A stretch of 64,000 bases of DNA from Pontibacter liquoris (GTDB lineage Bacteria > Bacteroidota > Bacteroidia > Cytophagales > Hymenobacteraceae): assembly GCF_022758235.1 (NCBI RefSeq), contig NZ_JALEBG010000002.1:620001-684000 (forward strand), given 5' to 3'. Below are positions 1-64,000 of this stretch, piece by piece; position 1 is the first letter of the stretch, and every line of letters starts with the position of its first letter. Under the pieces are notes generated by a model. It ran no database searches and had not been told where the DNA came from. It saw only the letters and a program-made list of their open reading frames with translations. Position numbers and translations under genes: made by a program.

Positions 1-855
1 CAAAACCTGTTGCACCCGCTCTTTGATATGAAGCTGGCCATCAAAGACCTCGATTTTAAACAGGCCTTCAATAATTTTAATACGATAAAGGCCCTAGCCC
101 CTATTGCCGGCTTGCTGGAAGGCAAGTTTAATACCAGCTTTAACTTTGCCGGCGAGCTGGGCCAAGACATGGTACCGGTGTTCAGCACACTGGATGGCAG
201 TGGGGTGATTGATGTGATCCGGGCGGCTCTGCGCGACGTGAAGATCGTGGATAAGATCAGCAGCCTGACCAACTTTGAGGAGCTGCGCAACTTTGTGGTG
301 GAGAACAAAAAAATCGATGCTCAGATCGTGAACGGCAGCCTGGTGGTAAAGCCCTTCGACCTGAAAGTAGGCAATGTGGAAATGACAGTGGGCGGCGCCA
401 ACAACGTAAACGGCCAGATCGATTATACGACGGTGCTGAACCTGCCGGCCGGTAAAGTGGGCCGCGAGCTGAACACCCGTTTGACCAGTTTGCTGGGCAA
501 AGAGCAGGTGCAGAACGCCGACCGCGTGAACGTAAAGCTCAACATTGGCGGCACGCTTGCAGCCCCAAAGGTAGGTCTGGCCGGCGGCTCTGTTAAAACG
601 CAGGCAAAGGACCTGGTGAAGGAAGCTGTGCAGAACAAACTGGACAACGTGAAGCAACAGGCCCGCGACACGCTGCAGGCAGAGCTGACCAAAAGAAAAG
701 CGGAAGCCGAGGAGAAAGCCCGCTTGGAACTGGAGAAAAAACGCACCGAAGCCGAAAAGCAGCTCAAGCAGAAAGCAGCCGACAAAGTAGGTGGTTTCCT
801 GAAAGGCCTCTCCAAACCAGCTGCCAAACCCGACACGGCCAAAACAGGCAACTAA
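1..855 (+). CDS. AsmA-like protein, C-terminal part (5' end outside window)
   Basis: The reading frame is open from base 1, so the gene begins upstream and only the last 284 residues are visible. The visible part resembles the C-terminal region of AsmA-family proteins: alternating beta-strand segments with phrases such as FNFAGELGQDM, LDGSGVIDV and GNVEMTVGGANNVNGQIDY. AsmA relatives are envelope proteins linked to outer-membrane biogenesis and lipid traffic. From about residue 205 the protein becomes a highly charged K/E/A-rich helix (KRKAEAEEKARLELEKKR and similar), probably a coiled coil, ending in a short A/K/P tail. A strong hairpin terminator follows 25 bases after the stop, so this gene ends its own transcript. 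The family call rests on fold-like pattern rather than on a catalytic motif. Confidence 0.7.
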   Translation, partial: QNLLHPLFDMKLAIKDLDFKQAFNNFNTIKALAPIAGLLEGKFNTSFNFAGELGQDMVPVFSTLDGSGVIDVIRAALRDVKIVDKISSLTNFEELRNFVVENKKIDAQIVNGSLVVKPFDLKVGNVEMTVGGANNVNGQIDYTTVLNLPAGKVGRELNTRLTSLLGKEQVQNADRVNVKLNIGGTLAAPKVGLAGGSVKTQAKDLVKEAVQNKLDNVKQQARDTLQAELTKRKAEAEEKARLELEKKRTEAEKQLKQKAADKVGGFLKGLSKPAAKPDTAKTGN

Positions 856-880
856 ACCGCATCAACGTATAAGTTAACGT

Positions 881-917
881 AAAGGCCGGCTGTTCAGAAG
901 AACAGCCGGCCTTTATA
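881..917 (+). terminator. Intrinsic terminator of the AsmA-like gene
   Basis: A perfect 14-bp stem (881-894 paired with 901-914, core GGCCGGCTGTT) closes a 6-base loop. The T run after it is short. It sits 25 bases beyond the stop codon at 853-855. Confidence 0.75.
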
Positions 918-1020
918 CTTTGGCGGGGTATTTCCCGCATAACCTGTTGCAGGGTGTACAATAAGAGGATGCAGTTTCGATTAATACTGTATATTCGTTA
1001 TACTATATTATCCTCGCTGC

Positions 1021-2922
1021 ATGAAACAACTTATACTCCCCTTCCTGTTTTGCCTCCTCTTTGCGCTGCTGCCCGGCCACACACTCTTCGCCCAGGACTG
1101 TGCCGGGCCGGCCATACCTGCTGCCGACAACGTAGAAACATGTGCCGGTTACTGGACCACACTCCTGGTAAAGCAGCCTGATGCCAGTCTTACCTATAGC
1201 TGGTATACTACAGCAACGGGTGGTATACCTTTGGCAAGCGGCGCGACTTATACGACACCAGAGCTCACGCAGACGGTTACCTTTTACGTGCAGGCCGAAA
1301 ATGGCTGTGGCCCCAGTGAGCGGAAGGCTGTAAAAGTAACGGTGATATCTCCGGTGGCCAACAACAGCGTTGCCGGCGACCAGCAGGTATGCCCGGGGCA
1401 GGTGCCGCAACGTATAAGCGGTTCATTGCCAACCAGCGGTGGCGATGTGTATACCTATCTTTGGGTTAGCAGTACCGATGGGATCAATTTTAATGTTCCG
1501 GCAGCCGGCATCAATGATGCGCAGCACTATACCCCTGGAGTGTTATCACAGACCATGTGGTTCGAGCGGATTGTCTACGGCTCTTCCGCGTGCCAAAAGT
1601 CAATTAGCAACAGGGTTAAGATCACGGTAAGTGCAAGCATCACCAATAACACTGTCAGCGCCGACCAGACGGTTTGCAGCGGTACTGCTCCGGCAACGTT
1701 AGCGGGAGCTGCTCCTGCTGGCGGAGACGGCACTTATACTTATCAGTGGGAATCTAGCACCGATGGCACAAATTTCAGCCTCGTGCAGGGAGCCAGCACG
1801 AAGGATTTTACACCAGCTACCCAAACGGCCACAGCCTGGTACAGAAGAAAAGTACTTTCAGGCATGTGCGCCGAAAGTATAAGCAATACCATAAGTATAA
1901 GAGTCGGCACGCCCGCTACGCCGGTGGTAGAGAAAGCCGGGACGGCCTGTGCCGGAACCGTGATCACCCTGCGCATCCTGCAGCCGGTTGCCGGCCTTAC
2001 CTACCAATGGTACCGTAATCTGGGGGCACTGCCTATTGCCGAGGGTGCTACTGTTACGACAACTGTACTGGCAACCGATTCTCTCTACAGTGTGCGGGCT
2101 GTTGGCGCCGGGGGCTGCACAAGTGACCGTGCTCATACCTGGATAACGGTCGTCCAACCAATTTCGGGCAACCAGATAGGCCAGCCGCAAACGATTTGCA
2201 CCGGCGAGATCCCGCAAGCACTGGCAGGAGCCGTGCCGACGGGCGGCGGCGCAGAAATAACCTATCGCTGGGAGGTAAGCACCGACAGCCTGACTTATAC
2301 TTCGGCGCCGGGCGCCAATGCCGCCCAAGCATATCATCCCGAAGCGCTTACCACCACGGCCTGGTTCCGGCGGTTAGCAACTGCCGGCACCTGCGCCGCC
2401 AACATCAGCGACCCGGTAAAAATAACCGTGGCCCCACTTCCGGCGCAACCCGCCATCACCCAGCAGGCAACAGAACTAACGGCCGGCGTAGTAGCAAGCC
2501 GGTATGAGTGGCTCCTGGACGGGGTGCTGCTGCCCAATGCAAGCACAGCCACCATTACAGTCCCGGCTTCGGGTACCTACCAGGTGAGGGCGCAGAGCGC
2601 GTCCGGCTGCTACTCCGGCTATTCCGAAGCATGGCCGGTTGTCCTTTTGCCCACCGGCATTGCCGAACCAGCCGGGGAAGCCGGTATTGTGGTGGCGCCA
2701 AATCCGTCGGCAGGCAAGGTACTGCTACACACGCAGCGGCCCTTTCGGCATGTGGTCATCTCCGTACAAAGTATGGCCGGCAAAGAGGTGCGCCGCTTTG
2801 AGCAGCAACAGCTGCAAGCCTGGCAGGAGCTTAACTTAACAGGTCTGGCCGACGGATTATACTTGCTTTACATTCAGGCAGATAGCCTGCGGGTAGTGCA
2901 AAAGCTGCAGCTCTCCCACTAA
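1021..2922 (+). CDS. Secreted Ig-like repeat protein with T9SS type A sorting domain
   Basis: A 633-residue exported protein. Residues 1-24 are a signal peptide ending LFAQ. An Ig-like module of the kind common in Bacteroidota surface proteins follows (about 40-110; pattern YSWYTTATGG, then TFYVQAENGCG). Three modules of about 95 residues begin near residues 113, 208 and 382, each with an NN/GN start, a conserved Cys-x-G, P-GG, Y-W-SSTDG and W-x-RR. The last 80 residues (VAPNPSAGKVLLHT, then LADGLYLLYIQ) match a type A C-terminal sorting domain that is cleaved when the protein leaves through the type IX secretion system. The modules are shared with the 3284-6871 protein. No PorP/SprF gene directly follows, as expected for type A cargo. 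Its role as adhesin or matrix protein is inferred. Confidence 0.85.
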   Translation: MKQLILPFLFCLLFALLPGHTLFAQDCAGPAIPAADNVETCAGYWTTLLVKQPDASLTYSWYTTATGGIPLASGATYTTPELTQTVTFYVQAENGCGPSERKAVKVTVISPVANNSVAGDQQVCPGQVPQRISGSLPTSGGDVYTYLWVSSTDGINFNVPAAGINDAQHYTPGVLSQTMWFERIVYGSSACQKSISNRVKITVSASITNNTVSADQTVCSGTAPATLAGAAPAGGDGTYTYQWESSTDGTNFSLVQGASTKDFTPATQTATAWYRRKVLSGMCAESISNTISIRVGTPATPVVEKAGTACAGTVITLRILQPVAGLTYQWYRNLGALPIAEGATVTTTVLATDSLYSVRAVGAGGCTSDRAHTWITVVQPISGNQIGQPQTICTGEIPQALAGAVPTGGGAEITYRWEVSTDSLTYTSAPGANAAQAYHPEALTTTAWFRRLATAGTCAANISDPVKITVAPLPAQPAITQQATELTAGVVASRYEWLLDGVLLPNASTATITVPASGTYQVRAQSASGCYSGYSEAWPVVLLPTGIAEPAGEAGIVVAPNPSAGKVLLHTQRPFRHVVISVQSMAGKEVRRFEQQQLQAWQELNLTGLADGLYLLYIQADSLRVVQKLQLSH

Positions 2923-2943
2923 AAGAAAGTATAGCTATGGCTC

Positions 2944-2986
2944 AACAGGCCCTGCATCCAGCCATGGTTGCAGGGCCTGTTTTTTT
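2944..2986 (+). terminator. Intrinsic terminator after the type A cargo gene
   Basis: A perfect 13-bp stem (2944-2956 AACAGGCCCTGCA with 2969-2981) is followed by a seven-base T run. It lies 21 bases after the stop of the upstream gene. Confidence 0.9.
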
Positions 2987-3221
2987 AAATCCTTTCGGGC
3001 AACTTAAGCCATGCAATTTGCTCACTGTTAAATCGTTTACTAATTACCCCTTGTGAAAATTGTTAGCTACCGTGTAACCTTTTAAAGGAATTAGCAATAG
3101 AGGTAGTGGGTTATTATCTTTCCCTCCCTGGCACTGGTCGGCTAAAAACGATATTTTTGTATTTCGCAGCGTTGCTCCGAAGCCGGTCTGCCTCCGAGCT
3201 GCAGGAACTGGTGAAATTCTG

Positions 3222-3229
3222 TAAATTTG
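3222..3229 (+). promoter_or_regulatory. Candidate Bacteroidota -7 box upstream of the giant type B cargo gene
   Basis: TAAATTTG is an exact match to the TAnnTTTG box, 55 bases before the ATG at 3284. A second exact match, TATTTTTG, lies at 3152-3159. No convincing TTG -33 box is at the usual distance from either, so these are candidates only. The stretch 2923-3283 otherwise contains just the terminator at 2944-2986. Confidence 0.4.
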
Positions 3230-3283
3230 GAGATTAGTATATAGTAGCCGTTAAGCCTATAGTCCACCCTTAACCTATACCTG

Positions 3284-6200
3284 ATGCGCCTGTTTTTACC
3301 TAAGCACTACACCTTGTTTCTGCTGTTGCTGTGCTTTATTGTGGGGAGGCCCCTGGTGGCACTAAGCCAGACCTGCACAGTGTCGATAGAATCGAACCGG
3401 GGCACCACGCTGTGTGAAGGAGAATCAATAGAACTGACCAGCCGGCCGGGTGCGGGCTTCACGCCCACTGCCTGGCAGTGGTACCGGGACAACCAGCCGC
3501 TGGCCGGCGCCACTTCCGCTACCTATACTACCAACGTGGGGGGCGTTTACCGGGTAGAAGCTTCCGGAGGAGCATGCGCCAAGGTGCCATCCGGCGACTT
3601 TTCGGTGACCGTAGTCCCAACGCCTGCCAAACCGATTTTCAGCATCAGCAACAACAATACCTGCGCCGGCACCGCGCTGGAGTTTACCGTGATCAACCCG
3701 CAGCCCGGTGTTGTTTATACCTGGGATTTTGGCGATGGCAGCATCTCCAATCAAAACCCCGTTACCCATACGTATGAGGCCAAAGGCACCGGCGTAGCTT
3801 CCTTCGATGTGTCGGTGTTCGGGGTGAGTCCGCAGGGCTGCTCCTCCGATACCCTCACCCAGTCGGTTTCTGTTAAAAAGGTGCCAGAGATAGCCTTCAC
3901 CGAGAAGAACGATTTCCAGGTGTGCCTGCCCGACAGCGTGGAGCCGCAGGACACCGCCGTCTTTGCCGAGCTCACCAACGTTACGGCCGACAATTTTAAG
4001 AACGACATTAACACCTATTATATAGACTGGGGCGATGGCAAAGAAGTCCCTTATCCGGCTAAATCCACAACCTTCCCTTTAAAGGCTCCCAACGCTTTTC
4101 CTGACCTGGGGGATTATACGATCAAGGTTCGCGGCGAGAATACGAACCAGTGCAGCGCCTTGTTCGAGCAGGTATACAGCTACAGCAAAAAGCCCAAAGC
4201 CAACTTTACCCTCGATAAAAAGTCCTCGACAACGCCGGGCAACTGTACGCCTATCATCGTGTCGTTGGGCGACAGCTCGACGGGTGGTAACCTGACCTAC
4301 CTCTGGGAGATAAAAGACCAGAACAACATCGGCGGCTACTCCATTGTTTTCGGGGGGCTGGACCAGGATACGCTCCAGATCGAATTTACCCTGCCCGGTG
4401 TTTTCCAGTTACAGCTGGTGGTGAGCAACGGCTGCGGCAGCGATACCACCGAGCAAAGCATTGTGGTAGGTTACCCGCAGGCCCAGTTGCCGGCGCCCGT
4501 TATTGCCTGTGGCGACACCACTATCAAGTATAACGCTCAGAATACCTTTATTGATGCCAACCTGGGGAAGATCACCAAGTATGAATGGTTTGTAGATGGC
4601 GCGTTGGTCTCGGGCGAGCAGTTTCCGGAGCTGACCTTTAACCGACCCGGCGTGTACAAGGTTTCGCTGCGCGTCACCAACGACTGTGGCACCAGCGACG
4701 ACATCGGGCCGCCGCAGCCGCAGGAAATCACCATCAACCCCGTGCCTTCCAAGCCTATTGTGCAAGGCCAGACCACCTGCGCCGGCGATTCGGTTACGCT
4801 CCGGCCGCAGGCAGCCGGCACTTACGAATGGTATGACCAGCCTACGGGCGGTACATTGCTGGCTTCCGGTGCCTCTTTCACCACGCCCCTGCTGAACCAG
4901 ACCACTACCTTTTATGTGCAGGCCAAAAGCGATTTAGGATGCAGCAGCGAGCGCGTGCCTGTGATCGTGACCGTAACGCCCGCCATTGATAATAACGTGA
5001 TCAGCCCGGTAGCGCAGAGCATCTGCAAAGGCGGCACGGCCTCCCAGCTTACCGGCACTGCGCCAACAGGCGGGCCGGGCACCGGCTATACTTACACCTG
5101 GCAGGCCAGCACCACCGGCCCTGATGCAGGATTTGCCCTGGCCAACGGCACCAACAATGCCGCCGAGTACACCCCTGCCGCCCTCAGCCAGACCACCTGG
5201 TTCCGCCGCGTGGTGAGCTCTGGCACCTGTACCGCCGACACCAGCGATGCCGTGCAGGTAACCGTGGTGCCTGTGATCGAGAACAATACCATCAATGCTT
5301 CGCAGGAGATCTGCGCCCAGGAGCAGCCCGCCCCCCTGACCGGCACGCCCCCTACCGGAGGCGACGGCGTAACCTTTGCCATTAGCTGGGAGGTGAGCAC
5401 CGACGGCCCAACCACCGGCTTTGTGCCTGCACCCGGTAACAACACAGGGGCAAATTATACACCCGGTGTGCTGACGCAGGATTCCTGGTTCCGGCGTGTG
5501 GTAGCATCCGGCGGTTGCCAGATGGCCTCCGAGCCCGTTAAGATCAGCGTACTGCCCGCTTTGGCAAACAACACCATCGCCCAGGACCAGAACGTTTGCC
5601 GGGGCACGGCACCGCAGTCGCTGCTGGGTTCGGCCCCGACAGGTGGTAATGGCAAGTATACGTACCTCTGGGAGAGCAGCACCAGCAGTGCCACCGGCGG
5701 CTTTACGGCTGCGGCAGGCACCAACAATGGGCAGAGTTATAACCCCGGGGGCCTTAGCCGCACTACCTGGTTCCGGCGCATCATAACAACCGGCTCCTGC
5801 AAAGCCGACACCAGCGCTGCTGTGCAGATCACCGTAAGCGAAGGCGTGACCAACAACAGCATCACCGCCAGCCAGACGGTTTGTGCCGGGCAAACACCCG
5901 CCACCCTGACAGGCTCTGCGCCTACCGGGGGCACCGGCACCTATACTTACCTGTGGCAGAGTAGTACCATCAGCCCTGATGCCGGGTTTGTGGATGCCGC
6001 AGGCGCCAACACGGGTACTACCTATTCGCCGCAGGCGCTGACGCAGAATACCTGGTTCCGGCGCCTGGTTACCTCGGCCGGTTGCGCCGATACTTCTGCC
6101 GCTATTGCCATCACGGTTACACCGGTGCCCAAGGCGCCAAGCCTGACCGTGCGCGATGCCGTGGCCTGCCAGGATAGCTCCGCGACCTTAACCGTGCAGG

Positions 6201-6871
6201 ACCCGGGCAGCAGCACAACGTACGAATGGTATACTGCGCCTGCAGGCGGCAGGCCGGTGTTTATCGGACCTGTTTTCCAGACGCCCGCCCTATCGCAGCC
6301 GACCACTTTTTATGTGCAGGCGGTAAATACGAGCGGTTGCAGCAGTGCTACCCGCACACCGGTAGCCGTAAACGTGATCCGGGCTGAGGCGAATGCCGGG
6401 CCGGATGTGACCATCATCCAGCGCCGCACCACGGAGCTTCGGGCATCGGGCGGCGCCACCTATCATTGGGAGCCAGCCACCGGCCTCAGCAGTCCGGATG
6501 TTGCTAACCCGGTAGCCCGCCCCGACGTCACTACCACCTATACGGTAACCGTGACAACGGCCGAAGGCTGCCAGGCAACCGATGAAGTGACCGTGACTGT
6601 TATTCCGGCCATTACCATACCCAACGCCTTCTCGCCTAACCACGACGGCGTGAATGAAGTATGGGAGATCGAGAACATTCATAATTTCCCGGAAGCACGT
6701 GTGGAGATCTTTAACCGCTGGGGCAACCTACTTTATACTTCGAACGGGTATGGCACGCCCTGGGATGGCACCTACAATGGCCAGGAACTGCCGGTAGCCA
6801 CCTACTACTACATCATATACCTCAACAGCACCGAGAAGCCCATCTCAGGCAACGTGACTATTATCCGATGA
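3284..6871 (+). CDS. Giant PKD/Ig-like surface protein with T9SS type B sorting domain
   Basis: A 1195-residue exported protein with a signal peptide (about 1-29, ending ALSQ). In order: an Ig-like domain, a PKD domain near residue 145 (YTWDFGDGS, then THTYEAKG), further PKD-like segments (YYIDWGDGKE; NLTYLWEIKD), an Ig-like module (about 495-565), four tandem modules of about 95 residues (570-950), another Ig-like module, and a type B (CHU_C, gliding-associated) C-terminal domain from about residue 1112, marked IPNAFSPNHDGVNEVWEI, FNRWGNLLYTS and NVTIIR. Type B cargo usually needs a PorP/SprF partner. Here the stop codon overlaps the start of such a gene in ATGA, which implies translational coupling. 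It is probably a cell-surface adhesin or gliding-type filament protein; the ligand is unknown. Confidence 0.9.
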   Translation: MRLFLPKHYTLFLLLLCFIVGRPLVALSQTCTVSIESNRGTTLCEGESIELTSRPGAGFTPTAWQWYRDNQPLAGATSATYTTNVGGVYRVEASGGACAKVPSGDFSVTVVPTPAKPIFSISNNNTCAGTALEFTVINPQPGVVYTWDFGDGSISNQNPVTHTYEAKGTGVASFDVSVFGVSPQGCSSDTLTQSVSVKKVPEIAFTEKNDFQVCLPDSVEPQDTAVFAELTNVTADNFKNDINTYYIDWGDGKEVPYPAKSTTFPLKAPNAFPDLGDYTIKVRGENTNQCSALFEQVYSYSKKPKANFTLDKKSSTTPGNCTPIIVSLGDSSTGGNLTYLWEIKDQNNIGGYSIVFGGLDQDTLQIEFTLPGVFQLQLVVSNGCGSDTTEQSIVVGYPQAQLPAPVIACGDTTIKYNAQNTFIDANLGKITKYEWFVDGALVSGEQFPELTFNRPGVYKVSLRVTNDCGTSDDIGPPQPQEITINPVPSKPIVQGQTTCAGDSVTLRPQAAGTYEWYDQPTGGTLLASGASFTTPLLNQTTTFYVQAKSDLGCSSERVPVIVTVTPAIDNNVISPVAQSICKGGTASQLTGTAPTGGPGTGYTYTWQASTTGPDAGFALANGTNNAAEYTPAALSQTTWFRRVVSSGTCTADTSDAVQVTVVPVIENNTINASQEICAQEQPAPLTGTPPTGGDGVTFAISWEVSTDGPTTGFVPAPGNNTGANYTPGVLTQDSWFRRVVASGGCQMASEPVKISVLPALANNTIAQDQNVCRGTAPQSLLGSAPTGGNGKYTYLWESSTSSATGGFTAAAGTNNGQSYNPGGLSRTTWFRRIITTGSCKADTSAAVQITVSEGVTNNSITASQTVCAGQTPATLTGSAPTGGTGTYTYLWQSSTISPDAGFVDAAGANTGTTYSPQALTQNTWFRRLVTSAGCADTSAAIAITVTPVPKAPSLTVRDAVACQDSSATLTVQDPGSSTTYEWYTAPAGGRPVFIGPVFQTPALSQPTTFYVQAVNTSGCSSATRTPVAVNVIRAEANAGPDVTIIQRRTTELRASGGATYHWEPATGLSSPDVANPVARPDVTTTYTVTVTTAEGCQATDEVTVTVIPAITIPNAFSPNHDGVNEVWEIENIHNFPEARVEIFNRWGNLLYTSNGYGTPWDGTYNGQELPVATYYYIIYLNSTEKPISGNVTIIR
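4991..6124 (+). repeat. Four tandem ~95-residue modules inside the giant cargo gene
   Basis: Modules begin at codons 570, 667, 762 and 857 (bases 4991, 5282, 5567 and 5852). Each reads NN-I, a Cys, L-G-PTGG, W-SST, YTP/YNP-L, WFRR and a second Cys about 75 residues after the first. The same module occurs three times in the 1021-2922 gene. The DNA copies have diverged, so this is an old protein-level duplication. Confidence 0.9.
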
Positions 6872-7836
6872 TGCATATGAAAAAGCTGTTTATATTATTG
6901 GTTGCCTTTATGGGGGTTGCAATGCAGGGGGTGGCACAACAGCGCCCGCAGTACAGCCAGTATATGCTTAACAATTATCTGCTTAACCCTGCCATCACCG
7001 GTATCGAGGATTATGCCGATATCCGGGTAAGTAACCGCCGGCAATGGGTTGGGCTGGATGGCGCCCCGGTTACCTATTACCTGACGGCCCATACGCCCCT
7101 TAACAAAGGGGCTGCCAGCAACAAGTTCCACAAAGAGCTGGCGCACCACGGCGTTGGCATTGCCTTCCATACCGACAAGACAGGGCCATTGCGCCGTACC
7201 GGCCTGACCGGCTCTTACGCCTACCACCTGCCCCTTACACGGACCATTAACGTAGCCGCCGGCGCTGCAGTAGGCCTTATCCGGAACTCATTGAATGCAG
7301 GTGAACTGGCGTTTACAAATCCCAACGACCCGCTGGTAGGCGGCGGTAACCTGAACAACAACCAGCTGGACCTGAACCTGGGGTTGTGGCTCTATTCCAA
7401 AAACTTCTCGTTGGGTGTGTCGGGCGCGCAGCTGCTGGAGGGCACCGGCAGTTTCCGTTCGCCGGAAGAGAGCAGAGCCGCTTTTGGCCTGCAGCGGCAC
7501 TATTTTGTAACCGGTGCATACCGCCTGCAGCCAACAGAAACGATAGACATTATACCGTCCGTTATGGTAAAGCTGGCCGATCCGAGTCCCGTCTCGATTG
7601 ATGCCAGCGTGCGGGCCATTTACGATAACCGCTTCTGGGTGGGTGCCGCCTACCGCCACGAGGATGCAGTGGTTGGTATGGTGGGCGTATACATCAGCCC
7701 TTTGCTGGATGTCTCCTACTCGTATGATGCTACCATCTCGAACCTGAATAAAGTGAGCGCCGGTACCCACGAGATCGTGGTGGGCTTTAAGCTGCTCAAC
7801 AATCACCGCATTATCTGCCCTGAATGGATCTGGTAA
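6868..7836 (+). CDS. PorP/SprF-family outer-membrane protein, partner of the 3284-6871 cargo
   Basis: A 322-residue protein of normal length for the PorP/SprF family. It has a signal peptide (MKKLFILLVAFMGVAM, then GVAQQ), followed at once by the family hallmark RPQYSQYMLNNYLLNPAITG and, further on, RRQWVGLDGAPVTYYL. The rest is amphipathic beta strands of an outer-membrane barrel, with NNRFWVGAAYRHEDAVVGMVG near the end. In Flavobacterium johnsoniae SprF is needed to export the type B adhesin SprB through the type IX machine; the same job for the cargo encoded just upstream is inferred from the 4-base ATGA overlap. The third codon-level ATG at 6877 is an alternative start and leaves the signal peptide intact. 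Confidence 0.92.
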   Translation: MMHMKKLFILLVAFMGVAMQGVAQQRPQYSQYMLNNYLLNPAITGIEDYADIRVSNRRQWVGLDGAPVTYYLTAHTPLNKGAASNKFHKELAHHGVGIAFHTDKTGPLRRTGLTGSYAYHLPLTRTINVAAGAAVGLIRNSLNAGELAFTNPNDPLVGGGNLNNNQLDLNLGLWLYSKNFSLGVSGAQLLEGTGSFRSPEESRAAFGLQRHYFVTGAYRLQPTETIDIIPSVMVKLADPSPVSIDASVRAIYDNRFWVGAAYRHEDAVVGMVGVYISPLLDVSYSYDATISNLNKVSAGTHEIVVGFKLLNNHRIICPEWIW

Positions 7837-7864
7837 GCTAACACCTGAACAGGAATATACTGAG

Positions 7865-7896
7865 AGCCCCGCTGCCCCTAAGCAGCGGGGCTTTTT
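7865..7896 (+). terminator. Intrinsic terminator after the first PorP/SprF gene
   Basis: A perfect 10-bp stem (7866-7875 GCCCCGCTGC with 7882-7891), a 6-base loop and a T run. It lies 30 bases after the stop and separates the two cargo/SprF units. Confidence 0.92.
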
Positions 7897-8321
7897 GTGC
7901 CTATACGATGCCTGAGGCACATTTTACTATATAGCATTACATATATTATAAGCAATGTCTTACTTTCGCTTAACCTGCCGTGGTGTACAAAATGTATACT
8001 TTCTTATAGTTTTCATTATATGCATTCAGTGCTTACTATATAGGTATGCGCTTTGTAAATGATAAAATTTAAATTTTTTAGTAAAATTAGGATTGCACTA
8101 TAATTAATTGAAATTTAGGTAGTGGAAAGCGGCATCATGTAAAATATGGCTATGCGTTATTTTTATATATGATTATAAAGCCATAATATTGTGCCGAAAA
8201 AGAAATCAACAAGAGAAGTGAAGAGCGGAAGTAGTTGATTTTGTACAATGTAGCCATAGCGGACTATTCCAACGGTTCTACAAAGGAGGAAATTATAAAG
8301 TAAAATTTTATACAACTTTTA
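7897..8321 (+). other. AT-rich leader region before the second cargo operon
   Basis: About 420 bases, clearly more AT-rich than anything around them, with no credible open frame. The word TTACTATATAG occurs twice (about 7925 and 8033). No full TTTG/TAnnTTTG promoter is seen; the nearest boxes carry one mismatch (TAATATTG at 8184-8191, TGATTTTG near 8235). An AAGGAGG lies about 33 bases before the ATG, too far for a normal ribosome site. It probably holds the promoter and regulatory sites of the 8322 operon. Confidence 0.5.
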
Positions 8322-11300
8322 ATGAGAAGCTTATTAGGAAAAGTTATACTTCTGATAGTATGCTTTTACACGGTATCCCTTCTGGCTTCCGCCCAGTGGG
8401 CAACAGCGCGTGCCGCAAAACCTGCTACTTCTGTCAATGCGCCAGGCCTACCAAAGAAATCTGTGAGCCTCCCTTTTGCTTTTGTAGCGGCCGATGCCTC
8501 TGCTGACCTGAGAATTACGTTACAGAAAAGCCCGGGAAGTATTGCGGTGGATGACTATAAACTGGGCGAGGAGATCACCTATACAATAACAGTAGACAAC
8601 CTGGGGCCCGGTAATGAGACCGGCATAAAGGTGAATTTGGTTTTACCGGGACAGATCAAGAGCACCACGCCAAGCAATGGCGTGGCCATGCTTGCGGCAA
8701 CGCCTGATAACAGCATCAGCAGCGGCTACTGGACGATCAGCAGTATGGTAAGTGGCAGCAGCGCCACGCTTAAGGTGGTTACCACCCTGCGGGTAGCCAG
8801 CAATGCGGGTGCCTCTGTTTCCGTGGCCGGTGCCGGCGTAGATAAAAATCAACCGAATAACTTTGCCAACCTGTTCTTCTGCGTCGTGCCCGCTGCGGCC
8901 GGGGAGATCCAGGGCCCCACTGCGGTCTGCACAGGGCAGGCTTATACGTATCAAATAGCCGCCGTACCGGGCGCTTCTTTTTATACCTGGACGTTTCCGG
9001 CCGACTGGGATGTAGTTGTCGATCCGGATAACCAGGAAATTGCTACTGTCCGTAAAGCAGGTAGTTCCGGTAAGGTTTCGGTGGCGGTAGGAAATACCTG
9101 CGGCGTGGGTCCGGCAAGAGTGCTGGATGTAACAGCAACTACCGGCAAGCCCATTATCACTTCGCCGGTGCAAGGCAAGCAATACCCTTGCGTTAACACC
9201 CTCATCACCTACGACATAACCCCTGTAAGCGGCGCAAGCGGCTACTCCTGGACAGTACCCGAAGGATGGGCTATTCAGGGTGCTTCCAATGGGAGCAGCA
9301 TCTCGGTAAAAGTGGGCTCCGCAAATGGACAGGTTACCGTAAAGGCCGTTAATAACTGCGGCGAAGGCGACATAAAATCGCTGGATGTTTTCCCGCAGAG
9401 CGCAGCGCCGGCAGTACCGACTATAACCGGCGAAAGTAGCGTTTGCCAGGGTTCCGGCGGCCATAGCTACAGCATCCCGGCTGTGCCAGGCGCTACGTAT
9501 AGTTGGGCCGTGCCGCAGGGATGGCAGATCACAGCCGGACAAGGGACCAACAACATCACCGTGAACGCAGGCAGCTTAGAAGGGAATGTCAGCGTAACGG
9601 TTAGCAACGACTGTAACCTGAGTGCCACAGCCAGCTTTGCTGTCAAGATGGTGCCATCCCCTCCTCCCACACCGAAAGAGATCCTCGGCCTCTCGGTGGT
9701 ATGCGCCAATCAGACTAACATCACCTATACGATTGCCCCGGTGCCAGGCGCCACCTCCTACCGTTGGGAAGCGCCGGGCTGGAAGATCGTTTCCGGCGGA
9801 AGCACCACTACGGTAACGCTCGATGCCGGCACGACCGGCACCACCATTTCTGTGGTGGCCATTAATGCCTGCGGTGTAACAAGCGCGGTGCAGAAAGCCA
9901 CCGTGGTGGCGCAGGCTGCTCCCCAAAAGCCAGGCCCAATTACTGGTAACGCGCTGCCTTGCGTGGGCAAGACCTATACGTATACTATTGCTGCGGTAGC
10001 AAACACGGCTACTTATACCTGGGGCGTGCCGCAGGGTTGGACGGTTGTGTCGCAGGAAGGAACCACGTTGAAAGTAGTAGCCGGCAGCCAGAACGGCGAT
10101 ATCAGTGTAACAGCTGCCAACGGCTGCGGTGCAGGCGCTACAACCACCTTGCCTGTAAAACCTGTTTCGGGCGCACCGGCCGGTTTAAAGATAAACGGGC
10201 CAGCCAATGTATGTGCCGGTTCTGTGGTTACCTATAGCCTGGAGCCGGGCGTCAGCGCTTCCGGGTATAGCTGGTCAGTGTCTGTAGACAAAGGCTGGGC
10301 GATTCAGGGAGCTGCTAATGGCACGTCCGTTACAGTAAAAGTGGGCACTGCCGATGGCACCGTAAGTATCACCGCCACCAACGATTGCGATGCAGCCACC
10401 AAGAGCCTGCCAGTGGCTGTTTCAACGGCAGCGCCAGTTCAGTTAGGCCCTATCAGCGGAAAAACGACGATGTGTGCCGGTGCTACCGAGACTTATACCA
10501 TTCAGCCGGTAGCCGGCGCCGCCAGCTATGCCTGGACGCTGCCGCAAGGCTGGACGATCATTTCAGGCGACGGCACCACCTCCATTACTGTAAAAACAAC
10601 AGCTACCGCAGGCCAGGTAGCAGTAGCCGGCGTGAACGCCTGCGGTGCCGGCGGAACGAAATCCGTGTTAGCGGTTGCGCCGCTGGCCGGACCACCTGCC
10701 GCGCCTACCAGCATCCGGCAGTCGGTTGCTTCGTTCTGCGGCGGCACCCCGGGCATTGTCTTTAACATCGATCCCATTGCAGGCGCTACAGCTTATACCT
10801 GGAGCGTGCCACAAGGCTGGCAGATCACGGCCGGACAGGGCACCACCAGCATTACCGTAACAGCAGGCACAGCAGCCGGTGATTTGAAAGTATACGCCAC
10901 CAACACCTGTGGTCAGGGAAACAGCCAATCGCTTGCCCTGGCACCGCAGCAGCTACCGGCCGCGCCCAAACTTACAGCCGGCCCCGCAGAGCCCTGCAAC
11001 GGAAGCAGCACCAGCTATAGCGTGGAGCCGCTGGCCAATGTAGATAGTTATACCTGGGAGCTGCCACAGGGCTGGACGATTCTTTCCGGTGCCGGCACTG
11101 CTTCTATTACCGTACTGCCTACTGCCACAGCCGGCACCCTGAAAGTAAGCGCCGTTACCGCCTGTGGTACCGGATCGGCCACAATGCTGGTGGTTACGCC
11201 TGTTACCGGCAAGCCAACAGCACCGGGCATGATCCGGGGCGAAGCCAGCGTATGTACCGGGCGTACCGTTACGTATACCGTGGATGCTGCCTTAAGAGCC

Positions 11301-11981
11301 TCTTCTTACGCCTGGACCCTACCCGAAGGCTGGACGATTGTGGAAGGCCAGGGCTCCACCACCATCACGGCAAAAGCCGGCAGCCAGGGTGGCACGCTAA
11401 CAGTAGAAGCCGTGAATGGCTGCGGCAACAGCTTAAGCGCCACCATGGCGCTAAACGCACAACCGCTGGCCGAGCTGGGCGAGATCGTGGACCTGAGCAC
11501 GCCATGTGCCGGGCTGAGCTACGAAGTAGCCCCTGTGGCCGGCGCCAGCAAGTATACCTGGAGCGTGCCGGATGGATGGGAGATCACCTCCGGGCAGGGC
11601 ACAAATAAAGTTACGGTTAATCCGGGCACCACGACCGGCAACATCGGCGTGGTAGTAGACAATGGCATCTGCCAGAGCGAACCTTCCCTGCTTACGCCCA
11701 ACACCAACCTGCGCAACAGCGAGATCATTGTGCCGAACGTGTTTTCGCCGAACGGCGATGGCAACAACGATACCTGGGTGATCCGGAACCTGGAAAACTA
11801 CCCGGATAATGACTTGACTGTGATAAACCGCTGGGGCAACGAAGTATACAGAAGCAACGCTTACAAAAACAACTGGAACGGGAGTAACCTGAGCGAAGGC
11901 ACTTATTACTATGTTGTGCGGGCAAAAATGTGTGACGGCACTTCAAAGTTGTTCAAAGGCTACGTGACGATAGTAAGGTAA
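8322..11981 (+). CDS. Giant PKD-like repeat surface protein with T9SS type B sorting domain
   Basis: A 1219-residue exported protein. After a signal peptide (about 1-25) comes a DUF11/CARDB-like beta domain (about 65-185; ADLRITLQKSPGS, then EITYTITVDNLGPGNETG). Eleven PKD-like repeats of about 80-95 residues follow (about 193-1125), each with a Cys near the start, TYTI, GA-Y-W, PQGW-I, G-GTT-ITV and N-CG. The C-terminus is a type B sorting domain (IIVPNVFSPNGDGNNDTW, then INRWGNEVYRSN, ending YVTIVR). The stop codon shares one base with the next ATG (TAATG), coupling it to a second PorP/SprF gene. Repeat number and architecture fit a long, thin surface adhesin or motility filament; substrate unknown. 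Regulation appears separate from the upstream unit because a terminator lies between. Confidence 0.9.
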   Translation: MRSLLGKVILLIVCFYTVSLLASAQWATARAAKPATSVNAPGLPKKSVSLPFAFVAADASADLRITLQKSPGSIAVDDYKLGEEITYTITVDNLGPGNETGIKVNLVLPGQIKSTTPSNGVAMLAATPDNSISSGYWTISSMVSGSSATLKVVTTLRVASNAGASVSVAGAGVDKNQPNNFANLFFCVVPAAAGEIQGPTAVCTGQAYTYQIAAVPGASFYTWTFPADWDVVVDPDNQEIATVRKAGSSGKVSVAVGNTCGVGPARVLDVTATTGKPIITSPVQGKQYPCVNTLITYDITPVSGASGYSWTVPEGWAIQGASNGSSISVKVGSANGQVTVKAVNNCGEGDIKSLDVFPQSAAPAVPTITGESSVCQGSGGHSYSIPAVPGATYSWAVPQGWQITAGQGTNNITVNAGSLEGNVSVTVSNDCNLSATASFAVKMVPSPPPTPKEILGLSVVCANQTNITYTIAPVPGATSYRWEAPGWKIVSGGSTTTVTLDAGTTGTTISVVAINACGVTSAVQKATVVAQAAPQKPGPITGNALPCVGKTYTYTIAAVANTATYTWGVPQGWTVVSQEGTTLKVVAGSQNGDISVTAANGCGAGATTTLPVKPVSGAPAGLKINGPANVCAGSVVTYSLEPGVSASGYSWSVSVDKGWAIQGAANGTSVTVKVGTADGTVSITATNDCDAATKSLPVAVSTAAPVQLGPISGKTTMCAGATETYTIQPVAGAASYAWTLPQGWTIISGDGTTSITVKTTATAGQVAVAGVNACGAGGTKSVLAVAPLAGPPAAPTSIRQSVASFCGGTPGIVFNIDPIAGATAYTWSVPQGWQITAGQGTTSITVTAGTAAGDLKVYATNTCGQGNSQSLALAPQQLPAAPKLTAGPAEPCNGSSTSYSVEPLANVDSYTWELPQGWTILSGAGTASITVLPTATAGTLKVSAVTACGTGSATMLVVTPVTGKPTAPGMIRGEASVCTGRTVTYTVDAALRASSYAWTLPEGWTIVEGQGSTTITAKAGSQGGTLTVEAVNGCGNSLSATMALNAQPLAELGEIVDLSTPCAGLSYEVAPVAGASKYTWSVPDGWEITSGQGTNKVTVNPGTTTGNIGVVVDNGICQSEPSLLTPNTNLRNSEIIVPNVFSPNGDGNNDTWVIRNLENYPDNDLTVINRWGNEVYRSNAYKNNWNGSNLSEGTYYYVVRAKMCDGTSKLFKGYVTIVR
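8898..11690 (+). repeat. Eleven PKD-like protein repeats
   Basis: Eleven copies of one 80-95-residue unit, each with a Cys about 8 residues in, a Y-x-W in the middle and a closing N-x-CG. Best seen in the recurring PQGW (or PEGW, PDGW) followed by G-GTT-ITV. Copies differ in DNA, so no recent expansion is evident. Confidence 0.88.
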
Positions 11982-12949
11982 TGAAGAAGAAAGCAACCCT
12001 CATCCGCTGGTTTCTGCTGCTGCCTGCAGTGCTGCTGGCACAAACCGCAGCGGCACAACAGGCACCCCAGTATTCGCAGTACATCTTCAATGAGCTGGCC
12101 ATTAACCCTGCCTATGCCGGCAGCAAGGAGATACTGAACATCAATGCCACCTACCGCAGCCAGTGGACGGGGCTGGAGGGTGCCCCTGTTACCCAAACCA
12201 TCAGCGTGGACGGACTGACGGCTAACCCGAACCTGGGTTGGGGAGCGCACATCGTGAACGATGCCCTGGGCGCGCAACGGCAAACGGGCGTGTATGCGGA
12301 TGTGGCCGTGCGCCTTGCCACCGACCATTATTCCAAACTGGCTTTGGGCATTTCGGCGGGCGCTGCCCAGTATGTGCTGGATGGCACCATGCTGCAGACA
12401 GGTAGCGGCCAGCCCGATGCGGCAGTGCCGGAAGGGAAAGAAGTAAAGATCCTGCCCGATGCCAAGATCGGCGTCTTTTTTAATACGCAGCGTTTTTATG
12501 CCGGCTTAACCGCGGCCAGCTTGGTGCCCTACAAAAGCGATAAGCTGCTGGTCGCTACCCCGCGGCGCCATTACTTTATCTCCACCGGCTACCTGCTGGA
12601 CCTGGGCCCCAGCCTGCGCCTGAAGCCCAGCATCCTGCTGAAGGAGGATTTCAAAAGCCCGACCAACATCGACCTGAACACGTTCCTGCTGCTCAATAAC
12701 CGGTTTTGGGTGGGCGCCTCTTACCGTACGGCAATGCCGCTTTTTACCAACCTGGAGATGAAGCAACTGGGCAAGCGGAACGCGGTGGCGGTCATGGCAC
12801 AGCTCTATGCCACGCCGCGGCTGCGCGTAGGCTATTCCTACGATATTAGCCTTTCGAAGCTGAATAACTATGCCAGCCACGAGATATCGCTGGGCTACTC
12901 TTTTTATAAGAAAAGCCACGGCCGCATCATGACGCCGCGCAACCTGTAA
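11981..12949 (+). CDS. PorP/SprF-family outer-membrane protein, partner of the 8322-11981 cargo
   Basis: 322 residues, the same length as the first copy. Signal peptide MKKKATLIRWFLLLPAVLLA, then TAAAQQ, followed by the family N-terminus APQYSQYIFNELAINPAYAG and SQWTGLEGAPVTQTISVDG, then outer-membrane beta strands with NNRFWVGASYRTAM near residue 242. The ATG overlaps the cargo stop by one base (TAATG). Sequence divergence from the 6868 copy is considerable although the architecture is the same, which suggests each SprF is matched to its own cargo. The role in export or surface anchoring of the type B adhesin is from the SprB/SprF precedent. Confidence 0.92.
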   Translation: MKKKATLIRWFLLLPAVLLAQTAAAQQAPQYSQYIFNELAINPAYAGSKEILNINATYRSQWTGLEGAPVTQTISVDGLTANPNLGWGAHIVNDALGAQRQTGVYADVAVRLATDHYSKLALGISAGAAQYVLDGTMLQTGSGQPDAAVPEGKEVKILPDAKIGVFFNTQRFYAGLTAASLVPYKSDKLLVATPRRHYFISTGYLLDLGPSLRLKPSILLKEDFKSPTNIDLNTFLLLNNRFWVGASYRTAMPLFTNLEMKQLGKRNAVAVMAQLYATPRLRVGYSYDISLSKLNNYASHEISLGYSFYKKSHGRIMTPRNL

Positions 12950-13081
12950 CAGGGAGGCAGGCCGAAAGGAAGTATAATTGCAGGAATATACAAGGGCGCT
13001 GTTTATTACTTCTGGTATATTGTCTATCTTTCATGCTTTGCCCGGCTTGCTTCGGGTGCTTGTACATTCTTTATTCTCGCC

Positions 13082-15064
13082 ATGAAATTACGGTTAACAC
13101 TTGCTTTTATCGTGCTGCTGGGTCTTCTGGGAACGCCTGCCGCCACCCATGCGCAGGACATGAAGCAGGCCGACAAATACTTCAACAACTTTGACTTTAC
13201 GAAGGCTCTGGCCGCCTACAAAGCGATCCTGGAAAACGGCGAACCCAACCTGTTGGTGGTGCAGCGCATTGCCGACAGTTACCGCATCATGAACAACAGC
13301 CAGGAAGCTGAATTTTGGTATGCCCAGGCCACCACGTTCCCAAACGCCGATCCGGCCAATTTATACCTGTATGCCGAGTCGGCCAAGCGGAACGGCAGCT
13401 ATGAAAAGGCAAAGCAGTTGTTTGAGCAGTATGGCCGCAAAGTGCCTGCCCAGGCAGCGCTGGCCCGCAAAATGGCCGCCTCCTGCGACACGGCCATGAC
13501 CTGGATCCAAGAGGCCCGGCCTTTTGCCATCACTAAGATCAGTACATTAAATTCGGAGGGCGCCGACTTCAGCCCCATCAAACTAAAAGACGGGCTGCTG
13601 TTTGCCTCCGACCGCATGCGCACCGATCCGAAACAGCAAACAGAACGCTACGGCTGGACGGGCAATGGCTACATTCAGTTATACTTTACCAAAACCAAAA
13701 CCGACAGCACCTGGGAGGCGCCCGTGCCCCTGCCCCCTTCTGTGAACACCACCTACCACAACGGCCCGGGCGCTTTCCTGGAAAAAGACCAGCTGCTATA
13801 CTTTACCCGCACGCACGTGGTGAAGCGCAGCAACTCCAAAGCCAATCCTGATCCCACCAGCTGGTTTAAAGGCAGCGAAGCCGGTACCCACACCAATCGC
13901 CTGGGCATTTACACGGCCGAGCGCAAAGGCGATAAATGGGAGAACGTGAAGCCCTTTAAGTATAACAACACCACCGCCTATTCTATGGGCCACCCGGCTG
14001 TAACACCGGATGGCAACGTGCTATACTTTGTATCGGATATGCCCGGCGGCTTGGGCGAAACGGATATTTACTTTTGCGAAAAGCAAAAAGACGGCAGCTG
14101 GGGCAAACCCGTGAATGCCGGCAACGTGATCAACACCAGCGGCCGCGAGAGCTTCCCGAGCATTGGCCAGGACGGCGTTTTATACTTCTCCTCGGACGGC
14201 CACCTGGGCCTGGGCGGGCTGGATATCTTTAAGACCTTCGGCAGCCACAATGCCTGGACCCGCGTGGAGAACCTGAAGTACCCGGTAAACACCTCGCACG
14301 ACGATTTCGGGGCGCTGCTAAACCCAGATGGCAAAAGCGGGCTGCTCTCTTCGGGGCGTCTGGGCCACAACGGCTTCGACGATATTTTCGCGTTTAAAGA
14401 AGTGAAGATCCCCTGCACGTTGACGGGCCGTACGGTAGAGCGCCTGGCACAGGGCAATGGCACAAAGCGAAAAGAGTTACCCGTGGAACATGTGCTGCTG
14501 CAGCTCTTTGAGGAAGGCTCCACCACCCCCGTGGAAGTATATTCTGACAAGAATGGCAGCTTTACATTTCCGGTGAAAGCTTCCACCAACTATACCATCA
14601 AAGGCAGCAAACCAAAATACCTGACCCAGACGCTGGACATGATGCCGGACTGCCGTTTCAATACTGATTCGGTGAAGGTGGAGATGGTGTTTAACCGCGA
14701 TACGCCGGACAAACCGATTGTGCTGGAGAACATTTACTATGACCTGGATAAATCCGAAATTAAGCCCGCAGCAGCCAAAGAACTCGATAAGCTGGTGCAA
14801 ACGCTGCGCGACAACCCGGCCATCCGCATCGAGCTGAGCTCCCACACCGACAGTCGCCAGGGCAACCGCTACAACGAGCTGCTCTCCCAGCTGCGCGCGC
14901 AGGCAGCCGTGGAATACATTATCTCCAAAGGCATTGCCCGCGACCGCTTAATTGCAAAAGGCTACGGCGAAACGCAGCTACTGAACCGCTGCACGGATGG
15001 CGTGAACTGCTCGGAAGCAGAGCACCAGGAAAACCGCCGAACCGAATTCAAGATCCTGCGCTAA
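13082..15064 (+). CDS. PorE-like protein: TPR, PD40 propeller, CRD and OmpA domain
   Basis: A 660-residue exported protein (signal peptide ending ATHAQ). Order of parts: TPR-type helices (about 30-140; ADKYFNNFDFTKALAAYKAI), PD40/WD40-like propeller blades (about 155-440; EGADFSPIKLKDGLLFASDR, YFVSDMPGGLGETDIYF, YFSSDGHLGLGGLDIF), a carboxypeptidase-regulatory-like beta domain (about 445-530) and an OmpA C-terminal domain (about 550-660) that keeps HTDSRQGNRYNELLSQLRA and NRRTEF, the peptidoglycan-binding residues. This is the architecture of PorE, the protein that ties the type IX machinery to the cell wall. Bacteroidota often place PorP/SprF and such OmpA proteins together. It may be either the general PorE or a locus-specific anchor for the adhesins just upstream. 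Confidence 0.85.
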   Translation: MKLRLTLAFIVLLGLLGTPAATHAQDMKQADKYFNNFDFTKALAAYKAILENGEPNLLVVQRIADSYRIMNNSQEAEFWYAQATTFPNADPANLYLYAESAKRNGSYEKAKQLFEQYGRKVPAQAALARKMAASCDTAMTWIQEARPFAITKISTLNSEGADFSPIKLKDGLLFASDRMRTDPKQQTERYGWTGNGYIQLYFTKTKTDSTWEAPVPLPPSVNTTYHNGPGAFLEKDQLLYFTRTHVVKRSNSKANPDPTSWFKGSEAGTHTNRLGIYTAERKGDKWENVKPFKYNNTTAYSMGHPAVTPDGNVLYFVSDMPGGLGETDIYFCEKQKDGSWGKPVNAGNVINTSGRESFPSIGQDGVLYFSSDGHLGLGGLDIFKTFGSHNAWTRVENLKYPVNTSHDDFGALLNPDGKSGLLSSGRLGHNGFDDIFAFKEVKIPCTLTGRTVERLAQGNGTKRKELPVEHVLLQLFEEGSTTPVEVYSDKNGSFTFPVKASTNYTIKGSKPKYLTQTLDMMPDCRFNTDSVKVEMVFNRDTPDKPIVLENIYYDLDKSEIKPAAAKELDKLVQTLRDNPAIRIELSSHTDSRQGNRYNELLSQLRAQAAVEYIISKGIARDRLIAKGYGETQLLNRCTDGVNCSEAEHQENRRTEFKILR

Positions 15065-15083
15065 GTATAACCGCGTCAGAGAT

Positions 15084-15127
15084 AAAAAGGCCCGTCACAG
15101 CAAGTGTGATGGGCCTTTTTGTTTTTT
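15084..15127. terminator. Bidirectional terminator between the PorE-like gene and the MoxR cluster
   Basis: A 16-bp stem with one G-T pair (AAAAAGGCCCGTCACA with TGTGATGGGCCTTTTT) and T runs on both strands. It sits between convergent genes ending at 15064 (+) and 15159 (-). Confidence 0.85.
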
Positions 15128-15158
15128 CACAAGTATAGAAATACGGTGATTGCGAGCG

Positions 15159-16988
15159 CTAAAACTTCTCTTCGAGCCATAAAAAGCCACTGCTGAGCAC
15201 AAACAGCACAAAGAACCAGAGGGGAGATATCGGTGCTTGCTGGTGAGCGAGGGCCGGTGCTGCCGGTTTTATACCTTGCTGCGCCACAAAGGCCTGCGTT
15301 GCCTGGCGGCGCTGGTAAATACCTTCGAATGGCCAGCTGGCGGCATCCTGCACATAAAAGAAGTAAGGCGGCGCACCGGCCGTGTGCACCTGATGCCAGC
15401 CGCTGTGGCGGGGCCAGAACGTGCCGCTGAACTGTGTGGGTTGCATGGGGTCTTGCGCCAGGGGCAGGCTGCTGTGCACTGAATCAGCCAGGCTGCTTAC
15501 CGTAGGAGCCGGGGGCACTGTGCCGCCGGTAAGACAGTAATTAGTATAAGTAAGTATAACCGGCTTGTTAGGGAGTGGCACCTGGGGAGCGGTGCGCTGC
15601 CAGAATTTATCCGTTACTTCTTCGCGGGCGATGGCGGACAGCAAACCGGCCCAGTAGCTGGCGTATAATTCTTCTTTCCCTTCCAGCTGCCAGTTAAACG
15701 TCTGGGGCAAAAAGCTCAGGGCCACTTTCCCCCAGCCTGCCTGCCGGGCACCCGCCAGTAAATGACTGCCTTCTGCTCGTACCAAACCAGTTACCGTTGT
15801 TGATGAAAGCAAAGTATAAGGTGCCGCAGCTGCCGTTGTGCCGACGCCGGATGCCCACAAAGCGCGGGTGCTGTGCGCGGGCTGCTGCGGAAGGCGGCGG
15901 GTTTCGAAGCCAGTGAAGAAAGCGGTGGCGCGGCTGCCGGCAGGCGCAGTGGCAACCGTCAGCACGCCCAGGCCACCGTCGGTAACGGCGCGCTGCAGGG
16001 CGCCTCTTTCGGCAGCGCTCATACTTTGCAGGGCCTCTTGCTCGGTAATCACCACATCAAAGCCCTGCAATAGTTTTGGGGTGATGGCGCTCAAGTTCTG
16101 TTGGGGCATGTTCAGCCACTCGCTTTGGTTCATCCCTTTGCTGATAGTCGCCCGCAGAGCAACGCGGTGCTGCAGCTGCCCCAAGTGGTTTTTCAGAAAC
16201 TTAAACTCAAAGGAAGGTGCCGCTGCCAGCAGAAGGATGCCCAGTTCCTTATCCGGGGTAACCTGCACAGGCACCAGCCCCAGCGTATCGGTTTGGGTAT
16301 TCGATTTGGCCAGCAAAGTATAGGTAAAGCGGCCGGATAATTTGGGCGTGTAGCGCAGCCGGAAGGTATAGGTGCTGTCGCCTGGGGAGAGCTTGACAGA
16401 ATCCTGCCGCTGGCCGGCTGCCTGCAGGTAAAGGGTTGAGGCAGTGCCGGCGGCAGTTTTATACTTGCCGCTGACAGTTACGTCCTCGCCTAACGTGGTT
16501 TGTTCGGGCCATTGCACTGCCGTAATGCCAGCGGGCAAGGCAGAAAGATGGGGAATGAGACGGATGTTTTGGAGCGCCGCCAGTTCCGTCGCATCCAGCC
16601 CTTGCCCGAGCACGTGCAGCGTGCTTAAAGCGGGGTGCTGCTGCCGCAAGGTATACAGGTCAGCAACAGGCGTGGCATCAGCTGCGGTGGCCTGATAAGT
16701 ATAAACCGTTGCTTTTTTGTTTGCCTGCAGCAGTGCTTGCAAGGTATCGGGCGCATAGCCTTCGGTCAACAGGATTGCCGTTCCCGGATCAAGGGTTTGC
16801 CGGTAGGTAGGCGGGAACACCAGCAATACCAGGCTCAGGCCGGCTAGGGCACTGGCCAGTAGCCGCCAAGGCAGCCGTTGCCGGGCAGGCCGGCGCCAGG
16901 CCTGCCACAAAAGCAGCAATACCACCGGAATTGCTAAAAGCCAGGGCAGGTAAAGCATCATACTATAGAAGGTTGTTTCCTTATTCAT
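15159..16988 (-). CDS. Large membrane protein, last gene of the MoxR cluster
   Basis: 609 residues with two N-terminal membrane helices (about 10-30 and 41-60), a long outer part and one C-terminal helix (PLWFFVLFVLSSGFLWLEEK). The middle (about 175-250) looks like an Ig-type beta domain, and the stretch around 300-345 (FDVVITEQEALQSM, then GGLGVLTVA) resembles the glutamine-amidotransferase-like fold found in membrane proteins of MoxR/DUF4159 clusters, without a catalytic Cys-His pair that I can identify. It lies 35 bases after the DUF4175-like gene and shares its strand, so it is the distal gene of the operon. An alternative start is the MM at residues 10-11. Function unknown. Confidence 0.65.
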   Translation of the reverse strand: MNKETTFYSMMLYLPWLLAIPVVLLLLWQAWRRPARQRLPWRLLASALAGLSLVLLVFPPTYRQTLDPGTAILLTEGYAPDTLQALLQANKKATVYTYQATAADATPVADLYTLRQQHPALSTLHVLGQGLDATELAALQNIRLIPHLSALPAGITAVQWPEQTTLGEDVTVSGKYKTAAGTASTLYLQAAGQRQDSVKLSPGDSTYTFRLRYTPKLSGRFTYTLLAKSNTQTDTLGLVPVQVTPDKELGILLLAAAPSFEFKFLKNHLGQLQHRVALRATISKGMNQSEWLNMPQQNLSAITPKLLQGFDVVITEQEALQSMSAAERGALQRAVTDGGLGVLTVATAPAGSRATAFFTGFETRRLPQQPAHSTRALWASGVGTTAAAAPYTLLSSTTVTGLVRAEGSHLLAGARQAGWGKVALSFLPQTFNWQLEGKEELYASYWAGLLSAIAREEVTDKFWQRTAPQVPLPNKPVILTYTNYCLTGGTVPPAPTVSSLADSVHSSLPLAQDPMQPTQFSGTFWPRHSGWHQVHTAGAPPYFFYVQDAASWPFEGIYQRRQATQAFVAQQGIKPAAPALAHQQAPISPLWFFVLFVLSSGFLWLEEKF

Positions 16989-17023
16989 CTTATACTTCGG
17001 TAGCTGGCAGGTACATCAGGCCG

Positions 17024-19195
17024 CTATTTTTCATGTAACCGCTTTTGATATTCTTTTGCCAGCGGGCTTCGGGTGGTGGTGTGTTGCTGCGGGGTGGGCG
17101 CTGCCGGTGGTAACAGTGCCACCCACGCCCGCTCTACCGCCATCAGGCACGAGGCACACAGCTTCCTGTTGTTTTGCATGTCGGAGATGATGGTGCGTAC
17201 TTCCTGCAAGGTCCGCAGGTTGCTGCCCGCCTGCTGCAAGGCCTGGCTGGCCAGCTCCTGCCCTGCTTTTTCCAGTACCTGCGCATCCGTGGCTTTATAC
17301 TTGCCAGTTTGTTTGTAGTGCGCCAGCCAGGCCAGGGCAGCACGCGTGTGCGGCAGCTGCTCGGTGGTTTTGATCGCCTGGTTATCAGCGAGCGGTGTGA
17401 TCTTATCGAGCTCCCCGGTCAGGCGCAGCTCCGGCTCTTTAAAGGGAGGCACTTCAAAACCTGTTTTCGCTACATAGGCCCGCGTGCTTTGCTGCACGTC
17501 TTTGAGCATCCGCAGGGCTTTATACTCGTAAGGGAGCGCCTCGCGCGGTTTATACGTGCGCAGCCGCAACTCCGCTTCCCACATCTGGGCCAGGGCTCCT
17601 TTCAGTTTGGCTTTTACAGCAGGTTCAAATATGGTGGCTTCGTCCTCCTGGTCGTGTTTGTGGATGTAGGGGTCGAGCAGGGCGTCGGCACTGTTCGGGT
17701 TGCCGGCTGGTGCATGGTCGTGGCCGTCGTCTGCTGTGTGTGCCGCCTCTTCGGCCACCGGAATGCCGCCGCCCGGGCCAATGCCGGAAGCAGCTTCTTC
17801 GCCCAGAAACTTGCCGTAGCGTAGCCGGAGCAGCTTCTGGTCCACGCCAATGGTATTGGAGCGCTCCTCAAAGGCGGCAGCTGAAATGCTTTTCTGCTCC
17901 GCCAGCAGCTTTTCTGTATCGATGATGATCTGACGCTGGCTGCGGAAATAAGCCGGCACCGGGTTTACGCTCATGGCCATGTCGAAGTCAGCTACTGCCA
18001 GCGCCGTGTCTTCCAGCTGCACCAGGTAAGTTTCGGAGCGGGTATAGCCGCGGTGCTTGTCCCAGGCCTGCACGTAAAAGTAGAGCTCATCGCCATACGT
18101 CATTCCCAGCGCCTTCAGATCCACGGTTTTATTTGCCGTAAAGCTGCGACCTGAGCCGCTAAAACCAAGGGATAGCTTTTGCTCTTTAAACGTGACCGCC
18201 TCGCCGCTACCTTTGGCCACTGTCGCCACTATGTTGGCTTCCCGCAGACCATAATCATCGGAGAGCTGCGCCTGCAACGTAAACCGCTGCGGGTCGCCAA
18301 ACCGGATATCGGTATACTGGGCGGGCTTGGTGATCCGGATGACAGGCGCTTCGTCGGGGATGATCTCCAACGTATAAAAAGCAGATCTGCGGCCGTTGAG
18401 CGTGATGGTATAAAGGCCGGGCGTACTGAAAGCGCGGGAGAAGGCATAGCCCTCGCCTACCTTGCGGAAGGCTACTGGCGGCTGGCCATTCAGTTCCCAT
18501 TGCAGCCGGCGCGCAGGTTTGCTGGTTTGGATGCGCCAGCTCACGGTAGCGCCTTCCTCTATACGCAGGTTCAGGCCTTGAGCTTTGTAGGCCGGCTTGC
18601 CGGTATAAGCAGGCGGCGTAATGGTAATATCGGTCTGGTTGATCGTAACGGTGGTATCGGCCGTGGCGGGTGGCGCATCGGGGAATTGGACCTGCATTTT
18701 TTCGTGCGCAACTACGGAAGGCAACAGTGCAGCCGGCAAGTATAAAATGCCCGCTGAGACCACCAGTGCCAACCCAAGCGCAGCGTAGGTAGCCGTGCTG
18801 CGCAAGGTATAGCTCTTCTCTTTTTCGGGATGAAGCGCCAGTAAAACGGCCGCTGTCTTCTGTTGCTGCAGTTGCCCGAGCAGGTGCTGCGGTTCCTGCA
18901 GCAGTAGTTCGGTACTGTCTTCCAGCTGCGGATACCTGCGGTTAAGGTGCCGGGCCACCTGGAATAGATCGGTCTGGCGGAGCTGGCGCCATCGTAGGGC
19001 AAGGTATAAGGCTGCCGACACCAGTATAGCCCCGGCCGCAAAAGTAAGCGCTGGCACATCAAAGCGCCATTTGTACAGGATGGCCGCTCCGATAGCGGCT
19101 ATTGCCAGCGCCTGCAAGCCATAAAGGCCCAGTTTGGCCTGCACATAGCGGCTCCGGATGCGCCGGAGAATAGAAATGCTTTGCTCAACTGCCAT
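17024..19195 (-). CDS. DUF4175-like membrane protein of the MoxR cluster
   Basis: 723 residues. Two membrane helices lie near residues 23-66 (LYGLQALAIAAIGAAILYKW; FAAGAILVSAALYLALRW) and a third near 135-155. A long outer region follows with beta-rich repeats (DITITPPAYTGKPAYKAQGL) and then a helical C-terminus. Around residues 475-515 there is an Asp/Glu/His-rich linker (AAHTADDGHDHAPAGN, then IHKHDQEDEATIF). This resembles the DUF4175 proteins found beside MoxR, DUF58 and BatA-like genes; the family role is unknown but is thought to be in the envelope. Its start overlaps the end of the BatA-like gene by 11 bases, so the two are translated from one message. Confidence 0.65.
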   Translation of the reverse strand: MAVEQSISILRRIRSRYVQAKLGLYGLQALAIAAIGAAILYKWRFDVPALTFAAGAILVSAALYLALRWRQLRQTDLFQVARHLNRRYPQLEDSTELLLQEPQHLLGQLQQQKTAAVLLALHPEKEKSYTLRSTATYAALGLALVVSAGILYLPAALLPSVVAHEKMQVQFPDAPPATADTTVTINQTDITITPPAYTGKPAYKAQGLNLRIEEGATVSWRIQTSKPARRLQWELNGQPPVAFRKVGEGYAFSRAFSTPGLYTITLNGRRSAFYTLEIIPDEAPVIRITKPAQYTDIRFGDPQRFTLQAQLSDDYGLREANIVATVAKGSGEAVTFKEQKLSLGFSGSGRSFTANKTVDLKALGMTYGDELYFYVQAWDKHRGYTRSETYLVQLEDTALAVADFDMAMSVNPVPAYFRSQRQIIIDTEKLLAEQKSISAAAFEERSNTIGVDQKLLRLRYGKFLGEEAASGIGPGGGIPVAEEAAHTADDGHDHAPAGNPNSADALLDPYIHKHDQEDEATIFEPAVKAKLKGALAQMWEAELRLRTYKPREALPYEYKALRMLKDVQQSTRAYVAKTGFEVPPFKEPELRLTGELDKITPLADNQAIKTTEQLPHTRAALAWLAHYKQTGKYKATDAQVLEKAGQELASQALQQAGSNLRTLQEVRTIISDMQNNRKLCASCLMAVERAWVALLPPAAPTPQQHTTTRSPLAKEYQKRLHEK

Positions 19196-20702
19196 ACGTG
19201 TCCCTTGCGCGCCGGCCGGCTATGAACCGTTCAGCAATGAATAATAAAAATGCGGCCAGTACCACCCAGCGCAGCAGCGGCTGGCTCCTGGGTGCGGGCA
19301 CGGCAGCCGGGGTAACCGCTACGCGTTTAAGTGGGATCAACTGCGCTTCGTCCAGCGCCCGTGCATCGTAGGTTGGACCCTGCTGGCTGGGGAAGAGCAG
19401 CGGAAGCAGCCGTTCCGGTACCTGGCCGCTGCGGCCCAGTTCGCTCCAGGAAGGATCAAAGCCCGTCCGGAAAGTATAGAGGTTGCCCTGGCCCTGCGGC
19501 TGCACGGTGAGTAAGGGCGTCGCATCGGCCGCCGTCCAGACAGCTGTAGCTGCGGCAGCCAGGGTTTGCGCCGGCCGGCTGAGTTGGTACACTTTTATTG
19601 CAGTGCCGGCCGCACCGGGCAGTGTAGTAGTAACAGCCTGCGGCTTTGTGCCAGGCTGCACCCACACCTGCGCTCCTTTTGGCACGCGTTGTTTTAGTGC
19701 CTGGGGCAAGGGCTCGTTGCCCAGCCAGAAAACCCAGTTCGCCCCTGTTGTATCAGCTGTAATACGAATAGGAAACCCGGTATAGCTGCTGATGGCTTCA
19801 AGGGCAGCCTGTAGGTAACGTTTCTCGTTCTTTTGAGCGCTATTTGTCAGGATGGCTACCTGCAGGGGCTTTTGCTGCAATTGAACAAAACTAGTGTCGT
19901 GGCCAATGATTGCTCTCAGCGAATCCTGTACAAGCTGCAGGTGGAGTTGCCGCCCATCCTTTAAAACAAGCTGCGGCGTGTTTGTGGCAGTGCGATACTG
20001 GCTGTAGCTAATACTTTCGCGGGTGCTGTGGCCGATGAGCAGGAGCAGGCTGTCCGGTATTGGTTGTACGGCGGCCTGCAGCCAGGTGGCGGCTATTTCG
20101 ATTGCTACAGGCAGCCAGTGTATATTTTCCGGCAGGGCATCCGGCCGTGTACCTGTAAAGTAGCGGCGCTGGTCGGAAGTAAACAGCCAGACGCTGTCCT
20201 GCGGCTGGTTATACTTTTGGGCCAGGGCAGGCAACAGGCGCCAGTAGCTGGTCGTGTTGGTTAACGTTGTATCAGTGGTGGTGCGGCGAATCTTTTGCCA
20301 TTGTTCAGCGGTCAGCTGCCGGAACCCGGTGCTATACTCGTGCAAGGTATAACCCCGCTGCAGCAGCGCGTCGATGGAGGGCTGCAGGGCTTGCCGGGCA
20401 GCGGTGTACAGTAACTCGGGCGCTACCAAGACGGCCTTTTTGCCGGCACTCTTTCGGGCTGGGCGTACCCATACGGGTTGTGCCAGTGCTACGGCCAGCA
20501 GCACGAGTATGGCGCAGCGCAGCAACAGCAGGCCTACATCATGTAGCCGGATGCTGCTCCAGCGCTTGCTCGCCGAAGCTTCCAGCCAGCGCAAACTGCC
20601 CACTTTTACTGTTTTGCCCGGCCGTTTATTCCACAGGTGCAGGGCAATCGGCAGCAGGATTGCCGATGCCGCAAAAAGCCAGTATGGCGCGAGGAAGGTC
20701 AA
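19185..20702 (-). CDS. BatA-like membrane protein
   Basis: 505 residues. The N-terminus is the BatA/aerotolerance-type membrane domain: MTFLAPYWLFAASAILLPIA, then HLWNKRPGKTVKVGSLRWLE, a basic patch and a second helix (VGLLLLRCAILVLLAVALAQ). A large soluble domain follows (about 85-470) with GATase- or VWA-like alternation (VWLFTSDQRRYFTGTRP), though no MIDAS DxSxS motif is visible. One C-terminal helix (VVLAAFLLFIAERFIAG) ends the protein. It lies between DUF58 and the DUF4175-like gene, the usual neighbours. MoxR plus BatA-type systems are thought to help assemble or remodel envelope protein complexes; the substrate is not known. Confidence 0.8.
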   Translation of the reverse strand: MTFLAPYWLFAASAILLPIALHLWNKRPGKTVKVGSLRWLEASASKRWSSIRLHDVGLLLLRCAILVLLAVALAQPVWVRPARKSAGKKAVLVAPELLYTAARQALQPSIDALLQRGYTLHEYSTGFRQLTAEQWQKIRRTTTDTTLTNTTSYWRLLPALAQKYNQPQDSVWLFTSDQRRYFTGTRPDALPENIHWLPVAIEIAATWLQAAVQPIPDSLLLLIGHSTRESISYSQYRTATNTPQLVLKDGRQLHLQLVQDSLRAIIGHDTSFVQLQQKPLQVAILTNSAQKNEKRYLQAALEAISSYTGFPIRITADTTGANWVFWLGNEPLPQALKQRVPKGAQVWVQPGTKPQAVTTTLPGAAGTAIKVYQLSRPAQTLAAAATAVWTAADATPLLTVQPQGQGNLYTFRTGFDPSWSELGRSGQVPERLLPLLFPSQQGPTYDARALDEAQLIPLKRVAVTPAAVPAPRSQPLLRWVVLAAFLLFIAERFIAGRRARDTYGS

Positions 20703-20705
20703 AAC

Positions 20706-20742
20706 AGTTAGATAGTTAGAAATTTATAAAGTTAGAAAGTTT
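20706..20742. repeat. 8-bp-period AGTTAGAA micro-array
   Basis: Four and a half degenerate units (AGTTAGAT AGTTAGAA ATTTATAA AGTTAGAA AGTTT) immediately upstream of the BatA-like start codon, within the 101-base gap to the DUF58 gene. Confidence 0.6.
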
Positions 20743-20803
20743 GCATCAATAGTAAGCGTGTGAAAACAGCAGCTGGCCATTGCCATGTGCCGCAATTTAG
20801 CAA

Positions 20804-21703
20804 TTAACCATAAGCCAGTCTGTTTTTCAGGAATGTGCGCAGCGCTTTATCCAGCGGTTCGTCGGTAATAAACCGCTCGTAGGCGATCTGGCGGCTGCGC
20901 ATGTCGCGTTCTGTTTGCTGCAGCCACGCCTGAAGCCGCTCCAGGTAAAGATTCCGTTGCTCCGGGGTGCTGACCTGCATCGTTTGCCCGGTTTCCAGAT
21001 CTTCAAACGTCAGGGTGCCGTTATAGGTAAATTCCAGCTCGTTGCGCGCTACCAGGTGGCAGAGCAGCAACTCGTGCCGTTGCGCGCCGAGTTTGTAGAG
21101 CAGGTCTGATATTTCATGCTCCTGCTCATACAGGTCCGTCACGAATACGGTCAGTTCCTTTTGTTTTTTGCTGGAGAACAGGTTAGCTGCCGTATGGGCA
21201 TCCGGAAATTTGCCTTCTGGCTTTACCTCGGCTAGCTGGTGCCAGAAGCGCTGCAGGTGCATGTTGTCGGCCCGGGGCGTCAGGTTGATCAGCTGCTCCT
21301 CGTGCAGCACATACAGTCCCACAGCATCGCCCTGCAGGGTAGCCAGGTAGGCCAGCGAGGCGACCAGAAACCGGGTATAAGCCATTTTGCTGATGCCGTT
21401 TACGTCCTGGTGCGCCATCGAGCCGCTGGCATCTATAATAAAGCGCACCGTGATGTTGGTGTCTACCTCCGCTTCGCGGATATAATAGCGGTCAGAGCGG
21501 GCAAACATTTTCCAGTCGAGTTGCCGCAGGTCGTCGCCGGGCTGGTAGCTCCGGTACTGGCTGAACTCCAACCCGGCCCCGCGCCGCAGGCTTTGGTTCT
21601 GGCCCGCCAGGAAGCCTTCCACTACTGTTTTGGCCAGTAGCGGCAGGTCTTTGATGGTAGCCAGGACCTGCGGGTCGATGAATTTGGTGGCGTAGTTTGC
21701 CAT
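20804..21703 (-). CDS. DUF58 (VWA-fold) protein of the MoxR cluster
   Basis: 299 residues without membrane helices. It has the DUF58 signature RRGAGLEFSQYRSYQPGDDL, RQLDWKMFARSDRYYIRE near residues 40-75, and a VWA-like core with RFIIDASGSMAHQD (about 88-101), which keeps DxSxS, the metal-ion-dependent adhesion site. DUF58 proteins act together with MoxR ATPases, which probably remodel the VWA protein. The gene is on the same strand as the BatA-like gene 101 bases away. Upstream, 878 bases of repeat-rich non-coding DNA separate it from moxR, which is unusual since these two are normally adjacent. Confidence 0.88.
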   Translation of the reverse strand: MANYATKFIDPQVLATIKDLPLLAKTVVEGFLAGQNQSLRRGAGLEFSQYRSYQPGDDLRQLDWKMFARSDRYYIREAEVDTNITVRFIIDASGSMAHQDVNGISKMAYTRFLVASLAYLATLQGDAVGLYVLHEEQLINLTPRADNMHLQRFWHQLAEVKPEGKFPDAHTAANLFSSKKQKELTVFVTDLYEQEHEISDLLYKLGAQRHELLLCHLVARNELEFTYNGTLTFEDLETGQTMQVSTPEQRNLYLERLQAWLQQTERDMRSRQIAYERFITDEPLDKALRTFLKNRLAYG

Positions 21704-22215
21704 AGTATGGTTTATGCTTTGAGCTATACTTGGTCGCTATCGTTCTATCTCAATTCTGTTTCTGCTATACTTGGTAGCGGCGGATCTTGATGTATAGTTT
21801 TCTAGCTATGTTTTGTAGCAGATGTCTTCCGCTGTCTTATACTTTGGCTATACTTACTAGCTGTCGTTTGATGCTCAGTTTTATACTTGCCTTGTTTCTT
21901 TTTTACTTTGGAGCGCTCCAAGCCCGCGGGGGCTCGTCCTGGGGGTGCAGGGGCCCTCGATAAGGGCATCGCGCTGCTTTCGTTTCCTGCCCTCGTGCCT
22001 CGGGCTACCTCACTATCGTTCGTCACCGGAAACTCTCGTGGCGCTCAACCCAAAGACTAGGATCAATTCGATAGCAACTGTTTATACTAAGGCTGAAGTA
22101 TAAGTATAAACCTTCTCTCCTTGCCTCTTCCATTTTTGTCTTCCTGAAAGGATCTTGGAGGAAGGGAGGTTAAGCCTTTACTAAGCAGGCGCTCTTCTGC
22201 TCCTCCATCAGCCTA

Positions 22216-22271
22216 AAGTCCCCCTTTGAAGTCGAAGATCCCGAACATGTTTCGGGAGGTGTAGGGGGATG
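22216..22271. repeat. Split copy of the CCCCCTTTGAAG...GTAGGGGGATG repeat
   Basis: The left half AAGTCCCCCTTTGAAG and the right half GTAGGGGGATG match the repeats at 23825 and 26065, but about 28 bases containing a small dyad (CCCGAACATGTTTCGGG) replace the central GGGG. Confidence 0.7.
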
Positions 22272-22523
22272 TTTATACTTGGCAAACGGCACAGGCTCTT
22301 TTGGATCTGCAATCCGCCTAGAAAAAGCCATAGCTCAAAGCACACAAGCGAATCGCAAATCCGTGGCAACCAACATTCCGGATAGCAAATCCGAAACAGC
22401 AGAGATCATGAAAGTATCTTAAACAGATCTCTCCTAACGTCAAGATGACAGCAGGGCAGTGTGTCTCTTTTCGCAACTGCATAGATCCTACACCGCTTAT
22501 ACTTCCCCAGCAGCAATTACGTG

Positions 22524-22555
22524 CTCCCCTCCTAAGTTAAGGGGTTAGGGGTGGT
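22524..22555. repeat. CTCCCCTCCTAAGTTAAGG...TTAGGGGTGGT repeat-like element
   Basis: A short GC-skewed element just downstream of moxR. Its left arm (CCCCTCCTAAGTTAAGG) and right arm (GGTTAGGGGTGGT) resemble small dispersed intergenic elements of Bacteroidota. Only one copy is in this window, so the call is tentative. Confidence 0.4.
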
Positions 22556-22581
22556 TCAACCCGGTTATGTAACAATCTTCC

Positions 22582-23577
22582 CTAAACCAGCATGGACTTC
22601 GGCAGCTGTATACTTTGCAGCAGCTCCTCTACTACTCTGTCGGGTGTGATGCGCTCGGCTTCGGCGGTGAAGTTTACCAGCACGCGGTGGCGCAGCACGG
22701 GGTACGCCATTGTGCGGATATCGGCTGCCGTAACTGCAAAGCGGCCGTGCAGCAGCGCCCGCGCTTTAGCAGTAAGTATGAGCGCCTGCCCGGCCCGCGG
22801 ACCGGCTCCCCAGCGGCAGTAGGTTTTAATAAAATCCACAGTGGTGCTGTCGGGGCGGGTGGTGCGCACCAGCTGGTTTACGTAGGTCAGCAGTTCGTCA
22901 TTTATACTTACCTCGCGTACCAGTTGCCGCAGCTGCAAAATCTCCTCTCCGCTTATACTTGGCTGCACCTGCGCCTGCCGGGTGCCCGTGGTGGCGTTCA
23001 GGATGTTGAGCTCCTCCTGCTCTGTCGGGTATTTGATCTTGATGAACAGCAGAAAACGGTCGAGCTGCGCCTCGGGCAAAGGGTACGTGCCCGACTGCTC
23101 GATGGGGTTCTGGGTAGCCAGCAGGAAAAAAGGGCGCGGCAGCTTATAGGTTTTGCCGGCATAAGTTACCTCGTGTTCCTGCATAGCCTCCAATAACGCC
23201 GCCTGTGTTTTAGGCGGCGTGCGGTTTATCTCGTCGGCCAGCACGATGTTGGAGAAGATGGGCCCTTCGTTAAACTTAAAAAAGCGCTTGCCGGTGGCGT
23301 GGTCTTCTTCCAGGACCTCGGTGCCCAGTATATCGGTCGGCATCAGGTCGGGTGTGAACTGGATGCGCCGGAAGCCCAGGTCCATGGCATCGGAGAGGGT
23401 GCGCACGAGCAGCGTTTTGGCCAGCCCTGGCACGCCTTCCAGCAAGCCGTGGCCACCGGCCAGCAACGTGATCAGCACTTCGTCCAGCACCTCCTCCTGC
23501 CCTACTATTACTTTCTGTATTTCCTGTTTTAGCCGCGGGAGCTTGGCCAGCAGGTGGTTTATGTCTTGTTCGGTCAT
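22582..23577 (-). CDS. MoxR-family AAA+ ATPase
   Basis: 331 residues, the normal size for MoxR. Walker A is GVPGLAKT at 48-55 and Walker B is IVLADEINR at 111-119. The sensor region ATQNPIEQSGTYPLPEAQLD and the lid helices with RGGAGPRAGQAL-like residues (RWGAGPRAGQAL) follow. MoxR ATPases act as chaperone-like remodellers, usually for the VWA proteins encoded beside them (here DUF58 at 20804-21703 and the BatA-like gene). The gene lies downstream of DUF4159 on the same strand, separated by 361 bases of repeat-bearing DNA, so it may have its own promoter. No key residue is missing. Confidence 0.93.
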   Translation of the reverse strand: MTEQDINHLLAKLPRLKQEIQKVIVGQEEVLDEVLITLLAGGHGLLEGVPGLAKTLLVRTLSDAMDLGFRRIQFTPDLMPTDILGTEVLEEDHATGKRFFKFNEGPIFSNIVLADEINRTPPKTQAALLEAMQEHEVTYAGKTYKLPRPFFLLATQNPIEQSGTYPLPEAQLDRFLLFIKIKYPTEQEELNILNATTGTRQAQVQPSISGEEILQLRQLVREVSINDELLTYVNQLVRTTRPDSTTVDFIKTYCRWGAGPRAGQALILTAKARALLHGRFAVTAADIRTMAYPVLRHRVLVNFTAEAERITPDRVVEELLQSIQLPKSMLV

Positions 23578-23669
23578 TTTTATACTTGTTAATGACTGTA
23601 GCTGCGTTGTTGTTGAAGCTTGTTCTTGTGCAACTTACATTGTTTCATAGCTCGCCTCGCCGGCGGGGC

Positions 23670-23699
23670 CCTACTTTTCTCCTTGATGAGAAAAGTAGG
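23670..23699. repeat. Perfect 12-bp hairpin CCTACTTTTCTC / GAGAAAAGTAGG
   Basis: A 12-bp perfect stem with loop CTTGAT, followed by CAAAAGAATCAAGACA and a phrase reading GAACTCGCTGAACGCTCAAA. This wording resembles a dispersed intergenic repeat seen in other Cytophagales. It may terminate transcription from the DUF4159 gene or be a mobile-element remnant. Confidence 0.55.
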
Positions 23700-23824
23700 C
23701 AAAAGAATCAAGACAATTTTGAACTCGCTGAACGCTCAAACAAAAAATCGTCAAAGGTGCACCTGGCAAGCTGTTTTGCTTTGTAGCTGAGCCGCTTTAT
23801 TCTTGTCATCGCTTCGGCAGCTTA

Positions 23825-23857
23825 GGAGTCCCCCTTTGAAGGGGGTAGGGGGATGAA
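23825..23857. repeat. CCCCCTTTGAAGGGGG hairpin repeat, copy 1
   Basis: GTCCCCCTTTGAAGGGGG followed by TAGGGGGATGA. The CCCCCTT/AAGGGGG arms form a 7-bp stem. It lies in the 361-base gap between DUF4159 and moxR (23578-23938), which has no gene. Confidence 0.8.
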
Positions 23858-23938
23858 AATCGCTCATGTAACCATCCTGCCTCGCCGCAATTGTTGATGT
23901 TCTCTCCAACAAGCTATACTTCAGCTGCTGCACTTATT

Positions 23939-24556
23939 TTAACTCGTCAGCGCATACATGATGATGTTGACGCCGAATTTGGTGTTGTCTTCGGCCAGGA
24001 AGCGTTTGTTGCGGAAGTCGTAGTCCCACTCGCAGCCGTAGTCTTTGTTGCTGTACAGCACGGCAATGCGCCCGTTTATCTCAATGGCTTTCAGGTAATC
24101 GTGCACCAGGTCGTCGCCCCAGCCGTTGAGCTCGAACGAGGTGGGCGGCGGGCCATCGGCAAACGTAAAAAAGCTTTTATAGAGCTTGTGGCTGTTGGGG
24201 AGCTTCTTGAGCGCATTCTGCCCGAAGATCTGCCGCATCTGCTCCTCAAAAGAACGGGCAAACAGGCCGTCGATGTCGTGGTTGCAATCGTCTACCAGCA
24301 CAAAGCCGCCGTTGCGCACATAGGTCTCAAAGTTCTGCCGTTCTTTTTTATTGAACTGCACCAGCTTGTGTCCGCTCAGGTAACTGAAAGGGTAGTTAAA
24401 GAGCTCCGCACTTTCCAGCGACACAACCTTCTCCTCCTCGTTTACCGGCACGGTGGTATACTTGATAAGCGAGTGCAGCAGGTTACTGGGCATCCGCGGA
24501 TCGGTATCCCAGTTGCCGGAACGGTATTGCAGGCGTACGAAGGTAAAAGGAGGCAC
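23939..24556 (-). CDS. DUF4159 protein
   Basis: 205 residues reading from a GTG start; an in-frame TAA 18 bases upstream rules out a longer protein, so there is no signal peptide. It shows the DUF4159 pattern: FTFVRLQYRSGNWDTDP at the start, GGFVLVDDCNHDIDG near the middle, and NDYLKAIEINGRI-like and YSNKDYGCEWDYD segments near the end. The fold is related to glutamine-amidotransferase-like domains. DUF4159 proteins accompany MoxR/DUF58/BatA clusters and their role is unknown. The gene follows the TldE gene by 93 bases and precedes moxR. A 7-bp-period micro-array ends only a few bases before the GTG. Confidence 0.85.
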   Translation of the reverse strand: MPPFTFVRLQYRSGNWDTDPRMPSNLLHSLIKYTTVPVNEEEKVVSLESAELFNYPFSYLSGHKLVQFNKKERQNFETYVRNGGFVLVDDCNHDIDGLFARSFEEQMRQIFGQNALKKLPNSHKLYKSFFTFADGPPPTSFELNGWGDDLVHDYLKAIEINGRIAVLYSNKDYGCEWDYDFRNKRFLAEDNTKFGVNIIMYALTS

Positions 24557-24561
24557 TTTGG

Positions 24562-24588
24562 GAGTTCTGAGTTATGAGTCTCGAGTTA
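24562..24588. repeat. 7-bp-period ACTCARA-type micro-array
   Basis: Read on the - strand: TAACTCG AGACTCA TAACTCA GAACTCC, a degenerate 7-base period. It lies directly upstream of the GTG start of the DUF4159 gene. Confidence 0.6.
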
Positions 24589-24598
24589 TTTTTAAAAT

Positions 24599-24631
24599 GA
24601 ATGCCGCATACAGGAGCTGTACGCGGCATTC
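24599..24631 (-). terminator. Probable terminator of the TldE gene
   Basis: A 9-bp stem (GAATGCCGC at 24599-24607 with GCGGCATTC at 24623-24631), followed on the - strand by an AT-rich run. It lies 19 bases after the stop of the gene at 24650-25966. Confidence 0.65.
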
Positions 24632-24649
24632 AAAGTATACTTTAAAGAA

Positions 24650-25966
24650 CTACACCGCGTCAGATAAGCTCGTGAAGGTAAAGTCACGGATGCGCATCGG
24701 GGGTACCAGGCTGCCGCTGATGCGCTGCGGTTTGCCCAGCGCGTCGAGGTTGTTGAGCATGATCACGGGGCTTTCGTTGAAGCGGAAGTTCTTCACCGGA
24801 TACATGATCTTACCATTCTCGATGTAGAACGTCCCGTCGCGGGTGAGGCCGGTGTAAAGCAGCGTCTGCGGGTCTACGGCGCGGATGTACCACAGGCGCG
24901 TTACCAGGATGCCCCGCTTGGTGCCTTTGATCAGATCTTCCAGCGACTGGTTGCCGCCTTCCATGATCATGTTGCCCGGAGGAGGCGTAGATACGCTGCC
25001 TTTGCTGGAAGCCCAGAAACGGGTGTTGTACATGTTCTTTACCACGCCTTTGTCGATCCAGGTAACTTTCTGCTGCGGGCGGCCATCGCCGGAAAAAGGC
25101 GCAGAAGGCACTTCGGCATTGCTTGGGTCGGAGTAAATGGTGATACGCTCATCTACCAGCTGCTCGCCTAATTTGGTTTTGCCTCCTGCCTTGCTCAGGA
25201 AGCTGCGGCCTTCTTCGGCACTGCGCTGGTCCATGTTGCCGAACATGTTCTGCAGCAGGTCGATGGAAGCGGCGGGCTCCAGGATAACCGTATACTTGCC
25301 TGGCTCCAGCGCCCGGGCATTCTTGGAATTGGCCGCCTTTTCGGCAGCAATCTGCGAGGCTTTGCCGGTGTCGAGCTTGCTCACATCCGAGAAATCCTGC
25401 GTTACATAACCCGAGCCGGTGCCGTCGGCGGTGCGCATGGTTACCGAGAAATCAACCGTGGTAGAAGGGTGATAGGCAAACAGGCCTTTGGAGTTGAGCT
25501 TGGCTACAAAGTTGGCGTAGTGCTCCAGAAAGCCGGCCGCTGTGAGCCCTTTGGCTGAGGCGGCAGCGATACTTTTCGCGGCTGCATCGGCGCGGTAAGC
25601 GGGATCTATGGCTGCCGTCGTATCGAAATGCTCTTTGGTGGTGCTGTATTTCTGCGGGCCCAGCAGCTCGATGTACTCGGGGCTTTCGGGGGCCAGGCGC
25701 GCCACTTCTTCGGAGCGGCGGATCACCTTTTCCAGCGACTTATCGTCGAACTCGTTGATGGTGGCCACCCCGGAGCGTTTGCCAAAGCGCGACTCTACCG
25801 ACATGGACACGTTCTCTTCGGCGCCGCTGGTAGACACTTCGTTTCGGGCATAACGGATGTTGCCGCCCGCATTGCCGCTGAGCGTTATCTCGCACTCATC
25901 GGCTTTGGAATAAGCCAGGGCCTTCTTCAGGATCGCCTGCGCTTCTTCTTTACTTAATATTGCCAT
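24650..25966 (-). CDS. TldE/PmbA-type protein (TldD-related, no zinc motif)
   Basis: 438 residues. The N-terminal part (YSKADECEITLSGNAGGNIR, then NEVSTSGAEENVSMSVESRF) and the C-terminal part (RGILVTRLWYIRAVDPQTL, then LTRDGTFYIENGKIMYPVKN) are typical of the TldD/PmbA family. There is no HExxxH, so this is the non-catalytic partner, like E. coli TldE. TldD and TldE form a zinc metalloprotease heterodimer that trims flexible peptides and helps mature some ribosomally made peptides. The catalytic partner is encoded just upstream on the same strand at 26258-27904. The 291-base gap between them holds an inverted repeat pair. Confidence 0.88.
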   Translation of the reverse strand: MAILSKEEAQAILKKALAYSKADECEITLSGNAGGNIRYARNEVSTSGAEENVSMSVESRFGKRSGVATINEFDDKSLEKVIRRSEEVARLAPESPEYIELLGPQKYSTTKEHFDTTAAIDPAYRADAAAKSIAAASAKGLTAAGFLEHYANFVAKLNSKGLFAYHPSTTVDFSVTMRTADGTGSGYVTQDFSDVSKLDTGKASQIAAEKAANSKNARALEPGKYTVILEPAASIDLLQNMFGNMDQRSAEEGRSFLSKAGGKTKLGEQLVDERITIYSDPSNAEVPSAPFSGDGRPQQKVTWIDKGVVKNMYNTRFWASSKGSVSTPPPGNMIMEGGNQSLEDLIKGTKRGILVTRLWYIRAVDPQTLLYTGLTRDGTFYIENGKIMYPVKNFRFNESPVIMLNNLDALGKPQRISGSLVPPMRIRDFTFTSLSDAV

Positions 25967-26006
25967 TTTGATGTCTTTGCTAAATTTGAAACTGTATTAC
26001 TTATGC

Positions 26007-26032
26007 AGTTCTGAGTCTTGAGTTCTGAGTTA
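26007..26032. repeat. 7-bp-period ACTCARA-type micro-array, second copy
   Basis: Read on the - strand: TAACTCAG AACTCAAG ACTCAG AACT, largely in 7-base steps (ACTCAGA ACTCAAG ACTCAGA). It sits just upstream of the TldE start codon at 25966. Confidence 0.6.
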
Positions 26033-26064
26033 CAGGAGGAAATCATCGGGCAAGTAACACGGGC

Positions 26065-26095
26065 AAGTCCCCCTTTGAAGGGGGTAGGGGGATGA
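26065..26095. repeat. CCCCCTTTGAAGGGGG hairpin repeat, copy 2 (direct)
   Basis: AAGTCCCCCTTTGAAGGGGG then TAGGGGGATGA, nearly identical to copy 1. Together with the inverted copy at 26180 it can form a stem of about 30 bp. Confidence 0.85.
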
Positions 26096-26179
26096 TTACA
26101 CCTGCGAACAATCATTTATGAAATTTTGTCACAAACCATTTTAGGCAGCGTCAGAACTTCCTGGCGTTTCACGGGCTTT

Positions 26180-26209
26180 CATCCCCCTGCCCCCTTCAAA
26201 GGGGGACTT
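26180..26209. repeat. CCCCCTTTGAAGGGGG hairpin repeat, copy 3 (inverted)
   Basis: CATCCCCCTGCCCCCTTCAA followed by AGGGGGACTT is the reverse complement of copy 2 with one change. The two copies flank about 85 bases in the tldE-tldD gap. Confidence 0.85.
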
Positions 26210-26257
26210 TGTAAACCGTATACTTTCTAGCATTCAGAACTCGTGACTGAAAAATCG

Positions 26258-27904
26258 TCAGATTTTTCTGGCCGTATTGATCACGTTCACGCCGTTAAAG
26301 CGGGTGTGGGCCGAGCCGTGCGATACAGCACTGATCTGGCTGGGCTGGCCTTTGCCGTCGAAGAACGAACCGAACAGGCGGTAATCGCTTTCGTCGCAGG
26401 AGCCGGCGCAGGAGTTCCAGAATTCCTGGGTGTTGCTCTGGTAAGCCACATCCTCCAGCGGACCAACAATTTTCCCGCCTTTGATCTCGTGGAAGGTGGT
26501 GCCGCCGAACTGGAAGTTATAACGCTGCTGGTCGATGGAATACGAGCCACGGCCGGCAATATAAATGCCTTTATCCACGCCGGCGATAAGCTGATCGACG
26601 TTCATTTTTTCTTTGCCCGGCGCCAGCGAAACGTTCGGCATGCGCTGGAACTGCACCGAGCTCCAGCTGTCGGCGTAGCAGCAGCCATGCGACTCTTTCT
26701 CGCCGATGATGTGCGCCTGGTCGCGGATGGCTTCGTAGTTTACCAGCACGCCGTTCTTGATCAGGTCCCACTGCTTGGTCTTCACGCCTTCATCGTCCCA
26801 GCCTACCAGGCCCAGCGAGCCTTTCTGCGTCTTGTCGGCAATGATGTTCACTTTATCAGAGCCATACTTAAAGCTCTTTGTTTTCCACTTGTCCAGCGTG
26901 GCGAAGGAAGTACCGGCGTAGTTGGCTTCGTAGCCCAGCACACGGTCCAGTTCCAGCGGGTGGCCCACCGATTCGTGGATGGTGAGGCCCAGGTGGTTGG
27001 GGTCGAGCACCAGATCATACTTGCCGGCCACTACCGACTTGGCTGTGAGCTTTTCTTTGGCTTGTTTGGCTGCCAGGGCGGCATCTTCCAGCATGTCGTA
27101 GGCATAGCGGTAGCCAACCAGGCCGGTACCTTTCGGGCCGGCTATTTTCTCGGCAGCTTTGGGCTCCATGTACTCGTAGCCCATACCCATCGGCGCGCTC
27201 AGCGCCTCGCGGGTCTTAAACTTGCCGGATGCTTTATCCACCACTGTTACCGTAAAGTTTGGCCAGATACGGTGAATGTCCTGGTCTATATAGGAGCCGT
27301 CGGTTGAAGCGAAATATTTCTGTTCGTTTACCTGAAACAGGGCCGAGTTCACAAAGCTGGCGCCGTTGTCCATGGCTTTGGCGTTGGCAGCCAGCAGCAG
27401 CTCGGCTTTCTGGCCCACGGGCACTTCGAAGGCGTTCTTTTCCAGCGGTGTGCGCCAGCTTACCTCGCCATACCCTTTTACAGGCGCCAGTTGTACTGGC
27501 TCTTTCTGCAGCTTGGCATTGGCCTTGGCAATGGCTACGGCCTGCTCTGCGGCTTTGGCCACGCCCTTATCCGATACATCGGAAGTGGCGGCAAAACCCC
27601 AGGTGCCGTTGGCCAGCACGCGTACACCTACGCCAAACGATTCGGCATTCACAATGTTCTGCACCTGCTTTTCGCGGGTAAAGATGTACTGCTGCAGGTA
27701 GCGGCCAATGCGCACATCGGCGTAGTTGGCGCCTTTCGATTTAGCGGTATTCAGGGCCACATCAGCCAGGCGCTTTTTCAGTGCCGGGTCTATTGTTTCC
27801 AGCGCCCGCTCCGGTGCTATCATATTACCGAACACGGGGATGGAGGGCAGCATTAAGCCGCCAAAGCCCAGCGCCGATAACTCAAGGAAGTTCCGTCGTT
27901 TCAA
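26258..27904 (-). CDS. TldD-like zinc metalloprotease with Tat signal
   Basis: 548 residues. The N-terminus is a twin-arginine signal (MKRRNFLELSALGFGGLMLP), so the protein is probably exported folded. The zinc motif HESVGH (HExxxH) is at 310-315, within LGLTIHESVGHPLELDRVLG, and the C-terminal family block reads GRGSYSIDQQRYNFQFGGTT. It is longer than E. coli TldD, partly because of the leader. Its partner without the zinc motif is encoded just downstream. A Tat leader on TldD but none on TldE is notable, since the two would need to meet in the same compartment. The substrate is unknown. Confidence 0.9.
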   Translation of the reverse strand: MKRRNFLELSALGFGGLMLPSIPVFGNMIAPERALETIDPALKKRLADVALNTAKSKGANYADVRIGRYLQQYIFTREKQVQNIVNAESFGVGVRVLANGTWGFAATSDVSDKGVAKAAEQAVAIAKANAKLQKEPVQLAPVKGYGEVSWRTPLEKNAFEVPVGQKAELLLAANAKAMDNGASFVNSALFQVNEQKYFASTDGSYIDQDIHRIWPNFTVTVVDKASGKFKTREALSAPMGMGYEYMEPKAAEKIAGPKGTGLVGYRYAYDMLEDAALAAKQAKEKLTAKSVVAGKYDLVLDPNHLGLTIHESVGHPLELDRVLGYEANYAGTSFATLDKWKTKSFKYGSDKVNIIADKTQKGSLGLVGWDDEGVKTKQWDLIKNGVLVNYEAIRDQAHIIGEKESHGCCYADSWSSVQFQRMPNVSLAPGKEKMNVDQLIAGVDKGIYIAGRGSYSIDQQRYNFQFGGTTFHEIKGGKIVGPLEDVAYQSNTQEFWNSCAGSCDESDYRLFGSFFDGKGQPSQISAVSHGSAHTRFNGVNVINTARKI

Positions 27905-28064
27905 GGTGTAGAAGTTTTATAGTTTGATAAGTTTAGTTTTAGGTAGCTAAGTATAGCAATACTATTTTGCTTATCAAAGTTTAAGGAGCCGCAATCTGCC
28001 GGGCAGCAGTATTTTATAGATGAACAGCGGCAGAGTTTCTACTAACCTACAGGGGTATAAATGC

Positions 28065-28100
28065 AAAAAGCGCAGCACCTGTGGCAGGCCTGCGCTTTTC
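28065..28100 (-). terminator. Terminator after the RlpA-SPOR gene
   Basis: An 11-bp stem (AAAAAGCGCAG with CTGCGCTTTTC, one end mismatch) with A and T runs on both sides, 22 bases beyond the stop at 28122. Confidence 0.8.
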
Positions 28101-28121
28101 GTGATGGGGTAAAGGGATGTC

Positions 28122-28760
28122 TTAAGCCTCTTTTACCAAACCTGATAATCCTTCTTCTTCCAGTAACTCGTTGAAGGCTTCGGCTTGCTGGCGGCTCTCG
28201 AAGCGGCCGGCGCGGATGCGGAGCACTTTGCGGCCGTTTACCTGCTCTTCGTCAAGTTCTACCGGCAGGTCTTTGTCAAAGGCTTTTAAGCGCTGGCTCA
28301 GTTGCTGGGCATTTTTAGCATTGCGGTAGGTGCCGGTCTGGATGGTGTAGAACCCTGCGTTGGCCGGGTCATAGTCGCCGGGCAGTTCGAGTACTTCTAC
28401 TTTCACGTCGCCAATTCCCTGGCTGCGCATGTGGAGCTTGCGGGCGGCCGCTTCCGACACATCAATGATGCGCTCGCCTACATAGGGGCCCCTGTCGTTG
28501 ATGCGCACTACAACTGATTCGTTGTTGGCCAGGTTGGTTACTTTAACTTTAGTTCCGAAGGGGAGCGTGTTGTGAGCGGCGGTCATGTCGTTTTTGTTAT
28601 AGCGCTCGCCGCTGCTGGTTTTTTTGCCGTGGTATTGGCTTCCGTACCACGAAGCTTGACCTTTTTGGATGTCGTTGCTCTGTGCAAAAACCGGCTGGTT
28701 AAAACCGATGAATAAGATAAGCGTTACTGTTAAAATGAAGCACTTTCTATTAATTATCAT
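28122..28760 (-). CDS. rlpA: RlpA-family lytic transglycosylase-like protein with SPOR domain
   Basis: 212 residues from the ATG at 28760, chosen because it places a good signal peptide (MIINRKCFILTVTLILFIGF) at the very start; an in-frame ATG 12 codons upstream would only add a hydrophilic extension. The double-psi barrel domain carries GQASWYGSQYHGKKTSSGE, FGTKVKVTNLAN and VVRINDRGPYVGERIIDVSE, the RlpA signatures. A SPOR domain follows (about 125-212; GFYTIQTGTYRNAKNAQQL), which binds denuded glycan strands at division sites. The likely role is peptidoglycan trimming during septation. The gene is monocistronic. Confidence 0.92.
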   Translation of the reverse strand: MIINRKCFILTVTLILFIGFNQPVFAQSNDIQKGQASWYGSQYHGKKTSSGERYNKNDMTAAHNTLPFGTKVKVTNLANNESVVVRINDRGPYVGERIIDVSEAAARKLHMRSQGIGDVKVEVLELPGDYDPANAGFYTIQTGTYRNAKNAQQLSQRLKAFDKDLPVELDEEQVNGRKVLRIRAGRFESRQQAEAFNELLEEEGLSGLVKEA

Positions 28761-29108
28761 ATGGTTAATAGTTGGTGAAGCGACAAAGATACGCAAATAT
28801 TCAAAAATAAGACCTTTTACGCTCTAACTGCCCGAAGGATGTGGAGGGGTACAGGCAAAAGTACTACCCATGCTATAAGGCATTATTTTGAAAAACGTCT
28901 GCGTATGGCACGTATGGCCATGTTTTCATATATTGGTAACAGAACGATAAAACTTTAAAAAATAATGTAAAAAAATTTGCAAAAGATCGCCGGCCCTCTC
29001 CTATTTTCGTGATTTCAGGTGCCGGTCACGTTGTATGCGGTAGCCTGCCGTGGCCTGCTGCTGCCTTCGCGGCGCCTGGCACGTATACGCAGTAGCTAAG
29101 TATAAACT
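28761..29108. other. Intergenic region between divergent rlpA and DUF72 genes
   Basis: About 350 bases between genes transcribed away from each other. It must hold both promoters. AT-rich runs lie at 28940-28985, but no exact TAnnTTTG box with a TTG at proper distance is seen, and there is no open frame of note. Confidence 0.5.
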
Positions 29109-30017
29109 ATGGATTTCGGAAAGCTGCCAGACATCAGCCGTGTAGATTTTACGCTGCCCCCCGATCACCCCGATACGCTGCCGCTGCTGCAGCGCTCGGG
29201 CAGTTACCTGAAGCCCCGCGTGTATGTGGGGCTGCCTGTGTGGGTGAACAAAGCCTGGGTAGGCAGCTATTACCCGGCCCGGATGCCCGAAAAAGAATCG
29301 CTGTTGTGGTATGGCCGGCAGTTTAATACCATCGAGCTCAACAGTACGCATTATCATATTCCCAGCCCAACCACTATCGACCGCTGGCGCCAGGCGGTGC
29401 CGCAGGGCTTTACCTTTTGCCCTAAGTTTCCGCAGCTCATCAGCCACGAGGCTGCCCTGCGCAGCACGCAGGGGATAACGGCGGCCTTCTGCGAGGCTAT
29501 CGCCGGGTTAGAAGACAAGCTGGGTGATGCACTTCTGCAGTTGCCGCCCTACTTTGTGCCGGGCCAGCTGCCCGACCTGGAAGCGTTCCTGCAGTTTGTA
29601 CCCGAAAGTATACCCCTTACCGTAGAGTTGCGCCACCCGGACTGGTATGTAGACAATGTAGCCAGCCTGGCGCTGTTCGATGTACTGGAGAAGTATAAGG
29701 CCGGCACGGTGCTGACCGATGTGGCCGGACGACGCGATGTGCTGCACATGCGCCTGACCACGCCCTCGGCCATGATCCGCTTTGTCGGCAACGGCCTCCA
29801 CCCTACTGATTACAGCCGCATTGATGCCTGGGTAGCGCGCCTAAAAGCATGGTTTGAAAACGGCTTGCAGCAGTTATACTTCTTTGTGCATGAGCCCGAT
29901 AATACGGCCTCGCCTGAGCTGGCCACTTATCTGATCGACCAGCTCAATAAGGCCTGCGGCTTTGACCTGAAGCCTCCCCGAAAGCTGGTGCACCCGGTGC
30001 AGGGAGAGTTGTTTTAA
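29109..30017 (+). CDS. DUF72 (YecE-like) TIM-barrel protein
   Basis: 302 residues, cytoplasmic. The DUF72 pattern is clear: VYVGLPVWVNKAWVGSYYP, then FNTIELNSTHYHIPS, TFCPKFPQLISHE, LQLPPYFVPG, VELRHPDWY and the closing YFFVHEPDN. The family forms a TIM barrel with conserved acidic, His and Arg residues, and its reaction is not settled. The start is the ATG at 29109, 6 bases after an AAGTATAAAC word. No operon partner is apparent: the next gene is on the opposite strand. Confidence 0.92.
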   Translation: MDFGKLPDISRVDFTLPPDHPDTLPLLQRSGSYLKPRVYVGLPVWVNKAWVGSYYPARMPEKESLLWYGRQFNTIELNSTHYHIPSPTTIDRWRQAVPQGFTFCPKFPQLISHEAALRSTQGITAAFCEAIAGLEDKLGDALLQLPPYFVPGQLPDLEAFLQFVPESIPLTVELRHPDWYVDNVASLALFDVLEKYKAGTVLTDVAGRRDVLHMRLTTPSAMIRFVGNGLHPTDYSRIDAWVARLKAWFENGLQQLYFFVHEPDNTASPELATYLIDQLNKACGFDLKPPRKLVHPVQGELF

Positions 30018-30111
30018 AGGGGCAGAACGCGAAATCTTTCTTCATCGCTCCTAAAGCAGAAGCGACACGGCTATACTTGTGGAAGGTGTTTTCGGAGCCT
30101 ACTTCTGTGCT

Positions 30112-30498
30112 TTAAAGGTATTGCTTTAACCATTCCTTCGCCGCTTTGTCGTCGGTAAAGCTTTTCATCGGAATAGGCGGCGATTTTAATTTGAAAAGGA
30201 CATTCATGATGAGTTGCGAAAGCCCCGGTTTGGCAACCATCGCCATAGCCGTGTAAATGTGAGGCAGCTGTTCTGTCGAGAATCGGCGGGTTTCCTTGTC
30301 CGGAACAGGAGAGTTTTTGAGGTAGATGAGTAGCGGCACCGGTTTGTTACCCGTGATCTGTTTGACCAGGGCCACATTGCCTGAAATGTTTTCTACTGTC
30401 CGCCGGATGCTTTTGGAAAGGGAAACCAGCACGCCTTCATCGAACCAGTAGGTAGCAATTTCTCCTTCGTAGGTCTGTCTGTCGGTGGGAGCTGTCAT
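30112..30498 (-). CDS. Small SpoIIAA/STAS-like protein (DUF7793-type)
   Basis: 128 residues, cytoplasmic, no signal peptide. The layout (YWFDEGVLVSLSKS, then LLIYLKN, then YTAMAMVAKPGLSQLIMNVL, PPIPMKSFTDDKAAKEWLKQ) matches small STAS/SEC14-like Bacteroidota proteins in which a SpoIIAA-like fold ends in the phrase FTDEEEALEWLK. The role in the family is unknown, possibly partner switching or lipid or anion binding. It is monocistronic and the gap upstream carries a structured repeat. The family call comes from pattern recall and should be tested by profile search. Confidence 0.6.
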   Translation of the reverse strand: MTAPTDRQTYEGEIATYWFDEGVLVSLSKSIRRTVENISGNVALVKQITGNKPVPLLIYLKNSPVPDKETRRFSTEQLPHIYTAMAMVAKPGLSQLIMNVLFKLKSPPIPMKSFTDDKAAKEWLKQYL

Positions 30499-30654
30499 GG
30501 GGCTGTCTATTAAGGAGCTATTAAACCGGATTACACCTTTAAAGCTATGAAATACAGGTATAGAAAAGAAGGCTTTCTGCTGCTGTGTTGCGGTGCTTTG
30601 TTTTACTCGGATATATAGTCACATACACCAGCCATCTCTCGTCTCACTCCCCCT

Positions 30655-30745
30655 GTATAAGCAGGTGTAACTTGACGCCTTTGGCTCCAGTGAAGTCTGA
30701 GGCTTCACATCATTTATAGGACACGCGTCAGAAGACTCGCGCCAG
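30655..30745. repeat. ~91-bp structured intergenic repeat, copy A
   Basis: Aligns over its full length with 32962-33051. It begins GTATAAGCAGGTGTAA and ends CGCGCCAG. Three possible hairpins: around GCCTTTGGC, TGAAG/CTTCA, and CGCGTC/GACTCGCG. It lies within the 338-base gene-free gap 30499-30836. Confidence 0.8.
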
Positions 30746-30836
30746 CGGGGTAAGTATAACCAGGCAAAGTATGGCCGGCAGCAAGTAGCGTCCTGCTATG
30801 CGGCGTGGCTTAGTACCTGGAAAGCCCGAGCACACA

Positions 30837-31826
30837 TTACTTTTCATACAGCAGCGTGGCATACAACCCGATGCTCTTCACGTTGAGCAGTCCTGAGCGC
30901 ACGATTTTCCAGGGGGTTTTATCTGATTCCCTGTAAAAGGTGATCTGCCCTTCGGGTTCCGTTGCAAAAGCGATGAGGGTGCTGCTGTTTAACCGGTTTG
31001 TTTCTGTTAGCCATTCAATTACCACGGCAAAGTCCTCCTTTAGCGTGATGTTGTATGGCGCCAGGTCCACTGATATCCAACCCGTATGATGTGGCGGCAC
31101 GGTTATGAGCACGGGTTTCGGGAGCAGGTCGCGGTGCGGCAGATTGTCTTTAAGCGAATAGAGGTGTATGCCGAAGGCGGCTTTTTCACTGCCCGAACCG
31201 GCCAGCCCAAAGCTGACGCGCTGCACAAACGCTGGTCCGTTCTTTAAATAGATCTTGTTCCCGATCTCCTGCCCCGGCGTTACGGCCTTTAAGGTGTCTG
31301 ACGGGCTGAATTCGTAATGAAAAGGCGAGCCTTCGTCTATGTGGTAGCCTGTTTTCTTTGTCTTCCATTTGCGGGCTTTTGCCTTTACTTCTACCTCGCT
31401 GAGCCTTTCGTGCTTTGGTACCAGCAAAAGCGTTAGGTTTGTAGCACCCATTTTCTCTTGCAACAATCCGGCTATACTTACGTCCTGCGGCATGTAACCA
31501 AGCGATGTAATCCGAATACTGCCCTGCAGGTGCTGTGGGTTTAGCGGCAAAGTAAACGCCCCTTTGCTGTTGGTTTGCGTGCTGGTTCTGTTGCTGCTTG
31601 CCGTTACGGCAGCATAAGGAACCGGCAGGCGCGTGGCCTTGTCCAGAACAACTCCGCTAACCGTTACCGCTTTAGGCACTGCTGCCAAAGAATCTGCAGC
31701 AGGTAGCGTTTGAAATGCTCGGGCGCCTGCCGGGCTGTAAAGGAGTAGTGCTGTCGCGCAATAACAGCACAACAGCATCTTCCTGCTTCTTCGCTTAAGA
31801 ACCAAACCAAGTATGTGCGTCATCAT
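30837..31826 (-). CDS. Secreted protein with carboxypeptidase-regulatory-like domain, paralog 1
   Basis: 330 residues from the ATG pair at 31826; the frame is open further up but those residues are hydrophilic and do not help the signal peptide. A membrane or signal segment (MLLCCYCATALLLYSPAGAR) lies near residues 17-37. A CarboxypepD_reg-like beta domain follows (TVSGVVLDKATRLPVPYAAV, then SKGAFTLPL, then ITSLGYMPQ), as in TonB-linked receptors, but no receptor barrel follows. The second half (GNKIYLKNGPAFVQRVSFGL, then GWISVDLAPYNITLKEDF) matches the neighbour at 31951-32796. Function unknown; envelope location likely. Confidence 0.65.
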   Translation of the reverse strand: MMTHILGLVLKRRSRKMLLCCYCATALLLYSPAGARAFQTLPAADSLAAVPKAVTVSGVVLDKATRLPVPYAAVTASSNRTSTQTNSKGAFTLPLNPQHLQGSIRITSLGYMPQDVSIAGLLQEKMGATNLTLLLVPKHERLSEVEVKAKARKWKTKKTGYHIDEGSPFHYEFSPSDTLKAVTPGQEIGNKIYLKNGPAFVQRVSFGLAGSGSEKAAFGIHLYSLKDNLPHRDLLPKPVLITVPPHHTGWISVDLAPYNITLKEDFAVVIEWLTETNRLNSSTLIAFATEPEGQITFYRESDKTPWKIVRSGLLNVKSIGLYATLLYEK

Positions 31827-31950
31827 CCGGTTGCTGTTACTAAAAAGAGTGGTGCCTTTAATCGGACCATTGCAAATGCTTTCATGCTCTTTCAGAATTT
31901 CGCAGGCCTGCAAAACGGAGGTAATCTATTAGCTTGAAATAAAGGCAAGA

Positions 31951-32796
31951 TTACTGCCTCACAGTAACATAAGCCGAGAGCCTGCCACCTGCTGTTTGCC
32001 GCCACGCGCCCAAGCTAACATTACGGGCATATATGCTGCCGCCCAGTACAGCACCGTAAAAGAACAGGAACTTCTCTGTTTGCTGTTTATCGGGCAGGTA
32101 CTCAAAGCCTATAAAGAAGTCGTCATCCACAAAAATGCCGTAGGGTTGCAGGTCTATTGTTACCCATCCTTTTGTTAAAGGTAGCCGTTGCACAATGCTT
32201 TTCTCGACGATGCGGGAGCCGGGTTGGCCACCGGCATTTTTATAAAAATTGATCCGGAAGGAGGCAGAGTCTGCTTTTGTGCTTTTGAGGTAAAGCGTTG
32301 TGGATAATAACTCTGCGCTTTTATCCTTAACGTCTATTAACAACGCTAATTCGGATATATCATCAGAGCTTTTGGTTTCTGCATTGCCAAACACAAAGGG
32401 CATTTTATAGGTTACCCCAAGTTTCCGGATTTTAGGCGCTTTGCTGAGTACCACGACTTCTTGCAGGGCAGTAGCTTTTTCTTTAAGTATGAATGAGTTT
32501 GATGTACTGGCTACGACAGCGCTAACGGGCACCGAAAGCTCCTGGTAGCCGATGGCAGAGAAGGTGATGGTGTCCTGCAAAAACTCCTCTCCAAGCTTCA
32601 GCATAAACTTTCCGTCAGCATCGGCTGCTGTGCCCACCCCTTTCTTTTTGATACCGATGTTTACAAAAGGGATTGCTTCTTTTGCTGTTTCGCTGGTTAC
32701 CGTTCCCTGCACGATGGTGGCTTGGGCGTATACAAAGGAGATGGGTCCCAGCAGGGAAAGTATAAGCGCAGGTAGGGCTATAAGGGCTTTGAGCAT
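31951..32796 (-). CDS. Secreted protein with carboxypeptidase-regulatory-like domain, paralog 2
   Basis: 281 residues with a signal peptide (MLKALIALPALILSLLGPIS, then FVYAQ). It shares the order of parts with the gene directly downstream: a CarboxypepD_reg-like domain (VQGTVTSETAKEAIPFVNIG, then DADGKFMLKL, TFSAIGYQE), a linker and a C-terminal half marked GWVTIDLQPYGIFVDDDFFI. Both proteins end in the same type of beta domain, so the pair probably arose by duplication. The genes lie 124 bases apart on the same strand. The function is unknown, and there is no sorting domain, TonB box or barrel. Confidence 0.72.
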   Translation of the reverse strand: MLKALIALPALILSLLGPISFVYAQATIVQGTVTSETAKEAIPFVNIGIKKKGVGTAADADGKFMLKLGEEFLQDTITFSAIGYQELSVPVSAVVASTSNSFILKEKATALQEVVVLSKAPKIRKLGVTYKMPFVFGNAETKSSDDISELALLIDVKDKSAELLSTTLYLKSTKADSASFRINFYKNAGGQPGSRIVEKSIVQRLPLTKGWVTIDLQPYGIFVDDDFFIGFEYLPDKQQTEKFLFFYGAVLGGSIYARNVSLGAWRQTAGGRLSAYVTVRQ

Positions 32797-32961
32797 AAGG
32801 CGGCATGTTATCAGGTCAGGGCTTTCGGAACCATGCCGGGGCGTGATGCCTGGGCACGATACTTTGAAGATACCTTTTCTAACAGGTGGGTTGCATGCCA
32901 GTGTTTTTATTCTGAGTAAAACAGGTTTGTGTAGATTTCACCGGCAAGTATGACGGCTAAA

Positions 32962-33051
32962 GTATAAGCAGGTGTAATTTGAAGCCTTTGGCTTCAGTGA
33001 AGGCGGAGACTTCACATAATTTTAAAGCACAAGTTTGAAAACTTGCGCCAG
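32962..33051. repeat. ~90-bp structured intergenic repeat, copy B
   Basis: Second copy of the 30655-30745 repeat. GAAGCC/GGCTTC and CAAGTTT/AAACTTG form perfect stems here, where copy A has different but still partly pairing bases. It lies in the 381-base gene-free gap 32797-33177, which also holds a terminator (33090) and a micro-array (33148). Confidence 0.8.
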
Positions 33052-33089
33052 TAAAAACGCGCGTTACCGCAAATACAAAGTATAAGTAC

Positions 33090-33122
33090 AAAAAAGAGGC
33101 TGTCCATTGCTGGCCAGCCTCC
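33090..33122 (-). terminator. Terminator of the inactive M16 gene
   Basis: A 7-bp stem (GAGGCTG with CAGCCTC) and, on the - strand, a run of T. It lies 56 bases after the stop at 33178, beyond the micro-array. Confidence 0.85.
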
Positions 33123-33147
33123 TCTCTTATCAAACAAAGTATAAGAA

Positions 33148-33180
33148 GTCTAATATCTAACGTCTAACATCTAAGAACTA
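33148..33180. repeat. 7-bp-period TTAGAYR micro-array with the M16 stop codon in it
   Basis: On the - strand: TAG TTC TTAGATG TTAGACG TTAGATA TTAGACT. The TAG is the stop codon of the 33178-35262 gene. Confidence 0.7.
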
Positions 33181-35262
33181 CAGCTTGAACGTGTCGTCGC
33201 TGAGGCCTTTGTTTACTTCAATGGTCTGCACTTCGGTTTTGATCTGCTGCGGGCCCATCGAGATTTCGACCAGGTAGGGGAATTTCACGCCGTTCACCTC
33301 TTTGTAGTTGCCGAAGTTTTTTGTCTGGGTGATCACCCCCTGTGGCGATTCAAGGCTGTTCACTTCTCTGAGCAGCAGGCCGGAGTCTTTGGCAAAATAC
33401 TGCAGGGTTTTCTGGCCGTTAGGCATGGCTACTTCCACCACGTATACTTCTTTGCCCTCCACATTGTCCATGCCGGTTAGTTTGGACGTAATGCCCAGCT
33501 TGCCGTATTGCAGCACCGCGAACATGTTGGCGTCCAGTTTCTGCGCGGCCAGGTCGTCTTTGGTGATCTCTTTGTTGATGCCTTGCATCGGCGATTCTAT
33601 TTTGCCTTTGTCGCCGTTAATGATCACGCGCTGCACCGGGCTGTTGTTCATCAGCACCTGCACGGCAAACTTATCGTTGCCCTTTTGCTGCTTGGTAAAC
33701 ACCAGCGCCATACCCTGTATGGTGGCGTTGCTGGTAACAGAAATGTCTTTCAGCTTCTCGATGTTGGCTTTGCCGCCCAGGGCTTTCACATAGTTGTCGA
33801 GCACCTGGTCTGCAGTAACACCAGCCGGAACACCCATGGCTGCGCGGTCTATTTTGTCGCCGGTGGGGCTGTAGTAGGCAATAGCGTGATCGTCCTTGTC
33901 GAAGGGAAGCAGCTTGCCGGCTACCTCGCCGGCATTGCCCACAGCCACCACATACATGGCATCCGGCGTGATGTACTTTTTAGCTACCTGCTGCACGTCC
34001 GTTGTGGTTACGGCATCCACTTTTTTGAGGTAGTTGGCATAGTAGTCTTCGGGCAGGTGGTAGCGGGCCGTGTTGATAGCGTAAACGGCTACGGTTGCCG
34101 GGTTCTCCAGGCCGCGCGCGAAACTGCCCGTCAGGTAGGCTTTGGCATTCTTCAGCTCTTTATCGCTCACCTGCTCGTTGCGGATCTTGGTGAGCTCGTT
34201 CATAAACTCCATGGCCGCGCTGTCGGTTACGGCGTTGCGCACGTTTGCAGAGGCATCAAAGCTGCCCAGGATCTTATCCGAAGAAATAGAAGAGTATGCG
34301 CCATAGGTATAACCGTGCGTTTCGCGCAGGTTCTTGAACAGGCGTGCGTCGCTGCTGCCACCCAGTATGTTGTTCATCAACTGCGAGGCCACGGCATCTT
34401 TGGCGCCGGGCTTCAGGTCAGCCGAATTGGTGAAGGTCAGCACCGTTTGCACCGCACTGGGCCTGTCCACCATCACCACCTGCGTTTGCTTGGGCTGCTG
34501 GGGCAGGTCATACTTTATCTCTTTCACATCGCCTTTCTTCCAGTTCTTAAACGCTTTTTTCAGAAGCTTCTTCACTTCCTTCGGCGTGGCGTCGCCCACC
34601 ACGGCCAGGTAGCCGATGTTGGGCTTGTAGTAGCTGTTATAATAGTTCTGGATGTCTTCCAGCTTGATGTTGTCCACGGTTTGCTCGGTCATCAGCTCGC
34701 CGTAGGGATGGTTCTTGCCGAAAAGCAGCAGGTTGCTGGTGCGGCTGGCAATGGCATCGGGATTGTCTTTGGACTGCGCCAAACCGGACTGCAGCTGCTT
34801 TTTTACCTTATCCAGCTCTTCCTGCTTAAAGTCCGGGTGCAGCAGGGCATCGGCCGTCAGGTTCACCAGCGTGGGCAGGTGCTTTTTAAGAGCGGAGGCG
34901 CTGAAACCGGTGGACGTAAAGCTCAGGTCGGCGCCGATAAAGTCTACCTGCTCATCAAAGGCATCTTTGCTGCGGGTTTTGGTACCGGTGCGCATCATCT
35001 GGCCGGCGGCCTGCACGTACCCGGCTTTGTCGCCCTCCAGGATCGGGTCGCGGTCCAGCACCAGCTGCATCGAAACCACCGGTAGTTTGTGGTTTTCCAC
35101 CACGTATACTTTCAGGCCGTTCTTCAGCGTAAAGCTTTCATATTTGCCCAGTTCAATTTTAGGGGCCGGGCCGGCCGGTGGTGGCGTGTTCAGCGATTGC
35201 GCCGGCGCCACGTATACCAGCGCTACAGCCAGAAATAAGGTGCTATATAGTTTCTTCATCAT
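33178..35262 (-). CDS. M16 peptidase-family protein lacking the zinc motif, with C-terminal LolA-like extension
   Basis: 694 residues with a signal peptide (MMKKLYSTLFLAVALVYVAP). The M16 fold is evident (LKNGLKVYVVENHKLPVVSM, then a second M16 domain), but where HxxEH should lie the sequence reads KAGYVQAAGQMMRTGT, so the zinc ligands are absent. After about residue 455 there is an extra beta-rich domain (VLDNYVKALGGKANIEKLKD, then RVIINGDKGKIES, then GVKFPYLVEIS) that resembles LolA/LppX-type lipoprotein-carrier folds. The active partner with HFFEH is encoded upstream at 35397-36731. M16B proteins of bacteria often work as such active/inactive pairs in the periplasm; the substrate is unknown. 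Confidence 0.85.
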   Translation of the reverse strand: MMKKLYSTLFLAVALVYVAPAQSLNTPPPAGPAPKIELGKYESFTLKNGLKVYVVENHKLPVVSMQLVLDRDPILEGDKAGYVQAAGQMMRTGTKTRSKDAFDEQVDFIGADLSFTSTGFSASALKKHLPTLVNLTADALLHPDFKQEELDKVKKQLQSGLAQSKDNPDAIASRTSNLLLFGKNHPYGELMTEQTVDNIKLEDIQNYYNSYYKPNIGYLAVVGDATPKEVKKLLKKAFKNWKKGDVKEIKYDLPQQPKQTQVVMVDRPSAVQTVLTFTNSADLKPGAKDAVASQLMNNILGGSSDARLFKNLRETHGYTYGAYSSISSDKILGSFDASANVRNAVTDSAAMEFMNELTKIRNEQVSDKELKNAKAYLTGSFARGLENPATVAVYAINTARYHLPEDYYANYLKKVDAVTTTDVQQVAKKYITPDAMYVVAVGNAGEVAGKLLPFDKDDHAIAYYSPTGDKIDRAAMGVPAGVTADQVLDNYVKALGGKANIEKLKDISVTSNATIQGMALVFTKQQKGNDKFAVQVLMNNSPVQRVIINGDKGKIESPMQGINKEITKDDLAAQKLDANMFAVLQYGKLGITSKLTGMDNVEGKEVYVVEVAMPNGQKTLQYFAKDSGLLLREVNSLESPQGVITQTKNFGNYKEVNGVKFPYLVEISMGPQQIKTEVQTIEVNKGLSDDTFKL

Positions 35263-35365
35263 GATCGTTTTCTTTAAAAGGACACAAGTATCAAAGCACT
35301 GGATGCAAGACTTTTACTTACTAAGTGCGTCTGCTGTGTTCAATGCTTGATAGCTGCATCTGAAA

Positions 35366-35399
35366 TCTTGTGTCTAACGTCTTATGTCTAAAATCTCTA
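35366..35399. repeat. 7-bp-period TTAGACR micro-array with the active M16 stop codon in it
   Basis: On the - strand: TAGAGATT TTAGACA TAAGACG TTAGACA CAAGATT TCAGATG. The leading TAG is the stop codon of the 35397-36731 gene. Confidence 0.65.
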
Positions 35400-36731
35400 T
35401 TTCGGTTGGGCTGATTTGGGCAGGTAATGCAGCACCACGCGGTTGTCTTTGGTCAGGTACTGGTTGGCCACCCGCTTGATGTCGTCTTTGGTTACTTTCA
35501 TGTAGCGCTGTAGCTCGGTGTTGATCAGGTTGGCATCGCCATAGTATACGTGGTAATCGGCCAGGCTTTCGGCGCGGCCCGCTACGGTGCTGTTCTGCTG
35601 CACAAAGTTGCTTTCTATCTGGTTGCGCAGTTTCTGGAACTCCCGGTCGCTGATGGGCTCTGTTTTCACGCGGTTGATCTCCTTGTCCATCGCCTGCTCC
35701 AGGGTGTCCACGTTCACGCCCATGTTAGCAATCGCAAAGGTCAGAAACAGGCCCGGGTCCTCGGTTGGGAACGGGATGGAAGAGGCGGCCACGGCTTTCT
35801 GCTGCTTATCTACCAGGGCTTTGGGCAGGCGCGCGCTCTCGCCACCCGAAAGCAGTGTGGTCAGCATCGACAAGGCATAATAATCTTCGGTGCCCTGCGC
35901 CGGAATATGGTAGGCCTGGATAACAGCCGGCAGCTGGATGTTGTCATACACCGTTTTGCGGCGCTCCTGGGTTTGCTTCGGTTCCACCACGGTTGGGCGA
36001 GGGATCGCTTTGGTGCCCTTCGGGATGCCGGCAAAGTACTTCTCTATCATTTGTTTGGTAGAGTCGATGTTGATGTCGCCGGCAATGGACAGGGTGGCGT
36101 TATTGGGCACGTAGAAGGTATGGTAGAAGTCGCGGAACTCAGCTATTTTGGCATTGTTCAGGTCCTCGAACGTACCGATAGGCATGTTGTGGTACGGGTG
36201 CTTGTCGAAAGCCAGTGCAAACACATTCTCGCCGATGGTACCGTAAGGCTGGTTATCGATGCGCTGGCGCTTCTCCTCCTGCACTACTTTGCGCTGTGTC
36301 TCCACGCCTGTTTCGTCTACTTTGGCGTGCTTCATGCGCTCAGCTTCCATCCACAACCCCAGGGCTACCTGGTTAGAGGGCAGCAGTTCATAATAATACG
36401 TGCGGTCAAAGGAAGTATTAGCATTCAGAGCGCCGCCGGCGTTCTCCACCATAGCCATGTACTGGCCGCGGGCAATGTTCTCGCTGCCCTCAAACATCAG
36501 GTGCTCAAAAAAGTGGGCAAAGCCGGTGCGGCCTTTCTCCTCGTTTTTAGAGCCTACATGGTACAGAACCGATACTGCCACATTGGGCGTGGTGTTGTCC
36601 TGGCTCAGGATCACGTGGAGCCCGTTGGGGAGGTCATACTCGGTAAATTCTATTTTGCTGCTTTTGGTTTGCGCCAGGGCCGTAAAGCTGGCCGCACATA
36701 CCAGAAGGCCTGTTAAAAACTTGCGTTTCAT
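35397..36731 (-). CDS. Active M16 zinc peptidase (pitrilysin-like)
   Basis: 444 residues with a signal peptide (MKRKFLTGLLVCAASFTALA). The inverted zinc motif HxxEH is HFFEH at 73-77, within RTGFAHFFEHLMFEGSENIA, and the downstream acidic ligand region is QRKVVQEEKRQRIDN. This is the usual size of a catalytic M16B subunit. It lies immediately upstream of the larger subunit that lacks the motif (134 bases apart, same strand), so the two probably form a periplasmic heterodimer or heterotetramer. A candidate promoter lies upstream at 36804-36835. Confidence 0.92.
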   Translation of the reverse strand: MKRKFLTGLLVCAASFTALAQTKSSKIEFTEYDLPNGLHVILSQDNTTPNVAVSVLYHVGSKNEEKGRTGFAHFFEHLMFEGSENIARGQYMAMVENAGGALNANTSFDRTYYYELLPSNQVALGLWMEAERMKHAKVDETGVETQRKVVQEEKRQRIDNQPYGTIGENVFALAFDKHPYHNMPIGTFEDLNNAKIAEFRDFYHTFYVPNNATLSIAGDINIDSTKQMIEKYFAGIPKGTKAIPRPTVVEPKQTQERRKTVYDNIQLPAVIQAYHIPAQGTEDYYALSMLTTLLSGGESARLPKALVDKQQKAVAASSIPFPTEDPGLFLTFAIANMGVNVDTLEQAMDKEINRVKTEPISDREFQKLRNQIESNFVQQNSTVAGRAESLADYHVYYGDANLINTELQRYMKVTKDDIKRVANQYLTKDNRVVLHYLPKSAQPK

Positions 36732-36803
36732 GGGTTTGAGTGGTTAAGAAGAGAATGGGTGGTGTCGGGCTGCATCTTAACAGATGTGTCGTTATACCTT
36801 GTA

Positions 36804-36835
36804 TAAAATTAATTCAAAAAGGGCAGTTTTGCCAA
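36804..36835 (-). promoter_or_regulatory. Possible promoter of the M16 pair
   Basis: On the - strand TTG (36833-36835), 21 bases, then TAATTTTA (one mismatch to TAnnTTTG). It lies 73 bases before the start codon at 36731, in the 301-base gene-free gap 36732-37032. Weak. Confidence 0.3.
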
Positions 36836-37032
36836 TTCCGGGCAGGCCAGCAAGCGGTTATTCTGCTAACAAGGGGCGCATGCTGACTAAACCGCCTTTT
36901 TTGTAGATGAACAGCCCGTGTAAGAAACACCCATGCAGGGATAGCTGTTCCTGGAAAGGAAACAGCTGCCTTATACTTGTGGCAGCTGCTGGTTTATACT
37001 AGTGCTATTTTATACTTGCCTTAAGCGCCCTG

Positions 37033-38412
37033 CTAATACATGCGCGGCAGCTCTATGCCTTTTATTTTGCGGTACAGGTTAATGGCGGCCTGGTCGGTGA
37101 GCCCGGCTACAAAATCGGTGATGTGGATGATGCGCTCGTAATCCGTTGCTCCGTCGGGCAGTTTGATGAACTGCGGCGGAACAAGCGCGGCCAGCTTGCG
37201 GTGGTGCTTCGATTCGGGTTTAAAAACCGCTTTGATGCAGGCATCCAGCAAGCCGCCCAGCACTTCAAAACCCGCAGCCTCTATCTCCAGCACCGGGCGG
37301 TTCTGGTAAATAAGCCGAATCGACAGGTCTTTTATTTCATCCAGCACCGGCTTGCAGGCCAGTTCATTGATCAGCGGTTTGTCGTAGGTGCCGGCCAAAA
37401 TGCCGGATTCGTGCTGCAGAAAGAGGGCGGTGGTTTCTTCGATCAGTTTGTTAATGATGCGGGCGCGCAGGTAGCCAATTTCTTCACGCCAGTCGAAGAA
37501 CGTGAGGCTGGATTTGCGGCCCGGTGCATCGTTGAGGATCCGGCGGAAGAGGTCCATGCCTTGCTCCTGCGGAACCAGGCCCAGTTTCAGGCCATCTTCA
37601 AAATCGATAATACGGTAGCAAATATCGTCGGCGGCCTCTACCAGGAAAGCCAGTGGGTGGCGGTGATAAAATACCTCCCCTTCCGCTCCCTTTTTCAGTA
37701 GGCCCAGTTCCTGCGCAATGGTGTTGAACCAGGCTTTCTCTGTCTGCAGGAAGCCGTACTTCTTCTCGCTGGTATTTTTAGTACCGGCTATTTCCGGCAA
37801 CGACTCTTTGGGGTATTTGGTAAAAGTGGCCAGCGTGGTATAAGTCAGGCTCAGGCCGCCGGTCATGCTGCAATGCGCCGGGTAAGTATAGGTGAGCACC
37901 CGGAAGCCTGCCGCGTTGCCTTCAAACCGCACCAGGTCGTTTAACTCGGCAGCGGTTAAAGCGGTTAAGTATGGTTGTGCCTCTTCGCTTTGGAAATAAG
38001 CCGAAATGGCATCTTCGCCGGAGTGGCCGAATGGCGGGTTGCCAATGTCGTGGGCCAGGCAGGCGGCGGCTACGATATCTCCGAAATCAGCTTCCTGAAT
38101 CGTTTTTTCCTGTGCCAGTTCGGGATGGCGCTCCAGGATGCTTTTACCCACAATACGACCCAGCGAGCGGCCTACCACCGACGCCTCCAAACTATGCGTA
38201 AGCCGGTTGTGCACAAAGTCGCTCTCCGGCATTGGCATGACCTGTGTCTTGTTCTGCAGCCGCCGGAAAGCCGGCGAAAAGATAATCCGGTCGTAGTCGC
38301 GCTGAAACTCGCCCCGTACTGATTCGTCGGTGCTATACTTAGGATCGGTGGTTTCGAAGCGCTTTTTAGAGATCAGTTTGTCCCAGGTGGTAGTGGTGGT
38401 GGTTTGTGGCAT
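37033..38412 (-). CDS. dgt: Deoxyguanosinetriphosphate triphosphohydrolase (dGTPase)
   Basis: 459 residues, cytoplasmic. The family start is present (KRFETTDPKYSTDESVRGEF, then DRIIFSPAFRRLQNKTQV), followed by RLTHSLEASVVGRSLGR and the HD-domain motif LAHDIGNPPFGHSGEDA with H121 and D122. The enzyme splits dGTP, and in this family often other dNTPs, to the nucleoside and triphosphate, helping to set dNTP pools. It follows the DUF3667 gene by 33 bases on the same strand, so the two are likely cotranscribed from the promoter near 39353. Length and catalytic residues are normal. Confidence 0.95.
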   Translation of the reverse strand: MPQTTTTTTWDKLISKKRFETTDPKYSTDESVRGEFQRDYDRIIFSPAFRRLQNKTQVMPMPESDFVHNRLTHSLEASVVGRSLGRIVGKSILERHPELAQEKTIQEADFGDIVAAACLAHDIGNPPFGHSGEDAISAYFQSEEAQPYLTALTAAELNDLVRFEGNAAGFRVLTYTYPAHCSMTGGLSLTYTTLATFTKYPKESLPEIAGTKNTSEKKYGFLQTEKAWFNTIAQELGLLKKGAEGEVFYHRHPLAFLVEAADDICYRIIDFEDGLKLGLVPQEQGMDLFRRILNDAPGRKSSLTFFDWREEIGYLRARIINKLIEETTALFLQHESGILAGTYDKPLINELACKPVLDEIKDLSIRLIYQNRPVLEIEAAGFEVLGGLLDACIKAVFKPESKHHRKLAALVPPQFIKLPDGATDYERIIHITDFVAGLTDQAAINLYRKIKGIELPRMY

Positions 38413-38445
38413 AAGTGGTAAGTATGAGGGCGCTGCAGCGGCTGT

Positions 38446-39318
38446 TTAGTGGCTGGCCATAATGGCGCTAATGATCACGGCGCCTATCAAAAACACAGCT
38501 AAGGTGATACAATATATAAAACTTAGCGGAATCAGCTTAAACAGGGTGCGTTTGTTAGACTGCTTGTATACCCGCCGCAAAGCGAGGAAGGCATACCCGA
38601 TCATGATCAAAAATACCCAGCCGGCCAGGTCCAGGGTCGGGAAAGCCATATCGGCCAGCAGCACGATCGTGAGCAGCAGGAAGTAAAACGTATGCAGGTG
38701 GATGGAGAACATGAGGTGCTCCACGTAGTTGTGGCGCTTCTTGTTGTAGAACAGGTATAGCAGGTATGCCACAAAGGGCATCAGCAGGAACATCATCAGC
38801 GAAATGTTCTTGAGCATCTTCTCCCGCACTTTTTCGCCGTTGTTTACAAAATCCTCTACTTTCTCTTTGATAAAAGTGGCCCGCGGATCTTTTATGGCGG
38901 TGGCTATAGCCAGCGAGTCCTGCGGAGTGGTGGCAACGCCCGGTGCCGCCAGCGCAGCGCTCACGTCTTTCTTGTCTTTGTTGTTCCCGATATTGATGAC
39001 GTCATGATCCAGGGCCAATACAAAGAAGAAAACAAAGCTGATGAACACGTACAGCCGGAACGGCGGCACATAGGATACACGCTTGCCAATGTTGAACTTC
39101 TCGGTTAGATAACCTGGGCGGGTGATCAGGTATTGGAGCGTGCGGAACACCTTGGTGTCGAAATGAATCGTGCCTTCCAGAAACTCCCACAACAGGTGCT
39201 TTACCGGCACGTTCAGGTCGTGGTTTTCTTGGCCGCAGTTGGGGCAGTAGTTGTTTACCTCCTCAAAGGTGTACCCGCAGTTCGGGCATTGGGTATACTT
39301 GCGTCGTTTTTTTTCCAT
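38446..39318 (-). CDS. DUF3667 membrane protein with N-terminal zinc ribbon
   Basis: 290 residues. A zinc ribbon opens the protein (CPNCGYTFEEVNNYCPNCGQ), followed by the DUF3667 block HLLWEFLEGTIHFDTKVFRT and LITRPGYLTEKFNIGKRVSY, then membrane helices near 80-100, 175-195, 205-230, 235-255 and 265-290. Function is unknown for the family, which is common in Bacteroidota. It is the first gene of a probable two-gene unit with dgt. Confidence 0.92.
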   Translation of the reverse strand: MEKKRRKYTQCPNCGYTFEEVNNYCPNCGQENHDLNVPVKHLLWEFLEGTIHFDTKVFRTLQYLITRPGYLTEKFNIGKRVSYVPPFRLYVFISFVFFFVLALDHDVINIGNNKDKKDVSAALAAPGVATTPQDSLAIATAIKDPRATFIKEKVEDFVNNGEKVREKMLKNISLMMFLLMPFVAYLLYLFYNKKRHNYVEHLMFSIHLHTFYFLLLTIVLLADMAFPTLDLAGWVFLIMIGYAFLALRRVYKQSNKRTLFKLIPLSFIYCITLAVFLIGAVIISAIMASH

Positions 39319-39352
39319 AGCGCCAGTCTTGCAAACAGTACGTTCGCTAGCC

Positions 39353-39378
39353 CAAATATAGCTTTCTAGCTATAACAA
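39353..39378 (-). promoter_or_regulatory. Candidate promoter of the DUF3667-dgt unit
   Basis: On the - strand TATATTTG (39353-39360) exactly fits TAnnTTTG, 35 bases before the ATG at 39318. A TTG lies 15 bases further up (39376-39378), somewhat closer than usual. Confidence 0.45.
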
Positions 39379-39500
39379 TGCTAAAAATAGCAAGCTAAGA
39401 TGACGCGGCAGCACAAAAGGGGTATTATATGCGCCTGCTTTTTAAAAACGATGTGTTTGGACGCGTTACCCAAGGCAGCAGGCAGGGAGCTTTGAGCAGA

Positions 39501-39540
39501 AAAACAAAGGCAGGTGAACCCACGGGACCACCTGCCTTTA
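39501..39540 (-). terminator. Terminator of the matrixin-like protease gene
   Basis: An 11-bp perfect stem (AAAGGCAGGTG with CACCTGCCTTT) followed on the - strand by GTTTTT, 24 bases after the stop at 39564. Confidence 0.88.
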
Positions 39541-39563
39541 GTATAAGTTGAAGCTGTAAGGAG

Positions 39564-41714
39564 TTAGAGTTTGATCAGTTTCCGTTCGCCCGTTCTGCCT
39601 CCGGCATCTTTCCATTTGATGATGTAGAGGCCGGCGGCCAGGTTTTTCAGGTCAAGTTTTACAGGCAAGTTGATATCCGTAAACCGCACATCAAAGTCGC
39701 GGACCACCTTGCCCGACGAAGTATAGAGCTGTATACTTACCTTGGTGCTGGACTGCACAATGTACTCCAGCATAACCTCGTTGCTTTCCGGGCCCACAGG
39801 ATTGGGGTACACGCTGAGCTGGCGAATATCGGCCGGGTTGATGATCCGGAACCGTTCCGAGAAGCTCTCGGAGCCGTCGCTGTAAATTACCCGGATGCGG
39901 TAATAGCTAATGCGCGGGAGCGGCTCGGCGTCGGTAGCGGTATAATTAAGGTCGCCGGCGCTGGGCCCTTTTGCCGCGATCTGCCCCGACACATCCTCCC
40001 AGGTGCTGCCGTCGCCACTACGCTGAAGTATAAAAGAAGTAACCGACTTTTCATTCCGGGTAGCCCAGTCTGCCGTCACTTCTCCCTCCTGGAAAAAGAC
40101 ATCAAAGGTATAGATTTCGGGGGCTATGTTACATTCGGCGCCGCTGCTGGGCACCATGGGCTGCATGCCGCAGGGGTTGGCGGCTAGCGTTTTAGACATG
40201 ACTAGGTTGGCGCCGGCTATGTCGGCGGCGCTCAGGTCGCGTACCTGCGCTGTTTCGGCAATGGCCCAGTGCATCACAGCGCGTGGCAAAATAACGTGGC
40301 CCAGCTGGTGAGCGTGGCCCAATTCGTGCAGCATAACTGTCTGAAAGTCGAACTGCCCGTTTTCCGGTCCGCCGGGGCCATACTGCCACGAAATGCTGTT
40401 GTTAATTTCCATGTCGAACTCGGCTACCCACCAGATCGTGTCGTTGCCGACCAGGCAGCCTTCGTAGCGGCTCAGCGTGCTGGCCAGCACCCCCTCGCCC
40501 ACTACATCGTTGGAAACAAACCGAATAATGCTCATGTCGTCTTCATCAGTTTTTTCCACCGAGGTGGGCGCTCCTATTTTCCAGTTGATCTTTGAAGTGC
40601 ATACCCAGGTGTTCATTGCCCTGCGGAAGCCTTCCTGGGCAGCATTGGAGTTTTGCATGCTCGGGGCAAACCGGATCGTATAGCCGCCTTCGCCGTCTTT
40701 GTCGGCCAGGGCCGGCTTAAAGGCTCGGCCGTTCACGTTGATGTTGGAGTAGGCAAAGTCCAACGTCAGCTTTACACTACCGGACGAGGTGGTCACGTCG
40801 CCGGCGGTGGTTACCCGAATCTCGCCGGAGCCCGCCGTGCCGCCATCGGCGCCTGCCGAAGGAATGCGCAGCTTTATCTCCGTGTTTGTCCACGAAATGT
40901 AGTCGCCGGCCAGGGGCGTTACAAAGGTTTTGCCGCCATCATCGGCGTTGCGGAACTCCACGGTGCCTTTGCCCCGGCTGCTGCCAAAGCCGCTGCCCCT
41001 GATGGTGAGCACCGTGTTGGTGCCGGCCGTGGCCACGGTGGGCGAAAAATCGGAGATGACAGGGGCCTGCGGTGCCAGCTGCCCGTTCTGGCCCTGTTGG
41101 GCGTTGCTTTGCTGTGTTTTGCGCAGCTGTTCGTTCTCTGTTATTGTGCGGTAAGCAGTGCCGGTGCGGGTGGTAATGGCTTTATACAGCGCCTGCACCG
41201 AGGGGTAAGCCGAGAAAACATCTGCCGCCGTATTCTGGGCGACGTTATACTTTACAAAGCCCTGCTGGTTGCCATAGGTGTGTGCCGTCAGGCCCAGGGT
41301 GGCAGCCGGCGTGCTGCGCAGGGCCTGTTCTTTTTTAAGAAAAAAGATGCCCTGCTCTCCTTTGCTTAGTTTCAGTGCCGACGAAGCCACGTGCACCTTC
41401 AGGCCGATGGCGCCTCCCTGCGTGATGATCTCCAGTTGCCGGGCCTGCACCTTTCCTTTAAACACTTTGTAGATGTTGATGACGTTCGAAGTATAGATGT
41501 TCTTCTGGCCGGCATCCCAGAAGGACTGCCGGGAGACAACTTCGCCTTCTACGATGATGTCGGATTGTTGCGCGCGTTCATCCAGCGAGAGGGGCACCAG
41601 TTGGGAGCCCTCGTTTGCAAAAGCCAGCGAGGAGAGGAATAACAGCAAAAAAGCCAGCAGCATCCGGGTCCTGGTACGTGCTGAGCCGGGCAGGTAAGCG
41701 TATAAAATAGTCAT
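39564..41714 (-). CDS. Matrixin-like metalloprotease with IPT/TIG domain and T9SS type A sorting domain
   Basis: 716 residues, exported; the signal peptide is MLLAFLLLFLSSLAFA, reached from the first ATG or from the ATG 17 codons later (41663). An IPT/TIG domain (about 218-310; PVISDFSPTVATAGTNTVL, then ISWTNTEIKLRIPS) is followed by a metzincin-type protease domain. Its motif HELGHAHQLGH starts at H463: the three His ligands and the Glu of HExxHxxGxxH are kept but the Gly is Gln; a Met (AVMHWAI) follows where the Met-turn is expected. A fibronectin-like region and a type A sorting domain (LSVYPNPVGPESNEVMLEYI, then LAAGLYIIKWKD) end the protein. Probably a secreted or surface protease. Confidence 0.88.
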   Translation of the reverse strand: MTILYAYLPGSARTRTRMLLAFLLLFLSSLAFANEGSQLVPLSLDERAQQSDIIVEGEVVSRQSFWDAGQKNIYTSNVINIYKVFKGKVQARQLEIITQGGAIGLKVHVASSALKLSKGEQGIFFLKKEQALRSTPAATLGLTAHTYGNQQGFVKYNVAQNTAADVFSAYPSVQALYKAITTRTGTAYRTITENEQLRKTQQSNAQQGQNGQLAPQAPVISDFSPTVATAGTNTVLTIRGSGFGSSRGKGTVEFRNADDGGKTFVTPLAGDYISWTNTEIKLRIPSAGADGGTAGSGEIRVTTAGDVTTSSGSVKLTLDFAYSNINVNGRAFKPALADKDGEGGYTIRFAPSMQNSNAAQEGFRRAMNTWVCTSKINWKIGAPTSVEKTDEDDMSIIRFVSNDVVGEGVLASTLSRYEGCLVGNDTIWWVAEFDMEINNSISWQYGPGGPENGQFDFQTVMLHELGHAHQLGHVILPRAVMHWAIAETAQVRDLSAADIAGANLVMSKTLAANPCGMQPMVPSSGAECNIAPEIYTFDVFFQEGEVTADWATRNEKSVTSFILQRSGDGSTWEDVSGQIAAKGPSAGDLNYTATDAEPLPRISYYRIRVIYSDGSESFSERFRIINPADIRQLSVYPNPVGPESNEVMLEYIVQSSTKVSIQLYTSSGKVVRDFDVRFTDINLPVKLDLKNLAAGLYIIKWKDAGGRTGERKLIKL

Positions 41715-41843
41715 AGAAACTGGTGCAGATTTATCGATTCTCTGTGAATAACGCTGCTATCGGAATGCTTGTTGCCAGCGCCCCCTTACTTACGTTAAAA
41801 ACCCAGTAAGCGGATATATAGTTTTACAAAGGTATTATAAAAA

Positions 41844-41882
41844 CAAAACCCCGCCAGCCCTGGTGAGGCCGACGGGGTTTTG
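41844..41882 (-). terminator. Terminator of the blaI-blaR1-like operon
   Basis: AAAACCCCG (41845-41853) pairs with CGGGGTTTT, and on the - strand a T run follows. It lies 17 bases after the stop at 41899. Confidence 0.88.
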
Positions 41883-41898
41883 AGCGACGAATTGGGGA

Positions 41899-43977
41899 TT
41901 AATTCTCGTTGTATTGCAGGTTAAACTTGCCTTTGGCATCCTGGTCAGGCTGCAGCAGCTTTTTATACTTGTCGTACACCTTGGCAGGTTGTTTTTTGCC
42001 ATTCACATAAAAGCCGTCTTCATTCAGCTGGATGCTCAGGTTGCCGGTATCGTCCTTGATCAGGCCGTCTTTTACCAGCTCCTCTTTTACGGTTTGCATG
42101 CGGTCGGCGCGCTCGCGCGCAACCTCAGCATGTTGCCGCGCCATTTCCGCACGCTGCCTTGACAGGGCTACATGCTGCTGGGCAATTTCTACCCGCCGCT
42201 GGGAATTGGCCGCCTGTTGTTCTGCCTGGCGCGTAATGCGCTGCACATCCACATCTTTGTACAGGTTGCGCACTTCCGCCTCATAGGCTTTCAGTTCCTT
42301 TTCATACGCCTTCATGGCAGCATCGTGTTCTTTCTGCTCTTTCTTAGAGAGCTCCTTCCCCGCGTCCTGCCCTAATGCTGGCGGCATGGGTGGCATCGGC
42401 GGCATAGGTGGCATTGGGGGAGGCGGCGGCGCTATCTCAGGCATGGGCGGCACAGGCGGTACAGGGGGTAGCGGAGCCATGGCATCGCCATCAAAGCGGA
42501 AGTTATAGTTGTAGTTGAAATTCTCATTGCCACGACGGCGGACGTTTGCTGTGGCAGAACGGGCAATCTCTATACTTCTTTCCACTTCTTCTTTCCGGGC
42601 TTTGGGCGCATGGTCCACCGCCTGCAGGCGCTGGTTTATGAGATCATCAAACTTAGGGATGTCCTTTTTAGGAATACGCTTCCCGTTTACGTAGAGGTCT
42701 GTTACCTTTCCTTTCTTGTTTTTGATGATGATCACATCCTGCTGCCTGCCGGTTGGGCCCTGCACTTTGTACACGTAGGCGTTGGTTACTTCTTCGGCTG
42801 CGCTGTCCTTAACGGCTATTGTTGCTTCTTCGGCAGCTGGAGCAGGCGTAGCATCAAGGGACGTGATCACCTTTACGGGTTGCACCAGCAGCAATTCTTT
42901 TACCGCTGCCTGGGGTACTTTTGTGGTGGGGTTCAGCCCGGCCACAGCCCCGAAAGAGAGCCCCAGCAAACCGATAACGAGCACAATCGCGGCCAGAAAG
43001 CCTTCGGAGAAAGTAGGCCTGAGCGAGGGCTGCCCCACCAGGCGTTTGATGCGGCTCAGCAGGGAGCCTCTTTTGCCGGAGAACGCCAGGGCCAGGGCCG
43101 GCGCTGCCGGCAGGCGCATGGCCTCCAGCTCAGCCAGGGCGCGGGCGTACGTCATGGTGTCGCCGCACACGGCTACCGCCACATCATCGCAGCAGTTCTC
43201 GCGCTCGGCGCGCACCACATCCGAGATCCACCACATGGCCGGGTGGTAAAAGAAGAGCAGATCCACTACCGATTGCAGCAGGTTGAAGAGGTAATCCCGG
43301 CGCATAATGTGAGCCAGCTCGTGGGCAAGTATGGCTTCTACCTGCCCCGCCGACAGCCCCGTTACCGCTCCGATCGGCAGCAGAATAACCGGCTTTGCCA
43401 ACCCGATGGCAACAGGCACCCGAACCAGCGCCGACTCTACCAGACGAACCTGCCGGGCCAGCCCGATACGCTGGCTAAGCGCCTGCAGTCTGTTTTGCCA
43501 GTCTGCAGAGAGCGGCCTTACTTTATAATGGCGCAGTCGCTGGGTATAAGCCATGCCGCCTATAAAGCGCACAGCCATCAGCAGCAAACCCAGCAGCCAG
43601 CAGGTTACCAGCAGCGGCAGGTGCCGGTCAAAGTATACCTGGGCCACGCCCAGCGGGTCCTGCCAGAAAGAAACAGCCGCTGCATCCGATGCTGCACCGC
43701 TAAGGCTTATACTTGCCGGGCTGCTGCCGGCTTCCAGGGTAACGGAAGTAGCCATGCGGCCATAATAGTAAGCAAAAGTACCGGCCGAGAGCAGCAGTTG
43801 TGCCAGCATGGCCCCGCCGGCCACCGCATAGCGCAGCTTGGAGGTATGATGGCGCAGCAACACCAGCAACAGCCCCAGGAATAGCGCCACAAAGGCCGTT
43901 TGCCACAACGAGTGCAGCAGTGTCCAGCCCAGGGCACGCACCAGGGCTTCAGGCAATATGTTCGGGATCAGGTTCAT
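41899..43977 (-). CDS. M56 (BlaR1-like) membrane metallopeptidase with proline-rich and coiled-coil tail
   Basis: 692 residues. The N-terminal half has membrane helices and the M56 domain with zinc motif HELAH at 219-223 and the family block RAERENCCDDVAVAVCGD. The C-terminal half is outside the family core: after a helix near 315-340 there is a stretch with KGKVTDLYVNGKRIPKKD, a proline/methionine-rich segment (PPVPPVPPMPEIAPPPPPMP and repeats of PPM), then a long helix with heptad-like copies (RVEIAQQHVALSRQRAEMAR). No penicillin-binding sensor domain is present, so beta-lactam sensing is unlikely. It overlaps blaI by 4 bases. It probably cleaves or inactivates BlaI on an envelope cue. Confidence 0.88.
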   Translation of the reverse strand: MNLIPNILPEALVRALGWTLLHSLWQTAFVALFLGLLLVLLRHHTSKLRYAVAGGAMLAQLLLSAGTFAYYYGRMATSVTLEAGSSPASISLSGAASDAAAVSFWQDPLGVAQVYFDRHLPLLVTCWLLGLLLMAVRFIGGMAYTQRLRHYKVRPLSADWQNRLQALSQRIGLARQVRLVESALVRVPVAIGLAKPVILLPIGAVTGLSAGQVEAILAHELAHIMRRDYLFNLLQSVVDLLFFYHPAMWWISDVVRAERENCCDDVAVAVCGDTMTYARALAELEAMRLPAAPALALAFSGKRGSLLSRIKRLVGQPSLRPTFSEGFLAAIVLVIGLLGLSFGAVAGLNPTTKVPQAAVKELLLVQPVKVITSLDATPAPAAEEATIAVKDSAAEEVTNAYVYKVQGPTGRQQDVIIIKNKKGKVTDLYVNGKRIPKKDIPKFDDLINQRLQAVDHAPKARKEEVERSIEIARSATANVRRRGNENFNYNYNFRFDGDAMAPLPPVPPVPPMPEIAPPPPPMPPMPPMPPMPPALGQDAGKELSKKEQKEHDAAMKAYEKELKAYEAEVRNLYKDVDVQRITRQAEQQAANSQRRVEIAQQHVALSRQRAEMARQHAEVARERADRMQTVKEELVKDGLIKDDTGNLSIQLNEDGFYVNGKKQPAKVYDKYKKLLQPDQDAKGKFNLQYNEN

Positions 43978-44363
43978 CGGTTACCTCCTTCCATTTTATT
44001 TAGTAAGTTTCGGATCTCGTTCAGTTCCTCGGGCGAGGTTTTGCTGTTGCCCAGCGCCTGCAGGACCAGCTTGGAAGCTGAGCCCCGGAAAGCTGCATCC
44101 AGAAAGCGATCCAGCAGGCGGCGCTGGGTGGCCTCCTCTTCCAGCAGCGGGCGGTATACATGGGAGCGGTTTGATTTGTCGGCATCCAGCATTTCTTTTT
44201 CTGCCATGATCTGCATCAGCTTTAAGGTAGTGGTGTAGCCCACTTCTTTTGTTTTGCTGAGCTCCTCGTGTACAAAGCGCACGGTGCTGGGGCCGTGCTG
44301 CCAGAGGACCTGCAGGATCTCGAGTTCCGACTCGGTGGGTTTGGCGTTTTTTTCTAAATCCAT
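43974..44363 (-). CDS. blaI: BlaI/MecI/CopY-family repressor
   Basis: 129 residues. The winged-helix domain is typical: TESELEILQVLWQHGPSTVR, then VHEELSKTKEVGYTTTLKLM and KSNRSHVYRPLLEEEATQRR, followed by the C-terminal dimer helices. The 4-base overlap with the M56 gene implies translational coupling, as in other BlaI-BlaR1 pairs, where the repressor is removed after the membrane protease is triggered. Two 16-bp dyads with the core TACGA...TCGTA lie 46-92 bases upstream of its start and are the likely autoregulatory operators. The symbol names the family; resistance to beta-lactams is not implied. Confidence 0.92.
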   Translation of the reverse strand: MDLEKNAKPTESELEILQVLWQHGPSTVRFVHEELSKTKEVGYTTTLKLMQIMAEKEMLDADKSNRSHVYRPLLEEEATQRRLLDRFLDAAFRGSASKLVLQALGNSKTSPEELNEIRNLLNKMEGGNR

Positions 44364-44408
44364 AGTGAAGAGATGATTAAGTGCGCGGTTAGTTGCATTA
44401 CAAGTATA

Positions 44409-44424
44409 TACGAATGATTTCGTA
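44409..44424 (-). promoter_or_regulatory. BlaI-type operator dyad 1
   Basis: TACGAATGATTTCGTA: perfect 6-bp arms around TGAT. Immediately downstream on the - strand is TATACTTG (44401-44408), one mismatch from the TAnnTTTG box, so binding here would block the promoter. Confidence 0.65.
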
Positions 44425-44439
44425 AAAGGAAATTTTATT

Positions 44440-44455
44440 TACGATTTATTTCGTA
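44440..44455 (-). promoter_or_regulatory. BlaI-type operator dyad 2
   Basis: TACGATTTATTTCGTA: 5-bp arms, same length and half-sites as dyad 1. The centres are 31 bases apart, about three helical turns, so two dimers could bind the same face. Confidence 0.65.
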
Positions 44456-44528
44456 CTTAGCTATAATGTTGCGTAAAATGCCCCGGAGAGTGAGCAAAGG
44501 CACGTTGGAAGCGGGTGGAAATGCCGGC

Positions 44529-45608
44529 TTAATGCACCAGTGCCGACTGCACAAGTATAAACTCGTTGATGTTATCGGAGTTGATGACGCCGGCCAGGCG
44601 GCCGTTCTCGAGCACGGGGTAGAGCGGAGCGCGGTTTTTCTGAAGCTCGCTGTAGGCGTCGGCAAGTTTGTCCTGCACGTTAAAGGTGGTAAACTCCGGC
44701 GACATGACCTCGGAGACGGCCGTGTGCAGCTGCTCGTTCTTGATGGCTTGTATCAATTGCGAGCGGGTCAGCACACCGACCACTTGCCCTTCCGTGGCTA
44801 CAATAAACTCGTGTTCGGAGCCCATCAACAGCTTGTCCAGCGCGTCGCGCACGGTGTTTTCCGGCGCCAGTGTTACGTAGATCGTCATCATGCCCTCGCG
44901 CACGCTGTGGCCGCGCAAAAAGTTAATGTGCTGCACCATCATGTTCTCGGAGAAAGCGCTGAAGAAAACAAACGCCCCGATCAGGATAAGGAAAGGATTA
45001 TAGAAAAAGCCGATGAACACGAACAGAACAGCCAGCAGCTGCCCTAGGTTGGCGGCGATCTGCGTGGCCCGCACCCGCCCCAGCTTAAAGGCCAGCAGCG
45101 CCCGCAGCACCCGTCCGCCATCCATCGGGAAAGCAGGAATAGCGTTAAAGACCACCAGCACCATGTTTACGTAGGTTAGCAGGTAAAAAAAGTTGGCCGG
45201 CGTAATGCGCAGAAAGAACTCCCCGGGAGGTATGTCCCGCAGCGGAGGCAACACCAGCCAGAGCAGCAGCGCGATGACCACGTTTACGGCAGGGCCCGCC
45301 ACAGCAATGAGCAGCTCTTCGCGCGGGTTTTCAGGCATGCGCTCCAGGCTGGCCACGCCGCCGATGGGCAGCAGGGTGATGGCTTTGGTCTTCACGCCAA
45401 AGTGTTTTGCAGTGAGCGCGTGGCCCAGCTCGTGCAACACCACGCAAAAGAAAACGGCCAGCACAAAGCCTACCGCCAGCGCAATGGCCGTGGTGTCGCT
45501 GCCGCGTTGCGATTCGGTAAAGGCCACCCACGCCAGCAACAACACAAACGTCCAGTGCATTCGTATTCTGATGCCGGCAATGCGGCCTAATTTAAGCGCA
45601 CATTTCAT
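44529..45608 (-). CDS. Site-2-protease-like M50 membrane protease with two CBS domains
   Basis: 359 residues from the ATG at 45608, chosen because [20 protein letters not shown] is the usual start of these proteases; the frame is open 35 codons further up but those residues do not resemble the family. The zinc motif HELGH is at 59-63 ([20 protein letters not shown]), with the second-ligand region [11 protein letters not shown] near 160. Six membrane helices are followed by paired CBS domains (about 230-355; [20 protein letters not shown], then [20 protein letters not shown]). CBS pairs bind adenosyl ligands, so proteolysis may respond to nucleotide state. The substrate is unknown. Not in an operon with blaI, 166 bases away. 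Confidence 0.92.
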
Positions 45609-45949
45609 AAGAAGTATCCTGTTGTAAGTAAACCATGCTATGTTATCATCAGGGAGAGCAGGCGGGCCGGCAACGTAGAGCACCTGGCGAACCTGGCAGG
45701 AGTTGCTGCACATGCGTATACCTTCTGAATTAACGCATAAACAGGCTTATGGTTTGATAATGAGCTGCTTGCAGGTTGAGGTTCTTTGGCTGGGGCTATA
45801 ATAGAAATAAGAATGCGGGGATGCCGTATACTTGGCAGTCGGGTGGCAGTTTTATAGCTTTGCGGGAAGCACGCAGCCTGGCAGGTCGTTTGCCTCGTGT
45901 GGCAGCTCAGGCGCACGATTAAAAAGAAACAGGCCAGCGTTATACTTAC

Positions 45950-46360
45950 ATGGACATACAGAACAGAGATTTTTTGAAGGAGCTGGTTTTCCAGACCTCG
46001 CGGAGCGGTGGCGCCGGCGGGCAGAACGTCAATAAAGTGGAAACCAAGGTGGAGCTCCGGTTTCAGGTGGATAACTCGGTACTGCTCACACAGGAGGAAA
46101 AAGAGGTGCTAAAGCAGAAACTGGCCAGCCGCATTACCTCCGACGGCTACCTGCAGCTGGTATGCCAGGACGAGCGAAGCCAGTTGCGCAACAAGGAACT
46201 GTGCGTGGCCCGTTTTTACGCACTGCTGCGGCAGGCTTTTACAAAACAGAAAAAGCGAACGGCCACCAAACCGACCAAAGCCGGCGTGCGGCGGCGACTG
46301 GAGAGCAAAAAGCGCCAATCCGAAAAGAAAGGAAACAGGGGCTATAAAGGAGATCAATAG
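45950..46360 (+). CDS. arfB: ArfB (YaeJ)-type ribosome rescue hydrolase
   Basis: 136 residues. The GGQ catalytic loop is SRSGGAGGQNVNKVET with GGQ at 23-25, and the C-terminal tail is very basic (KKRTATKPTKAGVRRRLESK), both as in ArfB, which enters the empty mRNA channel of stalled ribosomes and releases the peptide. The lack of a codon-recognition domain separates it from RF1 and RF2. The tail is close to normal length. It converges on the DinB gene through a shared terminator, and a TATACTTAC word lies just before its start. Confidence 0.93.
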   Translation: MDIQNRDFLKELVFQTSRSGGAGGQNVNKVETKVELRFQVDNSVLLTQEEKEVLKQKLASRITSDGYLQLVCQDERSQLRNKELCVARFYALLRQAFTKQKKRTATKPTKAGVRRRLESKKRQSEKKGNRGYKGDQ

Positions 46361-46398
46361 CGCCCGGGTTTCTGGTTACCAGAAGCCCGGGCGCTTTT
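46360..46398. terminator. Strong bidirectional terminator between arfB and the DinB gene
   Basis: A stem of about 17 bp (GCGCCCGGGTTTCTGGT with ACCAGAAGCCCGGGCGC, one mismatch) followed by TTTT, between convergent genes ending at 46360 and 46421. Confidence 0.9.
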
Positions 46399-46420
46399 GT
46401 GTTAGCCTAAGAACAAGTGC

Positions 46421-46897
46421 CTAGTATACCTGGCCCATCAGTTCGCGCACGTAGGTTACGTAGTCGGTGTTGGGTGGCGTGTGGCCGCACTTGCGCAGGT
46501 CTGTGGCTACCTGTGCACGATGGTAGGTGGCGTGGTTAAACGCATGTGTCAGGATGTCGAGTACGCGGGTGCTATACTTGTGGCCCTGGCTGTTGGTATA
46601 ATCGATCAGGCGGTTAAACTCCGCCTCGTCGGCGTTGGCCACCAGCTCGGCAATGCGGTACGAAGCCGTTTTATGGAGCGCGAAAAGCTCTTCGAGCGAG
46701 TGCTCCTGCCATACCTTCACCGGGCTCTCGGTGCCGGTGATGCGGGCGATCCAGATGGCCTGTGCGTTAAGCGCGTGGCTTTGCAGGCGCAGGGAGTTAG
46801 CCGGCACTTCGGGCAGCGTGCCGAATACATCCAGCATGGTTTGGTTGGCCCAGATATTATACTCCGAAAGGTTCTTCAGTACGTCGTTTCCAGTCAT
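46421..46897 (-). CDS. DinB-family four-helix protein
   Basis: 158 residues forming the DinB/YfiT-like bundle. The metal-site His residues are visible: HALNAQAIWIARITG near 47 and the closing pair in LTHAFNHATYHRAQVATDLR near 120-130. The family includes thiol-dependent transferases; the reaction here is not known. The gene follows the DUF6970 lipoprotein gene by 5 bases, so they share a message. Confidence 0.9.
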   Translation of the reverse strand: MTGNDVLKNLSEYNIWANQTMLDVFGTLPEVPANSLRLQSHALNAQAIWIARITGTESPVKVWQEHSLEELFALHKTASYRIAELVANADEAEFNRLIDYTNSQGHKYSTRVLDILTHAFNHATYHRAQVATDLRKCGHTPPNTDYVTYVRELMGQVY

Positions 46898-46902
46898 GTT
46901 AA

Positions 46903-47295
46903 TTAGCGTTCTCGTTTATCTTCCCAAATTAAAATTTCATTTTTTCGTTCCGCCGCAAAGTTGGCGCAGCGGCCGTCGCCCTTGCCGGTTATGCCGCCGT
47001 CGGGCTCGCAGAGGATGTTGCCTTTCCGGTCGTATACTTTGCTGGGGATATCGCAGCAGCGGCTGGTGAGGTAGTATACTTCCTGGTTGTGGTAGGTATA
47101 GCGGTAGATTTTGGCAGGTGGGTTAGCAGGGGCTTCTTCCTGCAACTGCTGGATGAGCTGGCTTAGCCACGGGGCAGCCAGTGCGTTGGCGGTGGCGCCC
47201 GCCGGTATTTGGGGCGAGAGGCCCGGTTTGCAGGCGCCCAGCAGGCAGATCAGCAACAGGCATACTGCCCAAACGAGATTTTTTCTTGTAGCCAT
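46903..47295 (-). CDS. Small lipoprotein of the DUF6970 type
   Basis: 130 residues. The lipoprotein signal has its lipobox at LLGAC (MATRKNLVWAVCLLLICLLG then AC). The mature part keeps a compact, Cys-containing block, IYRYTYHNQEVYYLTSRCCD followed by YDRKGNILCEPDGGITGKGD and GRC, typical of DUF6970. The family has no known function; the protein is anchored in the outer or inner membrane. Upstream is an unrelated diacylglycerol kinase gene (68 bases), downstream the DinB gene (5 bases). Confidence 0.85.
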   Translation of the reverse strand: MATRKNLVWAVCLLLICLLGACKPGLSPQIPAGATANALAAPWLSQLIQQLQEEAPANPPAKIYRYTYHNQEVYYLTSRCCDIPSKVYDRKGNILCEPDGGITGKGDGRCANFAAERKNEILIWEDKRER

Positions 47296-47362
47296 GGTGG
47301 CGGATCTATCGAATAGGAGCGCAAATGTACTAATCCCACGGGTTTAAAAGAAGCCCGCGGGT

Positions 47363-47743
47363 TTAACTGTTCAGGTAAGCCAGCCAGTAAGGCACAAACA
47401 CCACCAGCCCTACGCCTGCCGCCGTAATGGCAGCCATCAGCACGGCACCCGCCGCCAGGTCTTTTGTTTTGCCTGCCAGCGCATGAAACTCCGGCGACAC
47501 CAGGTTGGTCAGGGTCTCGATGGCGGTGTTCACGATCTCGGCCATCCATACCAGGCCGATACTCAGCAGCAAGAAGCACCACTCCGTGCGGGTCACGCCG
47601 AACCGGAAGCCCATCACCCCCACCACTACGCTGGCCAGCACATGCAGGCGCATGTTGGGCTCCGACCGGAACACGGCGGTTATTCCTTTCAGGGCATACT
47701 TAACACTGTTGTAGCGGGAGAGAAAGTAAGAAGGCTGGGGCAT
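47363..47743 (-). CDS. dgkA: Diacylglycerol/undecaprenol kinase, DgkA type
   Basis: 126 residues, three membrane helices, as usual for the small kinases. The catalytic block is AEIVNTAIETLTNLVSPEFH, then AGKTKDLAAGAVL. Gram-negative DgkA phosphorylates diacylglycerol while related enzymes use undecaprenol; which substrate applies here cannot be told from sequence alone. The N-terminus (NSVKYALKGITAVFRSEPNM) is standard. It may be cotranscribed with the lipoprotein gene downstream. Confidence 0.9.
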   Translation of the reverse strand: MPQPSYFLSRYNSVKYALKGITAVFRSEPNMRLHVLASVVVGVMGFRFGVTRTEWCFLLLSIGLVWMAEIVNTAIETLTNLVSPEFHALAGKTKDLAAGAVLMAAITAAGVGLVVFVPYWLAYLNS

Positions 47744-47826
47744 AGCAAAAACAGGTATGAGAGGGCGTATGAAGTGCTTTTACCGGGCCGGCAAGTATAA
47801 AGTTGTAGGCCTGCGGCAGGAACAAT

Positions 47827-47862
47827 AAAAAAGCAGGCAGCCCTGTTTCCAGCGCTGCCTGC
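47827..47862 (-). terminator. Terminator of msrB
   Basis: A stem AGCAGGCAGC with GCTGCCTGCT followed on the - strand by TTTTTT, 19 bases after the stop at 47881. Confidence 0.88.
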
Positions 47863-47880
47863 TATACTTTTATAGGATGA

Positions 47881-48273
47881 TCACGCCAGCTCGTCTACCG
47901 GCACAAACGTCATCGAGAGGGAATTGACGCAATGGCGCACGTTCTTGGGAGTCAGGTACTCGCCTTCGAACACGTGGCCCAGGTGCGCGCCGCAGTTGGC
48001 GCATACAATCTCGGTGCGGCGACCGTCGGCGTCCGGCACCCGCTTTACGGCACCCGTTATCTCGTCGTCGAAGCTGGGCCAGCCGCAGTGTGATTCAAAT
48101 TTATACTCGGAAGTATAAAGCGGGTTGTTGCAGCGCTTGCACAGGTATACGCCCTCTGCCTTGTTGTGCTCATACGCGCCGGTGCCGGGGTACTCGGTGC
48201 CTTTGTTTACAATGATGCGGGCCTCCTCCGGCGTCAGCACGTTATATTCCGATGGGTCTTTTGCTACTTTCAT
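47881..48273 (-). CDS. msrB: Peptide-methionine (R)-S-oxide reductase
   Basis: 130 residues. All key residues are present: structural zinc Cys pairs C45/C48 (LCKRC) and C91/C94 (CANCG), the resolving-type C63 in [10 protein letters not shown], and the catalytic C115 in NVRHCVNS. The enzyme reduces methionine-R-sulfoxide in proteins with electrons from thioredoxin. Cytoplasmic, no signal peptide, stand-alone gene without an MsrA partner beside it. Confidence 0.95.
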
Positions 48274-48356
48274 AGGTTAGGTTTTGTCTTTTTATACGTG
48301 TTCTGCCAGTAACAGACAAAAGGCCAAAAAGATTTGCAATGGTGGGCAGTTCTCTG

Positions 48357-48566
48357 CTAGGCCTTTTTAAGGAAGCTGGCTTTCAGTACCACCGTGCTTT
48401 TGCCGATGCGGCACTCCACTTCTTCCGGGCTGCCTGTCAGGCGGATATTTTTGATCACGTTGCCGCGCTTAAGCGTGGTAGGCATGCCTTTAACTTTCAG
48501 ATCTTTGATCACGTGCACGCTGTCGCCATCGCTGAGGATGTTGCCGTTGCTGTCTTTTACTTCCAT
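48357..48566 (-). CDS. PhnA/YjdM-like C-terminal domain protein
   Basis: 69 residues matching the C-terminal domain of PhnA/YjdM (VKDSNGNILSDGDSVHVIKD, then LKRGNVIKNIRLTGSPEEVE). The N-terminal zinc ribbon of full-length YjdM is absent, which is the common short form in Bacteroidota. Despite its old name the family has no proven link to phosphonate use. Its promoter region overlaps the start of a short gap to the ABC gene. Confidence 0.9.
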   Translation of the reverse strand: MEVKDSNGNILSDGDSVHVIKDLKVKGMPTTLKRGNVIKNIRLTGSPEEVECRIGKSTVVLKASFLKKA

Positions 48567-48693
48567 GGGTTTTGTTTATTGATCCCCAAAGGTACCAGAA
48601 TTTTAGTTTTCCGCTGCGGTACGGGCGCCAAAATGCCGGCCGGGCATCTCCCGTTACAAAGTATAGCTGGTGCGCCTGTGCCAAAAGGCAGCA

Positions 48694-49689
48694 TCAGATA
48701 TACCATACGTCCTGGGACGATAAGGCCAGGTGCACCGCGTCGCCGGGCAGGTGGCGGCCGTTGGTTGTTTTTACCGAGATCACCTCGCCCGGCAGGGCCT
48801 CAGAGAGCACTTCCACGTCGTAGTAGCTGCCCAGGTAATGCACCGCTTTCACGCTGCCTTTAATTGTATGGCTGCCCGCTTCAGTTTCCAGGGTAAACGC
48901 CTCGGGGCGCACGAGCAGGTGCCTGCCTTTTGCGCCGGCACTTCTTACTCCCGGAAAAGCCGTTGCAAAGGCAGCTGGCAGCAGGTTATAGTTGCCGAAC
49001 AGGGCGGCGGTATACTCATTTACCGGATGCCGGTACACCTGCGCGGGCGTGCCTTTCTGAATGATCCTGCCACTGTGCAGCACCAGGATCTCATCGGCCC
49101 AGGCAAGGGTGTCCAGCGGGTCGTGCGAGGTAAGGATGCAGGTAATGTCCAGCTGCTCGCCCATTTCCCGGATCACTTCTTTCAGGGTTCTTTTGTGGCT
49201 CATGTCCAGGTTAGAAAACGGCTCATCGAGCAGCAGCAGGCTGGGTGCCGTAACCAGCAGGCGGGCCAGGGCAATGCGCTGCTTCTCGCCCCCGGAAAGG
49301 TGGTCTGTGCGGCGCTTGAGCAAGTGGCTGATGCGGCAAACGGCGTAGATCGCTTCTGCTTCGTCCCTGGGCAGGGTGTTGGCATAGGTCAAAATCTGCT
49401 CTACCCGCAAAAACTTCTGCAGCTCAAAATGCTGCGAGAGGTAAGCGATGTGCGGATGCCCGGCCACCAGCTTTTCCTGCGGCCCCAGCACCCTCTCCTG
49501 TTCAAAGAGCACCTGCCCTGCCGTGGGCTGCACCAGACCGGCCAGGATCTTGAGCAGGGTACTTTTGCCCGAGCCCGTTTCGCCGGCAATGGCAATCTTC
49601 TGAAACTCCTGCTGGGTAAAGCTGATGTCCTGCAGGATCAGGCTTTCTTCTTCCTGCAACCCGATGCCTTCTACCTTTAAAAAACTCAT
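48694..49689 (-). CDS. Orphan ABC-transporter ATPase with TOBE-like tail
   Basis: 331 residues. Walker A is GETGSGKST, the signature is LSGGEKQRIALAR and Walker B is LLLLDEPFSNLD, with the switch His in ILTSHD. The C-terminal third (about 240-330; HLLVRPEAFTLETEAGSHTI, then GSVKAVHYLGSYYDVEV) is a TOBE-like domain, as in ATPases for iron, sulfate, molybdate or sugar importers. No permease or binding protein gene lies nearby, so it may pair with a transporter elsewhere. Substrate cannot be assigned. Confidence 0.88.
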   Translation of the reverse strand: MSFLKVEGIGLQEEESLILQDISFTQQEFQKIAIAGETGSGKSTLLKILAGLVQPTAGQVLFEQERVLGPQEKLVAGHPHIAYLSQHFELQKFLRVEQILTYANTLPRDEAEAIYAVCRISHLLKRRTDHLSGGEKQRIALARLLVTAPSLLLLDEPFSNLDMSHKRTLKEVIREMGEQLDITCILTSHDPLDTLAWADEILVLHSGRIIQKGTPAQVYRHPVNEYTAALFGNYNLLPAAFATAFPGVRSAGAKGRHLLVRPEAFTLETEAGSHTIKGSVKAVHYLGSYYDVEVLSEALPGEVISVKTTNGRHLPGDAVHLALSSQDVWYI

Positions 49690-49773
49690 ATGTTTCGGTA
49701 TGCTAGTAGCGGCTGGTTAGTCCGCCATCGTAAAGTATAACATGCTGCAGGTCCTAAAACAGGCAGATCAACA

Positions 49774-49801
49774 GAAAAGCAGCCCACAGGAGCTGCTTTT
49801 C
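49774..49801 (-). terminator. Likely terminator of the SDR gene
   Basis: GAAAAGCAGC pairs with GCTGCTTTTC. The same core recurs at 51185 and 54082. It is 223 bases beyond the SDR stop, within the gene-free gap 49690-50023. Confidence 0.55.
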
Positions 49802-49894
49802 TGCAAGTATAACCTCTTAAGTCTAAGCAATGAAATCTGGCCCCTACTTTTTCAGGTACCCGGGCCTATCCTTTTATCCCAAAAAGGTAGGCAC

Positions 49895-50002
49895 AGCGGT
49901 AAATGCCCGGTAGTATAGCCGCCCGTTTTATACCTGCTTAAAGTATAGCTGCAATAAACGCCTGTTACAAACCGGCTTGAACGTATAACCCCGTTTACCG
50001 CT
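49895..50002 (+). repeat. ~108-bp degenerate intergenic repeat, copy 1
   Basis: Aligns with 52515-52623 in the same orientation. The first 45 bases (AGCGGTAAATGCCCGGTAGT onward) are about 83% alike and the word AACGTATAACC is shared near the end. It lies in the gap between the ABC ATPase and SDR genes. Confidence 0.65.
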
Positions 50003-50023
50003 GCCCTCAAAATTGCTGCACGC

Positions 50024-50815
50024 TTAGGCATTGCCATAATAGTTAGACTCGCCGCCGTCGATGGCAATGGTCTGGCCATTTACATAGGAAGCCGCGTCGC
50101 TCAACAGAAAGGCTACTACTTTGGCTACTTCTTCGGGCAGGCCCAGGCGCCTGGTGGGGTTTCGTTGGGCATATTCGCTTTCAGCAGCTTTGGGGTTATC
50201 GGGGTTTACTTCTCTAAAGGCCTCGGCCACCATGGGCGTAAGTATGGCGCCCGGCGCAATGGCATTCGTTATGATACCATCTTTGCCATATTCCAGGGCC
50301 GCGTTCTTGGTCATGCCCGAAACAGCGTGCTTGCTTGCCACATACGCTACCTGGTTCAGTACGCCCCGTATGCCTCCTACCGAGGCCACATTAACGATGC
50401 GGCCATACTTCTGCTTTTGCATAACCGGAATAACATAGCGCATGCCGTAATAAACGCCCATCAGGTTAATGTCGATCACCTTTTTAAACACCTTAATGTC
50501 ATACTCGGTCATCGGTGCCTGGCGGCCTTCGATCCCTGCGTTGTTGTAGAGGCCGTCGATGCGGCCGAATGCTTTCAGGGTTTCGGAAACATACTTTTTA
50601 ACGTCTTCCTCGTTGGATGCATCGCCCACCACCGTGGTGATCTTTATACCTTGAAACTCTTTGGTCAGGTCGTTGGCGGCATCAGAGAGCTGGGCTTCGT
50701 TGTAATCCATCAAAGTAAGATTTGCTCCCTGGCTTGCCAGCTCTTTTGCGGCCGCCAGCCCCAGGCCCATGGCAGCGCCCGTGATAATAATAGCTTTTTG
50801 ATCGAATGCTTTCAT
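50024..50815 (-). CDS. Short-chain dehydrogenase/reductase
   Basis: 263 residues, classical SDR. Cofactor site TGAAMGLG (12-19), NNAG at 91-94, catalytic S145 and Y158xxxK162 (AYVASKH), and a C-terminal GGxxxYYG tail. MDYNE after the second strand (Asp at the acidic position) suggests NAD over NADP. The substrate is not determinable: these proteins include glucose and acyl-carrier-protein-like reductases. The gene stands alone. Confidence 0.92.
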   Translation of the reverse strand: MKAFDQKAIIITGAAMGLGLAAAKELASQGANLTLMDYNEAQLSDAANDLTKEFQGIKITTVVGDASNEEDVKKYVSETLKAFGRIDGLYNNAGIEGRQAPMTEYDIKVFKKVIDINLMGVYYGMRYVIPVMQKQKYGRIVNVASVGGIRGVLNQVAYVASKHAVSGMTKNAALEYGKDGIITNAIAPGAILTPMVAEAFREVNPDNPKAAESEYAQRNPTRRLGLPEEVAKVVAFLLSDAASYVNGQTIAIDGGESNYYGNA

Positions 50816-51033
50816 AGTAGCTTAATGATTTAGTGTAGAACTCGGTAAGTATAAGCGGCTCCTGCTGCACGTTGGAATGGCAGCGTCAGAGCAAAAACTG
50901 GCGGGTGATGGGGTGCGGGTAAACGTGGCGGGAAAGAAACTATTTGGTTATACGATGGCGGAAATTTTCCGGTAAAGCCGACGGCTTTGCGCCTGGTGGA
51001 TGGAGTAATACGCAGTTATACAAGTAAAGCAGC

Positions 51034-51116
51034 TCTTGCTGGCGCGAGCTTGTAACTCGTGCCGTCTCTTTTATGATGGAAAGGGAAGTACGAGCTACAA
51101 GCTCGAACTAGCGGGG
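51034..51116. repeat. 83-bp REP-like palindromic element, copy 1
   Basis: 80 of 83 bases match 53061-53143. The outer arms CGAGCTTGTAACTCGT and ACGAGCTACAAGCTCG are near-complementary around TTTTATGATGGAAAGGGA, and the element starts TCTTGCTGGCG and ends CTAGCGGGG. It resembles REP elements spread by Y1-type (RAYT) transposases, none of which is encoded here. Confidence 0.82.
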
Positions 51117-51184
51117 ATAGTATGATGAAGTGATACGCTGTTATAAGATGAAATTCGCGATGGCCGTGTACCACTACAAAACAA

Positions 51185-51217
51185 GAAAGCAGCCCCTTCC
51201 GGAGCTGCTTTCTTTTG
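51185..51217 (-). terminator. Terminator of the TerC gene
   Basis: GAAAGCAGC (51185-51193) pairs with GCTGCTTTC, with T-rich flanks. It lies 24 bases after the TerC stop. Confidence 0.75.
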
Positions 51218-51240
51218 CTTAAAGCAGGGCGTAATCATTA

Positions 51241-52179
51241 TCACATCCCCTGCCCGTTTATTTTATTGTCCCTTCTGGTTTTGATAAAGGACAGCACAAT
51301 ACTAGCTGTCAGGATCAAGGCAATGACTAGCAGGGAGATGAACGTAGGAATCTTGAAGATATCGACCATGACCATTTTCATACCTACAAATACAAGTATG
51401 ATGGCCAGGCCGTAGGAGAGATAAACGAAGCGGTCCACGACATGGGCCAGGGCAAAATACATGGAGCGCAGGCCCAGAATTGCGAAAACGTTTGAAGTAT
51501 AGACGATAAACTGATCCTGCGTGATGGCAAGTATGGCCGGAATGCTATCTACCGCAAAGATCAGGTCGGTACTTTCGATCAGGATAAGCACAAGAAACAG
51601 CGGAGTTACATATTTTTTGCCGTTTTGCTTTACAAAGAACTTATCGCCATGCAACTGGTTTGTAACCGGCATTATTTTTCTGGCAAACTTGATAACGGGG
51701 TTGTTTTCCGGATCGATCTGTGTGCCTTTCTCCGTAAACATTTTGTAGCCGGTATAGATCAGGAAGAAGCCGAAAATGTAAATGCTCCAGTGAAATTTCT
51801 CGATCAGAGCGACGCCGGCAAAAATAAAGATCACCCGCATGACGAGTGCCCCCAAAATACCCCAGAACAGGATCTTGTGCTGGTAAATGGCAGGGATCTG
51901 GAAATAACCGAAAACAAGTACAAACACGAATATATTGTCTATACTCAATGATTTCTCGATCAGGTAACCGGTCAGAAACTCGACGGCTTTAGCCTCCCCA
52001 AACCAGTAATAAATAAGGGCATTAAAGACTAAGGAAAGGCTGATCCAGACACCCGTCCAGGTCAGTGCTTCTTTCACAGATACAACATGCGCCTTCCGGT
52101 TAAAAACGCCTAAGTCGAGGGCGAGCATGAGTAGTACAAATACATTAAATCCTATCCAGAATGTGGCATTTACTTCCAT
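51241..52179 (-). CDS. TerC/Alx-family membrane protein
   Basis: 312 residues with about nine membrane helices. The conserved acidic blocks are present: EKSLSIDNIFVFVLVFGYFQ and ILIESTDLIFAVDSIPAI, which form the metal-ion path in this family. TerC/Alx proteins export metals, mainly manganese, or metallate exported proteins. No manganese riboswitch could be recognised in the 5' region, but an exact -7 box lies at 52252-52259. The gene is monocistronic. Confidence 0.93.
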   Translation of the reverse strand: MEVNATFWIGFNVFVLLMLALDLGVFNRKAHVVSVKEALTWTGVWISLSLVFNALIYYWFGEAKAVEFLTGYLIEKSLSIDNIFVFVLVFGYFQIPAIYQHKILFWGILGALVMRVIFIFAGVALIEKFHWSIYIFGFFLIYTGYKMFTEKGTQIDPENNPVIKFARKIMPVTNQLHGDKFFVKQNGKKYVTPLFLVLILIESTDLIFAVDSIPAILAITQDQFIVYTSNVFAILGLRSMYFALAHVVDRFVYLSYGLAIILVFVGMKMVMVDIFKIPTFISLLVIALILTASIVLSFIKTRRDNKINGQGM

Positions 52180-52251
52180 CAGTGTTTAGTCAAGTTAAGT
52201 AAGTTACAGTTCCTGTAAGGCATTTGTTGTAAGCAGGACCCGTTTTGTTTA

Positions 52252-52259
52252 CAAATTTA
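52252..52259 (-). promoter_or_regulatory. Candidate -7 box of the TerC gene
   Basis: TAAATTTG on the - strand is an exact TAnnTTTG match, 73 bases before the ATG. No good TTG box at the expected distance. Confidence 0.4.
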
Positions 52260-52430
52260 ACCAGATCGGGTTCTAAGCACATGCTGCCTTTTAACGATTG
52301 GCCTTAAACTAAGACGGAAAACACGAAAAGCAGCCCATACAGCAGTTGCCTTCCTTTAACTGTTACCCTATAAATCTTACTTCTTCAACATACCGCTCCT
52401 ATCCCCTGACTTTTCTTTGCCGGAAAGCGC

Positions 52431-52459
52431 TTGCTATTTTTCTACAGAAGGTAAATTTG
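52431..52459 (+). promoter_or_regulatory. Strong-looking promoter reading into repeat copy 2 and the DUF4180 3' end
   Basis: TTG (52431-52433), 18 bases, then TAAATTTG (52452-52459): both boxes fit the Bacteroidota consensus. Downstream on + there is no normal gene, only the repeat at 52515-52623 and a small frame (ATG at 52564 or 52570, stop at 52698). It lies in the gap 52180-52661. Confidence 0.5.
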
Positions 52460-52514
52460 GTTGCGGATGAACGAAAGTATGGTTTGGCTATAGTTTAGGC
52501 CGTAAGTTGAGTGT

Positions 52515-52623
52515 AGCGGTAAAGGCGCGGAAGTATGGCCGCACGTTTGATGCCTGCGATAGGATGGACATGAAAAAAGCCTTTATAAACTGGCTGCAAC
52601 GTATAACCACATTTGCGCAGCCG
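52515..52623 (+). repeat. ~109-bp degenerate intergenic repeat, copy 2
   Basis: Same family as 49895-50002 (shared start AGCGGTAAA, then AGTAT-GCCGC-CGTTT, and AACGTATAACC). A possible third, worse copy begins at 30768 with AAGTATGGCCGGCAGC. Confidence 0.65.
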
Positions 52624-52661
52624 CTATACTCGCGGAAAGCTGAGGTTCTATTTTACCGTGT

Positions 52662-53024
52662 TCATTTAGCAGACAGTGCTTTTATTGCTTCTGACTGAGA
52701 AGTAACAAAGTTGATTTGCTTGCCTTTATTGCTTTCGGAAATGAAGGCATGCACACTCTTGCTTTCATACTTTGAAAAATCGCCAACGATAGCCAGACGA
52801 ACCCGGTAATTGGAAAATTTTTGAAGGATCTCGCCAGCCATTCCATTTTTCAGATCAAAGAAATCAGGTGTAATGTTGGTCTCGTGAATGATTATTTTAT
52901 CAAAATCCTGATAGTATAAACTGCCTACTAAGTCGGATCCGTCTTCAATGCTATTTATAACATTATCAGACGAAATCACTTCGGCAATTTTTGTGTCGTT
53001 TATAGTATGGGTTACAATTTTCAT
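52662..53024 (-). CDS. DUF4180 protein
   Basis: 120 residues from the ATG at 53024; the frame is open further up but that part reads through the REP-like repeat and is not credible as protein. The pattern MKIVTHTINDTKIAEVISSD, then IEDGSDLVGSLYYQDFDKII, FFDLKNGMAGEILQKFSNYR and FVTSQSEAIKAL is typical of DUF4180, a small cytoplasmic family of unknown function. The gene is AT-rich compared with its neighbours, like the next one upstream, and both may be acquired. Confidence 0.88.
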   Translation of the reverse strand: MKIVTHTINDTKIAEVISSDNVINSIEDGSDLVGSLYYQDFDKIIIHETNITPDFFDLKNGMAGEILQKFSNYRVRLAIVGDFSKYESKSVHAFISESNKGKQINFVTSQSEAIKALSAK

Positions 53025-53060
53025 CCTGACTATTGTACTTGCTGTGGCCGTTACAGTGTC

Positions 53061-53143
53061 TCTTGCTGGCGCGAGCTTGTAGCTCGTGCCGTTTCTTTTA
53101 TGATGGAAAGGGAAGTACGAGCTACAAGCTCGCACTAGCGGGG
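53061..53143. repeat. 83-bp REP-like palindromic element, copy 2
   Basis: Three differences from 51034-51116, same orientation. It sits between the GIY-YIG and DUF4180 genes, directly upstream of the latter's start. Confidence 0.82.
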
Positions 53144-53168
53144 CGTTAGATTTGCGGGATGGTAAGTG

Positions 53169-54011
53169 CTATTTTCGTTTTAACTCATCAAGTGTAACTC
53201 CATTCTTGTTTTTCCAACTTGTCCAGCCGTTTGTTGCTCTGCCTAGTACAACACCGCCCGCTGTACTTGGAGAATTGAAGACATAATCTTCCATGAATTT
53301 ATACTTACCATCAACGTTCATCACTATCTGTTCTTCTACTAACTTTTTTCTTAAGTTTATTAAGTAGTCATGGCAAGAAGCAGTGGTATTTGGCTTTAGC
53401 CCTGATCCTTTAAAAACGACAAAACCATCGTCAATCAAATCCCCTTCCGCATAAAGATTGTCACCTTTGAGCGTTAGAAGTTCTTTTTTAGTAATGGACT
53501 CTTTGCTGATCTTATCAAACACAGGAAAACCTAAAGTGGAAAGCAGAATCTTAACGGTATCAAAGCTATCCAATAAATCAGCTTCCATAGACTCTGTTAC
53601 AAATGGTTTATTCGGCACAACTGAATTTTCAGTATCAAACCTGTTCGCGTCCTTGGCTTCGGCAACTGCAATATGCTCTAAGTATTTAGCATGGGATTTA
53701 GTAAAAGCATTGATTTTAGATACCATCACAACTGCGTAGTTCCAAAACTCCTTCGATCGGTTATGTTGCTTAATACGTTCCAGGCAATCCTCAGCTTCGC
53801 CTATGTATACCATTGGCTTCGCTTTATCAGCACTTTCACCAAACAGAAAGTATACGCCAACATTCTTCAACTCATCTCTGCCAGTGATGTACTCTAACTT
53901 ATTTCTAGGAACAAGAACTGTCTTCACAACCCTATTAGTTATTTCTGCGATTTTCACACTACGTGGAGATCCATCTGGTAAGAAAATCTGAATTGTCTGC
54001 GGTCTGTTCAT
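53169..54011 (-). CDS. GIY-YIG nuclease-like protein with DUF4357 domain
   Basis: 280 residues. The GIY-YIG core is seen as NVGVYFLFGESADKAKPM, then VYIGEAEDCLERIKQHNR (about 50-85), with a likely Glu near YLEHIAVAEA. The C-terminus (FVFNSPSTAGGVVLGRATNG, then WTSWKNKNGVTLDEL) is DUF4357. Such proteins are scattered in bacteria and often lie in mobile or defence regions; their target is unknown. The gene is markedly AT-rich relative to flanking housekeeping genes, a sign of recent transfer. Confidence 0.88.
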   Translation of the reverse strand: MNRPQTIQIFLPDGSPRSVKIAEITNRVVKTVLVPRNKLEYITGRDELKNVGVYFLFGESADKAKPMVYIGEAEDCLERIKQHNRSKEFWNYAVVMVSKINAFTKSHAKYLEHIAVAEAKDANRFDTENSVVPNKPFVTESMEADLLDSFDTVKILLSTLGFPVFDKISKESITKKELLTLKGDNLYAEGDLIDDGFVVFKGSGLKPNTTASCHDYLINLRKKLVEEQIVMNVDGKYKFMEDYVFNSPSTAGGVVLGRATNGWTSWKNKNGVTLDELKRK

Positions 54012-54081
54012 AGCAATAGGATTAGTGTTATACTGTAGAACTATAAATATAGCAAAAGCTACATAAAGTTGTGTCTAACAA

Positions 54082-54109
54082 AAAAGCAGCCCCAAACGGA
54101 GCTGCTTTT
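54082..54109 (-). terminator. Terminator of fumC
   Basis: AAAAGCAGC pairs with GCTGCTTTT, loop CCCAAACGGA; T run on the - strand. It lies 56 bases after the stop at 54165, past the micro-array. Confidence 0.85.
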
Positions 54110-54130
54110 CCTTTATCTACACAAGTATAT

Positions 54131-54168
54131 ATCTTATGTCTAACGTCTAAAATCTAACGTCTAACTAC
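54131..54168. repeat. 7-bp-period TTAGAYR micro-array with the fumC stop codon in it
   Basis: On the - strand: GTAG TTAGACG TTAGATT TTAGACG TTAGACA TAAGATA. The TAG at its start is the fumC stop codon. Confidence 0.72.
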
Positions 54169-55562
54169 TTCTTCAAGCTGCCGATCATATCTTCCGGACG
54201 CACCCACTCGTCGTACTGCTCGCTGGTGAGCAGGTCAAGGGCAATGGCGGCCTGGCGCAGCGTAGTACCTTCTTTGTGCGCTTTCTTCGCAATTTTGGCG
54301 GCGTTGTCGTAGCCGATGTGCGGGTTCAGGGCCGTTACCAGCATCAGCGAGTTCTCCAGGTTCTCTTTGATCTTCGGGTAATTAGGCTCGATACCTACCG
54401 CGCAGTGCTTGTCGAACGAGTCACAGGCGTCGCCGATCAGCTGGGCGCTCATCAGCAGGTTGTAGATCATCACGGGCTTAAACACGTTCAGCTCGAAATG
54501 GCCGTTCATGCCACCTACCGAAATCGCCACATCGTTACCAATCACCTGCGCGCATACCATCGTCATGGCCTCGGCCTGCGTAGGGTTCACTTTGCCCGGC
54601 ATAATCGAAGAACCCGGCTCATTTTCCGGGATCAGGATCTCAGCGATACCGGAACGTGGACCGGAAGCTAGCAAACGAATATCGTTGGCGATCTTCATCA
54701 GGCTTACGGCCAGCTGCTTCAGCGCGCCGGAAGTTTCCACGATGGCGTCGTGCGCAGCCAGAGACTCGAATTTGTTAGGAGCTGTGATGAACGAATGGCC
54801 GGCGTACTCTGATATTTTCTCAGCAACCAGCACGTCGTATCCTGCCGGCGTGTTCAGGCCGGTGCCCACGGCAGAGCCGCCCAGCGCCAGGGTGCTCAGG
54901 TGCGCCAGCGTGTTGCGCAACGCCTGCATGCCATACTCCAGCTGAGCCACATAACCCGAAAGCTCCTGGCCCAGGGTCAGCGGTGTGGCGTCCATCAGGT
55001 GGGTGCGGCCAATTTTTACCACATTCATAAACTCCTCCGACTTGGCCTGCAGCGTGTCGCGCAGCTTTTGCACCATCGGCAAGGTATGCTCTACCACTTT
55101 CTTATAAGCGGCAATGTGCATGGCTGTCGGGAAGGTGTCGTTCGACGACTGCGACTTGTTCACGTCATCGTTCGGGTGGATCTTCTTTTTCTCGTCCATC
55201 AGGCTGCCGCCCAGTAGTACGTGCGCGCGGTTGGCTACTACTTCGTTCACGTTCATGTTCGATTGCGTGCCCGAGCCCGTCTGCCATACTACCAGCGGAA
55301 ACTGATCGGCCAGTTGGCCATCCAGAATCTCATCGCATACTTCCGAGATAATATCGGCTTTGTCCTGGGGCAGTACACCCAGCTGGGCATTGGCCTGCGC
55401 CGCCGCTTTCTTCAGTATGGCAAAGGCCGCTATAATTTCGCGGGGCATAGTCTGGCCGCCGATGGTAAAGTTTTCTTTGGAGCGCTGCGTTTGCGCACCC
55501 CAGTATTTGTCTGCAGGCACCTCTACAGGGCCCATGGTATCTTTCTCTACGCGAACTTGCAT
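54165..55562 (-). CDS. fumC: Class II fumarate hydratase
   Basis: 465 residues. The superfamily signature [15 protein letters not shown] is present, along with [16 protein letters not shown] near 110 and [20 protein letters not shown] near 185. It converts fumarate and L-malate in the TCA cycle and lacks an iron-sulfur site. Length is normal and no subunit is missing. The neighbours are unrelated. Confidence 0.96.
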
Positions 55563-55684
55563 ATCGATTTATGGTTAGTTAAAGGATTATCTGATTGTGG
55601 CAAAACTACAAAAAATTACGTGTGCCCGCTATCCTCTAACGGCAGGCACCAGGCCGTGTTTTTAGCTGCCGTTTATACCTATAC

Positions 55685-56401
55685 TTAGTGTATCACGTGC
55701 TTGCCCGATTTCTGCGAGAGCAGCGCAATGGTTTCAGGCTGCACAGGCTTCAGGTAAGCGGTATTCAGGATATAGGCATCGTTAAAGCGGATGAGGTATT
55801 CCCCCTCCTCGCCCAGCGACTGTATGCTGCTGATATCTTCCATCGCATACGTACGATCATTGAGCAGGAAGTTGGTGATACGGATCTTATCCTGATTAAT
55901 AGCGACATGCCACCGCATAGAAGTCCAGCCCAGCGCTACCGAGAGCGCCAGCATCAAGCCAAAGATCAGGCGATATACTTTCAGGGAATTATGGCCTTCC
56001 TGGTGCTGCATATAGGTCTTGTACAGTTCATAGTCGTGGCCCAGCAGAGCCCGCTGTACCAGGCGCAATGGCAGCATCGCCAGGGTAAGGCCCAGGAGCA
56101 GTCCGGGTGCAAAAAGTGCCCGGAAGTTAGGCGTAAGCACATACATGTGCACGTTGGAGGCGTTGATAATGCTGGAAATAATGGCCAGCATGCCCGCTGC
56201 CACCACCGAAAGCACGCAGGCAAAAACAAGGTAGGCGATCATCAGCCGCCACTCCTGCCTTTGGATATACTTCAGCTCGCTGGGGCTCAGGGCCGCCTCC
56301 TGCCCGGCAGGCGATAATCTGCGCAGCGCAAAACGAACCACCGGCAGCAGCACCGCTATAGCGCAAAGACCTATTAAAAGACTTCTGATTATTTCCAGCA
56401 T
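55685..56401 (-). CDS. Uncharacterised four-helix membrane protein with PH-like tail
   Basis: 238 residues, not recognised as a named family. Helices lie near 5-25, 53-78, 92-110 and 145-162. The last 70 residues look like a small beta domain (WHVAINQDKIRITNFLLNDR, then ISSIQSLGEEGEYLIRF), similar in style to bacterial PH domains that follow membrane helices. It lies 24 bases from the Mpo1-like gene on the same strand, so it may be cotranscribed. No function is proposed. Confidence 0.6.
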   Translation of the reverse strand: MLEIIRSLLIGLCAIAVLLPVVRFALRRLSPAGQEAALSPSELKYIQRQEWRLMIAYLVFACVLSVVAAGMLAIISSIINASNVHMYVLTPNFRALFAPGLLLGLTLAMLPLRLVQRALLGHDYELYKTYMQHQEGHNSLKVYRLIFGLMLALSVALGWTSMRWHVAINQDKIRITNFLLNDRTYAMEDISSIQSLGEEGEYLIRFNDAYILNTAYLKPVQPETIALLSQKSGKHVIH

Positions 56402-56425
56402 AAGGCAAGGGTTAACACCGCAAAG

Positions 56426-56908
56426 TTAATACGGTATCCCTAATTTCCGGTAAATAAAACCAAGTAACCAGGCCGGGCCGATCAGTAGGAACTGCAGGTC
56501 TTTGAAAAAGGAAGGTTTTTTGCCCTCTACCTTGTGCCCGTAGAACTGCCCAATCCAGGCCAGCGCAAAAATAACCAGGCACAGCAGCCACAGCGGGGTC
56601 GTGGTGGCCGCATCCAGGGCATGCACCGCCCCCAGCATCAACCCGCATACCAAGGCCATGCCCAGAAACATGGCCACCGACAGGCGCAGGTAAAACAGCA
56701 GGCCCAGCAACAGCAGCAGGGTGCCAAAATGCACGTAGGGCTGCACCGCCGGCGGGAAAGGCGCTTTCAGGGCATTGCTCGGGATGCTGGCCAGCAGCCC
56801 CACAATGCTAAAGAAGATGAGCGGGACGCAGACCCAGTGGATCAGCTTGTTGGTGTGGTTCTGGTGGCTCTGGCCATACTCATCGAACCATTGCTGCATG
56901 TTTTTCAT
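56426..56908 (-). CDS. Mpo1-like (DUF962) membrane protein
   Basis: 160 residues. The family motif WFDEYGQSHQNHTNKLIHWV opens the protein, and AWIGQFYGHKVEGKKPSF lies after the helices, providing the His residues that bind iron in yeast Mpo1, a 2-hydroxy fatty acid dioxygenase. Four to five helices are visible. The reaction in this organism is inferred only. The first ATG or the one three codons later are both possible starts. Confidence 0.85.
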   Translation of the reverse strand: MKNMQQWFDEYGQSHQNHTNKLIHWVCVPLIFFSIVGLLASIPSNALKAPFPPAVQPYVHFGTLLLLLGLLFYLRLSVAMFLGMALVCGLMLGAVHALDAATTTPLWLLCLVIFALAWIGQFYGHKVEGKKPSFFKDLQFLLIGPAWLLGFIYRKLGIPY

Positions 56909-57032
56909 AACGTTACGCCGTGTTTTGTCTGTCCCTGAAGCGGGTGCCGGGGCAATGATAGTATTAATTTACCCTGTTCCGATCACAAATCCAAGATACT
57001 GCGGGAGTACAAAAATCAGGGCAGGAGCATAC

Positions 57033-57063
57033 TTTGAGAATGCGGGCTTTTCTAGTATATTTG
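57033..57063 (+). promoter_or_regulatory. Promoter of the CHASE-PAS histidine kinase gene
   Basis: TTTG (57033-57036), 19 bases, then TATATTTG (57056-57063). Both match the Bacteroidota consensus, at correct spacing, 68 bases before the ATG. Confidence 0.68.
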
Positions 57064-57131
57064 AATTATCAGCAACAGGTGTAACGTTGTCTTTTGCTGT
57101 GAAAGAATACCTTCGTCCTAACCAGTAGCAT

Positions 57132-60053
57132 ATGAATTTTACAAGGCTGTCTTCCTTTATCAGGGACTACTTCATTGCTATCTTCTCTTTCCTGCTCATC
57201 TTTCTTTTAACGCTTTTCATTTACTCTGAAACTAAAAAGAAGGCCGAGGAGCGGAGCGCCAAGCTGTTCCATGTGCGGGCCGCCCAGGTAACCGAATCCA
57301 TTAATGCCCGGGTGCAGGATTATGTGCAGATACTGGTGGGAGCCCGTGCGCTCTTTATTTCATCCGACACCGTAGAACGCCGGGATTGGCAGGCCTACTA
57401 TAAAGGGCTGAACCTGGAGCAGAACTACCCCGGCATACAAGGCATTGGCTATACTTACTTTGTGCAGCCCAAGGAACTGAAGTCGTTTGAGCAGCGGATG
57501 CGGGCCGATGGCCTGGCCAATTTCAGTATTTATCCTGCCGACCCACGCAGCATTTACTCCGCCATTATTTACCTGGAGCCGCAGGACAGCCGCAACCAGA
57601 AAGCCATCGGGTACGACATGTTCAGCGAGCCCGTACGCCAGTCGGCCATGCGCATGGCCCGCGACACCCGGCAGCCGACGATGTCTAACAAAGTGCGCCT
57701 GGTGCAGGAAAATGGCAAAAACGAGCAGGCCGGGTTTCTGATCTACCTGCCGGTGTATAAGCATAAAAGTGAACCGGAGTCCATACAGCAGCGGCAGCAG
57801 CTTATAAAAGGCTTTGTATACAGCCCGTTCCGGGCCAAAGACCTGTTTGAATCCATTCTGGGGGATGATTACAACGACCTGGATATAGAGCTATACGACG
57901 GCAACAACTTAGGGAAAGAAAACCTGCTATTTAGTACCAGCTCCACGCTTTATGCCCTGCAGGCCCGCAAGCGGCAATATTACGAACTCAGCACCATCTC
58001 GATCGGCAATAATAACTGGCGCGTGTTTGTATCGAGCAAGCAGGCCTTCATCAGCTCGGCTGATGCCGACCTGCCTTATTTTATACTTTGGGGCGGCAGC
58101 ATTATCAGCTTGCTGATGTTCTTTATTGTCTGGTCGCTGTCCAACTCGCGGCGCTCCAACCGCCTGAAGCAAACCATTACAGACAATGCCACGGCCGCCC
58201 TGTTTATGATGGATGCGGACGGCTACTGTACCTTTATGAACCCGGCAGCCGAGGAAATGACGGGCTATCTGTTTGAGGAGATCCGGGCAAAGCCGCTGCA
58301 CGAGATGATCCACCACCACCACCCGGATGGGAGGCCTTACCCTACGGAGGAATGCCCGATTGACAGAGCCTTGCCTACCAACAACAGCATGCGCGCGCAC
58401 GAAGATGTGTTTATCCGCAAAGATGGTACTTTCTTTAACGTAACCGTAGCCGCCCGACCGATTATGGAGAATGGCGTGCCGACAGCTACCATTATTGAGG
58501 CGCGCGACATTACGGACGAGAAACGAGCCCAGCTGGCCATTATCGAAAGCGAGGCCCGCTTCCGGACCATGGCCGATAATGCTCCTGTTATGATCTGGGT
58601 GGGCGATACCTGGGGCGAATGCCTGTATGTGAACAGGCAATGGACAGAATTCTCCGGCTGTACGTTTGAAGAAAGCTTAAGCCTGGGCTGGCGGGCTGTG
58701 GTATCGGTAGAGGAAATGCAAAGCTATTCCGATGCCTTTAAGAACGCGATTGCGCATAAAGCACCCTTTAAAATAGAAATGCTCATGCGCCGCCATGATG
58801 GCGAGTGGCGCTGGGTGATGAATTCGGCCATGCCGCGCTTTGGCGGCGACGGCGAATTCTTAGGCTATATCGGCTCTGTGCTGGATATTACAGAGATCAA
58901 ACAGGCAGAGCAGAAAGTGAAGCAGAATGCAGAGCTGTTGCAGAAGCTATTCCTGGAAGTGCCGGCGCTGGTGGGCCTGGTGCGGGCATCGGATTACAAG
59001 TATGTGCTGGCCAACCCGGTTTACCGGCAGCTTTATGGCAACCGCCCGCTGGTGGGCAAAACCATTTACGAGGCCCATACGGAGATTGAAGGCGCAGGCT
59101 TTTTTGAAAAGCTCAATGAGGTATTTAAAACCGGGGTGCCTTTTAGCGGCCAGGAAGTGCATACCACCATCGATCGTTTGAGCACCGGCGAGCATACCGA
59201 AGCATATTTTAACTTGGTATACCAGCCTTTGCTGGATGCCAGCCAGAAAGTGGAGGCCGTGCTGGTGTTTGCCGTGGAGGTAACCGAGCTGGTAGCCGCC
59301 CGCCGAAAGCTGCTGCGCGCTAACGATGAGCTGAGCGAGAAAAACACGGAACTGCAGCGCATCAACAACGACCTGGATAACTTCGTCTACACCGCCTCGC
59401 ACGATCTGAAGTCGCCAATAGCCAACATGGAAGGGCTGATAACGCTGCTGCGCGACATACTGGAAGATAAGCTGGGTGCCGAAGACGGGCAGATCCTGCG
59501 GATGGTCGGCAGCTCGATCGATAAGCTGAAGCAGACCATTGCCGACCTGACCGAAATTACCAAAGTGCAGAAAGATCTGCAGTCGGAAGTGGAGCCGCTC
59601 TCGTTTGGAATGGTGCTCACAGACGTAAAAACCGATGTGGAGCGGATGGTGCAGGAGTCCGGCGCCCGTATTATCACCGATTTCCAGGTAGATACCATCC
59701 TGTATACGCGCAAGAACTTGCGCAGCATCCTTTATAACCTGGTCTCCAACGCCATCAAGTATAAATCGCCGGAGCGCACGCCCGAAGTATACCTGCGCAC
59801 TTACCAGCAGGATAACTACGTGGTGCTGGAAGTGGCCGACAACGGCCTGGGCATTAAAAAGCAGCAGCAGCACAAGCTCTTCAGCATGTTTAAGCGCCTG
59901 CACACCCACGTAGAAGGTACCGGCATCGGTCTCTACATTGTAAAGCGCATCATCGAGAACAACGGCGGCCGCATTGAGGTGGAAAGCGAACTGGGCAAAG
60001 GCACCACGTTTAAAACATACTTTAAACAGCAGCCCGAACCGGTGCAGGTATAA
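57132..60053 (+). CDS. Sensor histidine kinase with CHASE and three PAS domains
   Basis: 973 residues. A first helix lies at about 13-32, then a CHASE sensor domain in the periplasm (about 60-260; ALFISSDTVERRDWQAYYKG, then GIQGIGYTYFVQPKEL), a second helix (about 317-340), and three PAS segments (about 345-460, 470-595, 605-720). The HisKA box (YTASHDLKSPIANMEGL) has its phospho-His near residue 756, and the ATPase domain shows NLVSNAIKYKSPER, EVADNGLGIKK and GTGIGLYIVKRIIENNGG. No response regulator gene is adjacent, so it is an orphan kinase. The ligand is unknown. Confidence 0.92.
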   Translation: MNFTRLSSFIRDYFIAIFSFLLIFLLTLFIYSETKKKAEERSAKLFHVRAAQVTESINARVQDYVQILVGARALFISSDTVERRDWQAYYKGLNLEQNYPGIQGIGYTYFVQPKELKSFEQRMRADGLANFSIYPADPRSIYSAIIYLEPQDSRNQKAIGYDMFSEPVRQSAMRMARDTRQPTMSNKVRLVQENGKNEQAGFLIYLPVYKHKSEPESIQQRQQLIKGFVYSPFRAKDLFESILGDDYNDLDIELYDGNNLGKENLLFSTSSTLYALQARKRQYYELSTISIGNNNWRVFVSSKQAFISSADADLPYFILWGGSIISLLMFFIVWSLSNSRRSNRLKQTITDNATAALFMMDADGYCTFMNPAAEEMTGYLFEEIRAKPLHEMIHHHHPDGRPYPTEECPIDRALPTNNSMRAHEDVFIRKDGTFFNVTVAARPIMENGVPTATIIEARDITDEKRAQLAIIESEARFRTMADNAPVMIWVGDTWGECLYVNRQWTEFSGCTFEESLSLGWRAVVSVEEMQSYSDAFKNAIAHKAPFKIEMLMRRHDGEWRWVMNSAMPRFGGDGEFLGYIGSVLDITEIKQAEQKVKQNAELLQKLFLEVPALVGLVRASDYKYVLANPVYRQLYGNRPLVGKTIYEAHTEIEGAGFFEKLNEVFKTGVPFSGQEVHTTIDRLSTGEHTEAYFNLVYQPLLDASQKVEAVLVFAVEVTELVAARRKLLRANDELSEKNTELQRINNDLDNFVYTASHDLKSPIANMEGLITLLRDILEDKLGAEDGQILRMVGSSIDKLKQTIADLTEITKVQKDLQSEVEPLSFGMVLTDVKTDVERMVQESGARIITDFQVDTILYTRKNLRSILYNLVSNAIKYKSPERTPEVYLRTYQQDNYVVLEVADNGLGIKKQQQHKLFSMFKRLHTHVEGTGIGLYIVKRIIENNGGRIEVESELGKGTTFKTYFKQQPEPVQV

Positions 60054-60056
60054 ACT

Positions 60057-60077
60057 CCCGGGTATAAGCCCGGCGGG
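60057..60077 (+). terminator. Possible weak terminator of the kinase gene
   Basis: CCGGG and CCCGG flank TATAAG, followed by GGGTTTT. Short stem and short T run. Confidence 0.35.
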
Positions 60078-60257
60078 TTTTAAAGCCTGACGAGCATGCT
60101 CTCTGGTCCCGCCAAATTATCAAGCATCCGTATAAAAACTGACCTTTTCACGCCCGTTTTTTGTTCTGATTAGCTGCACTTACCCTATTCTGAAAGGCGC
60201 AGTTTTTCCTTTATTTTACCCAAACAACGCCTAACAAAAAACGACCAACGACAACGA

Positions 60258-61637
60258 ATGGCCAAGATAAAAACATCCTATTTCTGCCAGAACTGCGGCG
60301 CGCAATCCGCCAAATGGATCGGCAAATGCCCTGCCTGCGGCGAGTGGAACACCTATGTGGAAGAAGTAGTGCAGCGCGAGGAGGTAACCCCGACAACGGC
60401 CTGGAAAGTAGGCAGTAGCTCGGCGCAGGTGTCCAGCAAACCCAAGCCTATTGCCGATATTACTTACCGCGAAGAGCAGCGCATCCAGACCCAGGACCAG
60501 GAACTTAACCGCGTGCTGGGCGGCGGCATTGTGCCAGGCTCCATGGTGCTAATCGGCGGTGAGCCCGGCATTGGCAAAAGTACGCTGATGCTGCAGATTG
60601 CCCTGAGCCTGACCAGCCTGCGCGTGCTCTATGTGAGCGGCGAGGAAAGCGAGCAGCAGATTAAAATGCGGGCCGAGCGCCTGGTGGCCCAAACCTCCGA
60701 CTGCTTTATCCTGACGGAGACCGGTACCCAGAACATTTTCAAGCAGATAGAGCAGCTGCGCCCGCAGGTGCTGGTTATCGACTCGATCCAGACGCTGCAC
60801 TCCTCTTTTATAGAGGCTGGCGCGGGCAGTGTGAGCCAGGTGCGCGAGTGTACCGCCGAGCTGCTCAAGTTTGCCAAAGAGAGCGGCACGCCGGTATTCC
60901 TGATCGGCCACATCACCAAAGAGGGCAACCTGGCGGGCCCCAAGATCTTGGAGCACATGGTCGATACGGTACTCACCTTCGAAGGCGACCGCCACATGAC
61001 CTACCGCATCCTGCGCACCACTAAAAACCGCTTTGGCTCCACCTCGGAGCTGGGTATTTACGAAATGCTGGGCTCCGGCCTGCGCGAGGTGAGCAACCCT
61101 TCGGAGATCCTGATCTCGCAACGAGAAGATGCGTTTAGCGGCATAGCCATTGGCGGCACGCTGGAGGGCAACCGGCCGCTCCTGATCGAGGTGCAGAGCC
61201 TCGTAAGCCCGGCCACCTACGGCACCCCGCAGCGCACCAGCACCGGTTTTGATGCCAAGCGCCTGAACATGCTGCTGGCTGTGCTCGAAAAACGGGGCGG
61301 CTACCGCCTGGGCACGCAGGACGTGTTTCTGAACATTGCCGGCGGCCTGAAAGTGGAGGACCCCGCCCTGGACCTGGCCGTATGCGCCTCTATCCTTTCC
61401 TCGTTCGAGGAAATGCCGATCCCGTCTACGGCCTGTTTTGCAGCCGAAGTAGGCCTGGGAGGTGAGGTGCGCGCCGTAAACCGTGTAGAGAACCGCATCA
61501 CCGAAGCCGAAAAGCTGGGCTTCACTGATATCTATATTTCCAAGTATAACAAGAAAGGGATGGACCTGAGCAAGTTCTCCATCAACATACACGCGTTTGG
61601 CCGGTTAGAGGAGGTATTTACCAGCCTGTTCGGGTAA
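60258..61637 (+). CDS. radA: DNA repair protein RadA
   Basis: 459 residues, normal for RadA. The zinc finger uses C10, C13, C24 and C27 (CQNCGAQSAKWIGKCPACG). The RecA-like core has Walker A GEPGIGKST (101-109), the Walker B region VLVIDSIQTLHS, and the RadA-specific KNRFG (TTKNRFGSTSE). A C-terminal Lon-like domain (about 330-455; DVFLNIAGGLKVEDPALDLA, then ENRITEAEKLGFTDIYISK) completes it. RadA drives branch migration in recombinational repair. Its ATG follows a 204-base gap from the kinase gene. Confidence 0.96.
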   Translation: MAKIKTSYFCQNCGAQSAKWIGKCPACGEWNTYVEEVVQREEVTPTTAWKVGSSSAQVSSKPKPIADITYREEQRIQTQDQELNRVLGGGIVPGSMVLIGGEPGIGKSTLMLQIALSLTSLRVLYVSGEESEQQIKMRAERLVAQTSDCFILTETGTQNIFKQIEQLRPQVLVIDSIQTLHSSFIEAGAGSVSQVRECTAELLKFAKESGTPVFLIGHITKEGNLAGPKILEHMVDTVLTFEGDRHMTYRILRTTKNRFGSTSELGIYEMLGSGLREVSNPSEILISQREDAFSGIAIGGTLEGNRPLLIEVQSLVSPATYGTPQRTSTGFDAKRLNMLLAVLEKRGGYRLGTQDVFLNIAGGLKVEDPALDLAVCASILSSFEEMPIPSTACFAAEVGLGGEVRAVNRVENRITEAEKLGFTDIYISKYNKKGMDLSKFSINIHAFGRLEEVFTSLFG

Positions 61638-61702
61638 GCCCCCGGGGGCCGGGCAAAGCGCTCTGTACCGCCTTTGTACTAAGGTTTATAAACCAGTAAG
61701 TA

Positions 61703-61737
61703 TAAAAAAAGACACCTGCAGGCGGGTGTCTTTTTTT
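61703..61737 (+). terminator. Terminator of radA
   Basis: AAAAAAAGACACC pairs with GGGTGTCTTTTTTT around TGCAGGC, with long T and A runs; effective in both directions. Confidence 0.9.
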
Positions 61738-61881
61738 ATGCCTGCCTTGGGCGTAATGTTTCCTGCTTAATAACCGTGGCCTGTTTTGCTGCGTATTTAA
61801 AATCTCCCCCCTCCGTATTTCTGCGGAGCGGGAAAGCAGGATTTTTTTAAGTGTTACATACCTTCTTTAACCAGCAAACTT

Positions 61882-63069
61882 ATGGCATTGATTCACAAAA
61901 AAGACATTGAGAAGCTTCTTCATGTACAGAACAGTACACAGAATGCCTTGTGTATCTCTATTTTCATCCCTACTCACCGCGCCGGCAAAGAAACCCTGAA
62001 CGGCCAGGACCACATTCTGTTTAAGAACAAGGTACGGGAGGCAAAAGCCCTGCTGGAACGGCACGATGTGCCGGAAACCGAAATAGAGCAATACCTGAAG
62101 CCTGCCGAAGAGCTGCTCAACGATACCAACTTCTGGCGCCACCAGGCCGAAGGACTGGCCGTGTTTATCACCAAAGGATTTGCTGCCCATTATACTCTGC
62201 CGTTCACGATGCCCGACGTCGTGTATGTGCTGAACCAGTTTTATTTTACGCCGCTGCTGCCGCTGCTGAGCCAGAACGGCCGCTTTTTTGTCCTATGCCT
62301 CAACCGCGACAAGGTCGGCTTTTATGAGGCTACGCTGGAGAAAATGCGCCCCATCGATATCAGTGGCTTTGCACCGGAGAGCCTGAGCAAGGCGCTTAGA
62401 TTCGATGTGCGCGGCAACGATCAGGACTTTACCACCAGCACCACCACTGTAAACGGTACGAATATTGTGCATGGGCCGGGCTCTACTAAAGGAGACGAAG
62501 AGCACGAGCGCGTGCGGGAGTTTGTGAACGAGCTGGACAATGGCTTGCAAACTATTCTGCATGATGCGCACGAGCCGCTGGTGCTGGCCGGGGTAGACCA
62601 CTACTGCGCTCTTTACCGCAAGTTTAGCAAGTATAAGAACATTGTGCCGCAGAACGTGCCCGTAGATGAGAATGCCGACCTGAATAACACGCAGGCCCTA
62701 CATGAAAAGGCCCTGGCCCTGGTAAAGCCGCTGATGCAGCAGAACCATATCGACTCGTTGGATCGCTACCAGAACGTGGCCGGCACCGGGGTGACTTCCG
62801 AAGATATTGCTACCGTGGCTGCCGAGGCTGTGCATGGCCGGGTCGATACCTTGTTCATTGCGCCGGGCCAGCCGGTGTGGGGTACCTACAACAGCGTCGC
62901 TGCCGTGGCCGAGATTCATGACGAGTACCAGCGCGGCGATGATGATCTGGTAAACCTGGCAGCCGTGAAAACGCTTTCGCAGGGAGGGAAGGTGTTTGTC
63001 AGCAACTACAACGGCATGGGCGAAGTAAGCGACAACGGCACCAACGTAAAGGCGCTTTTCAGGTACTAA
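61882..63069 (+). CDS. baeRF family 7 (bacterial archaeo-eukaryotic release-factor-like) protein
   Basis: 395 residues, cytoplasmic. The fold pattern matches the baeRF7 group: CISIFIPTHRAGKETLNGQD near residue 25, then FFVLCLNRDKVGFYEATLEK, PLVLAGVDHYCALYRKFSKY and a C-terminal block ending ALAEAVHG-like/VDTLFIAPGQPVWG and VNLAAVKTLSQGGKVFV. These are eRF1/Pelota-like domains in bacteria, proposed to act on ribosomes in stress, without experimental proof. The GGQ loop is absent, so peptide release is not expected. The start is the ATG at 61882; the gene is monocistronic. Confidence 0.85.
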   Translation: MALIHKKDIEKLLHVQNSTQNALCISIFIPTHRAGKETLNGQDHILFKNKVREAKALLERHDVPETEIEQYLKPAEELLNDTNFWRHQAEGLAVFITKGFAAHYTLPFTMPDVVYVLNQFYFTPLLPLLSQNGRFFVLCLNRDKVGFYEATLEKMRPIDISGFAPESLSKALRFDVRGNDQDFTTSTTTVNGTNIVHGPGSTKGDEEHERVREFVNELDNGLQTILHDAHEPLVLAGVDHYCALYRKFSKYKNIVPQNVPVDENADLNNTQALHEKALALVKPLMQQNHIDSLDRYQNVAGTGVTSEDIATVAAEAVHGRVDTLFIAPGQPVWGTYNSVAAVAEIHDEYQRGDDDLVNLAAVKTLSQGGKVFVSNYNGMGEVSDNGTNVKALFRY

Positions 63070-63114
63070 ACCGGTAGGGTTTTGCCCTTTTATACTTAAA
63101 CATGTACATTAGTG

Positions 63115-63141
63115 GAGGCAGCCTGTGTGGCTGCCTCTTTG
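63115..63141 (+). terminator. Terminator of the baeRF7 gene
   Basis: GAGGCAGCC (63115-63123) pairs with GGCTGCCTC (63129-63137), followed by TTT. It lies 45 bases after the stop. Confidence 0.75.
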
Positions 63142-63187
63142 CTTTCCGGTTAGAGAGCTCTTTAGCCGCGTTTGTTCCCTATACTTC

Positions 63188-64000
63188 ATGCCGCACCTCA
63201 CTGACGGGCTTAACTTTATTTCGAAACTCACGCCCCTGCGGGTGCTCAATGCGCTGCAGGTGGTGGGCAGTTATGTGCTCTCCAAGACAACGGGTAGGGC
63301 CAGGCACTGGGGGCATCCCATTAGTATCTCGCTGGAACCCACCACCTCCTGCAACCTGCGCTGCCCCGAGTGCCCTAGTGGCCTTCGATCCTTTACCCGC
63401 CCCACGGGCATGCTGGAGGCAGCGCTTTTCCGCCAGACAATCGATCAGTTGCACCGCCGTCTGCTATACCTCATATTTTACTTCCAGGGCGAGCCTTACC
63501 TGCACCGGCATTTTCTGGAGCTGGTTGCCTATGCCTCGGCAAAAGGCCTTTATACAGCCACTTCCACCAATGCCCATTACCTGGATGATGACACAGCCCG
63601 CCGCACGGTGGTCTCCGGCCTGGATCGCCTGATCATCTCCATCGACGGCACCACGCAGGAAACGTACGCGGCTTACCGGGTGGGCGGCAAGCTGGCGAAA
63701 GTGCTGGAGGGTACCCGCAATGTGGTGAAATGGAAAAAAATGCTGAAATCGAAAACACCGCACATCATGTTTCAGTTTTTGGTAGTGCGGCCTAACGAGC
63801 ACCAGTTGGATGACGTACAGCAACTGGCACAGGAGTTGGGTGTGGATGAGGTAGTATTTAAAACGGCACAGATCTATGATTATGCCCAAGGTTCTCCGCT
63901 TATCCCCACCATCGACTATTATTCGCGGTACCGCAACGAGGGCAATGGCCGCTACTCGGTTAAGAATAAGCTGCTCAACCACTGCTGGAAAATGTGGCAC
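63188..64000 (+). CDS. Radical SAM protein, N-terminal 271 residues (3' end outside window)
   Basis: The frame runs from the ATG at 63188 to the last base without a stop. The radical SAM cluster motif CxxxCxxC is ISLEPTTSCNLRCPECPSG (about residues 40-58), followed by FYFQGEPYLHRHFLELV and LIISIDGTTQETYAAYR, patterns of the radical SAM/SPASM group. The C-terminal auxiliary cluster region is cut off. Such enzymes use SAM and an iron-sulfur cluster for radical chemistry, often on peptides or sugars. The substrate cannot be told, and no partner peptide gene is seen upstream. The TATACTTC word lies 8 bases before the start. Confidence 0.85.
   Translation, partial: MPHLTDGLNFISKLTPLRVLNALQVVGSYVLSKTTGRARHWGHPISISLEPTTSCNLRCPECPSGLRSFTRPTGMLEAALFRQTIDQLHRRLLYLIFYFQGEPYLHRHFLELVAYASAKGLYTATSTNAHYLDDDTARRTVVSGLDRLIISIDGTTQETYAAYRVGGKLAKVLEGTRNVVKWKKMLKSKTPHIMFQFLVVRPNEHQLDDVQQLAQELGVDEVVFKTAQIYDYAQGSPLIPTIDYYSRYRNEGNGRYSVKNKLLNHCWKMWH

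Follow-up and report, generated by a model that had tools for sequence, protein, structure and literature searches.

Two type B cargo/shuttle pairs in Pontibacter liquoris and a shuttle C-terminal tail that sorts with a neighbouring PorE-like gene

A stretch of 64,000 nucleotides of the Pontibacter liquoris genome (the window; positions 620,001 to 684,000 of contig NZ_JALEBG010000002.1) encodes two giant T9SS repeat proteins, each followed by a PorP/SprF gene, and a PorE-like gene comes after the second of these pairs. The arrangement raises two questions: does each surface protein have a shuttle of its own, and what decides where each of them is fastened? Dedicated pairs of type B cargo and shuttle, and PorE-like wall anchoring of the static ones, have been published (PMC12618676, PMC9143113), as have shuttle genes directly downstream of the cargo, PorE-linked operons and a static/mobile split (PMC12618676). 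Sorting domain and shuttle are described there as deciding the static or mobile fate, static cargo accompanying PorE genes, and the available text gives no determinant of that fate within the shuttle (PMC12618676).

All features given here are on the forward strand. Unit 1 (3284-7836) is made of a cargo gene (3284-6871; 1195 aa, with PKD and Ig_7 repeats by profile search) and a shuttle gene (6868-7836; 322 aa), and unit 2 (8322-12949) of a cargo gene (8322-11981; 1219 aa, with DUF11 and PKD_6 repeats by profile search) and a shuttle gene (11981-12949; 322 aa). A preliminary description of this DNA had both giant proteins ending in a type B sorting domain, and both do carry a TIGR04131/CHU_C domain at the C-terminus, scoring 79.9 bits for residues 1110-1195 of cargo 1 (6611-6868) and 52.1 bits for residues 1137-1219 of cargo 2 (11730-11978) against a TIGR04131 cut-off of 35. 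The two shuttles match TIGR03519/PF11751 over cut-off as well (TIGR03519: 270.3 and 238.6 bits, cut-off 90.55). The type A cargo upstream (1021-2922; Ig_7 repeats and Por_Secre_tail; TIGR04183 25.2 bits, cut-off 23), given for context only, is without a shuttle partner, as had been noted: a profile search of its neighbouring genes found no adjoining PorP/SprF gene. A second type A T9SS cargo, with a matrixin-like (M10) peptidase and TIG domains, lies at 39564-41714 of the window.

A terminator hairpin (2944-2981; fold of -31.5 kcal/mol for 2925-2990) stands 5' of unit 1. The terminator between the two units, from which separate expression had been deduced, is real: the hairpin at 7862-7895 has a 14-bp stem followed by a T-run (-29.8 kcal/mol for 7855-7905), an AT-rich leader comes after it, and the whole intergenic region measures 485 bp (GC 0.34). 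A simple pattern search of 1-16000 found no Bacteroidota-type promoter (TTG, 17-23, TAnnTTTG); the -7 element alone is present upstream of 3284 and absent upstream of 8322 and 13082.

The gene after unit 2 (13082-15064) encodes TPR, a PD40 propeller, a carboxypeptidase-regulatory-like domain (CarboxypepD_reg, whose 24 bits fall short of the cut-off of 32.3) and an OmpA-type peptidoglycan-binding domain, in the order found in PorE. Its product falls below both curated cut-offs (398 bits against 600 for PorE, NF052230; 450 against 620 for CHU_0125, NF053607), and because of the NF052230 score we file it as PorE-like only. By eye, its N-terminus is an ordinary signal peptide that lacks a lipobox, and among 65 PorE-like proteins encoded next to shuttles 64 are without a lipobox-like site. 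PorE homologues of F. johnsoniae are likewise not predicted to be lipoproteins, and the puzzle of their attachment to the outer membrane has been raised (PMC7192894). Since the lipoboxes are missing, something else must hold the PorE-like proteins at the outer membrane. Shuttle 2 and the PorE-like gene are set apart by 132 bp (12950-13081) that are open in the frame of the latter, so that the two genes form one frame save for a single TAA; in most relatives of the genus this spacer is 10-19 bp.

The two shuttles differ at their ends. Shuttle 1 finishes with IICPEWIW (CPEWIW, 7816-7833; the CPxxxW class, with a single Cys) and has no PorE-like neighbour, whereas shuttle 2 finishes with RIMTPRNL, has a PorE-like neighbour, and offers TPRNL-COOH (12932-12946) as a candidate anchor-docking peptide. 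The Cys-x-Cys of the SprF gliding class is absent from both tails. In the AlphaFold2 model of shuttle 2 (mean pLDDT 81.6) a FadL-like barrel has its last strand ending at residue 308, with a disordered tail beyond; the best match in a structure search is EcFadL (E 2.1e-9, TM (query) 0.56), with the T9SS chain 8gl6_F at rank 6, and a sequence search of the PDB for a PorP/SprF relative returned nothing relevant. In all 22 tandem genomes, among the matches listed, the units contrast in the same way in tail class and PorE neighbour.

This pattern was first noticed in genomes of the same genus and a few order-level relatives, before wider sampling, and these shuttles (99 of 241 unique ones) were left out of the counts that follow, together with 3'-cut shuttles, those with a profile score under 40 and near-identical C-terminal halves. 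We asked whether shuttles with P[RQ]x[FL] at the extreme C-terminus have a PorE-like gene at most 300 bp downstream. A phylum-wide draw of 148 Bacteroidota genomes gave 142 shuttles from 31 genomes of eight families (best-scoring matches listed), and among these matches a PorE-like gene follows 51 of 53 shuttles with the tail and six of 89 without it; this first sample was not blind, as the patterns were fixed after its table had been seen, and the two later samples were. Tail and PorE-like gene agree in 134 of the 142, compared with a mean of 94.3 and a maximum of 112 in 5000 rounds of shuffling tails within genomes. Restricting the listed matches to cargo-paired shuttles (49/51 with tail, 6/60 without) or requiring the stricter [TS]P[RQ]x[FL] (45/47 against 12/95) gives a similar picture. 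The second sample consisted of the best 80 matches to unit 2's shuttle in named genomes, and is for that reason enriched for its class: 65 of 70 loci with the tail have the PorE-like gene, as does one of 10 without. The third (47 new shuttles after four duplicates of earlier samples were dropped, from families mostly unseen before; best-scoring matches listed) gave 26/27 and 4/20 among those matches, and its four exceptions without the strict tail are near variants, e.g. SPKYF and SPRHLYF. Pooled over the three samples, a PorE-like neighbour is found for 142 of 150 listed shuttles with the tail and 11 of 119 without, leaving as exceptions eight tails with no PorE-like gene within 300 bp and 11 PorE neighbours without the strict tail. 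Counted among the exceptions are a locus of the second sample with only 453 bp of downstream sequence (L275) and one whose PorE-like gene is 1674 bp away (L279).

Across 153 PorE-linked shuttles the end itself is nearly fixed (P at -4 in 94 percent, R at -3 in 92 percent, F at -1 in 93 percent) and the linker is free, with no residue above 33 percent from -13 to -9. Cysteine tails fall on the opposite side: of 64 shuttles that lack a PRxF end and have a Cys among their 12 C-terminal residues, only three adjoin a PorE-like gene, with 0/17 for CxC and 0/11 for CPxxxW-like tails. Flavobacterium piscis, a congener of F. johnsoniae, fits: PorE-like genes follow all seven of its PRFF shuttles, and none was found in the 1.5 kb read after its CxC tails (NCPCTQSPVHD and DCNCPAIN). 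In another locus of this species (L373) the PorP/SprF domain stands at the start of an open frame of 1435 aa and is followed by a long stretch of repetitive sequence. One shuttle left out of the counts (L029) ends in CPRFF, with a Cys beside PRFF, and has no PorE-like gene in 1.45 kb; it counts against docking of the tail to a PorE-like protein.

OmpA and SPOR domains are peptidoglycan binders. In six shuttles a long C-terminal extension replaces the short tail, and it contains OmpA in two (both from one genome), SPOR in two (for one of them a weak match of 23.4 bits, the cut-off being 21) and no Pfam match in the other two. Core PorP, whose P. gingivalis member binds PorE (PMC9143113), was compared where its gene lies just 5' of PorK/GldK: PR[FY] stands close to the C-terminus in 10 of 11 such proteins, 14 of 14 from other families end in [VT]R[FY]L, and the core PorP of a Paludibacter record breaks the pattern with CKCIRHL. 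As for the position of the tail, that of SprF is described as periplasmic (PMC12635249), and the FadL-family protein BamG touches BamD via its last three C-tail residues (PMC12611786), a precedent for docking by a C-tail. An AlphaFold2 model of a read-through fusion of shuttle 2 with the PorE-like protein (1027 residues; alignment of 58 rows, 14 of them fused) did not dock the tail (pLDDT below 50 at 312-368, pTM 0.58), which was no better placed than in the shuttle alone (pLDDT below 50 at 312-322); this speaks weakly against docking, since the carboxylate of the tail is not free in the fusion and few sequences are aligned.

We propose the following mechanism. Each unit pairs a T9SS type B cargo with a dedicated PorP/SprF shuttle, which, by analogy with its relatives, would take the cargo from the translocon via the type B sorting domain and remain as its base in the outer membrane. 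The short disordered extension past the last strand would set the periplasmic partner of the shuttle. We infer that TPRNL of unit 2, a form of [ST]-P-R-[YF]-F-COOH, docks the PorE-like product of the next gene, and that this protein, having no lipid anchor of its own, grips peptidoglycan by its OmpA domain and so fixes cargo 2 to the wall. In favour of docking we count the nearly invariant end behind a free linker, the disordered tail beyond the barrel, the wall-binding domains fused at that end, the absence of lipoboxes from PorE-like neighbours, the ends of core PorP and the BamG precedent. Cargo 1, whose shuttle ends in CPxxxW with one Cys and has no PorE-like neighbour, would be fastened otherwise, perhaps by a disulfide (compare the CxC of SprF). 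The preliminary description had cast the PorE-like gene as wall anchor; this is plausible for unit 2 only, the gene following that shuttle and not the two units jointly. Dedicated pairs with tail docking of a PorE-like anchor are, taken as a whole, the reading we consider fairly probable.

For unit 1 the disulfide could be given a more definite form, in which the CPxxxW shuttle, bonded to GldK by its tail Cys, moves along the gliding track as SprF does, making cargo 1 a mobile adhesin. The bond between the SprF tail cysteine and GldK is published (PMC12635249), GldK and GldJ are encoded in the P. liquoris genome, and neither CxC nor CPxxxW-like tails have PorE neighbours in the counts above. 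Cys tails are also found in all five shuttles encoded directly upstream of gldJ (L001:9204-11516, L157, L171, L192 and L195); these may form a further tail class that has a partner to itself. However, shuttle 1 has a single cysteine, SprF without its second cysteine bonds inefficiently (PMC12635249), and gliding of the P. liquoris strain is without support, so that we regard a mobile unit 1 as possible, if doubtful.

Another explanation concerns the P-R-x-F end itself, which could be a mere mark of a subfamily, or a signal for insertion into the outer membrane, with the PorE-like gene co-inherited and no contact between the two. Most PRxF shuttles do form one clade, an old one, in the tree. 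A final aromatic residue is common in outer-membrane proteins, which we count in favour of an insertion signal, and CPxxxW and CPxF tails likewise end in W or F; against this, the tail of the modelled shuttle lies past the last barrel strand (ending at 308). Common ancestry and dependence were compared on a tree of 284 rows built without the tails. On supported branches, independent pairs differing in the tail differ in the PorE-like gene the same way in about 4.9 cases, the opposite way in 0.1 and not at all in 5.0 (p about 0.06). The supported pairs numbered 3, 7 and 10 as rows grew, the opposite direction never exceeding 0.1 on average, and no test of tail against PorE was clearly below 0.05; with pairs chosen instead to differ in PorE, the median p was 0.03, then 0.06 with more rows. 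A likelihood test of correlated evolution, a kind of test in which a small number of deep changes can weigh heavily, gave LR 49.1, against a maximum of 9.7 for 60 trait pairs simulated independently on the same tree (redrawn until both traits lay between 25 and 80 percent), and this argues against a mere subfamily mark. The fitted rate of tail loss is 2.2 without an adjacent PorE-like gene and 0.16 with it. Furthermore, unit 2-like shuttles that end in NFCYF, RCSYF, RCYF or CKCKDLYN have no PorE neighbour (L250, L257, L261, L262, L263, L265 and L278, with only 869 bp downstream for L250). Co-inheritance without contact seems unlikely to us; the association of tail and PorE-like gene is well supported, and a causal reading of it is likely, short of proof.

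The pairing of cargo and shuttle is conserved. Both units are found in tandem in 22 of 24 genomes of the genus among the matches listed (unit 1 alone was found in the stretches read of G002 and G024), and no genome of the genus that we examined has a unit 1 or unit 2 shuttle parted from its cargo, in keeping with the fixed pairs that had been suggested. Tight spacing is conserved too: with first-start ORFs, none of the 48 genus orthologues listed has a gap of more than 27 bp between cargo and shuttle genes; in the phylum sample the gap is at most 30 bp in 86 of 111 listed pairs, and zero or negative in 19. The overlaps from which the preliminary description started are in the sequence (ATGA at 6868-6871 and TAATG at 11979-11983), the exact one in unit 1 depending on the start chosen because shuttle 1 has further in-frame ATGs at 6871 and 6877, but they are not conserved in the genus: gaps are negative in eight of 25 unit 1 and five of 23 unit 2 orthologues (13 overlaps in all), and overlap as a device for a set ratio was dropped on that ground.

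When shuttles are compared with sorting domains, a comparison proposed at the outset, their distances co-vary: r is 0.686 for 109 listed pairs of the phylum sample, and swapping partners within genomes gives a mean of 0.129 (sd 0.047, maximum 0.291 of 1000). For all 182 cargo/shuttle pairs r is 0.84, against 0.34 with partners swapped, and in 1055 of 2297 comparisons (46 percent; expected 27 percent) the shuttle and the sorting domain that are nearest in another genome come from a single pair. These distances support the view that sorting domains and shuttles evolve together as pairs, as the published cognate-shuttle model predicts. It is very unlikely that the two cargos share one mode of handling and anchoring, with either shuttle serving both and the gene pairs ensuring supply only: F. 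johnsoniae does show shuttle crosstalk and one shuttle for three orphan cargos, but that crosstalk concerned CTDs of high sequence identity (PMC12618676), and both the pairwise co-variation and the differences between the units in the 22 tandem genomes speak against it. Strict one-to-one pairing is nevertheless not expected, as crosstalk and shared shuttles have been reported (PMC12618676, PMC9143113).

The P. liquoris genome has eight PorP/SprF genes and 10 TIGR04131 matches (11 for CHU_C). A type B cargo gene is immediately upstream of five of the eight; the remaining shuttles are the core PorP encoded within porPKLMN, one that precedes gldJ and one in reversed order. The reversed arrangement (L005:7863-8870 and L006, on contig C3 of this genome) places a CPxxxW shuttle about 480 bp ahead of a giant type B frame, an open frame of 5167 aa. 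No shuttle adjoins five cargo genes of type B or CHU_C (L008-L012, one with a weak domain match), which resemble the orphan cargos of F. johnsoniae.

Among known systems, F. johnsoniae Fjoh_3952-3951-3950 and other PorE-linked operons share with unit 2 the order of cargo, shuttle and PorE-like gene, and the one PorE-linked cargo imaged in this species is static; they differ from unit 2 in their cargo repeats, and the available text states no role for the shuttle C-tail (PMC12618676). SprB-SprF of the same species resembles both units in that the type B cargo has a PorP/SprF shuttle to itself, and unit 1 in having no PorE-like neighbour (PMC12635249, PMC9143113); the Cys-x-Cys of the SprF tail is bonded to GldK, whereas unit 1 has the single Cys of CPxxxW and unit 2 none (PMC12635249). 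In P. gingivalis PorP binds PorE, and the PorP-PorE-PG1035 complex likewise joins a PorP-type barrel, a type B cargo and PorE; however, this PorP is a product of the porPKLMN operon and its PorE partner a lipoprotein (PMC9143113), while here the PorE-like gene is beside the shuttle gene and its product lacks a lipobox. Among the matches listed from the open literature we found no mention of a PRxF tail of PorP/SprF proteins, subscription papers being mostly outside the search. As far as the open literature shows, what is new is that a C-terminal peptide of the shuttle sorts with the PorE-like gene, that Cys tails fall on the opposite side, and that this end is also where fused wall-binding domains occur; the system in the window is a known kind of pair with a previously undescribed tail class.

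These comparisons suggest, and do not prove, that a short address tag at the end of the shuttle decides where a surface protein is fastened. The wider idea, to which we give about an even chance, is that the shuttle C-tail serves as a general address label: [ST]PR[YF]F-COOH would lead to a non-lipidated PorE-like anchor (static), CxC to the GldK track (mobile), and CPxxxW and CPxF to other partners, with OmpA and SPOR fusions skipping the label. For the static or gliding-track fate of an adhesin, the five C-terminal residues are a candidate that small mutations and tail swaps could test. If the label were general, a genome would tell where each type B surface protein is destined, and thousands of type B proteins could have their fate predicted.
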